A stretch of DNA of 46,580 bases, taken from NCBI GenBank assembly GCA_016783445.1, contig JADHWO010000014.1:1-46580 (forward strand), given 5' to 3'. The notes beneath the pieces are model-generated. The model had not been told where the DNA came from. It saw nothing but the letters and a program-made list of their open reading frames with translations, and searched no databases. Source of the DNA: Candidatus Aminicenantota bacterium (GTDB lineage: Bacteria; Acidobacteriota; Aminicenantia; Aminicenantales; Aminicenantaceae). Below are positions 1-46,580 of the stretch, piece after piece. The position numbers were made by a program, and so were the translations under genes. Position 1 is the stretch's first letter. Every line of letters starts with the position of its first letter.

Positions 1-951
1 AATGTGGACTATGTCATTATTTTAGAAGAGATTTCCAAGGTTGATCCTTCTGTTGGCCTGGTTGTTGCGGCACATAATTCGCTCTGTTCGAATCATATCA
101 ATCTTTTCGGGAACGAAGAACAAAAAAAGAAATACCTGACAAGACTGGCTTCTGGCCAGACGTTAGGAGCCTGGGGTCTTACTGAACCAGAGGCTGGTTC
201 AGATGCAGCTGCTTTAAAAACCAAGGCCGTAAAAGATGGAGATTACTGGGTGATTAATGGTTCAAAGCTTTTTATCACTAACGCTTCTTTAGCCGAGATC
301 CATGTCATTATGGCTGTCACGGCCCCTGAAAAAGGCAGGAAAGGTATTTCTTCCTTCATCTTGGAGAAGGGAATGGAAGGCTTTAAAGTAGGGAAAAAAG
401 AAGATAAGATGTGCATTAGAGCAGCTGATACAGCTGAGCTTATTTTTGAAGATGTAAAGGTTCCTGCAGAAAATTTGATAGGAGAAGAAGAAAAGGGTTA
501 CAGGCAAGCCATGACTATTTTAGATGGAGGGCGAGTTAGTATAGCCGGATTTTCTTTGGGTATTGCTGCTGGTGCATTAGAATCAAGCTTGAAGTATGCA
601 AAAGAGAGAATTCAGTTTGATCAGCCTATAGCCAATTTTCAGGCCATTCAATGGATGCTTGCTGATGGCTTTACCGAACTGGAAGCTGCTCGTCTTTTAA
701 CATATAGAGCCGCTTTTATTGAGGACCAGGGAAAAAAGGTTCCAAAAGAATCTGCCATGGCCAAGCTCTTCTCTAGCGAATTAGCTGTAAAAGCTTCTTC
801 AATGGCAGTTCAAATTTTTGGGGGCTATGGACTTACTAAGGAATACCCTGTGGAGAAGTTCTACCGGGATTCAAAATTAGCAACTATCGGGGAAGGGACT
901 TCTGAAATCCAGCGCTGGATTATTGCCCAGAAAGTTCTATCAGAATATTAA
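1..951 (+). CDS. Acyl-CoA dehydrogenase, 5' end cut by window edge
   Basis: FAD-dependent alpha,beta-dehydrogenation of an acyl-CoA, passing electrons to electron-transfer flavoprotein. The frame is open through base 1, so the N-terminus (about 65 residues of a usual 380) lies outside; the GTG at 4 is not a real start. Visible marks are the substrate/FAD loop GAWGLTEPEAGSDAAALKT (about residues 56-75), the central beta domain, and a C-terminal helical domain with FGGYGLTKEYP and GEGTSEIQ. In the latter, the Glu at about visible residue 297 matches the catalytic base of the medium/short-chain enzymes. meaB follows 94 bp downstream, which suggests a link to propionyl/methylmalonyl-CoA or branched-chain acyl-CoA turnover. 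Chain-length specificity cannot be read from the sequence. Confidence 0.93.
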   Translation, partial: NVDYVIILEEISKVDPSVGLVVAAHNSLCSNHINLFGNEEQKKKYLTRLASGQTLGAWGLTEPEAGSDAAALKTKAVKDGDYWVINGSKLFITNASLAEIHVIMAVTAPEKGRKGISSFILEKGMEGFKVGKKEDKMCIRAADTAELIFEDVKVPAENLIGEEEKGYRQAMTILDGGRVSIAGFSLGIAAGALESSLKYAKERIQFDQPIANFQAIQWMLADGFTELEAARLLTYRAAFIEDQGKKVPKESAMAKLFSSELAVKASSMAVQIFGGYGLTKEYPVEKFYRDSKLATIGEGTSEIQRWIIAQKVLSEY

Positions 952-1045
952 TTTAGTTAACTTAAAATATTAAATCCTGCTGAAATGTTAAACTGAGTTA
1001 AGGAGCCAAATACTAAAAAAGGCAGAATTAACAAGAGAGATAAAA

Positions 1046-1987
1046 GTGCTGAATCTTGCGCAAGAAGTGATTAAAGGTAATCAAAGAGCTATTGCCCGGG
1101 CAATTTCTCTGGTTGAAAATGACAGAGACGCGGCTCAAGAAATGATGAAGAAAATTTTCCCCCGTACAGGAGAATCGCTTGTTGTAGGAATTACAGGCTC
1201 GCCGGGTTCTGGTAAGAGCACATTGGTTGACCAGATGGTAAGTTTTCTGCGAAAAAACGGAAAGAAAATTGGCATTGTTGCTGTGGACCCTTCTAGTCCT
1301 TTCACCGGAGGAGCTATTTTAGGAGACAGGATACGGATGATGCAGCACAGTGCAGATCCGGAAATATTCATTCGCAGTATGGCAGCACGGGGCAACTTAG
1401 GAGGTTTAGCAAAGGCAACAGGTGAAGCCATAGCAATACTTGAAGCAGCAGGAAAAAATTTCATTCTTGTAGAAACCGTTGGAGTAGGCCAGGATGAGGT
1501 TGAAGTTGTTAAACTGGCAGATATTGTTCTTGTCGTTTTAATTCCGGGCACCGGGGATGATATTCAGGTTTATAAAGCAGGGATTATGGAGATTGCTGAT
1601 ATTTTTGCACTAAATAAAGCCGATTCTCCGGAAACTGATAAGATGGAAAGACAGCTCAAAGCCATGTTGGATTTAGGATTTACTGGAGAGACCAGACCTC
1701 CTGTTATAAGAACCATTGCCACAGAGGGAGAAGGGATAAGCCTTCTGATTAGCGAGATCCATAAATTTGTGAAGAATAAAGGTCAGGAATTCCGTGATGC
1801 CAGGAAGAAAAAGCTGATATCCTGGATGTTGAGAGACATAATTAACGAAAAAATTTACGACACTGTTGCTCAAAATATTCAGGCTTCAGAATTTGATAGC
1901 CTTGTTGAGAAAATATTCAAGAGAGAAATCGATCCTTATACGGTTGCTGATGAGATAATCGGAAGGTTGAAAAAAATACTTGAATGA
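1046..1987 (+). CDS. meaB: MeaB/ArgK-type G3E GTPase (methylmalonyl-CoA mutase chaperone)
   Basis: GTPase that gates cobalamin loading and protects or reactivates adenosylcobalamin-dependent methylmalonyl-CoA mutase; cytosolic. The 313 residues match the family length. Walker A is GSPGSGKST (51-59), followed by DPSSPFTGGAILGDRIRM, the Mg-binding switch segment AARGNLGGLA, the strand ending ETVGVGQDE, and the base-specificity motif NKAD. The start is GTG at 1046, with AGAGAG about 8 nt upstream. Mutase subunit genes are not in the window; they may lie to the left together with the acyl-CoA dehydrogenase. The related kinase name ArgK is historical and not supported here. Confidence 0.95.
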   Translation: MLNLAQEVIKGNQRAIARAISLVENDRDAAQEMMKKIFPRTGESLVVGITGSPGSGKSTLVDQMVSFLRKNGKKIGIVAVDPSSPFTGGAILGDRIRMMQHSADPEIFIRSMAARGNLGGLAKATGEAIAILEAAGKNFILVETVGVGQDEVEVVKLADIVLVVLIPGTGDDIQVYKAGIMEIADIFALNKADSPETDKMERQLKAMLDLGFTGETRPPVIRTIATEGEGISLLISEIHKFVKNKGQEFRDARKKKLISWMLRDIINEKIYDTVAQNIQASEFDSLVEKIFKREIDPYTVADEIIGRLKKILE

Positions 1988-2002
1988 AAAAAACGTCCTT
2001 TT

Positions 2003-5000
2003 TTAAGGTTGTTTTGCTTGGGGGAGTTTTATCAGGATTTTTGTCCCTTCATTTTTTTTACTGGACGCCTGAATTGTTCCTCCATGGTCTTCTATGACCT
2101 TTTTTGCGATTGGGAGTCCAAGGCCGGTTCCTACATCTTTTGTTGAAAAATAGGATTCAAAAATTTTATCCAGTATATTTTTTTCTATACCCATTCCTGT
2201 ATCTTTAATTTCGAGTATTATTTTGCTTTTTTCCCTGGAAGCCTTGATTATAATCTCACCATGGGCTTGAATGGCTTCAATGGCGTTAGTGAAGATGTTT
2301 CTTAGCGCAATCATTATCCTGCTTTTATCTCCTTCAAAATGAAAATCTTGACCTGCATATGTTTCCTTGAAAAGGATCCTTTCTGAAAGCATTTTTTTAT
2401 AAGGAGCAATTGTTTCCTGGATGAGAGCCTTTAAGTCAATCGGTTCTTTTTTAAGGACCGGTTCCTTTGAAGTCTCAAGAAATTCCTGGGCAATCTTTCT
2501 TAAGTTTTCGACTTCTTTGATGATATAAGAGGCGGACTCCTTTAGAGCTTGGCCAAAGTTCTCCTTTTTATCCCTGTATACTTTTAGCAGGTGTTCGGCG
2601 GAGAGTTGAATGGGTGTGAGAGGATTCTTGATTTCGTGGGCTACTTTACGGGCCATTTCTGCCCAGGCCACTTTTTTGCTCATATCTGCCATTTCTTGCT
2701 GGTGTTTTTTTAGATTTTTTATCATCGAGTTAAATCCATCAATAAGAGTTTTCATCTCGTCCTGAGGCTTATGCGGGATAGATATTTCAAGGTTTCCCAG
2801 GCTTACTTCTTTTGTCCCCACCAGAAGCTTTTTAATTGGAGTCACAATCATATGTCCTATCCCGCGAGCAAAAATTAGGACAACAGCAATAAAAAAAACA
2901 GATATAAAAAATAAAAACTCAATCAGATCTTCTGTAGCTTTAGATATTTCTTGTTGCTCTAAAGGAAAGGGGAGTGAGATGAGGAGAAGAGAATCTCCCA
3001 GGGAATAGGGAGTTGTGAGGGTGTGGAAGGAATAATCTCCAATTTTTTGGGTTTGGGTATAGAAAGGATTATTTTCGTACTGGATTTTATAGTATATCTC
3101 TCCATCTATGAGGTCAGGAAGAAGCCCGTAGTCAAAAAATTCCCTGCGGCTGGAAGAAATAAGTTTTCCATCCTGGTACAAATTCACATCGTTCGAAATT
3201 GTGGAGCTTATCTCAAGAACTACATTTTCAGGGGGAAGGGTCAGAGAGACCATCTCTTCTTGCTGGACTAGGAAAAACTCTTCCATGATACGATGAACGA
3301 TATTGGCATGGATTTCGGCTTTTTCTGTGAATTGCTGTGAAAAGATTTGACTGAAGAAGCTTCTTGTGGAAAAGGTGAAAAGGAGAAGAGGGATCAGCGC
3401 GACTGTAGCGAAAGAAATATAGACTCGGTTCGAGAAAGACCAGAAAAGATTTCTGAATTTTCTTCCTGAAAGGATTGAGAAAAGAAGAAAAAAGAAGAGA
3501 AAAAATGCCAAATAGAAGCAGAGAAGCTTTAAAAATTCTGCAGAGTAATTAAAGAAATTTTTTTTAGGCAGGAATAAAGAATATATTCTGTTATCTTTCT
3601 TGAAATAAAAAGATTGGAATTGTTCTTTTTTGTCTGTAAAAGTTGACCATAGGGAGCCCTGGGAAGAATTTATTGTCTCCAGAAGAGTTGGAGAGATGCC
3701 TGACGATATTTTGTTAGGATTAAAAAGTAATTTTCCCTCTGAATCAAAAATTGCAAAACCAAAATCAAACTGATTGAGCGAAGGTATAGAAGTTACCCTC
3801 AGGAGCTCAAAATAAGGATTGGCTGAGTAGAGAAAGGGAAGCATGTCATAATTAATGGATAGGTAAAGAATCGTTCTGCCTAGATAATTTTCTTCTTCAT
3901 ACCAGTCTTTGTATCCAAGGAGAATATCCTTTTCTTCGCCTGGGATATTCAAATGTGATGTGGACCATTCTTGGCTGAGAGGGAGGTCAAAATCAACTCG
4001 ATAGAGCTCAGGAACATTGAGAGAAAAACGAGAGAGGAACTCTTCTTCAGCGTTCAGTATTTCCAAACTCGAATACCAATTAAATTTTGCAGCAAGTGTT
4101 CTTTCCCATATGGAATGTGCTAAATCTGAGGGCTCGGAAGTTTGAAGAAGGGAGACAATGGATTCTTTCCTTTCATCAATTTCTTGCAAGGATTGGTTTA
4201 ACACAAAAACTCCCCAGGATTCCTGGGACTTGATTGTTTTTTGTAGAGAATTCTGGATGAGAGCCTTGTTCCGGTGGGAAGAGGAGAAGTGGAGAGAGGT
4301 ATATATAAATATCGTGCTTAGAAGAAAAACATATAATAGGACTTCTTTTCTTTTTATTGCCTTTGGAAAGATGGAGAGAAAAAGGATAAAAATTAAGATA
4401 ACTGCCTGAAGGAGAAAGAGAAGGGGAAGATTTCTATCCTTAAAAAGTATTAAATAAACTCCAAACTCCAGGAGGAGTATAAGAAGAGGGGCAATAAGGT
4501 TTGGAGAAAAGAGAGCGGCAGCTCTTAATCCAATAAAGATGGCAAAAAATGAGACAAAAAAGAAAAGAAAAATACTCAGGTGAAGGAGAAAAAAGGAGGG
4601 ATTAAAAGAGAAACGGAGCAGATTGATATTAGAGTTTGGAACGAGACGAAACAAGGTTTCTTGAAAGAGAAAGATAAAAAGCAGTGAAGAGAGAATTAGT
4701 ACAGAAGTGAATGCCAACGAAAGAAAAAGAGAGGTTTTTCTCTTTTTATATTCGAAAAAGCCTCGAGAGTAAACAGCCAAACAGCCTGTTATCATAAAGA
4801 GAAAAAAAGCGGAGAGGAAAATGTCAGCAGGGGACTTTGTGAGATCCCAGATAGAGAGAAAACTTGCTGAAGAGGGAGAAAAAACAGGGAGAGATTGGAT
4901 TTTTCCCAAATTGCTTAAAGGGAAAAAAATGAACCTTAGCCCGATTAAGGTCAGAATAATAAAAAGTCCGGGTAAAGGTTTTCGCTCCCTGTAAAATGCG

Positions 5001-5866
5001 GGGGATTTAAGAAAATAAAAAAGAAGAGAGAGAAGTGCTCCTCCAAGAAGCAAGTAAAAAACAAGTAGAAAGTTTTCTTTGTGATTTAATAGTTTAGCTG
5101 AACGAGATGGAGAGCTGAGTGCAACAGTAGCTACGATTTTGTTCTTTTCATTCCTCAAAGGAAAGTGAAGAGTTTGAATCTCATCTTGAGGTCTTGACTG
5201 GCCGAAATATTCATCTTTGTGTCTGGCGAAAATCTTTTCAAATCCTGAAACATCTTCTTGAAAGTCCGAATAGTTGATCTCACAGTTACTCTGGAGTTCT
5301 GCTTTCAAGAATTGATATTCTTGAAGATAGCCGGCTTTAAATCGAGGAATGAAGGCTAAAAGTCGATAAAAAACAATATATTCATTCTCTTTAACTTCCT
5401 GGACAGAAACAAGATAGACTGAGGCTTTATAACGAATGAGAAAAGAAGATTCTTGCTGAAAAGGATTAGTCTCCTTTTTTTCTAAATATGGGATTTTAGC
5501 TAAGTCAACAATATTGCCCAGCCATAGGACGAGGTTCCATTCACTGTTGTAGTAGCTGATGCCTTCTTTTTCTGTGTCCAGGTCAAGTCTTTTGAACATG
5601 TTGAACATTTCTTTTTTATTTCCATGGAAAGGAGAATCCAGAAATAACTTCTGTTTTTGCTCTATTTCATTAATTAGGTTGGAAAATTCATTTTTAATTG
5701 CCTTCGCCTGGTTTTTCAACTGGCTTATGCTTTTCTTGGAATAATCGGATGATAAAAGAGCGGGGAGGAAAAAAGAAAGAATCAAGAAAATTATAGAGAG
5801 TGCAGCTCCAAAGAGAAATCCGTAAAAGAATCCTTCTTTCTTGACAGGTCTTTTAAGATTATTCAA
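2003..5866 (-). CDS. Giant NtrY-like membrane sensor histidine kinase
   Basis: Two-component sensor kinase of 1287 residues, much longer than typical NtrY (about 700-750). The order seen is: TM helix (about 12-38); extracytoplasmic region (about 40-265); a block of some seven hydrophobic helices (about 270-520); a second extracytoplasmic region (about 530-760); two more TM helices; a third sensor loop (about 840-960); a TM helix; HAMP (about 1000-1055); the H-box HEIKNPLTPIQLS with phospho-acceptor His1077; then N box TNAIEAI, G1 DTGMGI and G2 GTGLGLP. NPLTPIQLS is the NtrY-type H box. The start is TTG in a TTGA overlap with the upstream gene's stop. No response regulator gene is adjacent, so its partner is unknown. 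It converges on meaB with only 15 bp between stops. Confidence 0.92.
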   Translation of the reverse strand: MNNLKRPVKKEGFFYGFLFGAALSIIFLILSFFLPALLSSDYSKKSISQLKNQAKAIKNEFSNLINEIEQKQKLFLDSPFHGNKKEMFNMFKRLDLDTEKEGISYYNSEWNLVLWLGNIVDLAKIPYLEKKETNPFQQESSFLIRYKASVYLVSVQEVKENEYIVFYRLLAFIPRFKAGYLQEYQFLKAELQSNCEINYSDFQEDVSGFEKIFARHKDEYFGQSRPQDEIQTLHFPLRNEKNKIVATVALSSPSRSAKLLNHKENFLLVFYLLLGGALLSLLFYFLKSPAFYRERKPLPGLFIILTLIGLRFIFFPLSNLGKIQSLPVFSPSSASFLSIWDLTKSPADIFLSAFFLFMITGCLAVYSRGFFEYKKRKTSLFLSLAFTSVLILSSLLFIFLFQETLFRLVPNSNINLLRFSFNPSFFLLHLSIFLFFFVSFFAIFIGLRAAALFSPNLIAPLLILLLEFGVYLILFKDRNLPLLFLLQAVILIFILFLSIFPKAIKRKEVLLYVFLLSTIFIYTSLHFSSSHRNKALIQNSLQKTIKSQESWGVFVLNQSLQEIDERKESIVSLLQTSEPSDLAHSIWERTLAAKFNWYSSLEILNAEEEFLSRFSLNVPELYRVDFDLPLSQEWSTSHLNIPGEEKDILLGYKDWYEEENYLGRTILYLSINYDMLPFLYSANPYFELLRVTSIPSLNQFDFGFAIFDSEGKLLFNPNKISSGISPTLLETINSSQGSLWSTFTDKKEQFQSFYFKKDNRIYSLFLPKKNFFNYSAEFLKLLCFYLAFFLFFFLLFSILSGRKFRNLFWSFSNRVYISFATVALIPLLLFTFSTRSFFSQIFSQQFTEKAEIHANIVHRIMEEFFLVQQEEMVSLTLPPENVVLEISSTISNDVNLYQDGKLISSSRREFFDYGLLPDLIDGEIYYKIQYENNPFYTQTQKIGDYSFHTLTTPYSLGDSLLLISLPFPLEQQEISKATEDLIEFLFFISVFFIAVVLIFARGIGHMIVTPIKKLLVGTKEVSLGNLEISIPHKPQDEMKTLIDGFNSMIKNLKKHQQEMADMSKKVAWAEMARKVAHEIKNPLTPIQLSAEHLLKVYRDKKENFGQALKESASYIIKEVENLRKIAQEFLETSKEPVLKKEPIDLKALIQETIAPYKKMLSERILFKETYAGQDFHFEGDKSRIMIALRNIFTNAIEAIQAHGEIIIKASREKSKIILEIKDTGMGIEKNILDKIFESYFSTKDVGTGLGLPIAKKVIEDHGGTIQASSKKNEGTKILIKLPQAKQP

Positions 5867-6333
5867 ATTTTCTCTGCCTTAATTTCTATAATTTTCCACG
5901 TGTTTTTGGTTTCTTTATTTTTTTGACTTAACTGAAAGGGTGAATTCCTGTTTTTTTGGATTGTTTCCTTCGTTAAGTAAAAAAAGATGTGAATGACATG
6001 CTGATTATTGTTTTTGTCATCTTTAAAAGACCACCTTGCTTTAAAGATGAAGCTTTTTTCTTCAGGGAAGAGAGGAAGTTCGGTTTCTGAATAGAATTCA
6101 AATGTGGTGAAGGAAGAAAAGATTTTCCTAAAGAGAAAATATGCTTGCTGGTTAGAAACCTGATCAGAAAAAGAGATAGGTTCAGGGAGAGAAATGTTTA
6201 CAGCACTTTCTGAAGAGAAAAGAGAATAAAGAATTTTTGGATTGTTCTGAAGGAATGCTTTTTCAATATTTTGAGTTGTTGTAGAAAGAAGGGGAAGGAA
6301 GACTGTTAATAGTAAAATATTGAGGTGTGCCAC
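5863..6333 (-). CDS. Exported NTF2-like (DUF4783-like) small protein
   Basis: 156 residues, beginning with a hydrophobic segment (residues 4-17) that looks like a signal peptide or anchor. The body fits an NTF2/SnoaL-like fold: an early helix with IEKAFLQNNPKILYSLFS, a strand around AVNISLPEP, then alternating strands ending in WKIIEIKAEK. It resembles the DUF4783 pattern of small secreted proteins, but that comes from memory of the pattern and was not searched. The start is GTG (6333) with no Shine-Dalgarno, and it lies only 1-2 nt from the predicted +1, so the mRNA may be leaderless. Its stop overlaps the start of the histidine kinase by 4 nt, so it may serve as the kinase's extracytoplasmic accessory or ligand-binding partner (inference). 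Confidence 0.75.
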   Translation of the reverse strand: MAHLNILLLTVFLPLLSTTTQNIEKAFLQNNPKILYSLFSSESAVNISLPEPISFSDQVSNQQAYFLFRKIFSSFTTFEFYSETELPLFPEEKSFIFKARWSFKDDKNNNQHVIHIFFYLTKETIQKNRNSPFQLSQKNKETKNTWKIIEIKAEKI

Positions 6334-6340
6334 TTAAAAA

Positions 6341-6370
6341 ATATTATCATAGCTATCCTGAATTAGGCAA
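6341..6370 (-). promoter_or_regulatory. Predicted sigma70 promoter of the NTF2-like/kinase operon
   Basis: On the minus strand TTGCCT (6365-6370), an 18-bp spacer and TAATAT (6341-6346). The expected +1 is about 6334-6335, directly against the GTG start at 6333. Confidence 0.45.
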
Positions 6371-6492
6371 GGAAACAAAAAGGGAAACAGGCTAATTTTT
6401 CTTGATTGAAGGGGCTTAATTCATATGTAAGGGCTTGATTCATCAAGTCCATAAAATGTTTTTGAGAACGAGGTGCAGCAATCAAACAATTT
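6364..6492. repeat. Extragenic repeat patch (three repeat types)
   Basis: Contains a degenerate GGGACAGG-type end (AAAAAGGGAAACAGGCTAAT), a GGGCTTGATTCATCAAGTCC palindrome near 6430-6450, and a segment near 6456-6486 that matches the repeat at 8136-8167 (TTTTTG-GAACGA-GTGC-GCA). It lies between the RHH gene's stop and the NTF2-like gene's promoter. No gene is seen here. Confidence 0.55.
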
Positions 6493-6494
6493 TG

Positions 6495-6908
6495 CTATTT
6501 TTTTGCTTCTTTTTTGTTTTTTATTTCCTGGGGCTCCATCTCCTTGGCGATTATACCTTTGAGTTCTTCTTTGATTTTGTCTATTTTTTCAAGCTTGCTC
6601 GAAATCTTTTCGAAAAGAGCTTCCTGGCTTTTCACGCCTTCTTGAATAAGAAATGCTGCGCTTTCAGAACGACTTTTAAACAGGCCAACATCAACAAGCA
6701 TTCTCAATCTCTTATTGCTTTCTTCACTGACCCTGATGGTCAGCACAGTGTTTCTTGTGGCAGAAGCCTTATCAAAAACTTTTTTGATTGATTCTGCAGT
6801 CTTTGTGGCTAACTTTTCCATGTGAGAACCAAATTCATCAAAAGTACTCTGATATTTTTTCTCTTTTGCCTTTGGTTTTGCTTTTTGTTTTGTTTTTTTG
6901 TTATCCAT
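6495..6908 (-). CDS. Ribbon-helix-helix-like DNA-binding protein with lysine-rich N-terminus
   Basis: 137 residues from the ATG at 6908, which has a strong GGAGG 8 nt upstream; the in-frame TTG at 6923 lies beyond that Shine-Dalgarno and is rejected. Residues 1-18 are very Lys-rich, 19-50 are amphipathic helix, and about 54-94 read as a ribbon-helix-helix unit: strand TVLTIRVS, helix EESNKRLRMLVDVG, turn LFKSRSES, helix AAFLIQEGV. The C-terminus is a Lys/Glu-rich helix or coiled coil. The role is probably a transcriptional or nucleoid regulator. A 31-bp palindrome overlaps its own predicted -10 region, consistent with autorepression. No toxin-like neighbour is present, so an antitoxin role is not supported. 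Confidence 0.75.
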   Translation of the reverse strand: MDNKKTKQKAKPKAKEKKYQSTFDEFGSHMEKLATKTAESIKKVFDKASATRNTVLTIRVSEESNKRLRMLVDVGLFKSRSESAAFLIQEGVKSQEALFEKISSKLEKIDKIKEELKGIIAKEMEPQEIKNKKEAKK

Positions 6909-6924
6909 AATAAGAACCTCCAAT

Positions 6925-6955
6925 AATATGTAATTTAATTACAAATTACCATATT
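6925..6955. promoter_or_regulatory. 31-bp palindrome over RHH promoter: candidate operator
   Basis: Core GTAATTT (6930-6936), a 6-bp centre and AAATTAC (6943-6949) form a perfect 7-bp inverted repeat. Outer arms AATATG (6925-6930) and CATATT (6950-6955) extend it with a one-base offset. It covers the predicted -10 and +1 of the minus-strand RHH gene and ends 4 bp before its Shine-Dalgarno. Confidence 0.5.
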
Positions 6956-6971
6956 ACAAGTATCCTGTCAA
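6943..6971 (-). promoter_or_regulatory. Predicted promoter of the RHH gene
   Basis: Perfect -35 TTGACA (minus strand, 6966-6971), a 17-bp spacer and TAATTT (6943-6948). The -10 is weak but lies inside the palindrome. Confidence 0.45.
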
Positions 6972-7017
6972 GGTTTAAAGGGTTATATCTCAAAATAAGA
7001 GCTCGTATTAAAAGATA

Positions 7018-7145
7018 TGTTTGGGATCAGACCTTATCACAAGGAAATCTATGCTATTAAAAGAGGGAAATGTCTCTTCCTGATGGCAAGGCCTGATACC
7101 AAAAATGAATCCCAAATATGCCAAATGTTGAGATGCGACCCCTTA
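7018..7145 (-). mobile_element. MITE-like element, family GGGGTCGCGTCTCAACATTT (copy A)
   Basis: On the minus strand this begins with the terminal sequence GGGGTCGCATCTCAACATTT (about 7124-7143). It continues with an internal ATCAGGCCTTGCC, an AGGAAGAGA tract, and a GTGATAAGGTCTGATCC arm near 7024-7040. The same order is seen in the copy at 18258-18410. The far terminal repeat is not preserved. No coding capacity. Confidence 0.6.
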
Positions 7146-7289
7146 TTGCCCTTTATTGCTTTATAGCTAGTTAGAAATGAGGCTAGAATAGGGCAAAAAT
7201 ATAGTTATATTAGAAATTGATTGTGGACTAATACTTAAAAAGATACGTGAAAATCTCAGTCGAACAGTAGAAGGCTTAGTTTTTAAGAA

Positions 7290-7631
7290 TTACTCTTTTG
7301 GTTCTTCTTCCTCTTCTTCTTTTTCTTCTACTACTACTTCTTCTTCTTTTATTTCTTCAGCTACTTCTTCTTTTTCTTCTACTACTTCTTCTTCTTTTTC
7401 TTCTTCTGCTACTACTTCTTCTTCTGTTTCTTCTTCTAGTTTTTTAGTTCTTCTTGCATCTTTAATGCCGCTGATTCCAGCAATAAATGCAATGAGACCG
7501 CCAAAGAAGAGAAAAGGGGGAATGCAGCCAAAAACGAGCTCATAGAATTCTTGCCACCACACGAAAACTACTAAAATAACTCCTCCGGCCATGGCAGCTA
7601 AGCCACCTAAGATGGCTAAAAATTTTCCCAT
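7290..7631 (-). CDS. Small two-helix membrane protein with long Glu-rich tail
   Basis: 113 residues from the ATG at 7631, with GGGAGG 7 nt upstream; a longer in-frame start at 7652 would place the Shine-Dalgarno inside the gene. Two hydrophobic helices (about 4-26 and 38-56) with a short Cys/Pro-containing loop between them are followed by a basic stop-transfer KDARRTKK. A roughly 50-residue tail of Glu with Val and Lys follows, in which EEEVV/EEKEEE units recur. The tail DNA is nearly all GAA/GAG/GTA codons, so it is repeat-rich and prone to length change. No family is recognised. The topology suggests a cytosolic acidic tail on an inner-membrane anchor. Confidence 0.75.
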   Translation of the reverse strand: MGKFLAILGGLAAMAGGVILVVFVWWQEFYELVFGCIPPFLFFGGLIAFIAGISGIKDARRTKKLEEETEEEVVAEEEKEEEVVEEKEEVAEEIKEEEVVVEEKEEEEEEPKE

Positions 7632-7824
7632 TGAAATACCTCCCAAAAACATTAGGATTTAAATCTATATTTTCAGTGGCGGATTATATCAAATCAAAAA
7701 TCAAGAAGCAATAAAAAATGAGAAAAAAATGTATGGGCTATTTTTTCTGAACCAGTAAGGCCTTGGTTCACCTGAAGGGATTTGACCCATCAACCCACAA
7801 TGAAAAAGTGAAAAAGTCGGAAAA

Positions 7825-7857
7825 AGGGGTCGCGTCTCAACATTTGACATTTGGAAA
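7825..7857 (+). repeat. Truncated end of the GGGGTCGCGTCTCAACATTT family (copy B)
   Basis: About 28 consecutive bases are identical to 18257-18284 (AGGGGTCGCGTCTCAACATT and the bases after it). The similarity stops where a different sequence begins, just before the MITE-like element at 7867. Confidence 0.65.
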
Positions 7858-7866
7858 TGTCATTGC

Positions 7867-8093
7867 GGGCATAATACTCAAAAAGTGTTGCTATTTTCTT
7901 ATACTCCATATGAGAGCAGTAGAAATAAAGCATTGTTATTAAAGAACATAATGTTTTCATATAGTATAGATAAAGTACGTTTTTTGCTATCAAAGTTAAT
8001 TCCTCTCAACATTGTTGCTAAAAATCGATTCTATGTTGATCATTTAAATAAAATTACTAATATGACCAGCAACACTTTGTGAGTATTATGCCC
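7867..8093. mobile_element. 227-bp MITE-like element with 26-bp terminal inverted repeats
   Basis: The left end GGGCATAATACTCAAAAAGT (continuing to 7892) and the right end (8068-8093, finishing TGAGTATTATGCCC) are reverse complements at 25 of 26 positions. The pentamer ATTGC flanks it directly on both sides (7862-7866 and 8094-8098), as expected for a target-site duplication. The site it interrupts, ATTGC/GAGG, is the start of another local repeat. The interior is A+T-rich with no credible gene, so any transposase would act in trans. Confidence 0.75.
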
Positions 8094-8240
8094 ATTGCGA
8101 GGAACAGAGTGACGTGGCAATCTCACAATTTGAGATGTTTTTGCGAACGAAGTGCGGCAGCCTCACAAATATTTATTGTTTTTGTGAAAAGGGAAGAAGA
8201 TTACCACGCTGTGCTCGCAACAGGCGAAACAATCTCTTCC
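8094..8240. repeat. ATTGCGAGG / AGATTGCCACG extragenic repeat cluster
   Basis: ATTGCGAGGAACAGAGTGAC with GTGGCAATCTCA (8094-8127), a degenerate forward copy TTGCGAACGAAGTGCGGCAG (about 8141-8160), and a reverse copy AGATTACCACGCTGTGCTCG with CAAC (about 8199-8222). Related copies lie at 28344-28471 and 46305-46340. Confidence 0.6.
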
Positions 8241-8317
8241 TTTTTAATAGACCTAATTTGTGCAATAAGATAGAATAAATAAAAATTATCTTGAGATAGG
8301 AAGGAGGATGGAACTTA

Positions 8318-9403
8318 ATGGACCGCAAAAATTTAAAACAAACTGTAATATATCTTTTCTTAATTTTAGGAGTATCTTTATTATCTCTGGCTTCAGAAGA
8401 AAATAAAACATTTCAGATTGGCGATATAAAAGTTGCTGCCGGTGAATTAAGGTCTGTTTACTTGTCCATTCCTGTTCAGGATGGAATTGGATGTAATATC
8501 CCGCTGACTATAATTAATGGTTCAAAAAAAGGAAAAGTCCTGGTTCTTGTAGCAGGAGTGCACGGTTATGAATACCCTCCTATTTTGGCCCTTTACCGGT
8601 TAAAAAAGAAGATAAACCCTTTATCCTTATCTGGAACATTGATCTTAGTCCATATCGCGAATCTCCCTGCCTTTCAGAAAAGAATCATCTATTACAATCC
8701 ATATGATTGGAAAAATCTGAACAGAGTTTTCCCCGGCAAGCCAAATGGATCGATTACTCAGCGCATTGCTTTTACATTAACAGAAGAAGTTATAAAAAAA
8801 TGTGATTTTCTTATTGACCTTCACTGTGGGGATGGAAATGAGGCTCTTATTCCTTATTCATACTGGATGGTCAGCGGTGATAAAAAAACAGATGAAGTCA
8901 GCAAAAAAATGGTACTAGCTTTTGGAATAAAACATATTATTATTGATAAATCCCGCACAAAAGACATAACTTTTTCCAAGTATTTAGGAAACACAGCTAT
9001 TCTGCATTCAAAACCGGCCATCACAACAGAATCAGGATATTTGGGTAAAACTGACGAAGAGTCTATTGTCCGCAATATCAAAGGGATAATTAGTGTTATG
9101 AAGCTTTTTAAGATGATAAAGGGAAAACCTGAGTTTGTTTCAGATCCTATTTGGATCGACCATTATGAAGTTATTTACTCTAATATGGATGGTCTTTTTT
9201 ATCCCCAGACGAAGATGGGCTATTACGTCACTAAAGGACAGAAGCTGGGATATATTACAGATTATCTCGGGAATAAAAAAAAGGAGCTTCGAGCCCCTTT
9301 TAGCGGAATAATACTTTATATAATAAACACTCCTCCTATCAGCAAAGGAGAACCTGTTTTTGAAGTTGGACGAATAAAGGAGAAGTCAGAAGATTGTTTG
9401 TAA
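8318..9403 (+). CDS. Exported succinylglutamate desuccinylase/aspartoacylase-like zinc hydrolase
   Basis: M14-like metallo-amidohydrolase of the AstE/AspA superfamily; such enzymes cleave N-acyl amino acids or similar amides. The 361 residues begin with a signal peptide (about 1-27). Zinc motif GVHGYEYP supplies His82 and Glu85, and DLHCGD supplies His169. NLNRVFPG gives the substrate-binding Asn-Arg, and TTESGYLG gives a likely catalytic Glu238. The C-terminal third is a beta-rich barrel-like domain with GLFYPQTKMGYYVTKGQ, like the distal domain of AspA proteins. The start is supported by AAGGAGG upstream. The signal peptide implies a periplasmic role, unlike the cytosolic arginine-catabolic AstE, so the substrate is open. 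Confidence 0.88.
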   Translation: MDRKNLKQTVIYLFLILGVSLLSLASEENKTFQIGDIKVAAGELRSVYLSIPVQDGIGCNIPLTIINGSKKGKVLVLVAGVHGYEYPPILALYRLKKKINPLSLSGTLILVHIANLPAFQKRIIYYNPYDWKNLNRVFPGKPNGSITQRIAFTLTEEVIKKCDFLIDLHCGDGNEALIPYSYWMVSGDKKTDEVSKKMVLAFGIKHIIIDKSRTKDITFSKYLGNTAILHSKPAITTESGYLGKTDEESIVRNIKGIISVMKLFKMIKGKPEFVSDPIWIDHYEVIYSNMDGLFYPQTKMGYYVTKGQKLGYITDYLGNKKKELRAPFSGIILYIINTPPISKGEPVFEVGRIKEKSEDCL

Positions 9404-9506
9404 TAGTAATTCCTGAGTTAAAAGATCTTTTTGAATATACAAAGGTGGAGTAAATCCTCATAAAAAAACGTTTATCAATTAAAGCTGGATAAAAGAGCGA
9501 GTTCGA

Positions 9507-10100
9507 ATGAAACTGAAGGGTGTTATCTTTGACATGGATGGAACGGTTGTTGATGTGCCCTATGACTGGATTCAAATAAAAACAGACTTGGAGACTCAGG
9601 GAGAGCCTATACTTGTTTATTTAAACAGCCTGGAAGAGCCGGAAAAATCAATAAAGTGGAAAGTGCTGGAAAAATATGAATATGCAGCTACCCGGAAAGC
9701 TAAGATGAAGCTTGGCATGCGCAGGTTTCTCAATTTATTGAGTAAAAAAGGCGCAAAGATAGCTCTGGTGACGAACAACTCGCGCAATAATGTCTCTTAT
9801 CTCCTGGAGAAGTTCGGCCTGGAATTTGATTGTGTCATCTCCCGCGAGAGCGGCCTTTGGAAGCCTTCTGGTGCTCCCCTTTTAGCGGCTTTGAAAAAAC
9901 TAGGATTGCATAAGGAGGAATGTTGTGTTGTAGGAGATTCTCATTTTGATATAAAAGCAGCCAACGAGGCAGGCATACCCCATGTTTTCATTTTGAATAA
10001 AGATAAGGACATATTTGATAAAACCAATGCTGAGGTGTTTAGTTCTGTCAAAGCTCTTAAAAAGAGGATAGAACGGTTGTTATTTAAAGGAGAATCATGA
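9507..10100 (+). CDS. HAD-superfamily hydrolase (phosphoglycolate phosphatase-like)
   Basis: Cytosolic phosphatase of 197 residues. Motif I FDMDGTVVD supplies nucleophile Asp9 and Asp11, motif II VTNN gives Thr89, motif III gives Lys119 in GLWKPSG, and motif IV VVGDSHFDIKAA gives Asp144 and Asp148. The cap between motifs I and II is short and helical (about 20-75), as in the PGP/beta-phosphoglucomutase class. The substrate cannot be assigned. It stands alone, about 100 bp after the desuccinylase-like gene and 130 bp before the PhzF gene; the Shine-Dalgarno is weak. Confidence 0.88.
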   Translation: MKLKGVIFDMDGTVVDVPYDWIQIKTDLETQGEPILVYLNSLEEPEKSIKWKVLEKYEYAATRKAKMKLGMRRFLNLLSKKGAKIALVTNNSRNNVSYLLEKFGLEFDCVISRESGLWKPSGAPLLAALKKLGLHKEECCVVGDSHFDIKAANEAGIPHVFILNKDKDIFDKTNAEVFSSVKALKKRIERLLFKGES

Positions 10101-10232
10101 AAACAAGCAGTCCTGGTTTTATAACCCGATTTTACAACATTTTCCCAAAAAGATAAGAAGCGGAAAAACAACTTTTTATATCTTTATGCCAACATTTAAT
10201 AAAGCTGGCTGATTCATGTAAAAGGAGGCATG

Positions 10233-11012
10233 ATGAAAATTCCGATTTATCAAGTCGATGCATTTACAGATAAACTTTTTGGAGGGAATCCGGCAGCAGT
10301 TTGTCCTTTAGAAAAATGGCTGGATACAGAACTTTTACAAAACATTGCTGAAGAAAATAATCTTTCTGAGACTGCTTTTTTCGTTAAAAAGGGAAAGGAT
10401 TTTGAATTGAGATGGTTTACTCCAAAAATTGAGGTGGATTTGTGCGGGCATGCGACATTAGCATCAGCCCATGTCATCTTTAATCACCTGGATTATGATA
10501 AAAAACTAATAACTTTTTTTTCAGCAAGTGGAGAACTGAAGGTTTCAATCAAAAATGATCTTTTAACTCTGGATTTTCCTTCATCTCCTCCATCTCCAGT
10601 TGAGATGCCAGCAGAATTGATCCAGGGCCTTGGCAAAAGGCCAAATGAAGTTTTTAAATCAAGGGATTATCTGGCGTTATTCGAAAATGAAGATATTATT
10701 CTATCCATTGAGCCAAATTTTGATACCCTCAGAAAGCTTGATTGCCTCGGTGTTATTGTTACAGCTGAGGGAGATAAATCTGATTTTGTTTCAAGATTTT
10801 TTGCGCCAGCTGCTGGTATTAACGAAGATCCGGTAACAGGGTCCGCCCACACGACATTGATCCCATTTTGGGCAAAAAGATTAAATAAAAATACTTTACA
10901 TGCTTTCCAGCTCTCCCGGAGAAGAGGGGAAATATTTTGTGAATATGCAGAAAACAGAGTTAAGATCAGTGGACATGCAGTGACTTTTTTTGAAGGAGAA
11001 ATTGTTCTGTAA
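10233..11012 (+). CDS. PhzF-family isomerase/epimerase-like protein
   Basis: 259 residues with the two-fold hot-dog-like PhzF/diaminopimelate-epimerase fold. The N-terminal IYQVDAFTDKLFGGNPAAV is the family signature. NNLSETAFF carries the catalytic Glu of PhzF, followed by RWFTPKIEVDLCGHATLASA. The second half has GINEDPVTGSAHTTLIPFWA, the second phosphate/substrate loop. Tandem ATGs occur at 10230 and 10233; the second gives a workable distance from AAAGGAGG and the usual MKIPIYQVD start. Most such proteins are of unknown substrate, and no phenazine genes are nearby, so only the family can be claimed. Confidence 0.92.
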   Translation: MKIPIYQVDAFTDKLFGGNPAAVCPLEKWLDTELLQNIAEENNLSETAFFVKKGKDFELRWFTPKIEVDLCGHATLASAHVIFNHLDYDKKLITFFSASGELKVSIKNDLLTLDFPSSPPSPVEMPAELIQGLGKRPNEVFKSRDYLALFENEDIILSIEPNFDTLRKLDCLGVIVTAEGDKSDFVSRFFAPAAGINEDPVTGSAHTTLIPFWAKRLNKNTLHAFQLSRRRGEIFCEYAENRVKISGHAVTFFEGEIVL

Positions 11013-11165
11013 GTTGAGCCCTGACGGATAAAGGCCTGGAGAAATACGATTCTTATGGATGGATAAAAAAAGAGAGGTGGAGGGAAAGGAATTATTGGAA
11101 CTTTATCACAGGAAAAAGAGTTTTAATTTATAAGGCGAAGGAAAGATTCACTAAGGAGATATACA

Positions 11166-13292
11166 ATGAGAAACCATAATTTATTTAGAACATATGTTGC
11201 GGCCATTTTTATTCTTCTTTTTAGTTTTCTTGCGGAGAACCTTTTGGCTGACGGATTTATTATTCCCAGGCCCGGGCCAGGAGAGAGGATTCCCCCTTTG
11301 ACCGTGAAATACCACCGGGTTAGTGTTGAAATCATAAACCAAGTCGCAAGGACTTCAATTGATCAGGTATTCATCAACAATCATCCCAGAGATATTGAAG
11401 GGATTTTTATTTTCCCGCTTCCTGAAGAAGCTGCTATTTCTGAGTTTTCCATGTACATAGGAGATAAAAAGATAGAGGGGGAAATTCTGGATCGAGATCA
11501 GGCGCGCCGGATATATGAAGATATTGTTCGCAGACTAAAAGACCCGGCTCTGCTCGAATATGTAGGACGTAACATGTTCAGGGCCCGGATTTATCCTATT
11601 CCGGCTCGAGGTGAGAAAAGGATCAAGCTGTCCTACAGTGAAATCCTGAAGGCAGAGAGAAATCTTGTTCGTTATGTCTATCCGCTGAACACAGAGAGAT
11701 TTTCTCTTCATCCCATTAAAGATGTTACGGTCTCTGTAAAAATTGACTCGAAAATTCCTATTTCCAATATTTATTCACCTTCCCATAAGGTTTCTATCAG
11801 GAAAGAGGGAAAAAACCAGGCCAGAGCTAGCTTTGAAGGAAAAAACATTAAACCAGAAAAGGATTTTATCCTCTATTATTCTCTTTCTCAGGAAAATATC
11901 GGACTTTCCTTCATGAACTGGGAAGGACCAGAAGATAATTATTTCATGTTCCTTGCTTCACCTTCCTACGTGAGTAAAAAGGAAAAGGTCCTTAATAAAA
12001 ATCTTATTTTTGTTATAGATAGCTCTGGAAGCATGAGCGGGAAAAAAATCAAGCAGGCTAAAGAAGCTGTGCGTTTTGTCATCAATCATTTGGATAAGAA
12101 AGACAGGTTCTCCCTTGTAGATTTTGATGATGGGGTAAACTTGTTTTCTTCAGAGATAATCGTTGCCAATCCCGGGAACATAGAAAAAGCTCTTCAATTT
12201 GTGGAAAAAATTGAAGATTCTGGAGGTACAAACATCAATGATGCGCTGCTTCAGGCACTAAAGATGGTAGAGCGCGGAGAAAGACCCAACTACATTCTTT
12301 TTCTCACCGATGGGCTGCCCACAGTGGGAATAACGCGAACCGCAGAGATATTAAAAAATATCAGTAAAACAAACGAGCTTAAATGCCGCATATTTGTCTT
12401 TGGTGTTGGATATGATGTCAACACAGAGCTTTTAGACAGAATTTCTTCTGATAACAGAGGGACTTCAGTTTATGTTGATGAAAACGAGGATCTGGAGATT
12501 GCTATATCAAGCTATTATGAAAAGATATCCTCTCCTCTTCTTTCTGATTTAGTTATTGATTTTGAAGGAATTAAAGTCAGAGATGTTTATCCGAGAGTTA
12601 TGCCTGATCTGTTCAAAGGTTCGCAGCTTATTCTGATCGGGAAATATGACGGCAAAGGCCCGGTAACAACAGCGCTTTCGGGAAAAGTGAGAAAGAAAGA
12701 AGAGAAGTTTATTCTCAAGAAGCAAGAACTGGTTAAGGAAGAATCGTACAGTTTTCTACCGCGTCTCTGGGCCACAAGAAGGATTGGCTATCTTATTGAA
12801 GAGATCCGTCTTTATGGTGTAAACAAGGAGCTTGTTGATGAAGTGAAAAAACTCGGATTAAAATATGGAATCGTAACCCCTTATACGTCTTTTCTTGTTA
12901 CGGAGAAAGAGAGACGTACCATTGATGCAGCAGCACCTGAGGCTGAAAAAGCCCTTGCTGCTCGAAAGGTAACAGGCGCGGGCGCCGTTAAAATAGCCCG
13001 AGCATCACAGATGTTAAAAGAGGTAACTCAGGCTCCTCAAGTTGTTTCCCAGAGAATAAGATACAAAGGAGAAAAGACTTTCTACCTGAAGGATGGATAC
13101 TGGGTTGACAGTGTTTATAAAGAAGGAAGTCCTGTAAAAGAGATCCGCTTTAATTCAGATGATTATTTCCGCCTTCTCTCCAGGAAGCCCGGGATAACAA
13201 AATACCTTTCAGTTGCTGCGAACATAATCGTCAATTATGAAGGAGAGAGCTTCAAGATAATAGCTGTTCCCTCAGATGAGGAGATAAAGTAG
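11166..13292 (+). CDS. Exported VIT and von Willebrand factor A domain protein
   Basis: 708 residues with a signal peptide (about 1-28). A VIT (inter-alpha-trypsin inhibitor) domain follows at about 45-165, with the signature EGIFIFPLPEEAAISEF and ARIYPIPARGEKRIKLSY. A vWA domain lies at about 279-450, with MIDAS DSSGS (Asp285, Ser287, Ser289), the downstream Thr in GGTNINDAL and Asp in FLTDGLP, so it should bind a divalent metal. The C-terminal region (about 530-708) has no recognised domain. Bacterial VIT-vWA proteins are exported or envelope-associated adhesion or scaffold factors of poorly known role. The gene is isolated, with about 150-200 bp on either side. AAGGAG is present before the start. 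Confidence 0.92.
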   Translation: MRNHNLFRTYVAAIFILLFSFLAENLLADGFIIPRPGPGERIPPLTVKYHRVSVEIINQVARTSIDQVFINNHPRDIEGIFIFPLPEEAAISEFSMYIGDKKIEGEILDRDQARRIYEDIVRRLKDPALLEYVGRNMFRARIYPIPARGEKRIKLSYSEILKAERNLVRYVYPLNTERFSLHPIKDVTVSVKIDSKIPISNIYSPSHKVSIRKEGKNQARASFEGKNIKPEKDFILYYSLSQENIGLSFMNWEGPEDNYFMFLASPSYVSKKEKVLNKNLIFVIDSSGSMSGKKIKQAKEAVRFVINHLDKKDRFSLVDFDDGVNLFSSEIIVANPGNIEKALQFVEKIEDSGGTNINDALLQALKMVERGERPNYILFLTDGLPTVGITRTAEILKNISKTNELKCRIFVFGVGYDVNTELLDRISSDNRGTSVYVDENEDLEIAISSYYEKISSPLLSDLVIDFEGIKVRDVYPRVMPDLFKGSQLILIGKYDGKGPVTTALSGKVRKKEEKFILKKQELVKEESYSFLPRLWATRRIGYLIEEIRLYGVNKELVDEVKKLGLKYGIVTPYTSFLVTEKERRTIDAAAPEAEKALAARKVTGAGAVKIARASQMLKEVTQAPQVVSQRIRYKGEKTFYLKDGYWVDSVYKEGSPVKEIRFNSDDYFRLLSRKPGITKYLSVAANIIVNYEGESFKIIAVPSDEEIK

Positions 13293-13497
13293 AAAGTTTT
13301 AGAGAGTTTTTTAGAAATTTTTCCATGAAGGCCTGATCTTAACTGAGTTTTTCGAAAAAGGTCCACCCTGAAAGCATATTTTACCTTGGACTCTGTTATA
13401 AACAGATGATGTCCAGAGGCTGACGGCAGATAAATTGACTTGATTTATTAGGGATTATCGATAGAATTAGGAGAGATTTTGAGGTCAAGGAGACAAA

Positions 13498-14643
13498 ATG
13501 TTAAGAGAAAAATTACTCATGATTCCCGGTCCGAGTCCTGTTCATCCTCGGATCATAAACAGCCTTTCTCTTCCCACAGTTTCCCATGTAAGCTCTGAGT
13601 TCGTAGAAGAATTACAGAAAGCACTTGCCAATCTAAAGAAGATTGTCTTTTGTGAGAAAGGTGAGCCATTTATTGTCGCAGGAGCTGGGACTTTAGCTAT
13701 GGAAATGGCACTTTTAAATACTATAAAGAAAGGAGAAAGGTTCCTCGTTCTCTCTCAGGGATTTTTCGGGCAGAGGATGGCCCAAATTGCCCAGAGTTTT
13801 AACCTTGATTGTGACCTTATCGAGAGTGAATGGGGCAGGGCGGTTCTGCCTGAAGAATTGGATAAGAAACTTACGGAAAAAAAGTATAAAGCAGTGGTTT
13901 CAACCCATGTGGATACATGTACAGGTGCCTGCGCCCCTGTTAAAGATTATGCGGGAGTACTAAAAGACCAGGAGATTCTTTATATCATTGATGGTGTTTG
14001 TGCCACAGGAGGGATAGAAGAAAGGATGGATGAATGGGGAGTTGATGTGATTTTGACCGCATCCCAGAAATGTTTTGGAGCCCCTCCTGGTTTGGCGATT
14101 TTAGCCGTTTCAGAGAAAGCCATAAAGAAGAGAAAGAGTTTGGAAGAAATTCCAGCTTACTATTCAGATCTTTTGAACTGGCTTCCTATTATGAAGGACC
14201 CATCAAAATATTTCTCAACTCCCTGTGTTAATGAAATCAGGGCCTTTTATGAGAGTACAAAAATAATCCTTGAGGAAGGAATAGAGCAAAGATTCTCTCG
14301 GCACGCTCGTGTTGCAGAGGCTATAAGAGCAGCTCTGACTGAATTAGGATTTTCTTTTTTTACTCAGGAGCCATTTTTAGCGGATACTCTTTCTGTGATC
14401 AATTATCCTGAGGGAGTTGAAGATAAAGAATTCCGGCGTGTATTTTATGAGAACGGAATTGTTGTGGCAGGGGGATTAGGTGAGACCGCAGGGAAAGTAT
14501 TCCGAATGGGTCATATGGGAAATTTGTCTGTATCCCAGGTGTTTTTTGCCCTTGATGCCCTGGAAAGGACTCTTTCTTCCCTGGGTTATGCTTTTAAAGA
14601 AGGCTCAGGTATTCAAGCCGCAAAAGCGATTTTAAAGGAATAG
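13498..14643 (+). CDS. Class V PLP aminotransferase (alanine-glyoxylate / serine-pyruvate type)
   Basis: 381 residues. The N-terminal LLMIPGPSPVHPRI is the class V alanine-glyoxylate aminotransferase opening. GAGTLAMEMAL binds the cofactor phosphate, YIIDGVCATGG holds the pyridine-nitrogen Asp, and TASQKCFGAPPG holds Schiff-base Lys191. The usual substrate-side ETSTG reads DTCTG here. The start has AAGGAG 5-6 nt upstream. The DUF362 ferredoxin-like gene follows after 14 bp, so they are probably co-transcribed. The reaction is likely glyoxylate/alanine or serine/pyruvate transamination; sulfur-transferring relatives are less likely given the N-terminal pattern. Confidence 0.9.
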   Translation: MLREKLLMIPGPSPVHPRIINSLSLPTVSHVSSEFVEELQKALANLKKIVFCEKGEPFIVAGAGTLAMEMALLNTIKKGERFLVLSQGFFGQRMAQIAQSFNLDCDLIESEWGRAVLPEELDKKLTEKKYKAVVSTHVDTCTGACAPVKDYAGVLKDQEILYIIDGVCATGGIEERMDEWGVDVILTASQKCFGAPPGLAILAVSEKAIKKRKSLEEIPAYYSDLLNWLPIMKDPSKYFSTPCVNEIRAFYESTKIILEEGIEQRFSRHARVAEAIRAALTELGFSFFTQEPFLADTLSVINYPEGVEDKEFRRVFYENGIVVAGGLGETAGKVFRMGHMGNLSVSQVFFALDALERTLSSLGYAFKEGSGIQAAKAILKE

Positions 14644-14657
14644 GTGGATTACTAAAA

Positions 14658-15725
14658 ATGTCGAGTAAGGTTTATTTTATTCCGGCAAAAAGAGAAGATG
14701 GGAATGAAGTCCTGGCTCAAAAAGCCGAAAGAGTTTTCCTCAAGACCGCGCTGCATGAACAAATAGAGAATGATTCTTTTGTGGCAATAAAAATCCATTT
14801 TGGAGAAAAAAGAAATACCGGGTATATCAAGCCTCAGTGGATTATAAATATTATCAGACAGATTAAAAAAATTACCTCTCGGGTATTTATAACGGATTCA
14901 AACACCCTCTATGTCGGAAGCAGATCCAATTCCGTTGAGCATCTCCTTCTTGCAGAGGAGCATGGTTTTAAGCCGGAGATTCTGGGTATTCCTGCTATCA
15001 TCGCTGATGGCCTTATAGGCAGAGATGATGGCGAAATCCAGGTTAATCTCAAACATGTCAAATCAGCTAAGGTTGGCAGCCTTTTCCTGAATTCAGACGC
15101 CATGATATGTCTAAGTCATTTCACAGGGCATATTCAGTCTGGTTTTGGTGGAGCTATAAAAAACCTGGGCATGGGCTGTGCTTCACGAGCAGGAAAGCTC
15201 GAGCAGCATTCAGATGTTCATCCGTGGATTAATTCCAAGTTATGCAGCAATTGTGGTGTATGTTTTGATTATTGTCCTGCTCAGGCTATTGTGGAGAAAG
15301 GCGATAAAGCGTTCATTATTGAGGACAAATGTATAGGGTGTGGAGAATGCCTTGTGGTCTGCAGTGTCGGGGCTGTTAAATTCAACTGGGATTCGGATTC
15401 TGTGCGTGTTCAAGAAAAGATGAGTGAATATGCTTACAGTCTGAGGCATTTTTTTAATGGCAGGATTAACTTTATAAATTTTTTAATAGAGGTCACAAAA
15501 GACTGTGACTGTATGTCAAAGGATCAGCCGGCTGTTGTGGAGGATATCGGGATTTTGGGCTCTCTTGATCCTGTAGCTATCGATCAGGCTTCAGCTGATT
15601 TAGTGAACGAGAAAAGCGGGAAAGATATATTGAGGGCTGGATATGATATGGATTGGTCTGTGCAGCTCGAACATGGAGTTGAGATTGGCCTGGGCAGCAG
15701 ACATTATGATTTGATTAAATTGTAA
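14658..15725 (+). CDS. DUF362 domain protein with two [4Fe-4S] motifs
   Basis: 355 residues. The DUF362 body (about 1-185) contains KIHFGEKRNTGYIKP, ITDSNTLY and HFTGHIQSGFGGAIKNLGMG. A 2x[4Fe-4S] ferredoxin insert follows, with Cys196/199/202/206 (CSNCGVCFDYCP) and Cys225/228/231/235 (CIGCGECLVVCS), then the DUF362 tail with DPVAIDQASADLV. It has no signal peptide, so it is cytosolic. The family function is unknown; electron transfer or Fe-S-linked redox chemistry is the reasonable guess. It forms a probable operon with the aminotransferase. Confidence 0.92.
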   Translation: MSSKVYFIPAKREDGNEVLAQKAERVFLKTALHEQIENDSFVAIKIHFGEKRNTGYIKPQWIINIIRQIKKITSRVFITDSNTLYVGSRSNSVEHLLLAEEHGFKPEILGIPAIIADGLIGRDDGEIQVNLKHVKSAKVGSLFLNSDAMICLSHFTGHIQSGFGGAIKNLGMGCASRAGKLEQHSDVHPWINSKLCSNCGVCFDYCPAQAIVEKGDKAFIIEDKCIGCGECLVVCSVGAVKFNWDSDSVRVQEKMSEYAYSLRHFFNGRINFINFLIEVTKDCDCMSKDQPAVVEDIGILGSLDPVAIDQASADLVNEKSGKDILRAGYDMDWSVQLEHGVEIGLGSRHYDLIKL

Positions 15726-15819
15726 GCATTTGATTCGTCAAACCCACTCCTTTTAATCGCAGTTCTTCACATTTTGTTTTAATATCCGGAACACGACATA
15801 AAAATTAGAATTAATGAAG

Positions 15820-15894
15820 TCGGGGCGAGGGGATTTGAACCCCTGACCCCAGCGTCCCGAACGCTGTGCGCTAACCAGACTGCGCTACGCCCCG
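15820..15894 (-). tRNA. tRNA-Pro (CGG)
   Basis: 75 nt on the minus strand. The 7-bp acceptor CGGGGCG/CGCCCCG, D stem GCGC/GCGC, anticodon stem CAGCG/CGCTG with loop TTCGGGA (anticodon CGG), and T stem AGGGG/CCCCT with TTCAAAT all pair. The discriminator is A. CCA is not encoded. Confidence 0.97.
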
Positions 15895-15908
15895 ATCCGA
15901 GTGAATTA

Positions 15909-15937
15909 ATTATAACGGTTAAACGCCAAATATGAAA
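15909..15937 (-). promoter_or_regulatory. Predicted promoter of tRNA-Pro
   Basis: A perfect -10 TATAAT (minus strand, 15909-15914) lies 14 bp before the tRNA 5' end. The -35 (TTTCAT) is weak. Confidence 0.4.
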
Positions 15938-16350
15938 GTCGGATAAGATTTTTAAAAAGGAAATTAACGGGAGAATGAACTAAAAACTGTTAGCTCGTGG
16001 ATAGATTTATGATCTTAAATTAAAATCTTCTTTTTTTGAAATATCTCAACCTTTAGTTTTTGTATTTATTTGTAAGACAGATCCTGACATATTTTTTTGT
16101 AAAAACCTTACAAAAATATCAGAAAAATCCCTATATTATTTTTACAAATATTTCCTTAAGTTAAATAAGTCAGTAAATGAGCAGGAAAGTTTTTATTTAT
16201 AATCTAATTCATGATTGATTTTTTGGGATTTTGACTGTGGAAGCTGTTCCGAGAGCTGGATAACAAGACATTTTGATGCTCAATTTAAGTGAATAAATCA
16301 TAGCGTTGAGCGAAGTAAAATTGAATCTGACATTAAATATTTTAAAAATG
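15938..16350. other. A+T-rich intergenic stretch
   Basis: About 410 bp with no gene, tRNA or clear repeat seen. It ends at the decamer array that precedes the next promoter. Confidence 0.6.
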
Positions 16351-16390
16351 AATACGACAAAATACGACATAATACGACATAATACGACAT
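16351..16390 (+). repeat. Four tandem 10-bp repeats, AATACGACAT
   Basis: AATACGACAA is followed by three exact copies of AATACGACAT with no spacing. The array ends 14 bp before a predicted -35 box, so the repeats fall at about -50 to -90 on nearly one face of the helix. They could be binding sites for an activator or repressor. Confidence 0.7.
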
Positions 16391-16404
16391 TTTCGCCCAA
16401 ATTG

Positions 16405-16433
16405 TTGAAAATTCCTCCCACTGGACTTATATT
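16405..16433 (+). promoter_or_regulatory. Predicted sigma70 promoter of the orphan membrane protein gene
   Basis: TTGAAA (16405-16410), a 17-bp spacer and TATATT (16428-16433); +1 near 16440. A TGGACT/AGTCCA inverted repeat (about 16422-16450) covers the +1. Confidence 0.6.
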
Positions 16434-16495
16434 TCTTATAGTAGAGTCCATTATAAAAGGTGCGGCTTATGTCGAAAGGGAGGAGGGGGGTCTTT

Positions 16496-16996
16496 GTGAA
16501 TAATGAAGAAAAAAGATATCTTTTTGTATCAAAGCCCCTAGCTGTTTATTTTTTCCTAACGTTTGCTTTTTTAGGGCTCATTTATTTTATGTTTGCCACT
16601 TCCGCTGAGAATATAAAATTATCCGAAGCTTCTCCTATCTTCAAAGATAAAAATATATTTTCCCACTTAAATAAGCTCAGAGACACCTCCTATACAATTA
16701 GGTCTAGAGAGAGCCTGGATAGAAGCAATATTCACCGTGTGTTTTTTCAGGTTGATGTGCCAAAAGGAATTAGTCAGGAACAGCTTTTAGCTTTGGCTCA
16801 AAAAATTGTAAAAGAGACGATCTCCCATGAATACTGTCACTGCATTAAAATTGATTTTGGCCCTTATGGCTATGTGGATTTTGCTCCCTATGGAAACTGG
16901 GCTAAAGGTGGCGAGGTTCCTATCAGTTCTTACAGAAATTACAGATTCAATTATGTCTTATCTTCTTCTTTTTTTTCAAAAAAGAGCGGCTCATAA
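16496..16996 (+). CDS. Orphan single-span membrane or exported protein, family unknown
   Basis: 166 residues from the GTG at 16496, preceded by the purine run GGAGGGGGG (16481-16490); an upstream in-frame GTG at 16460 would place that run inside the gene. One hydrophobic helix (about residues 14-35) serves as a signal anchor. The rest is a small soluble domain with FFQVDVPKGISQEQLLALAQ, then HEYCHC, then GPYGYVDFAPYGNWAKGG. The alternating strand/helix pattern with a late aromatic-Gly segment recalls small DUF-type beta-alpha domains, but no family is claimed. HEYCHC could bind a metal (inference). It is monocistronic, with four decamer repeats at its promoter. Confidence 0.65.
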   Translation: MNNEEKRYLFVSKPLAVYFFLTFAFLGLIYFMFATSAENIKLSEASPIFKDKNIFSHLNKLRDTSYTIRSRESLDRSNIHRVFFQVDVPKGISQEQLLALAQKIVKETISHEYCHCIKIDFGPYGYVDFAPYGNWAKGGEVPISSYRNYRFNYVLSSSFFSKKSGS

Positions 16997-16997
16997 G

Positions 16998-17130
16998 AAA
17001 AAAAGGGGGCAGGCGTATTTATCTTTATTGAAGGGTTTTGGTTCATCAGTAGGATTTGATTAATCAAATCCACCCTTTTTTTAGGATTAAGAGGTACAAC
17101 CTCCACAAAAAGTTGCCTGTCCCTTTTTTT
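16998..17130. repeat. Paired GGGACAGG-type repeat ends around GATTTGATTAATCAAATCC palindrome
   Basis: The left end AAAAAAGGGGGCAGGCG and the right end TTGCCTGTCCCTTTTTTT are inverted. A GGATTTGATTAATCAAATCC palindrome lies between them near 17053-17072. It sits just after the orphan gene's stop and near the GTPase stop on the other strand, so it may terminate both transcripts. Confidence 0.6.
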
Positions 17131-17203
17131 CCCAGGATCAAATAGCCAGGATTATTCATGAGTCGAGGTAACTGCAGACATCGTTACGAGGAGCAAAGAT
17201 GAT

Positions 17204-18193
17204 TTATATGTGGAGTTCAATAATGTCTTCGTCTTCAAGAATGTGATCACGGTTGACTTTTTGACCCTGATATTTATTTTCACTCCAGATTCGGGCGAAT
17301 TTCAGCTTTTGGGCAAAGTCTTTATGAACGGCTTTGGCCAGTCCCATGACGGATGACCCTTTTTTTAGAGTAAAGGGGTCTTCAAAGCCAACTTTTTTCC
17401 CCGGAACTTTACTGTAAACCCTGATGACATGGAGTATGGAAAACATCTTCTTTTTGAGGCCTTCAAGGCCCTTACCATGACTGACGGATATTGGAATCAC
17501 GCTAAATCCGGGTTTGAGGGCGTTTTTTAATGAATTCAAGTTTTTTTCTGTTAAGGGAAGGTCTGTTTTGTTAGCCACAATTAATGCTATTTTATAAAAG
17601 AGATGGGCTTCTGAGGGAATTGTCTGGTCGTCGGGAATAAGCTCGATCTTCTTTTCTTTCAATTTGTCTAGAAGAGGATATAGGATTTCAGCTTGATTTT
17701 GGCAGGACAGATCTAAAAGCAACAAAATTCTATCAGCCCCTTTGATCAATTCAGAATGCCAGATTTCCATATAGTCTGGCGTGATGGGTGGCGTGTCTAT
17801 GAGTTGAATCTGGGTGTTTTCGAATAACATCATGGCGGGATAGGGAACTCGTGTAGTAAATGGGTAATTGCCCACTTCAGGATTTGCATTAGTTAAAGAT
17901 TTTATCAACGAGGATTTCCCCGAGTTTGGAGGTCCGATAAGCACTATTTGGCCTGCTCCTGCCTTATCGATGTGGTGTGTAGGTCCTTGTTTGGAGATCG
18001 TCGGTTTTTTTTGGGCGGCTGATTTGAGTTTGGCAATTTTTGTCTTAAGAAGTGCCTGAAGCTTTTCTGTCCCTTTGTGTTTAGGAACGAGAGAGAGAAG
18101 TTCCTCTAAAATTTGTGTTTTTTCTTGCGGGCTTTTGGCGGTCTTTAGTTTTTTTTCAGCCTCAAAATATTGCGGCGTTAAATTTGCTGGCAT
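17204..18193 (-). CDS. DRG/Obg-like GTPase with C-terminal TGS domain
   Basis: 329 residues from the ATG at 18193. MPANLTPQYFEAEKK is the usual opening of this bacterial family; upstream in-frame codons to 18241 are judged non-coding. A helical N-terminal region (about 1-75) is followed by a G domain: Walker A GPPNSGKSS (87-95), a switch-like segment EVGNYPFTTRVPYPAMM, G3 DTPP, and NKTD for guanine recognition. A C-terminal TGS domain (about the last 65 residues) ends DHILEDEDIIELHI. Related DRG/Obg proteins act on ribosomes. It is monocistronic, and its role is not known in detail. Confidence 0.9.
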   Translation of the reverse strand: MPANLTPQYFEAEKKLKTAKSPQEKTQILEELLSLVPKHKGTEKLQALLKTKIAKLKSAAQKKPTISKQGPTHHIDKAGAGQIVLIGPPNSGKSSLIKSLTNANPEVGNYPFTTRVPYPAMMLFENTQIQLIDTPPITPDYMEIWHSELIKGADRILLLLDLSCQNQAEILYPLLDKLKEKKIELIPDDQTIPSEAHLFYKIALIVANKTDLPLTEKNLNSLKNALKPGFSVIPISVSHGKGLEGLKKKMFSILHVIRVYSKVPGKKVGFEDPFTLKKGSSVMGLAKAVHKDFAQKLKFARIWSENKYQGQKVNRDHILEDEDIIELHI

Positions 18194-18257
18194 TTGAAAC
18201 TCTTTCTGTTCAATTATAGCTAAATACAATCTCATTTTCAAAATCGTCTGAACTAAA

Positions 18258-18410
18258 GGGGTCGCGTCTCAACATTTGACATTTAGGATCAGGCCTTATC
18301 ACACGTTTGGATCAGGCCTTGCCCTTAGGAAGAGATGTTTATCTCACTTTGATTGCACAAATATATATGTGATAAGGTCTTACTCCGAAAAAATGTTGAG
18401 TAACGACTCC
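18258..18410. mobile_element. MITE-like element, family GGGGTCGCGTCTCAACATTT (copy C)
   Basis: The left end GGGGTCGCGTCTCAACATTT and the right end, read inward on the other strand, GGAGTCGTTACTCAACATTT, form imperfect 20-bp terminal inverted repeats. Inside are GGATCAGGCCTTATCAC and GTGATAAGGTCTTACTCC as inner inverted arms, with ATCAGGCCTTGCCC and AGGAAGAGATG in the middle. It is non-coding and lies between the GTPase start and the gyrB promoter. Confidence 0.65.
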
Positions 18411-18552
18411 AAAAAGTGAGCCAATTACCACAAAATCTCCGTCTTTTTAGTGACTGAATAATAAAAAATGATACAGAAATATGCTTCAGTGATTAGTGTG
18501 TTATGGGCTAGAAAAATCACCAATTTTAAGTTAAAAAAAAGGGTTATTTTTC

Positions 18553-18581
18553 TTTACTAAATTGTCTGCATAATATATAAT
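18553..18581 (+). promoter_or_regulatory. Predicted promoter of gyrB(-gyrA)
   Basis: TTTACT (18553-18558), a 17-bp spacer and a perfect TATAAT (18576-18581), giving a 5' leader of about 74 nt before the ATG at 18662. Confidence 0.6.
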
Positions 18582-18649
18582 TATTTACGAAAAATATGCC
18601 TGTTGTGTTGGGTGAAAAATCCTTCCTATATAGCCCTTCTTTTTTCTAA

Positions 18650-21046
<2,397 letters not shown>

Positions 21047-21088
21047 GAAAAGAGCAGGAGAGAATTTCTTTTATTAAAAGGAGAATGG

Positions 21089-23521
21089 ATGGCCAATAAT
21101 GATGTATCTAAGCTGCCTGTGGTCAGTTTAGAAGAAGAGATGAAGCGGTCTTATCTTGATTACGCTATGAGTGTAATCATTGGTCGAGCCATACCTGATA
21201 TCAAAGACGGACTGAAACCTGTTCATCGCCGCACTCTTTATTCCTTGCATGAAACAGGAAGTGCCTGGAATAAGCCTTATAAAAAATCTGCCCGTATAGT
21301 TGGAGATGTCATAGGAAAGTATCACCCCCATGGTGAGGCAGCTGTTTATGATACTGTTGTTCGTATGGCGCAGGATTTTAGTCTTCGCTATCCCCTTGTA
21401 GATGGGCAGGGCAACTTCGGTTCTATAGACGGAGATCCCCCAGCTGCTATGAGGTATACCGAAGTCAGAATGAAAAAAATTACACAGGAACTTCTGGCAG
21501 ACCTGGATAAGAATACAGTCAACTTTGTTCCGAATTATGATGGCAGTCTCCAGATGCCTGAAGTTCTCCCGGCAAAATTACCTAATTTTCTTATAAATGG
21601 AGGTTCAGGGATTGCAGTTGGCATGGCCACAAATATCCCCTCTCATAATTTAAATGAAGTCATAGACGGAATCATTCATCTCATTCAGCATCCCAAGGCC
21701 AGCTTAGAGAAAATCATGAAGTTTGTCCCTGGCCCGGATTTCCCAACCGGAGGATATATCTTCGGCCTGGAAGGAATAAAAGAAGCTTACGAGACGGGAA
21801 GGGGACTCATTTATTTAAGAGCAAAAGCTATGATTGAGAGGGGCCGGAATAAAGAAAGAGACAGAATCGTCATAACGGAGATTCCTTACCAAGTAAATAA
21901 GTCAAAGCTTCTCGAAAATATTGCAAGCCTTGTGAATAACAAAAAAATAGAGGGTATTGCTGACATTAGAGATGAATCTGACAGAGAAGGGATGCGTATG
22001 GTGATTGAAATAAGAAGGGGGGAATATCCCGAGATTATTTTGAACAACCTCTACAAGCATACTTCCCTTCAAACCACCTACGGTATTATTATGCTGGCCA
22101 TTGTAGAGAAGCAGCCGAAGTTGCTCTGTCTTCTTGACATAATGCACTACTTTATCTCCCATCGTCAGGATGTTGTTCGACGCCGTACGCGCTTTGAATT
22201 AAAAAAAGCAGAATTGAGGGCTCATATCCTTGAGGGATTAACTATTGCGCTTGATCATCTCGATGAGATCATCAGCCTTATCCGTGCTTCTCGTACGGTG
22301 GATCAGGCTCGGAAAGGACTCATCACAAATTTCCATTTAACCCAGATTCAGGCTCAAGCCATTCTGGATTTACAGCTTCAGAAACTGACTCGATTGGAAA
22401 GAGAGAAGATACAGAGAGAACACAGGGATTTACAAAGACAAATCACAAAATTGAGGAAGATTTTAAGAAGTGAGGAGCTTATTCTAAATATTATTGTCGA
22501 GGAACTGAAAGAAATTAAAGAGGCCTATCAGGATGAGAGGAAAACAGAAATCAAAGAAGAAATAATCACAGATCTAAAACCAGAAGATTTAATCAAAGAG
22601 GAAGATGTCGCAATCACATACACATCATCCGGTTATGTTAAACGCACTTCTTTGAGTTACTACCATTTTCAAAGCCGGGGAGGAAAAGGAAGAAGAGGTA
22701 TCATCATGAAGGCAGAGGATGTTGTGCAGGACCTTTTTATTTGTTCTACACACAGCTATCTCCTTATTTTTACCAGCAAAGGACGTCTGTACTGGCTTAA
22801 GGCCCTTTATATACCTGATGTTGGAGTTTCAAGCCGGGGAAAATCCATCAGGAACCTTGTTCAGTTAGAGCCGGATGAAAAAGTAAGTTCTGTTGTTGCG
22901 GTGAAAGATTTTTCTGGTGACCGCTATGTAGTGATGTTGGCCTCGAATGGACGGATAAAAAAATCAAAATTGAGTGATTTCCGGAACATCCGCAAAGGCG
23001 GTATTATAGCTATTGGCCTTAACCGAAAAAACGAATTGCTCACAGCAAAGTTAACCGATGGTAAAAAAGATATTTTGATCGGGACAAGGTTAGGGAAGGC
23101 AATAAGGTTTAAAGAAACCCAGGTGAGACCTATGGGGCGCCAGGCTGCCGGTGTAAAAGCTATTACCTTAGGACCAAAAGATAAGATTGTCGGTATGATC
23201 GTTGCGGGAGCAGAGGAGAAATATATTTTTACAGCAAGTGAAAAGGGCTGCGGCAAGAAGACTGAAATCAACCTCTATCCACTACGTCGAAGAGGAGGGA
23301 AGGGTGTAATAAATCTTAGAGTTAATGCTAAGATTGGAAAAGCTATTGGGATAGTTGGAATATCCGGTGAGGAGTTAATCCAGATCACAAAGGCTGGTAA
23401 AGTTATCAGGATAAAAACAGAGCAAGTGAGGCCTTCCGGGAGGGCAACTCAAGGGGTTAGAATAATTAATCTTGGAAAAGGCGATGAAGTTGTCTCTATA
23501 GCAAAAGTTCTGGAGAGTTAG
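21089..23521 (+). CDS. gyrA: DNA gyrase subunit A
   Basis: DNA-cleaving subunit of gyrase, 810 residues. The N-terminal breakage-reunion domain has the catalytic Tyr123 in [10 protein letters not shown] and the winged-helix segment [12 protein letters not shown]; the coiled-coil arm follows (about 360-490). The C-terminal beta-pinwheel contains a GyrA-box variant QSRGGKG plus repeated blade motifs [24 protein letters not shown] and [13 protein letters not shown], which separates it from ParC. The residue matching E. coli Ser83 is Ala84 here, and Asp82 is Glu83. The start is set by AAGGAG 5 nt before the ATG at 21089. It forms an operon with gyrB. Confidence 0.98.
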
Positions 23522-23528
23522 TTTAAAA

Positions 23529-23549
23529 AAATAGAACTGTCCCTCATTT
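23529..23549 (+). repeat. AATAGAACTGTCCC repeat head
   Basis: AAATAGAACTGTCCCTCATT, related to the two AATAGAACCGTCCCCATTTT copies at 40704 and 40746. It lies directly after the gyrA stop. Confidence 0.5.
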
Positions 23550-23688
23550 GTGCTAATCAGCTGGTGGCATTAGGCATCAAGCTTTTTACTAAAATTTGGT
23601 TTTACTTATTCCCCTTATAACGGATCAGTTCGACAGGTTAAACTTTACGTCCTGTGTTATATTTTAATGAAATGCTGGAACAGATTAT

Positions 23689-24402
23689 TCAAGGTTGTTT
23701 TTCAAGCCAATACAATATCCTGCCGCAGTTCTCACAGAGGATAAGTTTCTCTTTTTCTTTTAATTCATTTAATACCTGGGGTCTGACGCGCATATGACAC
23801 ATAAAACAAAAATCATCTTTTACAGGCGATAGCGCAATATTATTATTTTTCTTGAATATTTTTAGATAAAGACTTGTTTGGCTAGCAGGAATTTTTGGCA
23901 AAAGATTTTCTTTTTCTTGGATTAGTCCTTTTTTCTTTAATTCTGACTCGTTGTTCTTTTGTTCCAGGATTTTTTTTTCTATTGAGTATTTCTCTTCTGC
24001 CTCTTTGAGTTTTTGTTCTGATGTTTTTATTTCATCCTCAATCTCATCAGCAGAGAGCATCTCGCTGATTATCTCCTCTTCCAGATCGTCGATTTTCTGT
24101 TGAGCTTCTTTGATTTCTTTAAGAAGAGAACTGTACTCTATATTTGTCTTGACATAATTAAGCTGTAGGTTATATTTTGAGGCTTTTTCCTTAATATCTT
24201 TGACTTCAGATTCTAAGTCTCTTCGGTTTTTCTGGTTCTGGGATATTTTTTCTTTAGCTTGAGTTACAATTTGAGTGCTTTGTTCAATTTTCTTGTTGAT
24301 TTCTTCGATTTTGGAGGGAATGCCTTCGAGGAAAAGAGAGGTGTCTATTATTTCTTTATCAAGATCTTGCAGTTGAATTAGTTTATTAAACTCAATATCC
24401 AC
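23689..24402 (-). CDS. C4-type zinc-ribbon coiled-coil protein
   Basis: 237 residues. Residues 5-180 are nearly continuous heptad-rich coiled coil. The C-terminus is a zinc ribbon with two CxxC pairs, FCFMCHMR and CENCGR, the layout of the widespread zf-RING_7 family, whose biological role is not settled. The start is GTG at 24402 with GAGG 7 nt upstream; an ATG two bases further upstream is out of frame. It follows a tRNA(CAU) gene by 21 bp on the same strand, and the only promoter-like signal is ahead of that tRNA, so it may be expressed by read-through from the tRNA transcript. Confidence 0.9.
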   Translation of the reverse strand: MDIEFNKLIQLQDLDKEIIDTSLFLEGIPSKIEEINKKIEQSTQIVTQAKEKISQNQKNRRDLESEVKDIKEKASKYNLQLNYVKTNIEYSSLLKEIKEAQQKIDDLEEEIISEMLSADEIEDEIKTSEQKLKEAEEKYSIEKKILEQKNNESELKKKGLIQEKENLLPKIPASQTSLYLKIFKKNNNIALSPVKDDFCFMCHMRVRPQVLNELKEKEKLILCENCGRILYWLEKQP

Positions 24403-24423
24403 ATCTTTTCCTCAAGTAGAAAA

Positions 24424-24495
24424 TGGGCCTACCAGGATTCGAACCTGGGACCTGCCGGTTATGAGCCGGAGGCTCTTCCGCTGAGCTATAGGCCC
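24424..24495 (-). tRNA. tRNA with CAT anticodon (Met or lysidine-modified Ile2)
   Basis: 72 nt, minus strand. Acceptor GGGCCTA/TAGGCCC, D stem GCTC/GAGC with a short loop, anticodon loop CTCATAA (anticodon CAT) on a CCGG/CCGG core stem with a T-C mismatch at its base, T stem CCAGG/CCTGG with TTCGAAT, discriminator A, and no CCA. It lacks the initiator's GGG/CCC anticodon stem. The GGGCC acceptor and CTCATAA loop resemble tRNA-Ile2 of other bacteria, but elongator tRNA-Met cannot be excluded. Confidence 0.93.
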
Positions 24496-24502
24496 TAACT
24501 TT

Positions 24503-24531
24503 CTTATAGCAGATATCAAATTTCAAGTCAA
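24503..24531 (-). promoter_or_regulatory. Predicted promoter of tRNA(CAT), perhaps also the zinc-ribbon gene
   Basis: Minus strand TTGACT (24526-24531), a 17-bp spacer and TATAAG (24503-24508). The -10 ends 8 bp before the tRNA 5' end. Confidence 0.6.
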
Positions 24532-24561
24532 TTTAGCATAAAAGTAAAAGATATAAGAGAT

Positions 24562-24710
24562 AAAAGGGGACAGGTTACTTTATTCAGGCTGCTTTTTTGT
24601 AGGGGTTTGATTTATCAAACCCACCATTTTTTTAAGTTATTGGAATTGAATCATTCTCTAAGAGACGGGCTTAATTCATCTGTAGGAAAAAGTTGCCTAT
24701 CCCTTTTTTT
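24562..24710. repeat. Paired GGGGACAGG/CCTATCCC ends around GGGTTTGATTTATCAAACCC
   Basis: AAAAGGGGACAGGTTACTT at the left and AAGTTGCCTATCCCTTTTTTT at the right are inverted. The palindrome GGGTTTGATTTATCAAACCC lies between them at about 24605-24624. The right end abuts the rpoD stop codon (24720-24722), where a terminator would be expected. Confidence 0.6.
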
Positions 24711-24719
24711 GTTTTTTAC

Positions 24720-26342
24720 TCAGTCCTCATCCGTAAAAGACTTCAGTTTGCGGCTGCGGCTTGGATGTTTTAGTTTTCTTAAAGCTTTGGCTTCGATCTG
24801 CCTTATTCTCTCACGAGTCACTTTGAATTGCTGTCCGACTTCTTCCAAAGTGTGCTCATTTCCGTCCCCTAATCCGAACCTCATTTTCAGAACTTTAGCT
24901 TCTCTTTCTGTTAAAGATATTAAGGCTTCTCCAATCTGCTCTCTCAGGTTGATGTTAATAACAGTCTCAGGTGGAGAAGGAAGAACCTTATCTTCGATAA
25001 AATCTCCCAGGTGGCTGTCCTCTTCTTCCCCAATAGGGGTCTCCAGCGAAATAGGTTCCTGGGCGATTTTTATGATTTTTCTCACTTTATTGACAGACAT
25101 GTCCATCTTTTTTGCTATCTCTTCGGATGTTGGTTCACGTCCGATTTCCTGGACAAGGCTCCTTGATACTCTGATCAGTTTGTTTATAGTCTCTATCATA
25201 TGTACTGGAATTCTTATTGTCCTGGCCTGATCAGCTATAGCTCTGGTTATGGCCTGTCTGATCCACCAGGTTGCATAGGTGGAGAATTTATAACCCCTCC
25301 GGTATTCAAATTTATCTACAGCTTTCATTAAGCCCATGTTTCCTTCCTGGATGAGATCCAGAAATTGGAGTCCCCGATTGCTGTACTTCTTGGCGATAGA
25401 AACCACAAGTCTTAAGTTTGCAGCAACCAGTTCTTTTTTCGCTTGGTTGCTGATTCTTTTCCCCGCAGTGATAGCCCTGAGTGTTTTTCTTAGAGCCTGG
25501 GAATCAAGGCCGATCTCTTTCTTGCATGTCCTCAGGAGTTTGTTGATTTCGTTGGTTTTTTGTTTTAGTTCAGCCTGTTGTTTTTTACCTTTAGCTCGAT
25601 TGAGGGAAAGATTTAATTCTTCCTTTGTTTCTTCTAGCTCATTGACGACTTTTAGCTTTTCGCGGAGATTAGTAATGATAACTTCTCTGTGGGATGGACG
25701 TATGTTTAGCGCCCTTATGAGGCGGCTCATTTTTACAATGAGCCTTCCGCGCTTAATGATATTTTTCTTTGCCTGAGGGATGCTGTCTAGTTGAATACTG
25801 AGATCTTTAATTGTCTTGATTTTTGCCAGTATCTGCTTCTTTTTCGCTTCGAGTTTTCCTTCCGCAACGTCATCTTCGCTGATATCAAACATTTCCAGGA
25901 CGAAATCAGGATCATCTTTTATTATTTCCTCTAGAGAAAGGATTTCGTTCAGAACAAGCCGCGTTTTAGAGAGAGCTTTGATGATGGATTTTTCTCCCTT
26001 TTCTATTTCCCTTGCTATGGCTACTTCGCCTTCTCGAGTCAAAAGCGAAATATTCCCCATTTCTCTCAGATAGAGCTTAACAGGGTCAGTTGTACGTTCC
26101 AGGCCGTGAAGTGAGACTAGGTCACTTTTTCTTCTTTTAGGAGCAACTACTTTCTTTTTAGCATCGAGGATTTTAATCCCATATTCGTCCATGGATTTGA
26201 GAAAATCTTTAAAAACTCCTTCAGAGTCTATATCATCATGGAATGAGTCTTCTATTTCTTTATAAAGAAGATAGCCCTGTTTCCTTCCTTTTGAAATCAG
26301 TTCGTGAATTTCTTCTTTATGAGGCTTGTTTTCTGATGCCAA
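24720..26342 (-). CDS. rpoD: Primary (housekeeping) sigma factor, sigma-70 family
   Basis: 540 residues. There is a short region 1.1-like N-terminus, then region 1.2 [20 protein letters not shown]. Region 2 has [40 protein letters not shown] and [20 protein letters not shown], which recognise the -10 element. Region 3 has [12 protein letters not shown]. Region 4 has [20 protein letters not shown], which recognises the -35. The TTGACA/TATAAT-type promoters in this window match what such a factor reads. The start is TTG at 26342 with GGAGAG about 8 nt upstream; no other in-frame start fits. It begins 2 nt after the dnaG stop, so the two form one operon. Confidence 0.97.
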
Positions 26343-26344
26343 TG

Positions 26345-28129
26345 TTAGCTTCTCTCCTTTGTTGTGCTATCCCCTTTATTATAACCCAAATTTTGATAAT
26401 TTCGTTCCGATAATAGAGATAGCTGATTTTTTATGTCCTGAAATTTTTTTATTAGAGGTAAAATCTTGTCCCTTTCTTTATTCCTTTCTAATCTAGCAAT
26501 TTCTAAATTTAGCTTTTTTGCCTGGTTTTCAAGTGAGAGCTGTCTTAAAGTATTTAAACATTCTAAAGCCTCCTCGACAGTTGCGTCTTGTTCTTTTTCC
26601 TGTAGAGCTCGTGTCAAAGAGGCAGAAAGAGAAGGATCGATCTTTTGTATTAATTTAGGAAGGCTTGATTCTTCCCCTTTTTTAAAACTTTCTGATAAAG
26701 CGATAAAGATAGGCTCACTTCTCAAGCCTTGATAGTACTCCTCTTTTATTTCTGCAAATACATACGGGCCAATTTTTTTATCTTCAATGAGTATTTGAAG
26801 GAGTCTTTTTTCAGCATTAAGAAAGGAATCTTTTTCTTCTGCCTTCTTCTCAATTGGTTTCTGTTTGGCCATTGACCTGAGTGTATGTTCATCTATAGAG
26901 AGATATTCGCCTGTTTGTTTAAAATACTCGCTGCGGACGACTGGGTCGGGTATCCTTCCTATCTCACTGACAATATCGCGGGCGATTTTTGCTTTTTCTT
27001 CCGGGATTTCGATATTATCTTCTTGAAGATGGCTGTCGATTAAAAATTTGAGTCCAGGGGTGCTCTTTTGGACCAGCTTATTAAATTGGTTTGCCCCGTA
27101 TTTCTTGATGTAACTGTCAGGGTCAAGCCCTGCCGGGAGAGTCAGGACCTTTATTTGAAGGCCTTTTTCAAAGCAGAGAGATATTGCGCGGATGGCTGCT
27201 TTTTTCCCTGCCGGGTCGGCATCGTAGCTGACATTAATTTTTGGAGTAAACCGTAAAGCAAGAGAGACCTGGTCAGAGGTCAGGCTTGTGCCCAATGAGG
27301 CGGCGACATTTGTAATTCCTGCCTGATAAAGAGCGAGAAAATCTGTGTATCCTTCTACAAGGATAGCTTCGCCTTTTTCTCGGATTGAGTCTTTACAAAA
27401 ATTTAGACCGTAAAGAAATTTCCCTTTTGTGTAGATTGGTGTATCCGGGGAATTAAGATATTTCGGTTCTGCGTCTGCTATGGTTCTTCCCCCAAAAGCA
27501 ATAACCTTGCCGGTTAAATTAAATATTGGAAATATGATTCTTCCTCTGAACCGGTCGTAATAGCCGTTTTTCTTTTGGCTAAAAAGGATTAGTCCTGCTT
27601 TCTCGAGGAGTTTTGGTTCCACGTTTTTTTCTTTAAAAAAGAGGATGAGGGAATCCCAGGAATTTAATGCATAACCGATCTTCAGTTCCTGAATGACTTC
27701 TTTAGAAATTTTTCTTTTTTGAAGATAATCGAGGGCTTTTTCGCCTTCTTTAGTATTAAAGAGGTTTTTCTTGAAGAAAGCGAGGGTGTGTTCGTTTATT
27801 TTAAATAATTGTTCTTCTAATTTTTGAAGTTGCGGGGAGAATTTTCTCCTTTCTGGGAGTTTAACGTTATATTTATCAGCCAGAAATTTTAGAGCTTCCG
27901 GGAAGCTGAGGCTTTCTTTCTCCATAACAAGAGTAAAAACATCTCCTCCTGCTCCGCATCCAAAACAGTGATAAAGCTGTTTTTCATCATCAACAGTAAA
28001 GGAAGGATCTTTTTCGGAATGGAATGGGCAGAGTCCAATGTGCTTTTTTCCCCGCTTTCGCAGTGTAGTATACTGCGAAACGATATCAATGATGTTCGCA
28101 ACTTGCCTTATCTGGTCTATTATTTCCAT
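26345..28129 (-). CDS. dnaG: DNA primase
   Basis: Synthesises RNA primers at the replication fork. 594 residues from the ATG at 28129 ([20 protein letters not shown] is the family start). The longer in-frame reading to 28195 crosses a near-perfect promoter and is rejected. The CHC2 zinc finger has Cys34, His37, Cys55 and Cys58 (CPFH, CFGC). The catalytic core has [14 protein letters not shown] and the TOPRIM acidic pair [11 protein letters not shown]. The C-terminal helicase-binding region (about 420-594) is divergent and charged. dnaG and rpoD are adjacent as in the classical macromolecular synthesis operon, but rpsU is absent. Confidence 0.97.
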
Positions 28130-28166
28130 GGGTATTCGTTTAAAGGATGTAGAATGACTACAAGTA

Positions 28167-28195
28167 AATATAGGGGGGAGATACTCAATTGTCAA
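28167..28195 (-). promoter_or_regulatory. Predicted strong promoter of dnaG-rpoD
   Basis: Minus strand TTGACA (28190-28195), a 17-bp spacer and TATATT (28167-28172). The 5' leader would be about 30 nt. Confidence 0.7.
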
Positions 28196-28271
28196 GCGTC
28201 TAAGTGGTTAAAAATTAAAGTTTTACAAATTATACGTTAAGTGAAGGAAAAAGAGTAAAAAAGAGACGGTT

Positions 28272-28542
28272 AATAAAAAAGGGGACAGGTTTACTTACTC
28301 AATAATTCGGTAACACTTTTATAATGTCATAACGAGAAGCGCAGAAGATTGCCACGCTACGCTCGCAACAGGCTATGCAATCTCATATAGTGAAATGAAG
28401 TCATAATATAAATAAGAATAGCATCTTATCTTATGAGATTGCCACGCTCCCTTCGGTCGCTCGCAATGACTTTTATATCTTCTATATCATTACAGAAAGT
28501 GTTACCTAATCCCTAAGGATAAAATTAGCCTGTCCTTTTTTT
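28272..28542. repeat. Nested repeat island between larB and dnaG
   Basis: The outer layer is AAAAAAGGGGACAGGTTTAC (28275-28294) with AGCCTGTCCTTTTTTT (28528-28542). The middle layer is the inverted pair GGTAACACTTTT (28309-28320) and AAAGTGTTACC (28496-28506). The inner layer is two AGATTGCCACGCT-CGCTCGCAA copies at about 28347-28372 and 28435-28471. The outer right end runs into the larB stop codon, so it may also serve as larB's terminator. Confidence 0.65.
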
Positions 28543-29284
28543 AGAGATGATTAATCAGGCTTGCCAGGTATCCTGCACCGAAGCCATTGTCAATATTGAC
28601 GACTCCCACACCACCAGGGCATGAATTGAGCATAGCCAGGAGAGCAGCCAGTCCTTTCATGCTTGCTCCATAACCGACACTTGTCGGAACAGCTATAATC
28701 GGAATTTTAACAATTCCAGCTATCACACTGGGCAGGGCTCCTTCCATCCCGGCTATAGTTATAATGACTTTTGCTTTATTGATCTTATCATATTCACCAA
28801 ACAGCCTGTGAAGACCTGCAACTCCAACATCGTATATTTTATCTGTTTTGTTACCCAAAATATCACAGGTTACTACAGCTTCTTCTGCTACCGGAATATC
28901 TGAAGTTCCAGCTGTTACAATAGCTATTTTTCCTTTTCCTGGAATTGGTTTCTTCTGCTTGAGGTAAATCACCTTACCCAGGGGATTGTAGCGTACTTTA
29001 GGAATTTTTTTCTTTAGTTTTTTGAATACTTCAGGCCCGGCTTTTGTGACAAGCAAATTGCTACCTTTTTTGATAATTTCTTGGGCAATTTTTAAAATTT
29101 GATTATCTGTTTTTCCCAGGCCATAGATTATCTCAGGGAATCCTTTCCGTAATTCCCGGTGATGATCGATTTTGGCGAATATTAAGTCTTGATAAGGATA
29201 ATCTTTAAGAATATGCAGAGCTTCTTTTGGAGAGAGTTTTCCCTGATGGACTTTCTTCAAAACATCTTCGAGTTGAGATCTCAT
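28541..29284 (-). CDS. larB: LarB-like pyridinium-3,5-biscarboxylic acid mononucleotide synthase
   Basis: PurE-related carboxylase/hydrolase. LarB turns nicotinic acid adenine dinucleotide plus CO2 into the pyridinium biscarboxylate mononucleotide, the first step of nickel-pincer cofactor synthesis for lactate racemase-type enzymes. The 247 residues are full length. The N-terminal helical part has GKLSPKEALHILKDY and DHHRELRKGFPEIIYG. The PurE-like core has VTAGTSDIPVAEEA, DVGVAGLHRLFG, AGMEGALPSVIAG, PTSVGYGAS and the C-terminal NIDNGFGAGYLA. larC and larE are not in the window, so cofactor completion depends on genes elsewhere. Confidence 0.92.
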   Translation of the reverse strand: MRSQLEDVLKKVHQGKLSPKEALHILKDYPYQDLIFAKIDHHRELRKGFPEIIYGLGKTDNQILKIAQEIIKKGSNLLVTKAGPEVFKKLKKKIPKVRYNPLGKVIYLKQKKPIPGKGKIAIVTAGTSDIPVAEEAVVTCDILGNKTDKIYDVGVAGLHRLFGEYDKINKAKVIITIAGMEGALPSVIAGIVKIPIIAVPTSVGYGASMKGLAALLAMLNSCPGGVGVVNIDNGFGAGYLASLINHL

Positions 29285-29362
29285 CAGGCTGATTCTATCA
29301 AATATCTCGAGATAAAGCTATAGTAACCAACCTGGAAAGACAAAAAGAGAATGGCCTGCGTT

Positions 29363-29568
29363 TTATTAATTATAGGAGCTTGATTTATCTGTAGCGGCTT
29401 GATTCATCAAATCTATCTGATTCATCTGTAGGGGTTTGATTCATCAAACCCACAATTGATTAAAATAAATGATTATAAATACTGGGGATTATCCCCATTT
29501 TCTAAGGTGGATTTGATTCATCCAATCCCTACAGTTCCAGATAAAGCAGCCTGTATCCTTTTTTTTCT
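29363..29568. repeat. Tandem GATTCATC palindromes with CCTGTATCC end
   Basis: Four related units: GAGCTTGATTTATCTGTAG, GGCTTGATTCATCAAATC, GGGTTTGATTCATCAAACCC (about 29432-29451) and GGATTTGATTCATCCAATCC (about 29509-29528). A GCAGCCTGTATCCTTTTTTTT end (29547-29567) follows. It lies in the 396-bp gap between the divergent genes larB and lpxC, and no gene is seen there. Confidence 0.55.
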
Positions 29569-29571
29569 CAT

Positions 29572-29601
29572 TTGCAGGCGGGGAGAGTTTTAAGTTATAC
29601 T
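29572..29601 (+). promoter_or_regulatory. Predicted promoter of lpxC
   Basis: TTGCAG (29572-29577), an 18-bp spacer and TATACT (29596-29601), about 80 nt before the ATG at 29681. Confidence 0.45.
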
Positions 29602-29680
29602 GGTTAGAACCATAAAGAGGGATTTTTTGTTGAAAATCTAAAGGTTTATCCTCTAAAAAGGTTGTTGTGTTTAGCTGAAA

Positions 29681-30517
29681 ATGAAAGATAAAAATACCAT
29701 ACAAAAGGAGATTCATCTTTCAGGAATCGGGATTCATTCCGGAAAAAATGTAGACATTCTTTTAAAGCCTTCTTCGTCAGGAGAAATCATTTTTCGGCGC
29801 ACTGACGTCGGAAATGTGGAGCTCACTCTTGATCCAAATAAAATAGAGACCAGGAATTCAACTTACATTACTTCTAAAGAATGTAAAATTCAGACTCTTG
29901 AACACTTTTTGGCCGTTCTTTATATGTTTAGCATCGACAGTTTGATTGTCGAGATAAACGGAGATGAGATTCCCATTATGGATGGAAGTGCTTCTCCTTT
30001 TGTCCAGGCTATTCTTAAAGCTGGGACAAAGCAGATTCCTGAGAAGAAAAAGGATATCAAAATTCTCAAACCCTTTAGTATTAGGGAAAAGGATGCTGTT
30101 GTTTCAGTTAGTCCGGATCCAGAATTTAAAATAACTTATTCAATCGAATATGATCATCCCACTATTCAGAAACAAAAAGTGAGTATGTCTGTAAATTTGG
30201 ATAACTTTGTGACAGAGATTGCTCCTGCCAGAACTTTCGGATTATTAAAAGATGTTCCTGCTCTCAGAGATATGGGGTTGGCTTTGGGTGGATCGCTGGA
30301 TAATGCCATTGTGCTCGATGAAAAAGGAGTCATTAGCGGGCCACTGCGGTATCCAGATGAATTTGTACGCCATAAAGTCCTGGATTTGATAGGAGATCTC
30401 TCCCTGCTGGGTTCACCTCTAATGGGACATTTTAAAGCACATAAGGCTGGTCATTGGCTTCATCTAAAAGCTATACATTTTCTTTTAGATAGCCCTGAGT
30501 TCTGGAGTTATGTTTGA
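29681..30517 (+). CDS. lpxC: UDP-3-O-acyl-N-acetylglucosamine deacetylase
   Basis: Zinc deacetylase, the committed step of lipid A synthesis, cytosolic. 278 residues. The N-terminal IHLSGIGIHSGKNV is the family signature. Zinc ligands are His75 in LEHFLAVL and His231/Asp235 in RHKVLDLIGD; catalytic His258 is in HKAGH. The hydrophobic-tunnel segment APARTFGLL is present. Its presence marks the host as an LPS-making Gram-negative. The Shine-Dalgarno is weak. It precedes the TPR-glmU-glmS block by 90 bp, and glmU/glmS supply the UDP-GlcNAc on which the pathway begins. Confidence 0.96.
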   Translation: MKDKNTIQKEIHLSGIGIHSGKNVDILLKPSSSGEIIFRRTDVGNVELTLDPNKIETRNSTYITSKECKIQTLEHFLAVLYMFSIDSLIVEINGDEIPIMDGSASPFVQAILKAGTKQIPEKKKDIKILKPFSIREKDAVVSVSPDPEFKITYSIEYDHPTIQKQKVSMSVNLDNFVTEIAPARTFGLLKDVPALRDMGLALGGSLDNAIVLDEKGVISGPLRYPDEFVRHKVLDLIGDLSLLGSPLMGHFKAHKAGHWLHLKAIHFLLDSPEFWSYV

Positions 30518-30607
30518 CATCATTTTTTGACCTTTTTTCTCTTGTCAAAGCAGTTCTCCTGAGATAGAATGGGAAAATCAAAAAAATATTAAGTTTAAGG
30601 AAAATTA

Positions 30608-31123
30608 ATGGTTACAAAAAGTAAAGAGAAGGTAAAAAAAGATGACTACGAAAAAGCGCTTTCAGCTTATGACTTGGCTATGAAAGCCTATCACAAAGGT
30701 GAATACGAAAAAACATCTGAATTACTGAAAGCTTTTTTAGACAAGTTTTCTTCAGAAAAAGAACTTGCTGACCGTGCTCGAATTTATCTCGAAATATGTG
30801 GAGCACTACAAAAAAAGGAAAAAGTTCAATTAAAAACATTCAATGATTATTATGAGTACAGCATTTTCAAAATAAATCAAGGAGATTATGAGGAAGCCCT
30901 CAACTTGTTAGAAAAAGCCCAGGAGATGAAGCCCAAGGAGGGCAAAATATCCTATTTGATAGCCAATACCTATTGTTTGATGGGACAGGGTGAGTCTTGT
31001 TTAGAACATCTGAAGAAGGCTATTAAGCTTGATAAATTTTTCGGGATATTGGCTCAGAATGAAGCGGATTTTGAACCTCTTTGGGAGGATAAAAAATTTA
31101 AGCTGATAACCAGAATGGTATGA
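30608..31123 (+). CDS. Small TPR-repeat protein
   Basis: 171 residues with no signal peptide. Helical repeats include ALSAYDLAMKAYHKGEYEKT (about 18-37), YEYSIFKINQGDYEEALNLL (about 81-100) and KISYLIANTYCLMGQGESCL (about 115-134), each with the TPR Gly/Ala/Tyr pattern. It is a protein-interaction scaffold with no catalytic residues seen. Its stop overlaps the glmU start by 4 nt (ATGA), so the two are translationally coupled. A role in envelope precursor synthesis is plausible from position only. Confidence 0.82.
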   Translation: MVTKSKEKVKKDDYEKALSAYDLAMKAYHKGEYEKTSELLKAFLDKFSSEKELADRARIYLEICGALQKKEKVQLKTFNDYYEYSIFKINQGDYEEALNLLEKAQEMKPKEGKISYLIANTYCLMGQGESCLEHLKKAIKLDKFFGILAQNEADFEPLWEDKKFKLITRMV

Positions 31124-32496
31124 AACAAGGATTTCTTGCTCTTATTTTAGCTGCAGGTAAGGGAACCAGATTCAGATCGGATAAAATCAAGGTTCTCCAT
31201 CCTCTAGCGGGGAAGTCTATGCTTCGATTGGTGGTGGATTGTGTACTCGGGCTAAAACCACAGAAGGTTTACGTGGTTGTGGGAAATCAGAAAGATGAAG
31301 TTAAAAAGGACGTCTCATTAAGAAAAGTTGGATTTGTTACCCAGCAAAAACAGCTGGGAACAGCTCATGCTGTCCTTTCGGCAAAAAATGTCTTAAAGAA
31401 AGAAATGGAAAAGGATGTCCTTGTCATAAATGCTGATTTACCCTTGTTGAGACCTGAGACATTGAGGCCAATGCTGGCACTCCACCGGAAAAAAGGAAAC
31501 TCCCTGACATTTTTAAGTGCAGAATTGGAAAATCCCACAGGATTTGGGCGTATTATCCGGGATGGAGATAAAATTAGAATTATCGAGGAGAAAGATGCTA
31601 CCGCTTCCGAACGGAAAATCAAAGCAATTAACGCTGGTGTCTATCTTTTTAAAATAAAAGATCTCCTTGCTGCTTTACCCAAGGTCTCGAATAAGAACAA
31701 GAAGGGTGAATATTATCTCACAGATGTCCATGAAATTCTGGCTCGCCAGAAAAAAAAGGTTGGCGTTTATACAACAAAGAGAGCCGGAGAGATCTTTGGT
31801 GTAAACAGCCGCTATGAACTGGCTCAGGCGGCAGAAGTGCTCCGGCAGAGAAAGATCAAAACCCTTACAGAAAAGGGAGTTACTGTTAATGATCCCAGTA
31901 CGACCTGGATTGACCTTGATGTTAATATTGGAGTGGACACAACAATCCACTCCTCTGTGATCGTTGAAGGGAACTCTATTATCGGAAGACAATGCCAGCT
32001 TTACCCGTTTGTTCATATTATAGGTTCAAGGCTGGGTAATCGAGTCAGAATTTTAACCTCAACCATGATCGAGGAGAGTACTATTAAAGATGATGCTCAG
32101 GTAGGCCCATTTGCTCACTTGAGGCCAAATAATGTAATCTGGCAGAAAGCAAAAGTGGGAAATTTTGTCGAGATGAAAAATACTGTGTTTGGAAGAAAAT
32201 CCAAAGCAGGCCATCTTTCCTATTTAGGAGATTGTGATGTGGAAGAAGAGGTGAACATCGGAGCAGGAACAATCACATGCAATTACGATGGCAAAAAAAA
32301 ATACAAAACTATCATTAAAGCAGGTGCGTTTATTGGTTCAGGTACGGAACTTATAGCTCCTTTAAAAATAGGGAAAAAAGCTTACATTGGAGCAGGTTCG
32401 ACAATTACAAAAGATGTCTCTCCGGGATCTCTGGTTGTCGCCCGGAGCAAACAGGTTGAAAAACGGAAAAAAGTCAGGAGAACAGAGAAAAAATAA
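31120..32496 (+). CDS. glmU: Bifunctional GlcN-1-P acetyltransferase / GlcNAc-1-P uridyltransferase
   Basis: Makes UDP-GlcNAc for peptidoglycan and lipid A. 458 residues. The N-terminal pyrophosphorylase domain has LILAAGKGTRF with Lys in DKIKVLHPLAGK, then QLGTAHAVL, NADLPLL and ATASERKIKAINAGVY. The C-terminal left-handed beta-helix (about 255-445) has hexapeptide repeats and KAGHLSYLGD carrying the catalytic acetyltransferase His, then NIGAGTITCNYDGKKKYKT. It overlaps the TPR gene by 4 nt and glmS by 1 nt (TAATG). Confidence 0.97.
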   Translation: MKQGFLALILAAGKGTRFRSDKIKVLHPLAGKSMLRLVVDCVLGLKPQKVYVVVGNQKDEVKKDVSLRKVGFVTQQKQLGTAHAVLSAKNVLKKEMEKDVLVINADLPLLRPETLRPMLALHRKKGNSLTFLSAELENPTGFGRIIRDGDKIRIIEEKDATASERKIKAINAGVYLFKIKDLLAALPKVSNKNKKGEYYLTDVHEILARQKKKVGVYTTKRAGEIFGVNSRYELAQAAEVLRQRKIKTLTEKGVTVNDPSTTWIDLDVNIGVDTTIHSSVIVEGNSIIGRQCQLYPFVHIIGSRLGNRVRILTSTMIEESTIKDDAQVGPFAHLRPNNVIWQKAKVGNFVEMKNTVFGRKSKAGHLSYLGDCDVEEEVNIGAGTITCNYDGKKKYKTIIKAGAFIGSGTELIAPLKIGKKAYIGAGSTITKDVSPGSLVVARSKQVEKRKKVRRTEKK

Positions 32497-34325
32497 TGTG
32501 CGGCATCATCGGATATACAGGGCCCAAAAGTGTGGTTCCTATCCTTATTGAAGGATTAAAAAAGCTTGAATACAGAGGATACGATTCAGCCGGTGTTGCT
32601 GTAGTAAATAAAAGCAAGATTCAGGTGAGGCGAGTTAAGGGGAAAATTATCGGGCTGGAAAAAAACCTGAAATTGTCCCCTCTTAATGGAAGCTACGGAG
32701 TTGGCCATACTAGATGGGCAACACACGGCCGTCCCTGTGAAGAGAACGCACACCCTCACCAGGACTGCACTGGTTCTATAGTCGTTGTCCATAATGGAAT
32801 TATTGAAAATTATCTTCCCTTAAAACAAAAGCTTAAAGAAGAAGGGCACACATTCTGCACGGAAACAGATACGGAAGTGATTGCCCATCTTGTTGAAAAA
32901 TATTTCCAAAGTTCCTTAGAAGAGGCCGTTCAGCAAGCTGTCCAGGAGCTTGAAGGGGCTTATGCCATTGCTGTTCTCTCCACTCGTGACCTTGGTAAAA
33001 TTGTGGCAGCAAAGGATGGTCCGCCAGTTGTTGTTGGATTAGGAGATAAAGAGAATTTTGTCTCTTCTGACATCAATCCGCTTCTCAATTATACCCAGAA
33101 AATTGTTTTCCTTGAAGACGGAGAAATGGCTGTTATTGGGACACAGGGTGTGAAGTTCTGTGATTTTAAGGGGAGTGTGCTGGAGAAAAAAGTAGAACAT
33201 ATCACCTGGAGTCCCCTTATGATTGAAAAAGGAGGATTTAAACATTTTATGCTCAAGGAAATATTTGAACAACCTCAGGTTGTAAGAGATACCCTAAAAG
33301 GAAGGATATCTCTTGATTCAGGAAAGATATGCCTGGATGAGATTGGAATAACTCCGGAATCTCTTAAAGATATTACAAGAGCTGTGATTATTGCCTGCGG
33401 TACTTCTTATCATGCTGGACTTGTTGGCAAATATTTTTTGGAGACTATAGCCCGGGTTCCTGTAGATGTTGAGTTTGCCTCAGAATACCGCTATCGTGAA
33501 TTTATCCTGGATGAGAAAACTCTTGTTATTGTGATCTCTCAATCCGGCGAGACAGCTGATTCTCTTGCAGCCTTACGAGCTGTCAAAGAGAAAAATCCTG
33601 TCTCTCTTGCTATATGCAATGTGGTGAATTCCTCCATTCCCAGAGAAACAGATGGAGTTCTTTATACCCATGCAGGACCTGAAATTGGAGTAGCAGCCAC
33701 CAAGACATTTTCCGCCCAGTTAGCAGCGCTTGCCCTTCTTGCGCTGCATTTGGCACAGGTGAAAGGAAAGATAAATGAGAAGGAAAGTCTTTCCTTTATC
33801 GAGAGCCTTCAGAGAATTCCACATAAAATGGAGAATATTCTTAACCAGGCCAAATCGATCGAGGAACTGGCTCTAGAATTTGTCTCTTTTTCCCACTTTC
33901 TCTATTTAGGGCGCGGAGTTAACTTTCCTGTTGCCCTGGAGGGAGCCCTCAAATTGAAGGAGATCTCCTATATTCATGCCGAAGGCTATCCAGGAGGGGA
34001 GATGAAACACGGTCCTATTGCCCTCATTGATGAAAAGATGCCCACGATGACCATTGTCCCCAGGGACGGAGTATATGAAAAGATGTTAAGCAACATATCT
34101 GAAATTAAGACCAGAGATGGATACATCCTGGCTGTAGCCTTTGAAGATGATGAGGAAATCAAGGAAAAAGTTGATAAAGTCATTCCTATTCCTTCTGTTC
34201 ACCCTCTTTTTACTCCATTTTTAGCCACTCTGCCCTTACAGCTTTTTGCCTATTACATTGCCTCAAAGAGAGGAGCTGATGTTGACCAGCCGCGAAACCT
34301 GGCAAAAAGTGTCACTGTCGAGTAA
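32496..34325 (+). CDS. glmS: Glutamine-fructose-6-phosphate aminotransferase (isomerizing)
   Basis: Produces glucosamine-6-phosphate from fructose-6-phosphate and glutamine. 609 residues. The N-terminal glutaminase begins MCGIIGYTG with Cys2 as nucleophile, then GYDSAGVA, HTRWATHG and HNGIIENY. Two SIS domains follow, with ACGTSYHAGLVGKYF and SQSGETADSLAALR in the first and GRGVNFPVALEGALKLKEIS and EGYPGGEMKHGPIALI in the second. The C-terminal QPRNLAKSVTVE is the conserved tail. The ATG overlaps the glmU stop by 1 nt. No glmS ribozyme is possible in that junction. Confidence 0.98.
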   Translation: MCGIIGYTGPKSVVPILIEGLKKLEYRGYDSAGVAVVNKSKIQVRRVKGKIIGLEKNLKLSPLNGSYGVGHTRWATHGRPCEENAHPHQDCTGSIVVVHNGIIENYLPLKQKLKEEGHTFCTETDTEVIAHLVEKYFQSSLEEAVQQAVQELEGAYAIAVLSTRDLGKIVAAKDGPPVVVGLGDKENFVSSDINPLLNYTQKIVFLEDGEMAVIGTQGVKFCDFKGSVLEKKVEHITWSPLMIEKGGFKHFMLKEIFEQPQVVRDTLKGRISLDSGKICLDEIGITPESLKDITRAVIIACGTSYHAGLVGKYFLETIARVPVDVEFASEYRYREFILDEKTLVIVISQSGETADSLAALRAVKEKNPVSLAICNVVNSSIPRETDGVLYTHAGPEIGVAATKTFSAQLAALALLALHLAQVKGKINEKESLSFIESLQRIPHKMENILNQAKSIEELALEFVSFSHFLYLGRGVNFPVALEGALKLKEISYIHAEGYPGGEMKHGPIALIDEKMPTMTIVPRDGVYEKMLSNISEIKTRDGYILAVAFEDDEEIKEKVDKVIPIPSVHPLFTPFLATLPLQLFAYYIASKRGADVDQPRNLAKSVTVE

Positions 34326-34327
34326 AA

Positions 34328-34422
34328 AAGTAAAAAAAGGGGACAGATGAATCAAGCCCCTACAGATGAATAAATCCCTTTCTGATTAACCAAGCTCCTA
34401 TATTCAAGGATGAATACCTTTT
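34328..34422. repeat. GGGGACAG repeat with ATGAATCAAGCCCC units at glmS / receptor junction
   Basis: AAAAAAAGGGGACAGATGAA is followed by ATCAAGCCCCTACAGATGAA and a degenerate mirror end ATACCTTTTTTA. It fills the 97 bp between two convergent stop codons. Confidence 0.5.
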
Positions 34423-37239
34423 TTACCACTTGATTCTAGCCATCACACGTGCCTGGCGGGGCTGCTGCCTTCCCCAGACCCCCCCGAAAATTGAGATATC
34501 TTCCTTGACATAAGATACAGGTCTCTGAGTGTTGAGAAGGTTAAAAATGTCAATCCGGAGAGTCAGAGCCAAACTTTGGAGAAGGTGTAATTTACCCAGT
34601 CGAAACTCTTTTTCTAAACCCAGGTCCAGGTAACAAAGCGAAGGGCTTTCCCTTGTGCCCCTTCCTTCCGGAAAGGAATAGTATCCGCCGAAGAAAGGAA
34701 CGTAACCTAATTTTTCCCAATAATATCCGGATATCCATTCTAGCGCCATAGAAAAGGTCAAGCCATAAGGGGCAAGAAACACGGAGTTCATCTTAATAAT
34801 GTGGTCAATGGAGTAGGGGAGTTTTCCATACCAGCCTTCATCTCCGATTCCTCTTCCGCCCAGGCCGCCCAGGGCCCAATCCACATAGTTTTTTGTGTCT
34901 TCGAATTCAGGAAGGTCAGGGACATAAAGATGGTTTCCGAAAAGTCCGATATAATTTGTGCTCCCTTCTTCCTGAGCCCAGGACCCTGTTTCGCTCTGTC
35001 CGGGATTGGTTCCTTTGGCTGAAGAGTGGCAGTAGGAGGCATTGAGGAAAAAATTGGACCCGATTTTTCCATTAACCTCTATTTCAATCCCCTGATAATT
35101 CCTTCTTTTGAGCTCAAAGTTGTCATAAACGAATTTATATCCTGCTGTTATGTCAAACTCAAAAAGCACTTCGAGCAGCTTTTCTGCTTTCGAACGGACA
35201 TAACGCGCCTTTATCGCCCAGTTTTGTCCCAATTTACGGTCAAACTCAATGAGGTACCGCGTGAGAAAATTCGGTTTTAATCCCTCGGCAATTTCAAAGG
35301 TTTGGCTTTTCTGTTCATTTTCAAACAGCCAGTTTGAAACATTGCGAAGCTCAGTCTCTGATGGATTTGAAGGGCCCTGCCATCTATAGGTGCGGAACGT
35401 CAAGCCAGCTCCAGAATTCAGCAGGCCTAGAGGCATAGTTGTGATTAAATCGGAAAATCTTCCCCAGCCGAACTTTAAAATGTTCTTTCCATCACCTAGT
35501 AAATCGACAGCCAGAGAAAAGCGAGGTGAAAGAAAATCAGTTATACCCCATGACCAGAGCTTCTCCTTATTGTTTTCACGGCAAAGCTGTGTCTGACTGC
35601 GAAAACCCGCCATAAAAGTGAATCTGTTCAGAGTGATTTTATCCTTGAAATAAAGCCCGATTCCACGTGAAGAGTTAATAAAGTTGAACTCCCCGTATTC
35701 GTAGAAAAAAGTTGGTGTTCCTGCTCCGCCCCTCCAGGTGTCAAAATAGTATTTTGTTCCGGCATCAAAATCATTGTTGGCAAATAGGTCTTCATCTTTT
35801 CCGCTGAAATCAACAGCAAATTCAGAAGAGAAAGCGTAATATTCAAGGCCCAAATTGAGCTCATGACGGCCAAAGGTTTCTGTTTCCACGTGTTTTGTGA
35901 GTTTGATATTAAAGTCCAGCCTTTTCTGGTCATCTGTAACATCTCCGTAGGAGTTATTGATGCTCCGGGCTAAATCTTCGATATAGTACTGGGCAGGGCC
36001 GAGGTCTTTATCGACTGGTTCTATAAAAGAGTCTCTCTTGATCTGTCCCAGTCCAGCCTCAATAAAAGTTGAAGAATTGAGAATTCCCTTGTAGTTTATC
36101 CTGAAGATGAAGTCTGAAAAATACTTTTCTTCAAATAGGTCCGGAATTCCTGTTCCACCTTTAAGTCTAAAAGATTTATTAAACATCGATGTAAGAGATA
36201 TGCTGTGATTGATGTTTAAAGCGTAAGTGAGTTTTGCAAAAAGGTTGTTGCTGGGTGTGGTCCTCTTGCCCTCAGGAACAAAAAGATAATCCAAAAAACC
36301 ATCCTTAGTTTGTTCTGTATCCGTAAAGAAATTATCCGAGAAAAAAAACCACAGCTTGTCTTTGATCAGGGGGCCGCCGAGATTAAAATACCAGTTGTAG
36401 TTGGAAAAATAGTCTGGTTCGCTTACGACAGAGAGCTGATCTTCTCGAGAAGATTGAAGCTTTTTATCCGTGAGGACAAGGGAGAATTCGCCTGTAAAAT
36501 CGTTACTTCCGGTTTTTGTGACCATATTGATGATGCCGCCATAGGCAGAACCGAATTCTGGGCTGAAAGGGTCGGAGATAATCTGTATTTCGTCAATTGA
36601 ATCAAAATTTAAGCGCATTCCTGCATTTCTTAATCGCACTCCAGTAATTGAGAGGCCGTCAACGATCCAGTTGGTTCCTTCTTCTCCTTCACCTCTAAAA
36701 CTTGGCAGCCCTTCAGTTGCTGTGCCACGGCGGGTGTTAACTCTTACGCCCGTAACGCCAGGAGTTACCTTGACCGCATCCACCACTGTTCGGTTCTGTG
36801 CAGGAAGTCTTTCCAGGTCTTTGCTGCTGAGATGGAAACTTGTATCGGTTGAAGTTTTATCGATAAGAGGGGCTTCTGCTGTGACCACAATTTCCTTTTT
36901 TATCTCTGATAGTTTCATGGTGACATTCAAATCGGTCACCTGACCAAGGCGTACAATAACATTTTCCTGAACGCGTGTGCTAAATCCGGGAATCTTAAAA
37001 GTCAGAGTGTAATTTCCAACTGGAAGAAGTGGAAAATGAAAATTGCCAGTTTTTGAAGAGAGGATGGTCCGCTGGCCCTGAAGGCTTGTACTTTTTGCTG
37101 TTATTTCAACTCCGGGGAGACCTTCGCCGCTTTCATCCCGGACCTTTCCCTTGATTTCACCTGTTTCTATGGCCAGGGCATGGATGTTTATGATAAGGAG
37201 GGTTCCTAAAAATAATATAATTATCTTCTGCCTGACCAT
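34423..37239 (-). CDS. TonB-dependent receptor with N-terminal carboxypeptidase-regulatory-like domain
   Basis: Outer-membrane active transporter, 938 residues. A signal peptide (about 1-24) is followed by a CarboxypepD_reg-like Ig fold (about 27-110; GEIKGKVRDESGEGLPGVEI and GNYTLTFKIPGFST). The plug domain (about 118-240) has EIVVTAEAP near the TonB-box position, then NWIVDGLSI and GSAYGGIINMVTKTGSNDF. The beta-barrel runs to a C-terminal aromatic residue (ARIKW), as outer-membrane assembly expects. This architecture is typical of Acidobacteriota-like Oar/SusC-type receptors. No SusD partner or transport operon is adjacent, so the ligand is unknown. It is convergent with glmS and monocistronic. 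Confidence 0.93.
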   Translation of the reverse strand: MVRQKIIILFLGTLLIINIHALAIETGEIKGKVRDESGEGLPGVEITAKSTSLQGQRTILSSKTGNFHFPLLPVGNYTLTFKIPGFSTRVQENVIVRLGQVTDLNVTMKLSEIKKEIVVTAEAPLIDKTSTDTSFHLSSKDLERLPAQNRTVVDAVKVTPGVTGVRVNTRRGTATEGLPSFRGEGEEGTNWIVDGLSITGVRLRNAGMRLNFDSIDEIQIISDPFSPEFGSAYGGIINMVTKTGSNDFTGEFSLVLTDKKLQSSREDQLSVVSEPDYFSNYNWYFNLGGPLIKDKLWFFFSDNFFTDTEQTKDGFLDYLFVPEGKRTTPSNNLFAKLTYALNINHSISLTSMFNKSFRLKGGTGIPDLFEEKYFSDFIFRINYKGILNSSTFIEAGLGQIKRDSFIEPVDKDLGPAQYYIEDLARSINNSYGDVTDDQKRLDFNIKLTKHVETETFGRHELNLGLEYYAFSSEFAVDFSGKDEDLFANNDFDAGTKYYFDTWRGGAGTPTFFYEYGEFNFINSSRGIGLYFKDKITLNRFTFMAGFRSQTQLCRENNKEKLWSWGITDFLSPRFSLAVDLLGDGKNILKFGWGRFSDLITTMPLGLLNSGAGLTFRTYRWQGPSNPSETELRNVSNWLFENEQKSQTFEIAEGLKPNFLTRYLIEFDRKLGQNWAIKARYVRSKAEKLLEVLFEFDITAGYKFVYDNFELKRRNYQGIEIEVNGKIGSNFFLNASYCHSSAKGTNPGQSETGSWAQEEGSTNYIGLFGNHLYVPDLPEFEDTKNYVDWALGGLGGRGIGDEGWYGKLPYSIDHIIKMNSVFLAPYGLTFSMALEWISGYYWEKLGYVPFFGGYYSFPEGRGTRESPSLCYLDLGLEKEFRLGKLHLLQSLALTLRIDIFNLLNTQRPVSYVKEDISIFGGVWGRQQPRQARVMARIKW

Positions 37240-37477
37240 ATTAATTTTTAGCCTTTCGAAAAGGGAACACGTTTATTTTTCTATAGGGGGATGTCTTTTA
37301 TTTAAAGCTAGTATGCAGATTCTGTTAGTTTTTATTATCCCTTTATTCCCCTTATTTGAGTGTCCATTTAAGCTTTATTATAAGTTTTTTGATTAGTAAA
37401 AAAACATAATTAATCTAATATTATACAAATTTTAAGTCAACAGGTAGAACTAGGCCTGCTAAATTTGTATGTCTATG

Positions 37478-37595
37478 GAGTTAAGCCTTATCCTGAGGAA
37501 GTATGCGTAATCAAAGGGGAGAATGATTTCTCTCCCTAAAGGCAAAACATGACCATGTTGAGGCAGATTTTACAGGTCTGATCCCAAGGCCTCGT
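37478..37595. repeat. Possible degenerate copy of the GGGGTCGCGTCTCAACATTT family (copy D)
   Basis: Contains AAGCCTTATCCTGAGGAAG, a GGCAAAACATGACC segment and GGTCTGATCCCAAGG, in an arrangement like 7018-7145. Identity is clearly lower than between copies A and C. The surrounding 37240-37715 stretch has no gene; its right part carries the tRNA-Leu promoter. Confidence 0.35.
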
Positions 37596-37643
37596 TTCTG
37601 CGGCTAGCTTGGCTCGTGAATAATCCAGGGCAATTATATAATG

Positions 37644-37672
37644 TTGAAAAAAAGAGCTAAATCATCTATATT
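37644..37672 (+). promoter_or_regulatory. Predicted promoter of tRNA-Leu
   Basis: TTGAAA (37644-37649), a 17-bp spacer and TATATT (37667-37672), about 43 bp before the tRNA. Confidence 0.55.
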
Positions 37673-37715
37673 TTGGAATTGTAAAAGCTGCCTAGTTTTA
37701 TCCAGGGAAGATATT

Positions 37716-37801
37716 GCCGGGGTGGCGGAATTGGTAGACGCAAGGGACTTAAAATCCCTCGTTGGTTATTCAACGTGCCGGTTCGAGTCCGGCCCTCGGC
37801 A
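37716..37801 (+). tRNA. tRNA-Leu (TAA)
   Basis: 86 nt, class II with a long variable arm. Acceptor GCCGGGG/CCTCGGC (one G-T pair), D arm GGCGGAATTGGTAGACGC, anticodon stem AGGGA/TCCCT with loop CTTAAAA (anticodon TAA), T stem with GGTTCGAGTCC, discriminator A. CCA is not encoded. Confidence 0.97.
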
Positions 37802-37922
37802 TGCCTGATTCCATTACTGTATGCCATAACTGTCTTTTTTTTCTGAGGGCTCTGTTAATAAACGGATAGATACTAATTTTGGAAGTTTTAAAAGTCTGCT
37901 TGCGAGGTAAAACATTTCTGGG

Positions 37923-37951
37923 TTGACAAATAAATTTACTCTGTGTTAAAA
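37923..37951 (+). promoter_or_regulatory. Possible promoter of the 86-residue membrane protein gene
   Basis: A perfect TTGACA (37923-37928) with a 17-bp spacer to TTAAAA (37946-37951). The -10 is weak. Confidence 0.4.
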
Positions 37952-38019
37952 GCTATAAGGGAATAATAAATCAATATTAAGCATATGAGGAAATATCTTT
38001 TTATAAGGGAGGAAGATAA

Positions 38020-38280
38020 ATGGTAATTTGGATTCTTGTGTTGGCCGTTTTGACAATTTTTTCTTATTTATCAGACATGGGGTTATTTCAGTTTTTGCAA
38101 AATTTTAGGGTGCCTTTCCTAAATGCATCTATCATGAGCCTTTTAATTCTTCTTTGTACTGCAGCAATGCTTGTGAGAATTCTAACAAAAGTTAGATCTA
38201 AAGAAAAAGAAACTCTTGGAACAAAGGTAGGCCAACTTTATAAAGAACTGCAGGCTCTTAAAGAAAAACAGGAGAGTTAA
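38020..38280 (+). CDS. Small two-helix membrane protein with coiled-coil tail
   Basis: 86 residues. TM helices lie at about 2-18 and 37-55, and the last 25 residues are charged helix (KEKETLGTKVGQLYKELQAL). GGGAGG 9 nt before the ATG supports it as a real gene. No family is recognised. Its TAA stop abuts the stop of the convergent PilZ gene with no bases between them (TTAATTAA across 38277-38284). Confidence 0.72.
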   Translation: MVIWILVLAVLTIFSYLSDMGLFQFLQNFRVPFLNASIMSLLILLCTAAMLVRILTKVRSKEKETLGTKVGQLYKELQALKEKQES

Positions 38281-38682
38281 TTAACCTGATTTTTCTTTTT
38301 TCTCTTTCTTCTCATCCTCAATTTTTACCCATACAGGCATAATCCAATTGAGGATCTCTTCTTTTACATTTTCATCCATCTTGTTTATTTTTAATCCAAC
38401 TTCCAATTTATTATCTTTAAACTTATTCCAGGTGACTTCTCCTGCTAAAGTAGTTGACAAATTTTTTTCTGGAACAAAAATTTTTACTTCCACTTTTGAG
38501 CCTGGGCGGATATTCATAAAATTTATAGCTAGCTTTAGTCCCTCCTGTGAGAAGTTGTGAACGATTGCTCTTTCAGATAGACTATCTCTGCCTTCTGATT
38601 TTACAAATTCTGCAGGAAGCAGACAATCAGACCGGACGTATTTTCTTTTTTCCTTTTCCTCTTTTTTACTCAAAGTGCTCAT
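38281..38682 (-). CDS. PilZ domain protein
   Basis: 133 residues from the ATG at 38682; the longer in-frame reading begins with TTG at 38751, overlapping the divergent gene's promoter, and is rejected. A Lys/Glu-rich start leads into a PilZ barrel: RKYVR gives the first Arg pair of the c-di-GMP motif and NFSQEGLKL the (D/N)xSxxG motif, followed by PGSKVEVKIFVPE and GEVTWNKF. It should bind cyclic di-GMP. No diguanylate cyclase is present in the window; an HD-GYP protein lies 3 kb to the right. Confidence 0.85.
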   Translation of the reverse strand: MSTLSKKEEKEKRKYVRSDCLLPAEFVKSEGRDSLSERAIVHNFSQEGLKLAINFMNIRPGSKVEVKIFVPEKNLSTTLAGEVTWNKFKDNKLEVGLKINKMDENVKEEILNWIMPVWVKIEDEKKEKKEKSG

Positions 38683-38740
38683 AAGTGTAACATGGAAAAA
38701 TGATATTTTCAATTGAAGTTTTCCGTCAAATAAAAAACGC

Positions 38741-38769
38741 TTGACATTCAAATAATGCAGCCATACTAT
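38741..38769 (+). promoter_or_regulatory. Predicted promoter of the 64-residue membrane protein gene
   Basis: TTGACA (38741-38746), a 17-bp spacer and TACTAT (38764-38769). +1 falls near 38776, and the GTG start is at 38805 with AGGAGG 8 nt before it. Confidence 0.65.
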
Positions 38770-38804
38770 TCAAAGTAACTTAAGGAAAAGAGGAGGTAAA
38801 CTCA

Positions 38805-38999
38805 GTGAACAAAACATTAAATTTACTATGTGATGTGTTTATTGCTGTAGCAGCTCTAAGCTTGGTTCTGGGGATTATTACTCGAATTGTTGAAAAAGTG
38901 ATTATCTTTGGAGTGACTTCACAAGCTTTTCTTCAATTTTCCCAGACTCTTCTTTTATTTGCTATTGCCCTAGGAATAAGAGGTTTATTGAAGAAGTAG
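38805..38999 (+). CDS. 64-residue two-helix membrane protein
   Basis: GTG start with a strong AGGAGG and a near-consensus promoter. Two hydrophobic helices (about 6-26 and 41-60) are joined by a short ITRIVEKVIIFGVTSQ segment, and the C-terminus is basic (RGLLKK). No family is recognised. Expression signals are stronger than for most genes here, so it is probably real and well expressed. Confidence 0.72.
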   Translation: MNKTLNLLCDVFIAVAALSLVLGIITRIVEKVIIFGVTSQAFLQFSQTLLLFAIALGIRGLLKK

Positions 39000-39157
39000 A
39001 AAGCTTTCTGAAGAAGAATTTTCTGTCTTTAGGAATTCGCGGGTACAATCGGTTCCGCAAACATCACAAATACGTACTTTTGTAGTACTTGTTCATATAT
39101 CATTAAAATATTTCCGCCTTGAACTCCGATTATTAAAACTTGCTCTCAGCTTAATGG

Positions 39158-40693
39158 CTAAAAATTTACAAAAATAGGATTTGATACTATTTTTCTTCCC
39201 TTTTTGTCTTTCACATCCAAACGATAAAATATTTTTTTTCCTGGCACTCTAAATTTGTCTCTAAAATCTATTTTTAAAGGCGTTTCGCCATAGAAGATTT
39301 TTAACAGTTCACCGTTTCGAATAAGTCTTACAGTTAAGGAATTTTCTTTCTCTGAACCTGGGGTGAAAATACTTATGTTTATCCTTAAAGAGCCATTAGA
39401 AGATATCTCCTCCCCCATGAGGGCTTTTTGGGAAGTATCTGGATCAGAAATAGAGAACTCTTCAAGAACCAGTCTTGGAGAGTTGACGTCTCCTCTATAG
39501 GAATACATTCTTCCTTTTTTTAAAGCCTCTAATATATGCTTTTTGGTTTTATTCTTGACAAGAAAAATTGTGGGATAATTTCCTAATTTATCTCCAGCTG
39601 AACCTTCTTTGTGGAAATCAGCAGCAGAGATCCCCCAAACTGGTAAAACTCTCTGGCCCGAGCAGTACTCCAGTAGGACCTTATCCCAAATGTTTCCCGG
39701 CTCTGTAACAGTTATAGTGTCTCCATATAATGTTGCAAAGCCTGTGTAGTTTTTAGATTCTTTTAGCACTTGAGGATAAGACGGAGTATCTCGAAAAATA
39801 AACTCTAATTTACTCTGGCCTGACTTAGTCTCAGGGTGATTCCAGAAAACCATTCCTCCCCGAGAATTTACATAATCAATCAATAACTGGTATGGTGAGA
39901 TACCCTGATATCCGTGATATTGATCATAAGGAGAGCTTCTAAAAGGAAAATTATTGATAAAAAGAAGCAGACTGAAGAGACAAATGGTTATTCCAAAAAA
40001 TCTAATAAGTCTCTTTCTTTTTAACAAAAATAAGCCGACTATAAGAGGAATAAGTGGTAGAAAAAAACCAACTGAAATAAATGAAGAAATATATCTTGTA
40101 GAATAACCGTTATTTAATATCGGTAAATTTTTGTAGTCTTCTGGCTTCTCGAAGCCAAAAATTAAAAGATGTCTTTCCCAGTCACAAACGGTCAGGTTTT
40201 TTTTAAAATAGCTTCCTCTCCAGTAATAAAATGGAGTTGACTCTGCTCCAGGAATTAAGACCATCTCGGGATACTTTTTTGAGGCTGATTGGATCATGTT
40301 CAGGTAATTTTCTGGTCCTCCCTTATTAATGGAAGGCGTTTCAACTCTTTTTTTCAATATATGTTGAAACGGGCGTATACCGTATTCCAGGACTTTACGG
40401 TCATGGTCAGTGATAAAAAGGACCGTAAAACCCCTCTTTTTAGCCAGATTGATGAGATAGTCTAGTGTGTGGGAACCGTCGCTGAAATTTGTGCGGAGGT
40501 CAAGTAATCCTGGCACCTGAATGTATTCATCAGCCAGTCCGTGGTTATAAGTACATACTGCCGTGCTGATAAGAACTAAAATCAGAAGAAATTTTCTGTT
40601 TTTTTTCTTTTTTAATTTAGTGACCCGGTGACTTGTTATCTTGAAGTCGAGTTTTGCTATTCCCATCTTTTGGTTAAAATTAATATTATTCAT
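39158..40693 (-). CDS. Membrane-linked PHP-like phosphoesterase lacking the HxH metal motif
   Basis: 511 residues. TM/signal anchor at about 34-50, then a PHP-like fold: DLRTNFSDG (65-73) followed by the helix LDYLINLAKKRGFTVLFI and TDHD (95-98), Glu151 in GAEST, His286 in FWNHPE, and a late SAADFH. Two extra TM helices (about 203-224 and 230-247) split the fold. In ordinary PHP proteins the first motif is DLHxHTxxSDG; here HxH is replaced by a single Arg, so the first metal site is missing. The C-terminal 120 residues are beta-rich. The start is ATG with no clear Shine-Dalgarno. Confidence 0.78.
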   Translation of the reverse strand: MNNINFNQKMGIAKLDFKITSHRVTKLKKKKNRKFLLILVLISTAVCTYNHGLADEYIQVPGLLDLRTNFSDGSHTLDYLINLAKKRGFTVLFITDHDRKVLEYGIRPFQHILKKRVETPSINKGGPENYLNMIQSASKKYPEMVLIPGAESTPFYYWRGSYFKKNLTVCDWERHLLIFGFEKPEDYKNLPILNNGYSTRYISSFISVGFFLPLIPLIVGLFLLKRKRLIRFFGITICLFSLLLFINNFPFRSSPYDQYHGYQGISPYQLLIDYVNSRGGMVFWNHPETKSGQSKLEFIFRDTPSYPQVLKESKNYTGFATLYGDTITVTEPGNIWDKVLLEYCSGQRVLPVWGISAADFHKEGSAGDKLGNYPTIFLVKNKTKKHILEALKKGRMYSYRGDVNSPRLVLEEFSISDPDTSQKALMGEEISSNGSLRINISIFTPGSEKENSLTVRLIRNGELLKIFYGETPLKIDFRDKFRVPGKKIFYRLDVKDKKGRKIVSNPIFVNF

Positions 40694-40703
40694 GTTTTAA
40701 GTC

Positions 40704-40769
40704 AATAGAACCGTCCCCATTTTACTTTTATTTTACTTTTATGAGAAAAATAGAACCGTCCCCATTTTA
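40704..40769 (+). repeat. Two direct AATAGAACCGTCCCCATTTT repeats
   Basis: The 20-bp sequence occurs at 40704-40723 and again near 40749-40768, about 45 bp apart and in the same direction, in the gap between divergent genes. A weaker copy follows gyrA at 23529. The pattern resembles REP heads associated with RAYT (Y1 transposase) proteins; no such transposase is in the window. Confidence 0.65.
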
Positions 40770-40788
40770 AATAATCCAGGATAATAGT

Positions 40789-40818
40789 TTGACATGGGTA
40801 ATTTATTTATTCTATATT
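40789..40818 (+). promoter_or_regulatory. Predicted promoter of the ExeA-like/HD-GYP operon
   Basis: TTGACA (40789-40794), an 18-bp spacer and TATATT (40813-40818), about 50 nt before the ATG at 40868. Confidence 0.6.
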
Positions 40819-40867
40819 TAGAGCGAGAAAGAGTGCGCATTGAATGACGCTATTTCCATAGAAAAAA

Positions 40868-41671
40868 ATGTATGAAGCATACTGGGGATTAAAAGAAAAG
40901 CCCTTTGAGAACACACCGGACCCGCGCTTTATATATTCTTCGCATGATCATTTAGAAGCTGCCACTAGATTGACTTATGCAGTTGAGGAACGCAAAGGAG
41001 CGGCTTTACTGACCGGTGATTATGGCTGTGGAAAAACAGTCATAAGCAGGCTGCTTTTTGAGGTTTTGCCCCAGGATAAATATGAAATAGCGCTGGTTAC
41101 CAATCCTTTACTCAGTCCGAATGATCTTTTAAGGGAAATATGTATCCAAATGGGCTTAAAGAGCCCTCCAAGCCCACCTAAGACACAATTGCTGTCAGAT
41201 CTCAATGAGCACCTATACGAGAACATGAAAAATCAGAAAGATACTGTGATTATTATCGATGAAGCGCAAGCGATTCAAGATATGATGACATTTGAAGAGT
41301 TAAGACTACTTTTAAATTTTCAGTTAAATAATAGATTTCTGTTAACGTTAATACTCATAGGGCAGCCTGAATTGCGAGAAATGATAAATGAATTTAAACA
41401 ATTAAAACAGAGATTAGCTATAAGATATCACCTGAATCCCCTTAATAAGGAAGATACTAAAAAGTACATCCACCATAGATTAAAAGTAGCTGGGATCAAC
41501 AAAAATATTTTTTCGGACAATGTCCATAATTTAATATGGGAAAACACCGAAGGAGTTCCACGGGTGATAAATACTCTCTGTGATATGTGCTTGTTGCTGG
41601 GATTTACAAAAGCACTTAAGGAAATAAACGAAGATATAGTAAAAAAAGCCATTCATGGCTTGGAACATTAA
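40868..41671 (+). CDS. ExeA/GspA-like AAA ATPase
   Basis: 267 residues. The opening MYEAYWGLKEKPFENTPDPR is the signature of the ExeA/GspA and exosortase-locus (PEP-CTERM type) ATPases. Walker A is GDYGCGKT (50-57), Walker B IIIDEAQ (Asp131/Glu132), and a sensor-like GQPELRE is present. The C-terminal winged-helix-like part ends with GVPRVINTLCD. It lacks the C-terminal peptidoglycan-binding domain of full ExeA (usual length about 500+). Members often sit at polysaccharide export loci. The HD-GYP gene follows after 6 bp, so they are co-transcribed. Confidence 0.9.
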   Translation: MYEAYWGLKEKPFENTPDPRFIYSSHDHLEAATRLTYAVEERKGAALLTGDYGCGKTVISRLLFEVLPQDKYEIALVTNPLLSPNDLLREICIQMGLKSPPSPPKTQLLSDLNEHLYENMKNQKDTVIIIDEAQAIQDMMTFEELRLLLNFQLNNRFLLTLILIGQPELREMINEFKQLKQRLAIRYHLNPLNKEDTKKYIHHRLKVAGINKNIFSDNVHNLIWENTEGVPRVINTLCDMCLLLGFTKALKEINEDIVKKAIHGLEH

Positions 41672-41677
41672 TTAACT

Positions 41678-42682
41678 ATGGTTAAATTATCTGAAATCAT
41701 CAGGAAAACTGGTGAAGAAAAACCTCAGGATGAGCCAGGTCTCATCTCAGAAGCTGCAAAGAAAAAAGATGATGTAGACATCTTGGGTGAAACAAAAAAG
41801 ATCTACGAAGATGCAATTATTCATTTAAGGCCAATATTAAATGAAGTTGTGAGGGGGAAAACAATTCAAGGGGGGGAAATTGTAAGCATTGCAGAAGTAA
41901 TATTAGAACAGATACAGGTTGAAAATGATACATTGTTATCTTTAATTAACATTTTTGGTTCTCTTGGAGAGAAAGAGGATTATATTTGTTCGCACTCAAT
42001 AAATGTCTCGATTTTAGCCACAAATCTAGGTTTGGCTCTTGGATATGATAAAAGTAAGCTTGTTGATATCTGTGTTTCTTCTTTATTGCATGATATTGGC
42101 ATGTTGAAAATTCCCATAGAAATAAGAAATAAGCCTTCAAAGCTGGAAAAAGAAGAGTTTGAAGTGATCAAAAAGCATCCTGCTTTAGGCTTGGACCTTT
42201 TAAATAATATAAGGGATTTGCCGCTATCAGCCCCTGAAATTGTCTATCAACACCATGAGAGACTAGATGGAACAGGATATCCAGAAGGGAAAAGAGGTGA
42301 TGAAATTGCAGATTCTGCCAAAATAGTTGCCGTAACCGAAGTATATGAAGCTATAACACATCCCAGATTTTATGGTAAGGAAAAGCAAATTCCCTATGAT
42401 GGCGTAAAGGCTATTGTCCAGAAGGCAGGGCGTTCTTTTGAGCCCAAATTAGTAAAAGTTTTCTTAAATTTTATCACTCCATATCCTCTGGGAAGTTATG
42501 TATTATTAAACAACAACGAGATCGGCAGGATTGTAGGCATCAATAAAAATCTTCCCCTGCGTCCGGTTGTGGATATCTTTTTTGACGCTGAGGGGAAACC
42601 TCCTAAGAAGTCAAAAAGGGTAAATTTAGCCGGTTCGCCTGTATTGCATATTGAAAAACCTGTGGATGATAGTCGATTATAA
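41678..42682 (+). CDS. HD-GYP domain phosphodiesterase-like protein
   Basis: 334 residues. A helical N-terminal region (about 1-95) is followed by HD-GYP (about 96-265): His106, His138-Asp139 (SLLHDIGML), His167, His192-His193 and RLDGTGYPEG. The family degrades cyclic di-GMP. Three usually Asp positions are Glu here: AVTEVYEAI (Glu221 for the metal-binding Asp of ADVYDAL, and Glu224), and SFEP for FDP. The C-terminal 65 residues form a small beta domain (LGSYVLLNNNEIGRIVG), as in several HD-GYP proteins. It is in an operon with the ExeA-like ATPase and could tune surface polysaccharide output (inference). Confidence 0.9.
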   Translation: MVKLSEIIRKTGEEKPQDEPGLISEAAKKKDDVDILGETKKIYEDAIIHLRPILNEVVRGKTIQGGEIVSIAEVILEQIQVENDTLLSLINIFGSLGEKEDYICSHSINVSILATNLGLALGYDKSKLVDICVSSLLHDIGMLKIPIEIRNKPSKLEKEEFEVIKKHPALGLDLLNNIRDLPLSAPEIVYQHHERLDGTGYPEGKRGDEIADSAKIVAVTEVYEAITHPRFYGKEKQIPYDGVKAIVQKAGRSFEPKLVKVFLNFITPYPLGSYVLLNNNEIGRIVGINKNLPLRPVVDIFFDAEGKPPKKSKRVNLAGSPVLHIEKPVDDSRL

Positions 42683-42759
42683 ATACACCTGTAAATCTGA
42701 GAAGAGCCAGTTTTATTGAGGCGGAGTTTCTACTTCTTAAGAGGCAGTTCCAGGTGTAT
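42683..42759. other. Inverted repeat ATACACCTG / CAGGTGTAT after the HD-GYP gene
   Basis: A perfect 9-bp inverted repeat, 59 bp apart, starts 1 bp after the HD-GYP stop and ends 89 bp before wbqC. It could close a structured RNA, but no U-run follows it, so it is not an ordinary terminator. Confidence 0.35.
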
Positions 42760-42848
42760 GACTACATTTTTAATCAAACAAGGGGTCGAAGCATAAAATA
42801 AGGTTGTTTGATATTCGGGACTTTACCGAGAGAAATAAGGTTTAATAC

Positions 42849-43532
42849 ATGATTGTTGCCATTCATCAACCTCAGTATTTACCCTGGTTAGGATATTTCG
42901 ATAAAATTGACCGAAGTGATGTATTTATATTTCTGGATAATGTACAATTTAAAAAAAACGAATGGCAGAATCGAAATAAGATAAAGACATCTAAGGGCTG
43001 GCAGTGGCTTTCTGTTCCGGTAATTCATAGATTCACTCAGAAAATATGTGAAGTTGAAATCAACAACACTGTACAATGGGGAAGAAAACATCTAAATGCC
43101 TTGGTCACAAATTATTCAAAGGCACTTTTTTTTAAGGAATATATTGGTTTTTTTGAGCAGGTTTATGCTCAGGATTGGAATAATTTAGTCGACATTAATA
43201 TTCATATAATAAAGTACTTAACTAAGGTTTTGGGCATTTTAGATAAAAAGTTAGTTTTAGCGTCAGAATTAGATACAAGAGAAGAGCCTACTGAGAGGTT
43301 AATTGATATATGCAGGCAGGAAAGAGGAGATGTTTACCTTTCAGGCAAAGATGGGGCAAAATATATGAATACAGAGAAATTTAAAGAGGAAGGCATTAAA
43401 ATTATCTTTCAGGACTATAAGCACCCCCAGTACACTCAGCTTTATGGGAGTTTTGAACCATATTTATCAATTATAGATTTATTATTTAATTGTGGTCCAA
43501 AGAGCCTTTCAGTTTTAAGAAAAGGAGAATGA
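42849..43532 (+). CDS. WbqC-like family protein
   Basis: 227 residues. The N-terminal IVAIHQPQYLPWLGYFDKI, with DVFIFLDNVQFKKNEWQNRN, is the WbqC signature. Members occur in O-antigen and capsule clusters and are linked to modification of amino sugars, but the reaction is not established for most. It heads a tight run with the PIG-L deacetylase (1 bp gap), the DegT aminotransferase (8-nt overlap) and the polyprenyl-P transferase (15 bp). This strongly suggests one pathway for a modified amino-sugar residue. Confidence 0.92.
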   Translation: MIVAIHQPQYLPWLGYFDKIDRSDVFIFLDNVQFKKNEWQNRNKIKTSKGWQWLSVPVIHRFTQKICEVEINNTVQWGRKHLNALVTNYSKALFFKEYIGFFEQVYAQDWNNLVDINIHIIKYLTKVLGILDKKLVLASELDTREEPTERLIDICRQERGDVYLSGKDGAKYMNTEKFKEEGIKIIFQDYKHPQYTQLYGSFEPYLSIIDLLFNCGPKSLSVLRKGE

Positions 43533-43533
43533 A

Positions 43534-44148
43534 TTGAATATTTTAGCTTTAGGAGCCCATCCAGACGATATTGAATATGGTTGTGGAGGAACTTTTCTTA
43601 AATTTGCCAGAAGAGGAGAAAATATATATTTTATGGTCTTAACAAAAGGTGAGTTCGGTGGAGACTCAGAAGTGAGAGTGAAAGAACAGGAAGAAGCAAA
43701 AAAATTACTGGGTGTGAAAAAGATCTTCTGGGGGGGATACGTGGATACTGAGCTGCCTAACGAAAGAATAATAATCACCCGTATTGATGAAGTCATTGAA
43801 GAAGTCAAGCCGGATGAAGTGTATGTCAACTACATTGATGATATCCATCAGGATCACCGCACTCTGGCCGAGTGTACTTTAGCCGCCACCCGATATGTCA
43901 AGAGAGTATTTTTCTATGAGGATTACACTTCCAATAATTTTGAGCCGGATGTTTTTGTGGATATTGAAGATGTATTAGAAGAAAAACAAAAATTGATTCA
44001 AGTCTATTCTTCTCAGGTATCCAAGGCCTATCCAACTAAATTGGATATGGTCGAAAGTGTCAAGGCTACTGCGAATTTCAGGGGTTTTCAAGGAAAAATT
44101 AAATACGCTGAGGGGTTTAAGGCATTCAGATTTTTACGCGATGTGTGA
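43534..44148 (+). CDS. PIG-L/LmbE-family deacetylase
   Basis: 204 residues from TTG (43534), with AAGGAG 6 nt upstream. Zinc motif AHPDDIE (His9, Asp11, Asp12) comes near the N-terminus, and IDDIHQDHRTL holds His105/His108. Family members remove N-acetyl groups from GlcNAc-type sugars or related conjugates. Within this locus it probably deacetylates a sugar nucleotide or lipid-linked amino sugar. The 3' end overlaps the aminotransferase start by 8 nt. Confidence 0.93.
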   Translation: MNILALGAHPDDIEYGCGGTFLKFARRGENIYFMVLTKGEFGGDSEVRVKEQEEAKKLLGVKKIFWGGYVDTELPNERIIITRIDEVIEEVKPDEVYVNYIDDIHQDHRTLAECTLAATRYVKRVFFYEDYTSNNFEPDVFVDIEDVLEEKQKLIQVYSSQVSKAYPTKLDMVESVKATANFRGFQGKIKYAEGFKAFRFLRDV

Positions 44149-45190
44149 TGAAATAATTCCCCACTCCCGTCCTTTGATTTCTGATTCAGATATCGAAGGT
44201 GTAGTCTCTGTGATGAAATCCGGTCAAATAGCCCAGGGGCCCAGAGTTGCCGAATTTGAGGAAAAATTAGCTGGTTTTATCGGCAAAAAAAAGGCTGTAG
44301 CAGTAAGCTCAGGCTCTGCAGCTCTCCATCTCGCGTTGTTAGTTTTAGGCGTAAAAGAAGAAGATGAAGTTATAATCCCTTCCTTTGTTTGTTCGGCTGT
44401 TCTTAATGCCGTGAATTTTTGCGGAGCAACCCCTGTTATTGTTGATATAGAACCCGAGACTTTTAATATTTCCGTAAATGCTGTTCAGAGAGCTAAAACC
44501 GGGAAAACTAAGGCAGTTATTGTACCGCATATGTTCGGCTGTCCTGCAGACATGGAGAGATTATCTGAGCTGGAAATTCCAGTAATTGAAGATTGTGCTC
44601 AGGCTGTTGGCGCGGATTTTAAAGGGCAAAAGGCGGGGAGCTTCGGTCTTCTCTCTGTGTTTTCTTTTTATGCCACAAAAGTGCTAGCTGCTGCAGAAGG
44701 AGGTATGGTTTTATGCGATTCTGAAGACCTCGTATCCAGGATAAAAGACCTTAGAGAATATGACAATAGAGACGATTATATTTTACGTTATAACTACAAG
44801 ATGACTGATATTCAGGCATCCCTTGGAATAAGTCAGCTTTCTTCTATAGAAACATTCATCGATAAGCGGAGGGAGATTGCTACACGGTATTTCCAGGAGT
44901 TTAAAAATTGTAATTTCTCGTTGCCCGTCTGGAAAGAAGGGAGAGAGCATATTTATTACCGGTTTGTTATAAAAACTGAAGATAATTCTTCCGGCTATAT
45001 TAAAAGATTACAAAAAAATAAAGTTATGTGCCAGCATCCTGTCTATAAGCCTCTGCATGTCTATTTAAATCTGCCTGGTTTTCCTCATACAAGTGAAGCA
45101 TGGCAAAAAACAATATCTATCCCTCTTTATCCTTCATTGAAAGAGAAAGAGATAGAAAAAATTATTGCCGTAGTCAAAGAAATTTTTTAG
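44141..45190 (+). CDS. DegT/DnrJ/EryC1-family sugar aminotransferase
   Basis: PLP-dependent sugar-nucleotide aminotransferase, 349 residues from the ATG at 44141; an upstream in-frame start at 44057 lies wholly inside the deacetylase gene and is rejected. The opening IIPHSRPLISDSDIEGVVSV is typical. SSGSAALHLAL binds cofactor phosphate, VIEDCAQAVGA holds the pyridine-nitrogen Asp, and SFYATKVLAAAEGG holds the Schiff-base Lys180. NYKMTDIQASLGISQL is the conserved downstream motif. It provides an aminodeoxy sugar for the surface glycan; the exact sugar cannot be read. Confidence 0.94.
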   Translation: MCDEIIPHSRPLISDSDIEGVVSVMKSGQIAQGPRVAEFEEKLAGFIGKKKAVAVSSGSAALHLALLVLGVKEEDEVIIPSFVCSAVLNAVNFCGATPVIVDIEPETFNISVNAVQRAKTGKTKAVIVPHMFGCPADMERLSELEIPVIEDCAQAVGADFKGQKAGSFGLLSVFSFYATKVLAAAEGGMVLCDSEDLVSRIKDLREYDNRDDYILRYNYKMTDIQASLGISQLSSIETFIDKRREIATRYFQEFKNCNFSLPVWKEGREHIYYRFVIKTEDNSSGYIKRLQKNKVMCQHPVYKPLHVYLNLPGFPHTSEAWQKTISIPLYPSLKEKEIEKIIAVVKEIF

Positions 45191-45205
45191 TATAAGGTTT
45201 AAAAT

Positions 45206-46279
45206 ATGAGAACTTTTTTTGAGTATATTCATTCTTTTCTCTCCAGTGTACCATTCAGGTGGGCATTCCTCCTGTTTTTTTCTTTTTTCCTGACTTTTAT
45301 CTTGACTCTGGTGATGAGGCGTATTGCCAGAAAACTTAAAATATTGGACCATCCTGAGGAGAGAAAAATTCATGAGAAGCCAATACCTCTTCTGGGAGGG
45401 CTGGCTATTTATATTTCCTATGTTGTGACTGTCTTTTTAAATTTCAGTTTCTCGATTGAGTTAAAGGGAATTATTCTTGGCGGTACAATAATACTCCTCA
45501 TAGGATTAATTGATGATAAGTGGGGCTTACCGGCAAAGTGGAAATTGTTGGGGCAAGTGGTTGCTTCAAGTGTATTAATACTCCATGGAATCAAATTAAG
45601 CTTTTTGCCGGGTACATGGTGGGGTTATGGAGGAGAGGTAATTCTGACCATAATCTGGATAGTCGGAATAACAAACGCAGTTAATTTTTTCGATGGCATG
45701 GACGGCCTGGCTGCAGGCTTAATAACAATTTGTTCTTTATCATTTTTTATTGTGGCTCAGATTACAGGCCAATCCTATCTGGGATACTTGACTATCGCCC
45801 TGGCAGGAAGCTGCCTGGCATTCTTGAAGTTTAATTTTAAACCAGCATCCATATTTTTAGGAGATGCGGGGAGTACTTTTTTAGGATTTACTTTGGCGGG
45901 AATAAGTGTAATGGGAGGTTGGGCTGAAAATAATCCCAGGGTTGCCATGGGTTTGCCAATTTTAGTATTAAGTATCTTTATATTTGATATGGTCTATATA
46001 ACTGTTGCCAGGGTATTGAGCGGGACGGTAAAAAGTATTCGAGAATGGATCGAGTATACAGGGAAAGACCATTTGCATCATCGTTTAGTTGATCATGGAT
46101 TTGATGAAATTCAAACAGTTTTATTGATTTATTTGATAGCAGCGTGTCTGGGAATAGGCGGCATTAATCTTAGAGCTTCAAGCGATTTAAGGATTTATTT
46201 TCAACTGATTCAAGCGCTTTTTATATTTATAATCATTGTTATTCTTATGCTTTCTGGACGCAAAGTTTTAAAAAAATAA
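45206..46279 (+). CDS. WecA/MraY-type polyprenyl-phosphate sugar-1-phosphate transferase
   Basis: Integral membrane enzyme that starts glycan assembly by moving a HexNAc-1-phosphate from UDP to undecaprenyl phosphate. 357 residues with about ten TM helices. Catalytic loops: HPEERKIHEKPIPLLGG, LIDDKWGLPAKWK (DD pair), NAVNFFDGMDGLAAG, FLGDAGSTFLGF and KDHLHHRLVDHG (the HxHH-type loop of WecA-like members). The last of these and the lack of peptidoglycan genes favour WecA/TagO over MraY. It ends the plus-strand run of the locus. Confidence 0.93.
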   Translation: MRTFFEYIHSFLSSVPFRWAFLLFFSFFLTFILTLVMRRIARKLKILDHPEERKIHEKPIPLLGGLAIYISYVVTVFLNFSFSIELKGIILGGTIILLIGLIDDKWGLPAKWKLLGQVVASSVLILHGIKLSFLPGTWWGYGGEVILTIIWIVGITNAVNFFDGMDGLAAGLITICSLSFFIVAQITGQSYLGYLTIALAGSCLAFLKFNFKPASIFLGDAGSTFLGFTLAGISVMGGWAENNPRVAMGLPILVLSIFIFDMVYITVARVLSGTVKSIREWIEYTGKDHLHHRLVDHGFDEIQTVLLIYLIAACLGIGGINLRASSDLRIYFQLIQALFIFIIIVILMLSGRKVLKK

Positions 46280-46304
46280 AAAAAAGCAAGACATTTTTTT
46301 CAGG

Positions 46305-46340
46305 TAGAGATTGCCACGTCACTCCGTTCCTTGCAAAGAC
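46305..46340. repeat. AGATTGCCACGTCACTCCGT repeat copy
   Basis: AGATTGCCACGTCACTCCGT followed by TCCTTGCAAAGAC, the same family as 8094-8240 and 28347-28471, in reverse orientation to 8094. Confidence 0.5.
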
Positions 46341-46352
46341 ATAAGAACATAA

Positions 46353-46393
46353 AAAAAGGGACAGGCTACTTTTAAAGTAGCCTGTCCCTTTTT
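46353..46393. terminator. Bidirectional terminator-like perfect palindrome of the GGGACAGG family
   Basis: Two 20-nt arms (46353-46372 and 46374-46393) are exact reverse complements around a single T. The stem GGGACAGGCTAC/GTAGCCTGTCCC is flanked by A5 and T5 runs. It lies between two convergent stop codons (46279 and 46405), so it should stop transcripts from both sides. It is also the cleanest copy of the GGGACAGG repeat. Confidence 0.8.
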
Positions 46394-46404
46394 ATCTGCT
46401 GGGC

Positions 46405-46580
46405 TTAATTCTTTTGAGTTAGCAATTCCTCATATAAATTTGCAATTTTTTCGACCATTTTTTCCTTACTGAAATTTTTTACCATCTCTTTTCCAACCTG
46501 TCCCATTTTCTCTCTTTGTTCTTTATTCTTTATGAGGATCTGGATATATTTTGCCAGTTTTTCTGAATTTCTTACAGGGA
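46405..46580 (-). CDS. C-terminal end of a family 4-like glycosyltransferase (cut by window edge)
   Basis: Hand translation of the minus strand gives an open frame entering from the right edge, ending at TAA (46405-46407), with 57 visible residues. PVRNSEKLAKYIQILIKNKE is followed by QREKMGQVGKEMV and KEKMVEKIANLYEELL. This is the usual tail of GT-B glycosyltransferases: the helix after the nucleotide-sugar site, then RxxMGxxGR-like and a final EKMVE-IxxLYEELL helix. The catalytic part is outside. It converges on the WecA-type gene and belongs to the same surface-glycan locus. Confidence 0.75.
   Translation of the reverse strand, partial: PVRNSEKLAKYIQILIKNKEQREKMGQVGKEMVKNFSKEKMVEKIANLYEELLTQKN

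Follow-up and report, generated by a model that had tools for sequence, protein, structure and literature searches.

Elements in which a Y1/HUH gene lies between long terminal inverted repeats carrying GGGGWSAS have been described as TIRYTs or TIRtrons by Di Nocera, De Gregorio and Rocco (2013, PMC3733652). In the passages of that paper that concern them, TIRYT repeats form moderately abundant dispersed families, many of which occur in dimers or clusters, and REPtrons are said to be possibly lost by deletion. TnpAY1 subclass 2.1 of Quentin et al. (2018, PMC6006769) is equated with the TIRYTs, with GGGG[AT][CG]A[CG] as the reported end motif; as far as the passages on this subclass go, no REP-like sequences were found beside it. 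Here we compare these systems with a palindrome and its relatives in a window of 46,580 nucleotides, which is contig C127 of a 2.89-Mb draft genome (153 contigs, 90% complete) of a Candidatus Aminicenantota bacterium.

An earlier note on this DNA had described a perfect palindrome with 20-bp arms between two convergent genes, which we confirmed. The palindrome, at 46353-46393, reads AAAAAGGGACAGGCTACTTT-T-AAAGTAGCCTGTCCCTTTTT, with 20-bp arms, no mismatches and a 1-nt centre; the longest palindrome arms in 20 order-1 Markov sequences of the length of the window were 9-12 bp. The flanking genes are listed in Table 1 together with the other copies. Judged by eye, the product of the right-hand gene looks like the C-terminus of a glycosyltransferase. 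Rfam at gathering scores detected nothing in the window but three tRNAs.

Table 1. Repeat ends in the window and the genes flanking the palindrome.
Feature	Coordinates	Strand	Remark
Compact inverted pair of GGGACAGG ends	46353..46393	.	terminator-like on both strands
Left convergent gene, Glycos_transf_4 family	45206..46279	+	domain match
Right convergent gene, 57-aa open frame running off the contig	46405..46578	-	
Left end AAAAGGGGGCAGGCGTA, spaced pair between convergent genes	17001..17017	+	
Right end AAAAAGGGACAGGCAAC of the 16998-17130 pair	17112..17128	-	
Left end AAAAGGGGACAGGTTAC of the 24562-24710 pair	24562..24578	+	
Right end AAAAAGGGATAGGCAAC of the 24562-24710 pair	24692..24708	-	
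Left end AAAAGGGGACAGGTTTA of the 28272-28542 pair	28277..28293	+	
Right end AAAAAAGGACAGGCTAA of the 28272-28542 pair	28525..28541	-	
Solitary left end, partnerless	34335..34351	+	
Decayed solitary end	6379..6395	+	absent from the earlier note
Decayed solitary end in divergent intergenic region	29546..29562	-	absent from the earlier note

Four looser pairs of the same ends had been proposed as well, each enclosing 3' ends of genes. Three of them, at 16998-17130, 24562-24710 and 28272-28542, are real, with inverted ends that are 1-4 positions off AAAAGGGGACAGGCTAC, but at 34328-34422 there is no CCTGTCCC on the right side and only the left end is present. Moreover, the 24562-24710 pair is not placed around two 3' ends; its neighbours are the 3' end of a gene on one side and the start of a same-strand tRNA on the other, and it contains a GTAGGGG repeat at 24598-24622. 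The spacer of the 28272-28542 pair contains, by eye, CATTGCGAG-type repeats. Pieces of a repeat family, CATTGCGAGG...GTGGCAATCTC, are present at 46305-46344 and at about 28320-28480. At 7867-8093, the window also contains 26-nt arms that are 96% complementary, 175 nt apart and flanked on both sides by CATTGCG; this has the look of a miniature element that entered a CATTGCGAG-type repeat and left a 7-bp duplication.

Could the copies have accumulated by chance, as G-rich and A/T-rich strings in this DNA? Two of the seven GGGACAGG occurrences in the window (30982-30989 and 46497-46504) sit inside genes and were taken as chance, and the 11-mer AAAGGGACAGG, rejected as too weak a search pattern, gave 9 matches against 5 in the control. 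However, 0.79 occurrences of GGGACAGG were expected in the window and none of 100 shuffles reached seven, and the longer type A 17-mer AAAAGGGGACAGGCTAC, with up to three mismatches, gave 60 matches in the own genome against 16 for the reversed pattern. Three end types were distinguished in this genome: A (AAAAGGGGACAGGCTACTTTTT), B (AAAATGGGGACAGGCCCCATTTT) and C (AAAAGGGGACAGTCCCCTTTT). The sequence GGGGACAGGCTACTTTT (up to one mismatch) is present in 22 of 60 genomes, including the own genome with eight matches, and reaches 115 matches in the relative G004, 112 in G022 and 87 in G012, whereas the control gave two across all 60 genomes. Chance accumulation is refuted by these controls. Outside the host family, GGGGACAGGCTACTTTT was found only in G053 and G054, with one match each.

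At least 119 stretches in the species collection contain the exact 21-mer AAAGGGGACAGGCTACTTTTT; of those listed, 75 belong to 15 named phyla and the other 44 have no assignment. The carriers listed are mostly MAGs, and the isolates among them include Desulfoscipio geothermicus, Citrifermentans bremense and Geomonas. An inverted partner lies within 400 bp, allowing one mismatch, in 63 of the 119 listed stretches. Among the matches listed in the literature searched, we found no published description of the exact end (GGGGACAGG, GGGGACAGGCTAC).

In other genomes, these ends bracket Y1 transposase genes. In locus L179 (Omnitrophota), the Y1 gene at 150-833 lies between two identical 22-bp type A ends, and in L161, from a deltaproteobacterial MAG, the gene at 3196-3861 is bracketed by near-identical copies of the end. 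A tree was built from 43 transposases of loci L091-L298 that matched our own profile at E 1e-9; proteins with weaker matches (IS200-like ones, the L220 fragment, L281 and L286) and rows whose residues 21-80 duplicate an earlier row were excluded. Eight loci form one clade with support 98/92, namely L178, L161, L179, L206, L279, L099, L283 and L105, and the ends in this clade are GGGG(A/C)CAGG(C/T) or GGGGACAGTCCCC, with an end on one side only in L178 and the locus cut by the contig end in L105. L161, L178, L179 and L206 had been fetched via the 21-mer in the locus, and the other four via Y1_Tnp alone. About 17 of the remaining 35 tree members have GGGGACAC-, GGGGTCAG-, GGGGACGG- or GGGTCGG-type ends, six have other G-rich ends and 12 are without a clear pair; the score of the automatic inverted-repeat search was 12 or less in 13 of the 43 rows. 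L117 is outside the clade and its ends nonetheless begin GGGGACAGG/GGGGACAGT, and the Y1 protein of L155, a locus fetched by the 21-mer, falls outside the clade and is encoded away from the ends.

These transposases resemble those of the TIRYTs and of subclass 2.1. They are RAYT-like, with HUH and a catalytic Tyr (all in other genomes), and HFH, WQ and RY are invariant in all eight clade members. As in the published account of subclass 2.1, there are an NH[YF]H motif, WQ, a Y--NP signature, a length of about 238 aa and a C-terminal extension, the last being visible in the transposase alignment (TIRYTs carry a helix-turn-helix-like domain at the C-terminus); membership is by motifs seen in that alignment and not by the published profiles. 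Y1_Tnp matched all three proteins tested, and one of four proteins tested exceeded the curated cut-off of 80 bits for REP_Tyr_transpos (NF047646), the others scoring 71-80. The bracketing inverted repeats of L179, L161 and L279 fit GGGGWSAS (GGGGACAG), but L099 and, at its paired ends, L283 have GGGGCCAG, which departs from W at position 5. As in TIRYTs, the repeats bracket a gene with GGGGWSAS-type ends and are dispersed as singles and dimers. They differ from the elements of the published account in their discrete 85-89 bp form, in their mosaics with other repeats and in the exact 21-mer found across many phyla. The presence of copies without a detected transposase in the own genome is a further difference, and the 87-115 matches per genome in three relatives may be another.

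The earlier note had proposed a search for a RAYT-type Y1 transposase. The hint was right in kind, since the ends bracket such genes in relatives and in other phyla, but no member of the clade was found in the own genome, where the best match to the clade profile had E 0.4. Since this 90%-complete draft yielded no cognate transposase, the own-genome copies look orphaned, a point that bears on activity here and not on descent. A strong clade member (E 1e-112 or better) was found in only four of the 60 genomes searched (G004, G012, G032 and G035). G022, G006, G023 and G036 have many copies and no strong clade member; because they are drafts, the transposase genes may be missing from them. The one Y1_Tnp match of the own genome, an IS200-like protein on contig C51, was rejected as the cognate, its flanks being CCCCGCAGC-type palindromes.

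Several further Y1-related features were observed. The IS200-like transposase of contig C51 (G000:C51:6904-7263, L010) is flanked by CCCCGCAGCAGAGCTGCGAGG palindromes. A divergent Y1 protein is encoded at G000:C96:31195-31893 (L402), L281 902-1642 and L286 991-1755; it has 58% identity between the own genome and G012, and its gene adjoins what looks by eye like uvrA. Flanking this gene are several GTAGGGG..TTGATTYATCAA repeats in G022 and one in G012; in the own genome this repeat has 119 matches, with one decayed copy only near the divergent Y1 gene. At 18258-18410 of the window lie the arms GGGGTCGCGTCTCAACATTT and AAATGTTGAGTAACGACTCC, of which the left matches the terminal repeat of another TIRYT (L107, G002) and the right is decayed; this end type has 19 matches in own-genome stretches against none for the reversed control. 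A third TIRYT-type end, GGGGACGGTTCTATTT, occurs at window position 40748 and in L241, L243, L245 and L249, with 10 matches in the own stretches against one in the control, and matches the ends of L116 and L297.

The repeats also share features with REPINs, their RAYTs and BIMEs (PMC3116915, PMC2817692): they are short inverted pairs, non-autonomous, intergenic and Y1-linked. It is nevertheless most improbable that they are classical GTAG-tagged REP sequences or REPINs. They are palindromic, and the type A end does contain GTAG when read outwards, but it is missing from types B and C and from many copies of type A (GGCAAC), and no stable hairpin stands at the foot of the GTAG, a single type A end folding at -1.5 kcal/mol. 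In the end types and folds examined, GT[AG]G was not found at a hairpin foot; the repeats have long terminal inverted repeats instead. Furthermore, the own genome has a separate GTAG-type family, TGTAGGGGYTTGATTYATCAARCCC, with 119 matches against none in the control.

The pairs are two-ended elements whose spacer varies and in many cases is occupied by other repeats; a compact form may have been opened, as the earlier note had it, or a long form may have shrunk. The 23 loci examined in G012 yielded 23 inverted pairs of 47-234 bp (two pairs overlap), many with a mosaic spacer composed of CATTGCGAG-type and GTAGGGG-type repeats; the CATTGCGAGG...GTGGCAATCTC repeat is also common inside GGGACAGG pairs of this genome. 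Units of 98, 208 and 84 bp recur in G012 with 95, 91 and 87% identity, compared with 45-54% for the 100-bp flanks on either side. G004 contains 27 inverted pairs in 20 stretches, 15 of which measure 85-89 bp. Among these 15, ten share at least 80% identity with one reference copy, two carry a similar core (72-75%) between GGGGCCAGG ends, and three have a different, GTAGGGG-like core.

G004 was also compared with its congener G022. At 42 match places both flanks were present in the other genome, with the element present in 26 and absent in 16; ten of these places (four present, six absent) are matches of 21-23 nt, of equal length in both genomes and probably due to chance, and after dropping them 22 present and 10 absent remain, some loci being counted from both sides. 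Clean empty sites were found in both directions, including L359 8616-8889 and L381 9805-9972. Because of this presence and absence with clean empty sites, the units come and go, and some are inherited.

We therefore read the repeats, with a probability of about 0.88, as the terminal inverted repeats, single or in short inverted pairs, of miniature non-autonomous elements that would once have been mobilised by a TIRYT-type Y1/HUH tyrosine transposase, a relative of RAYTs encoded between long inverted repeats that start with GGGG. Sequence comparison supports this reading: in other genomes transposases of this kind lie between the ends, end type and transposase clade correspond, entire units reappear with flanks that are unrelated, and a related species lacks some units at the matching site. 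Movement would have proceeded through single-stranded DNA, and the transposase would have been lost from this lineage. The elements would work like miniature inverted-repeat elements with Y1-type ends; that they are still mobile in the own genome is doubtful.

The gene junction around the palindrome could be followed in relatives, with orthologues of the left-hand gene (71-75% identity) in five of them; the junction was read in G012, G004, G005 and G011, and G018 was left out since its contig ends there. A homologue of the right-hand gene is convergent to the left-hand gene in G012, G004 and G011 (58, 64 and 42% identity over 56-57 aa), and in all three the palindrome is missing from this gene pair. 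The junctions of G012 and G004, both copy-rich genomes, have GTAGGGG-type repeats between the genes and no GGGACAGG palindrome. In G011, which had no matches in the 60-genome scan, neither a GTAGGGG repeat nor the palindrome was found in the 260 nt read, and G005 has neither the right-hand gene nor the repeat at that place. Because the same junction in relatives holds other repeats or none, the palindrome is a newcomer specific to this lineage, at a place where different genera have received different repeats.

A bidirectional intrinsic terminator has an A-tract, a GC-rich stem, a small loop and a T-tract that can be read both ways. The palindrome at 46353-46393 has all of these on both strands, with predicted folds of -31.0 and -33.5 kcal/mol and U's at the 3' side of the stem. 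Single units of types B and C, folding at about -11 kcal/mol, are likewise predicted to form a GC-rich hairpin followed by U's, but a single type A end is not. The ends consist of an A-tract, a G-rich arm, a C-rich arm and a T-tract, so the RNA of a compact pair like 46353-46393 would form a hairpin with 3'-side U's on either strand and, on these predictions, can probably stop transcription. Termination at individual copies such as the one at 46353 is plausible.

Whether the family as a whole serves the host in this way is another matter. The earlier note had suggested that the repeats may have been adopted as the host's termination signal; on that reading they would mark gene 3' ends through selection. 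A built-in terminator scan of 28000-46580 detected 19 terminators against 16.9 in shuffles, and because it was non-discriminating in this DNA we used a stricter hairpin-plus-T rule. Under this rule ordinary 3' ends show no excess: among own-genome sites that lack the repeat, a terminator is predicted at 14 of 153 3' ends and at 18 of 190 start-codon sides. Where the repeat is present, a terminator is predicted at 17 of 37 3' ends, as adoption would have it, and at 8 of 37 once the repeat is masked; the start-codon sides with the repeat are also terminator-shaped, in 14 of 28 regions (2 after masking). In G012, the counts are 16 of 158 3' ends and 20 of 179 start-codon sides without the repeat, and 14 of 39 (3 masked) and 16 of 36 (4 masked) with it. 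These predictions indicate that the terminator shape travels with the repeat and not with the gene end.

The positions of the copies relative to genes were counted in 20-21 stretches each from the own genome, G012, G004, G022 and G023, with gene calls from our own script based on ORFs and codon usage. The stretches were chosen for holding copies, which should not favour one orientation class, and elements within 300 bp were merged. Matches inside called genes were dropped (own genome 18/76, G012 18/113, G004 22/111, G022 17/135, G023 7/81), a few of which may be true copies covered by short ORFs that are spurious. Genes in the 119 named loci were called by a simpler longest-ORF rule, which left 84 elements with genes on both sides.

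A total of 203 intergenic elements were obtained in the five genomes: 39 between convergent, 113 between tandem and 51 between divergent genes, where the free intergenic bases would give 26.2, 121.8 and 55.0. Of the 113 tandem elements, 85 are closer to the upstream 3' end, and 65 of 152 elements have a stop codon within 20 nt (34.7 expected). A count of the motif against 3' ends had been proposed as a check; in these stretches it gave both a 3'-side bias and a convergent excess, as adoption predicts, but both are shared with unrelated repeats. GTAGGGG, a unit without a T-tract, has the same side bias (54/65; Fisher p 0.26 against 85/113) and a convergent excess (28 against 16.5 expected), and for CATTGCGAG the side bias is 24/34 and the convergent excess is even larger (24 against 8.9), each counted in the genomes having these repeats. 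Per genome, in the order given above, 6, 11, 6, 11 and 5 convergent elements were observed and 5.8, 4.8, 4.4, 9.9 and 1.3 expected; from these counts, the convergent excess is real in G012 and G023, but shared with other repeats, and is absent from the own genome. Together with the near-expected number between divergent genes, the weak fold of a single type A end and the lack of the palindrome at the same gene pair in three relatives, this leaves adoption as the host's termination signal unsupported, and we consider it very unlikely. Compared with bidirectional intrinsic terminators, the repeats do not appear to be 3'-end-specific genome-wide, and the palindrome is not conserved at the same junction.

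A likely explanation of the placement, compatible with descent from TIRYT-type elements, is that the 3' bias is passive: dispersed repeats of all kinds would be found after stop codons because selection removes insertions near promoters and start codons. The side bias common to GTAGGGG and CATTGCGAG speaks for this, as does the similar placement of GTAG and CGTC repeats, which the relevant passages of PMC3733652 assign to regions that are convergent or unidirectional, with the 3' end often <20 bp away. However, CATTGCGAG is rarely within 20 nt of a stop codon (4/58, about 9.5 expected; GTAGGGG 30/93, 19.2 expected), and in the own genome GGGACAGG is closer to stops (13/34) than the other two families (3/22 and 1/19; pooled 4/41, Fisher p 0.005). 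With all genomes taken together, GGGACAGG and GTAGGGG differ only weakly (p 0.11), and the stop-codon contrast may in part reflect the nesting of other repeats within GGGACAGG pairs.

When the elements are separated by form, excluding five of other arrangement, the convergent share is 9 of 30 for compact pairs (about 3 expected), 20 of 96 for single ends (about 14) and 12 of 64 for wide pairs (about 9). Compact pairs are favoured between convergent genes in these numbers, which is also what adoption would lead one to expect, but their share is not clearly different from that of single and wide forms combined (32/160; Fisher p 0.23), and the enrichment is a hint only. It is unlikely that compact transposon ends are preferentially kept between convergent genes as ready-made bidirectional terminators; if they were, the decay of mobile elements would supply termination sites in these genomes.

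For elements descended from a TIRYT-type transposon, the capacity to terminate would rather be a by-product of end structure, kept where it is harmless, mostly just after stop codons. An anonymous palindrome is now tied to a described but little-studied transposase group, in which end sequence and transposase clade correspond, and an identical 21-bp end is found in many phyla. Strong terminator-like hairpins in such genomes may be the ends of mobile elements, and for this reason care is needed in terminator prediction and in the annotation of gene ends.
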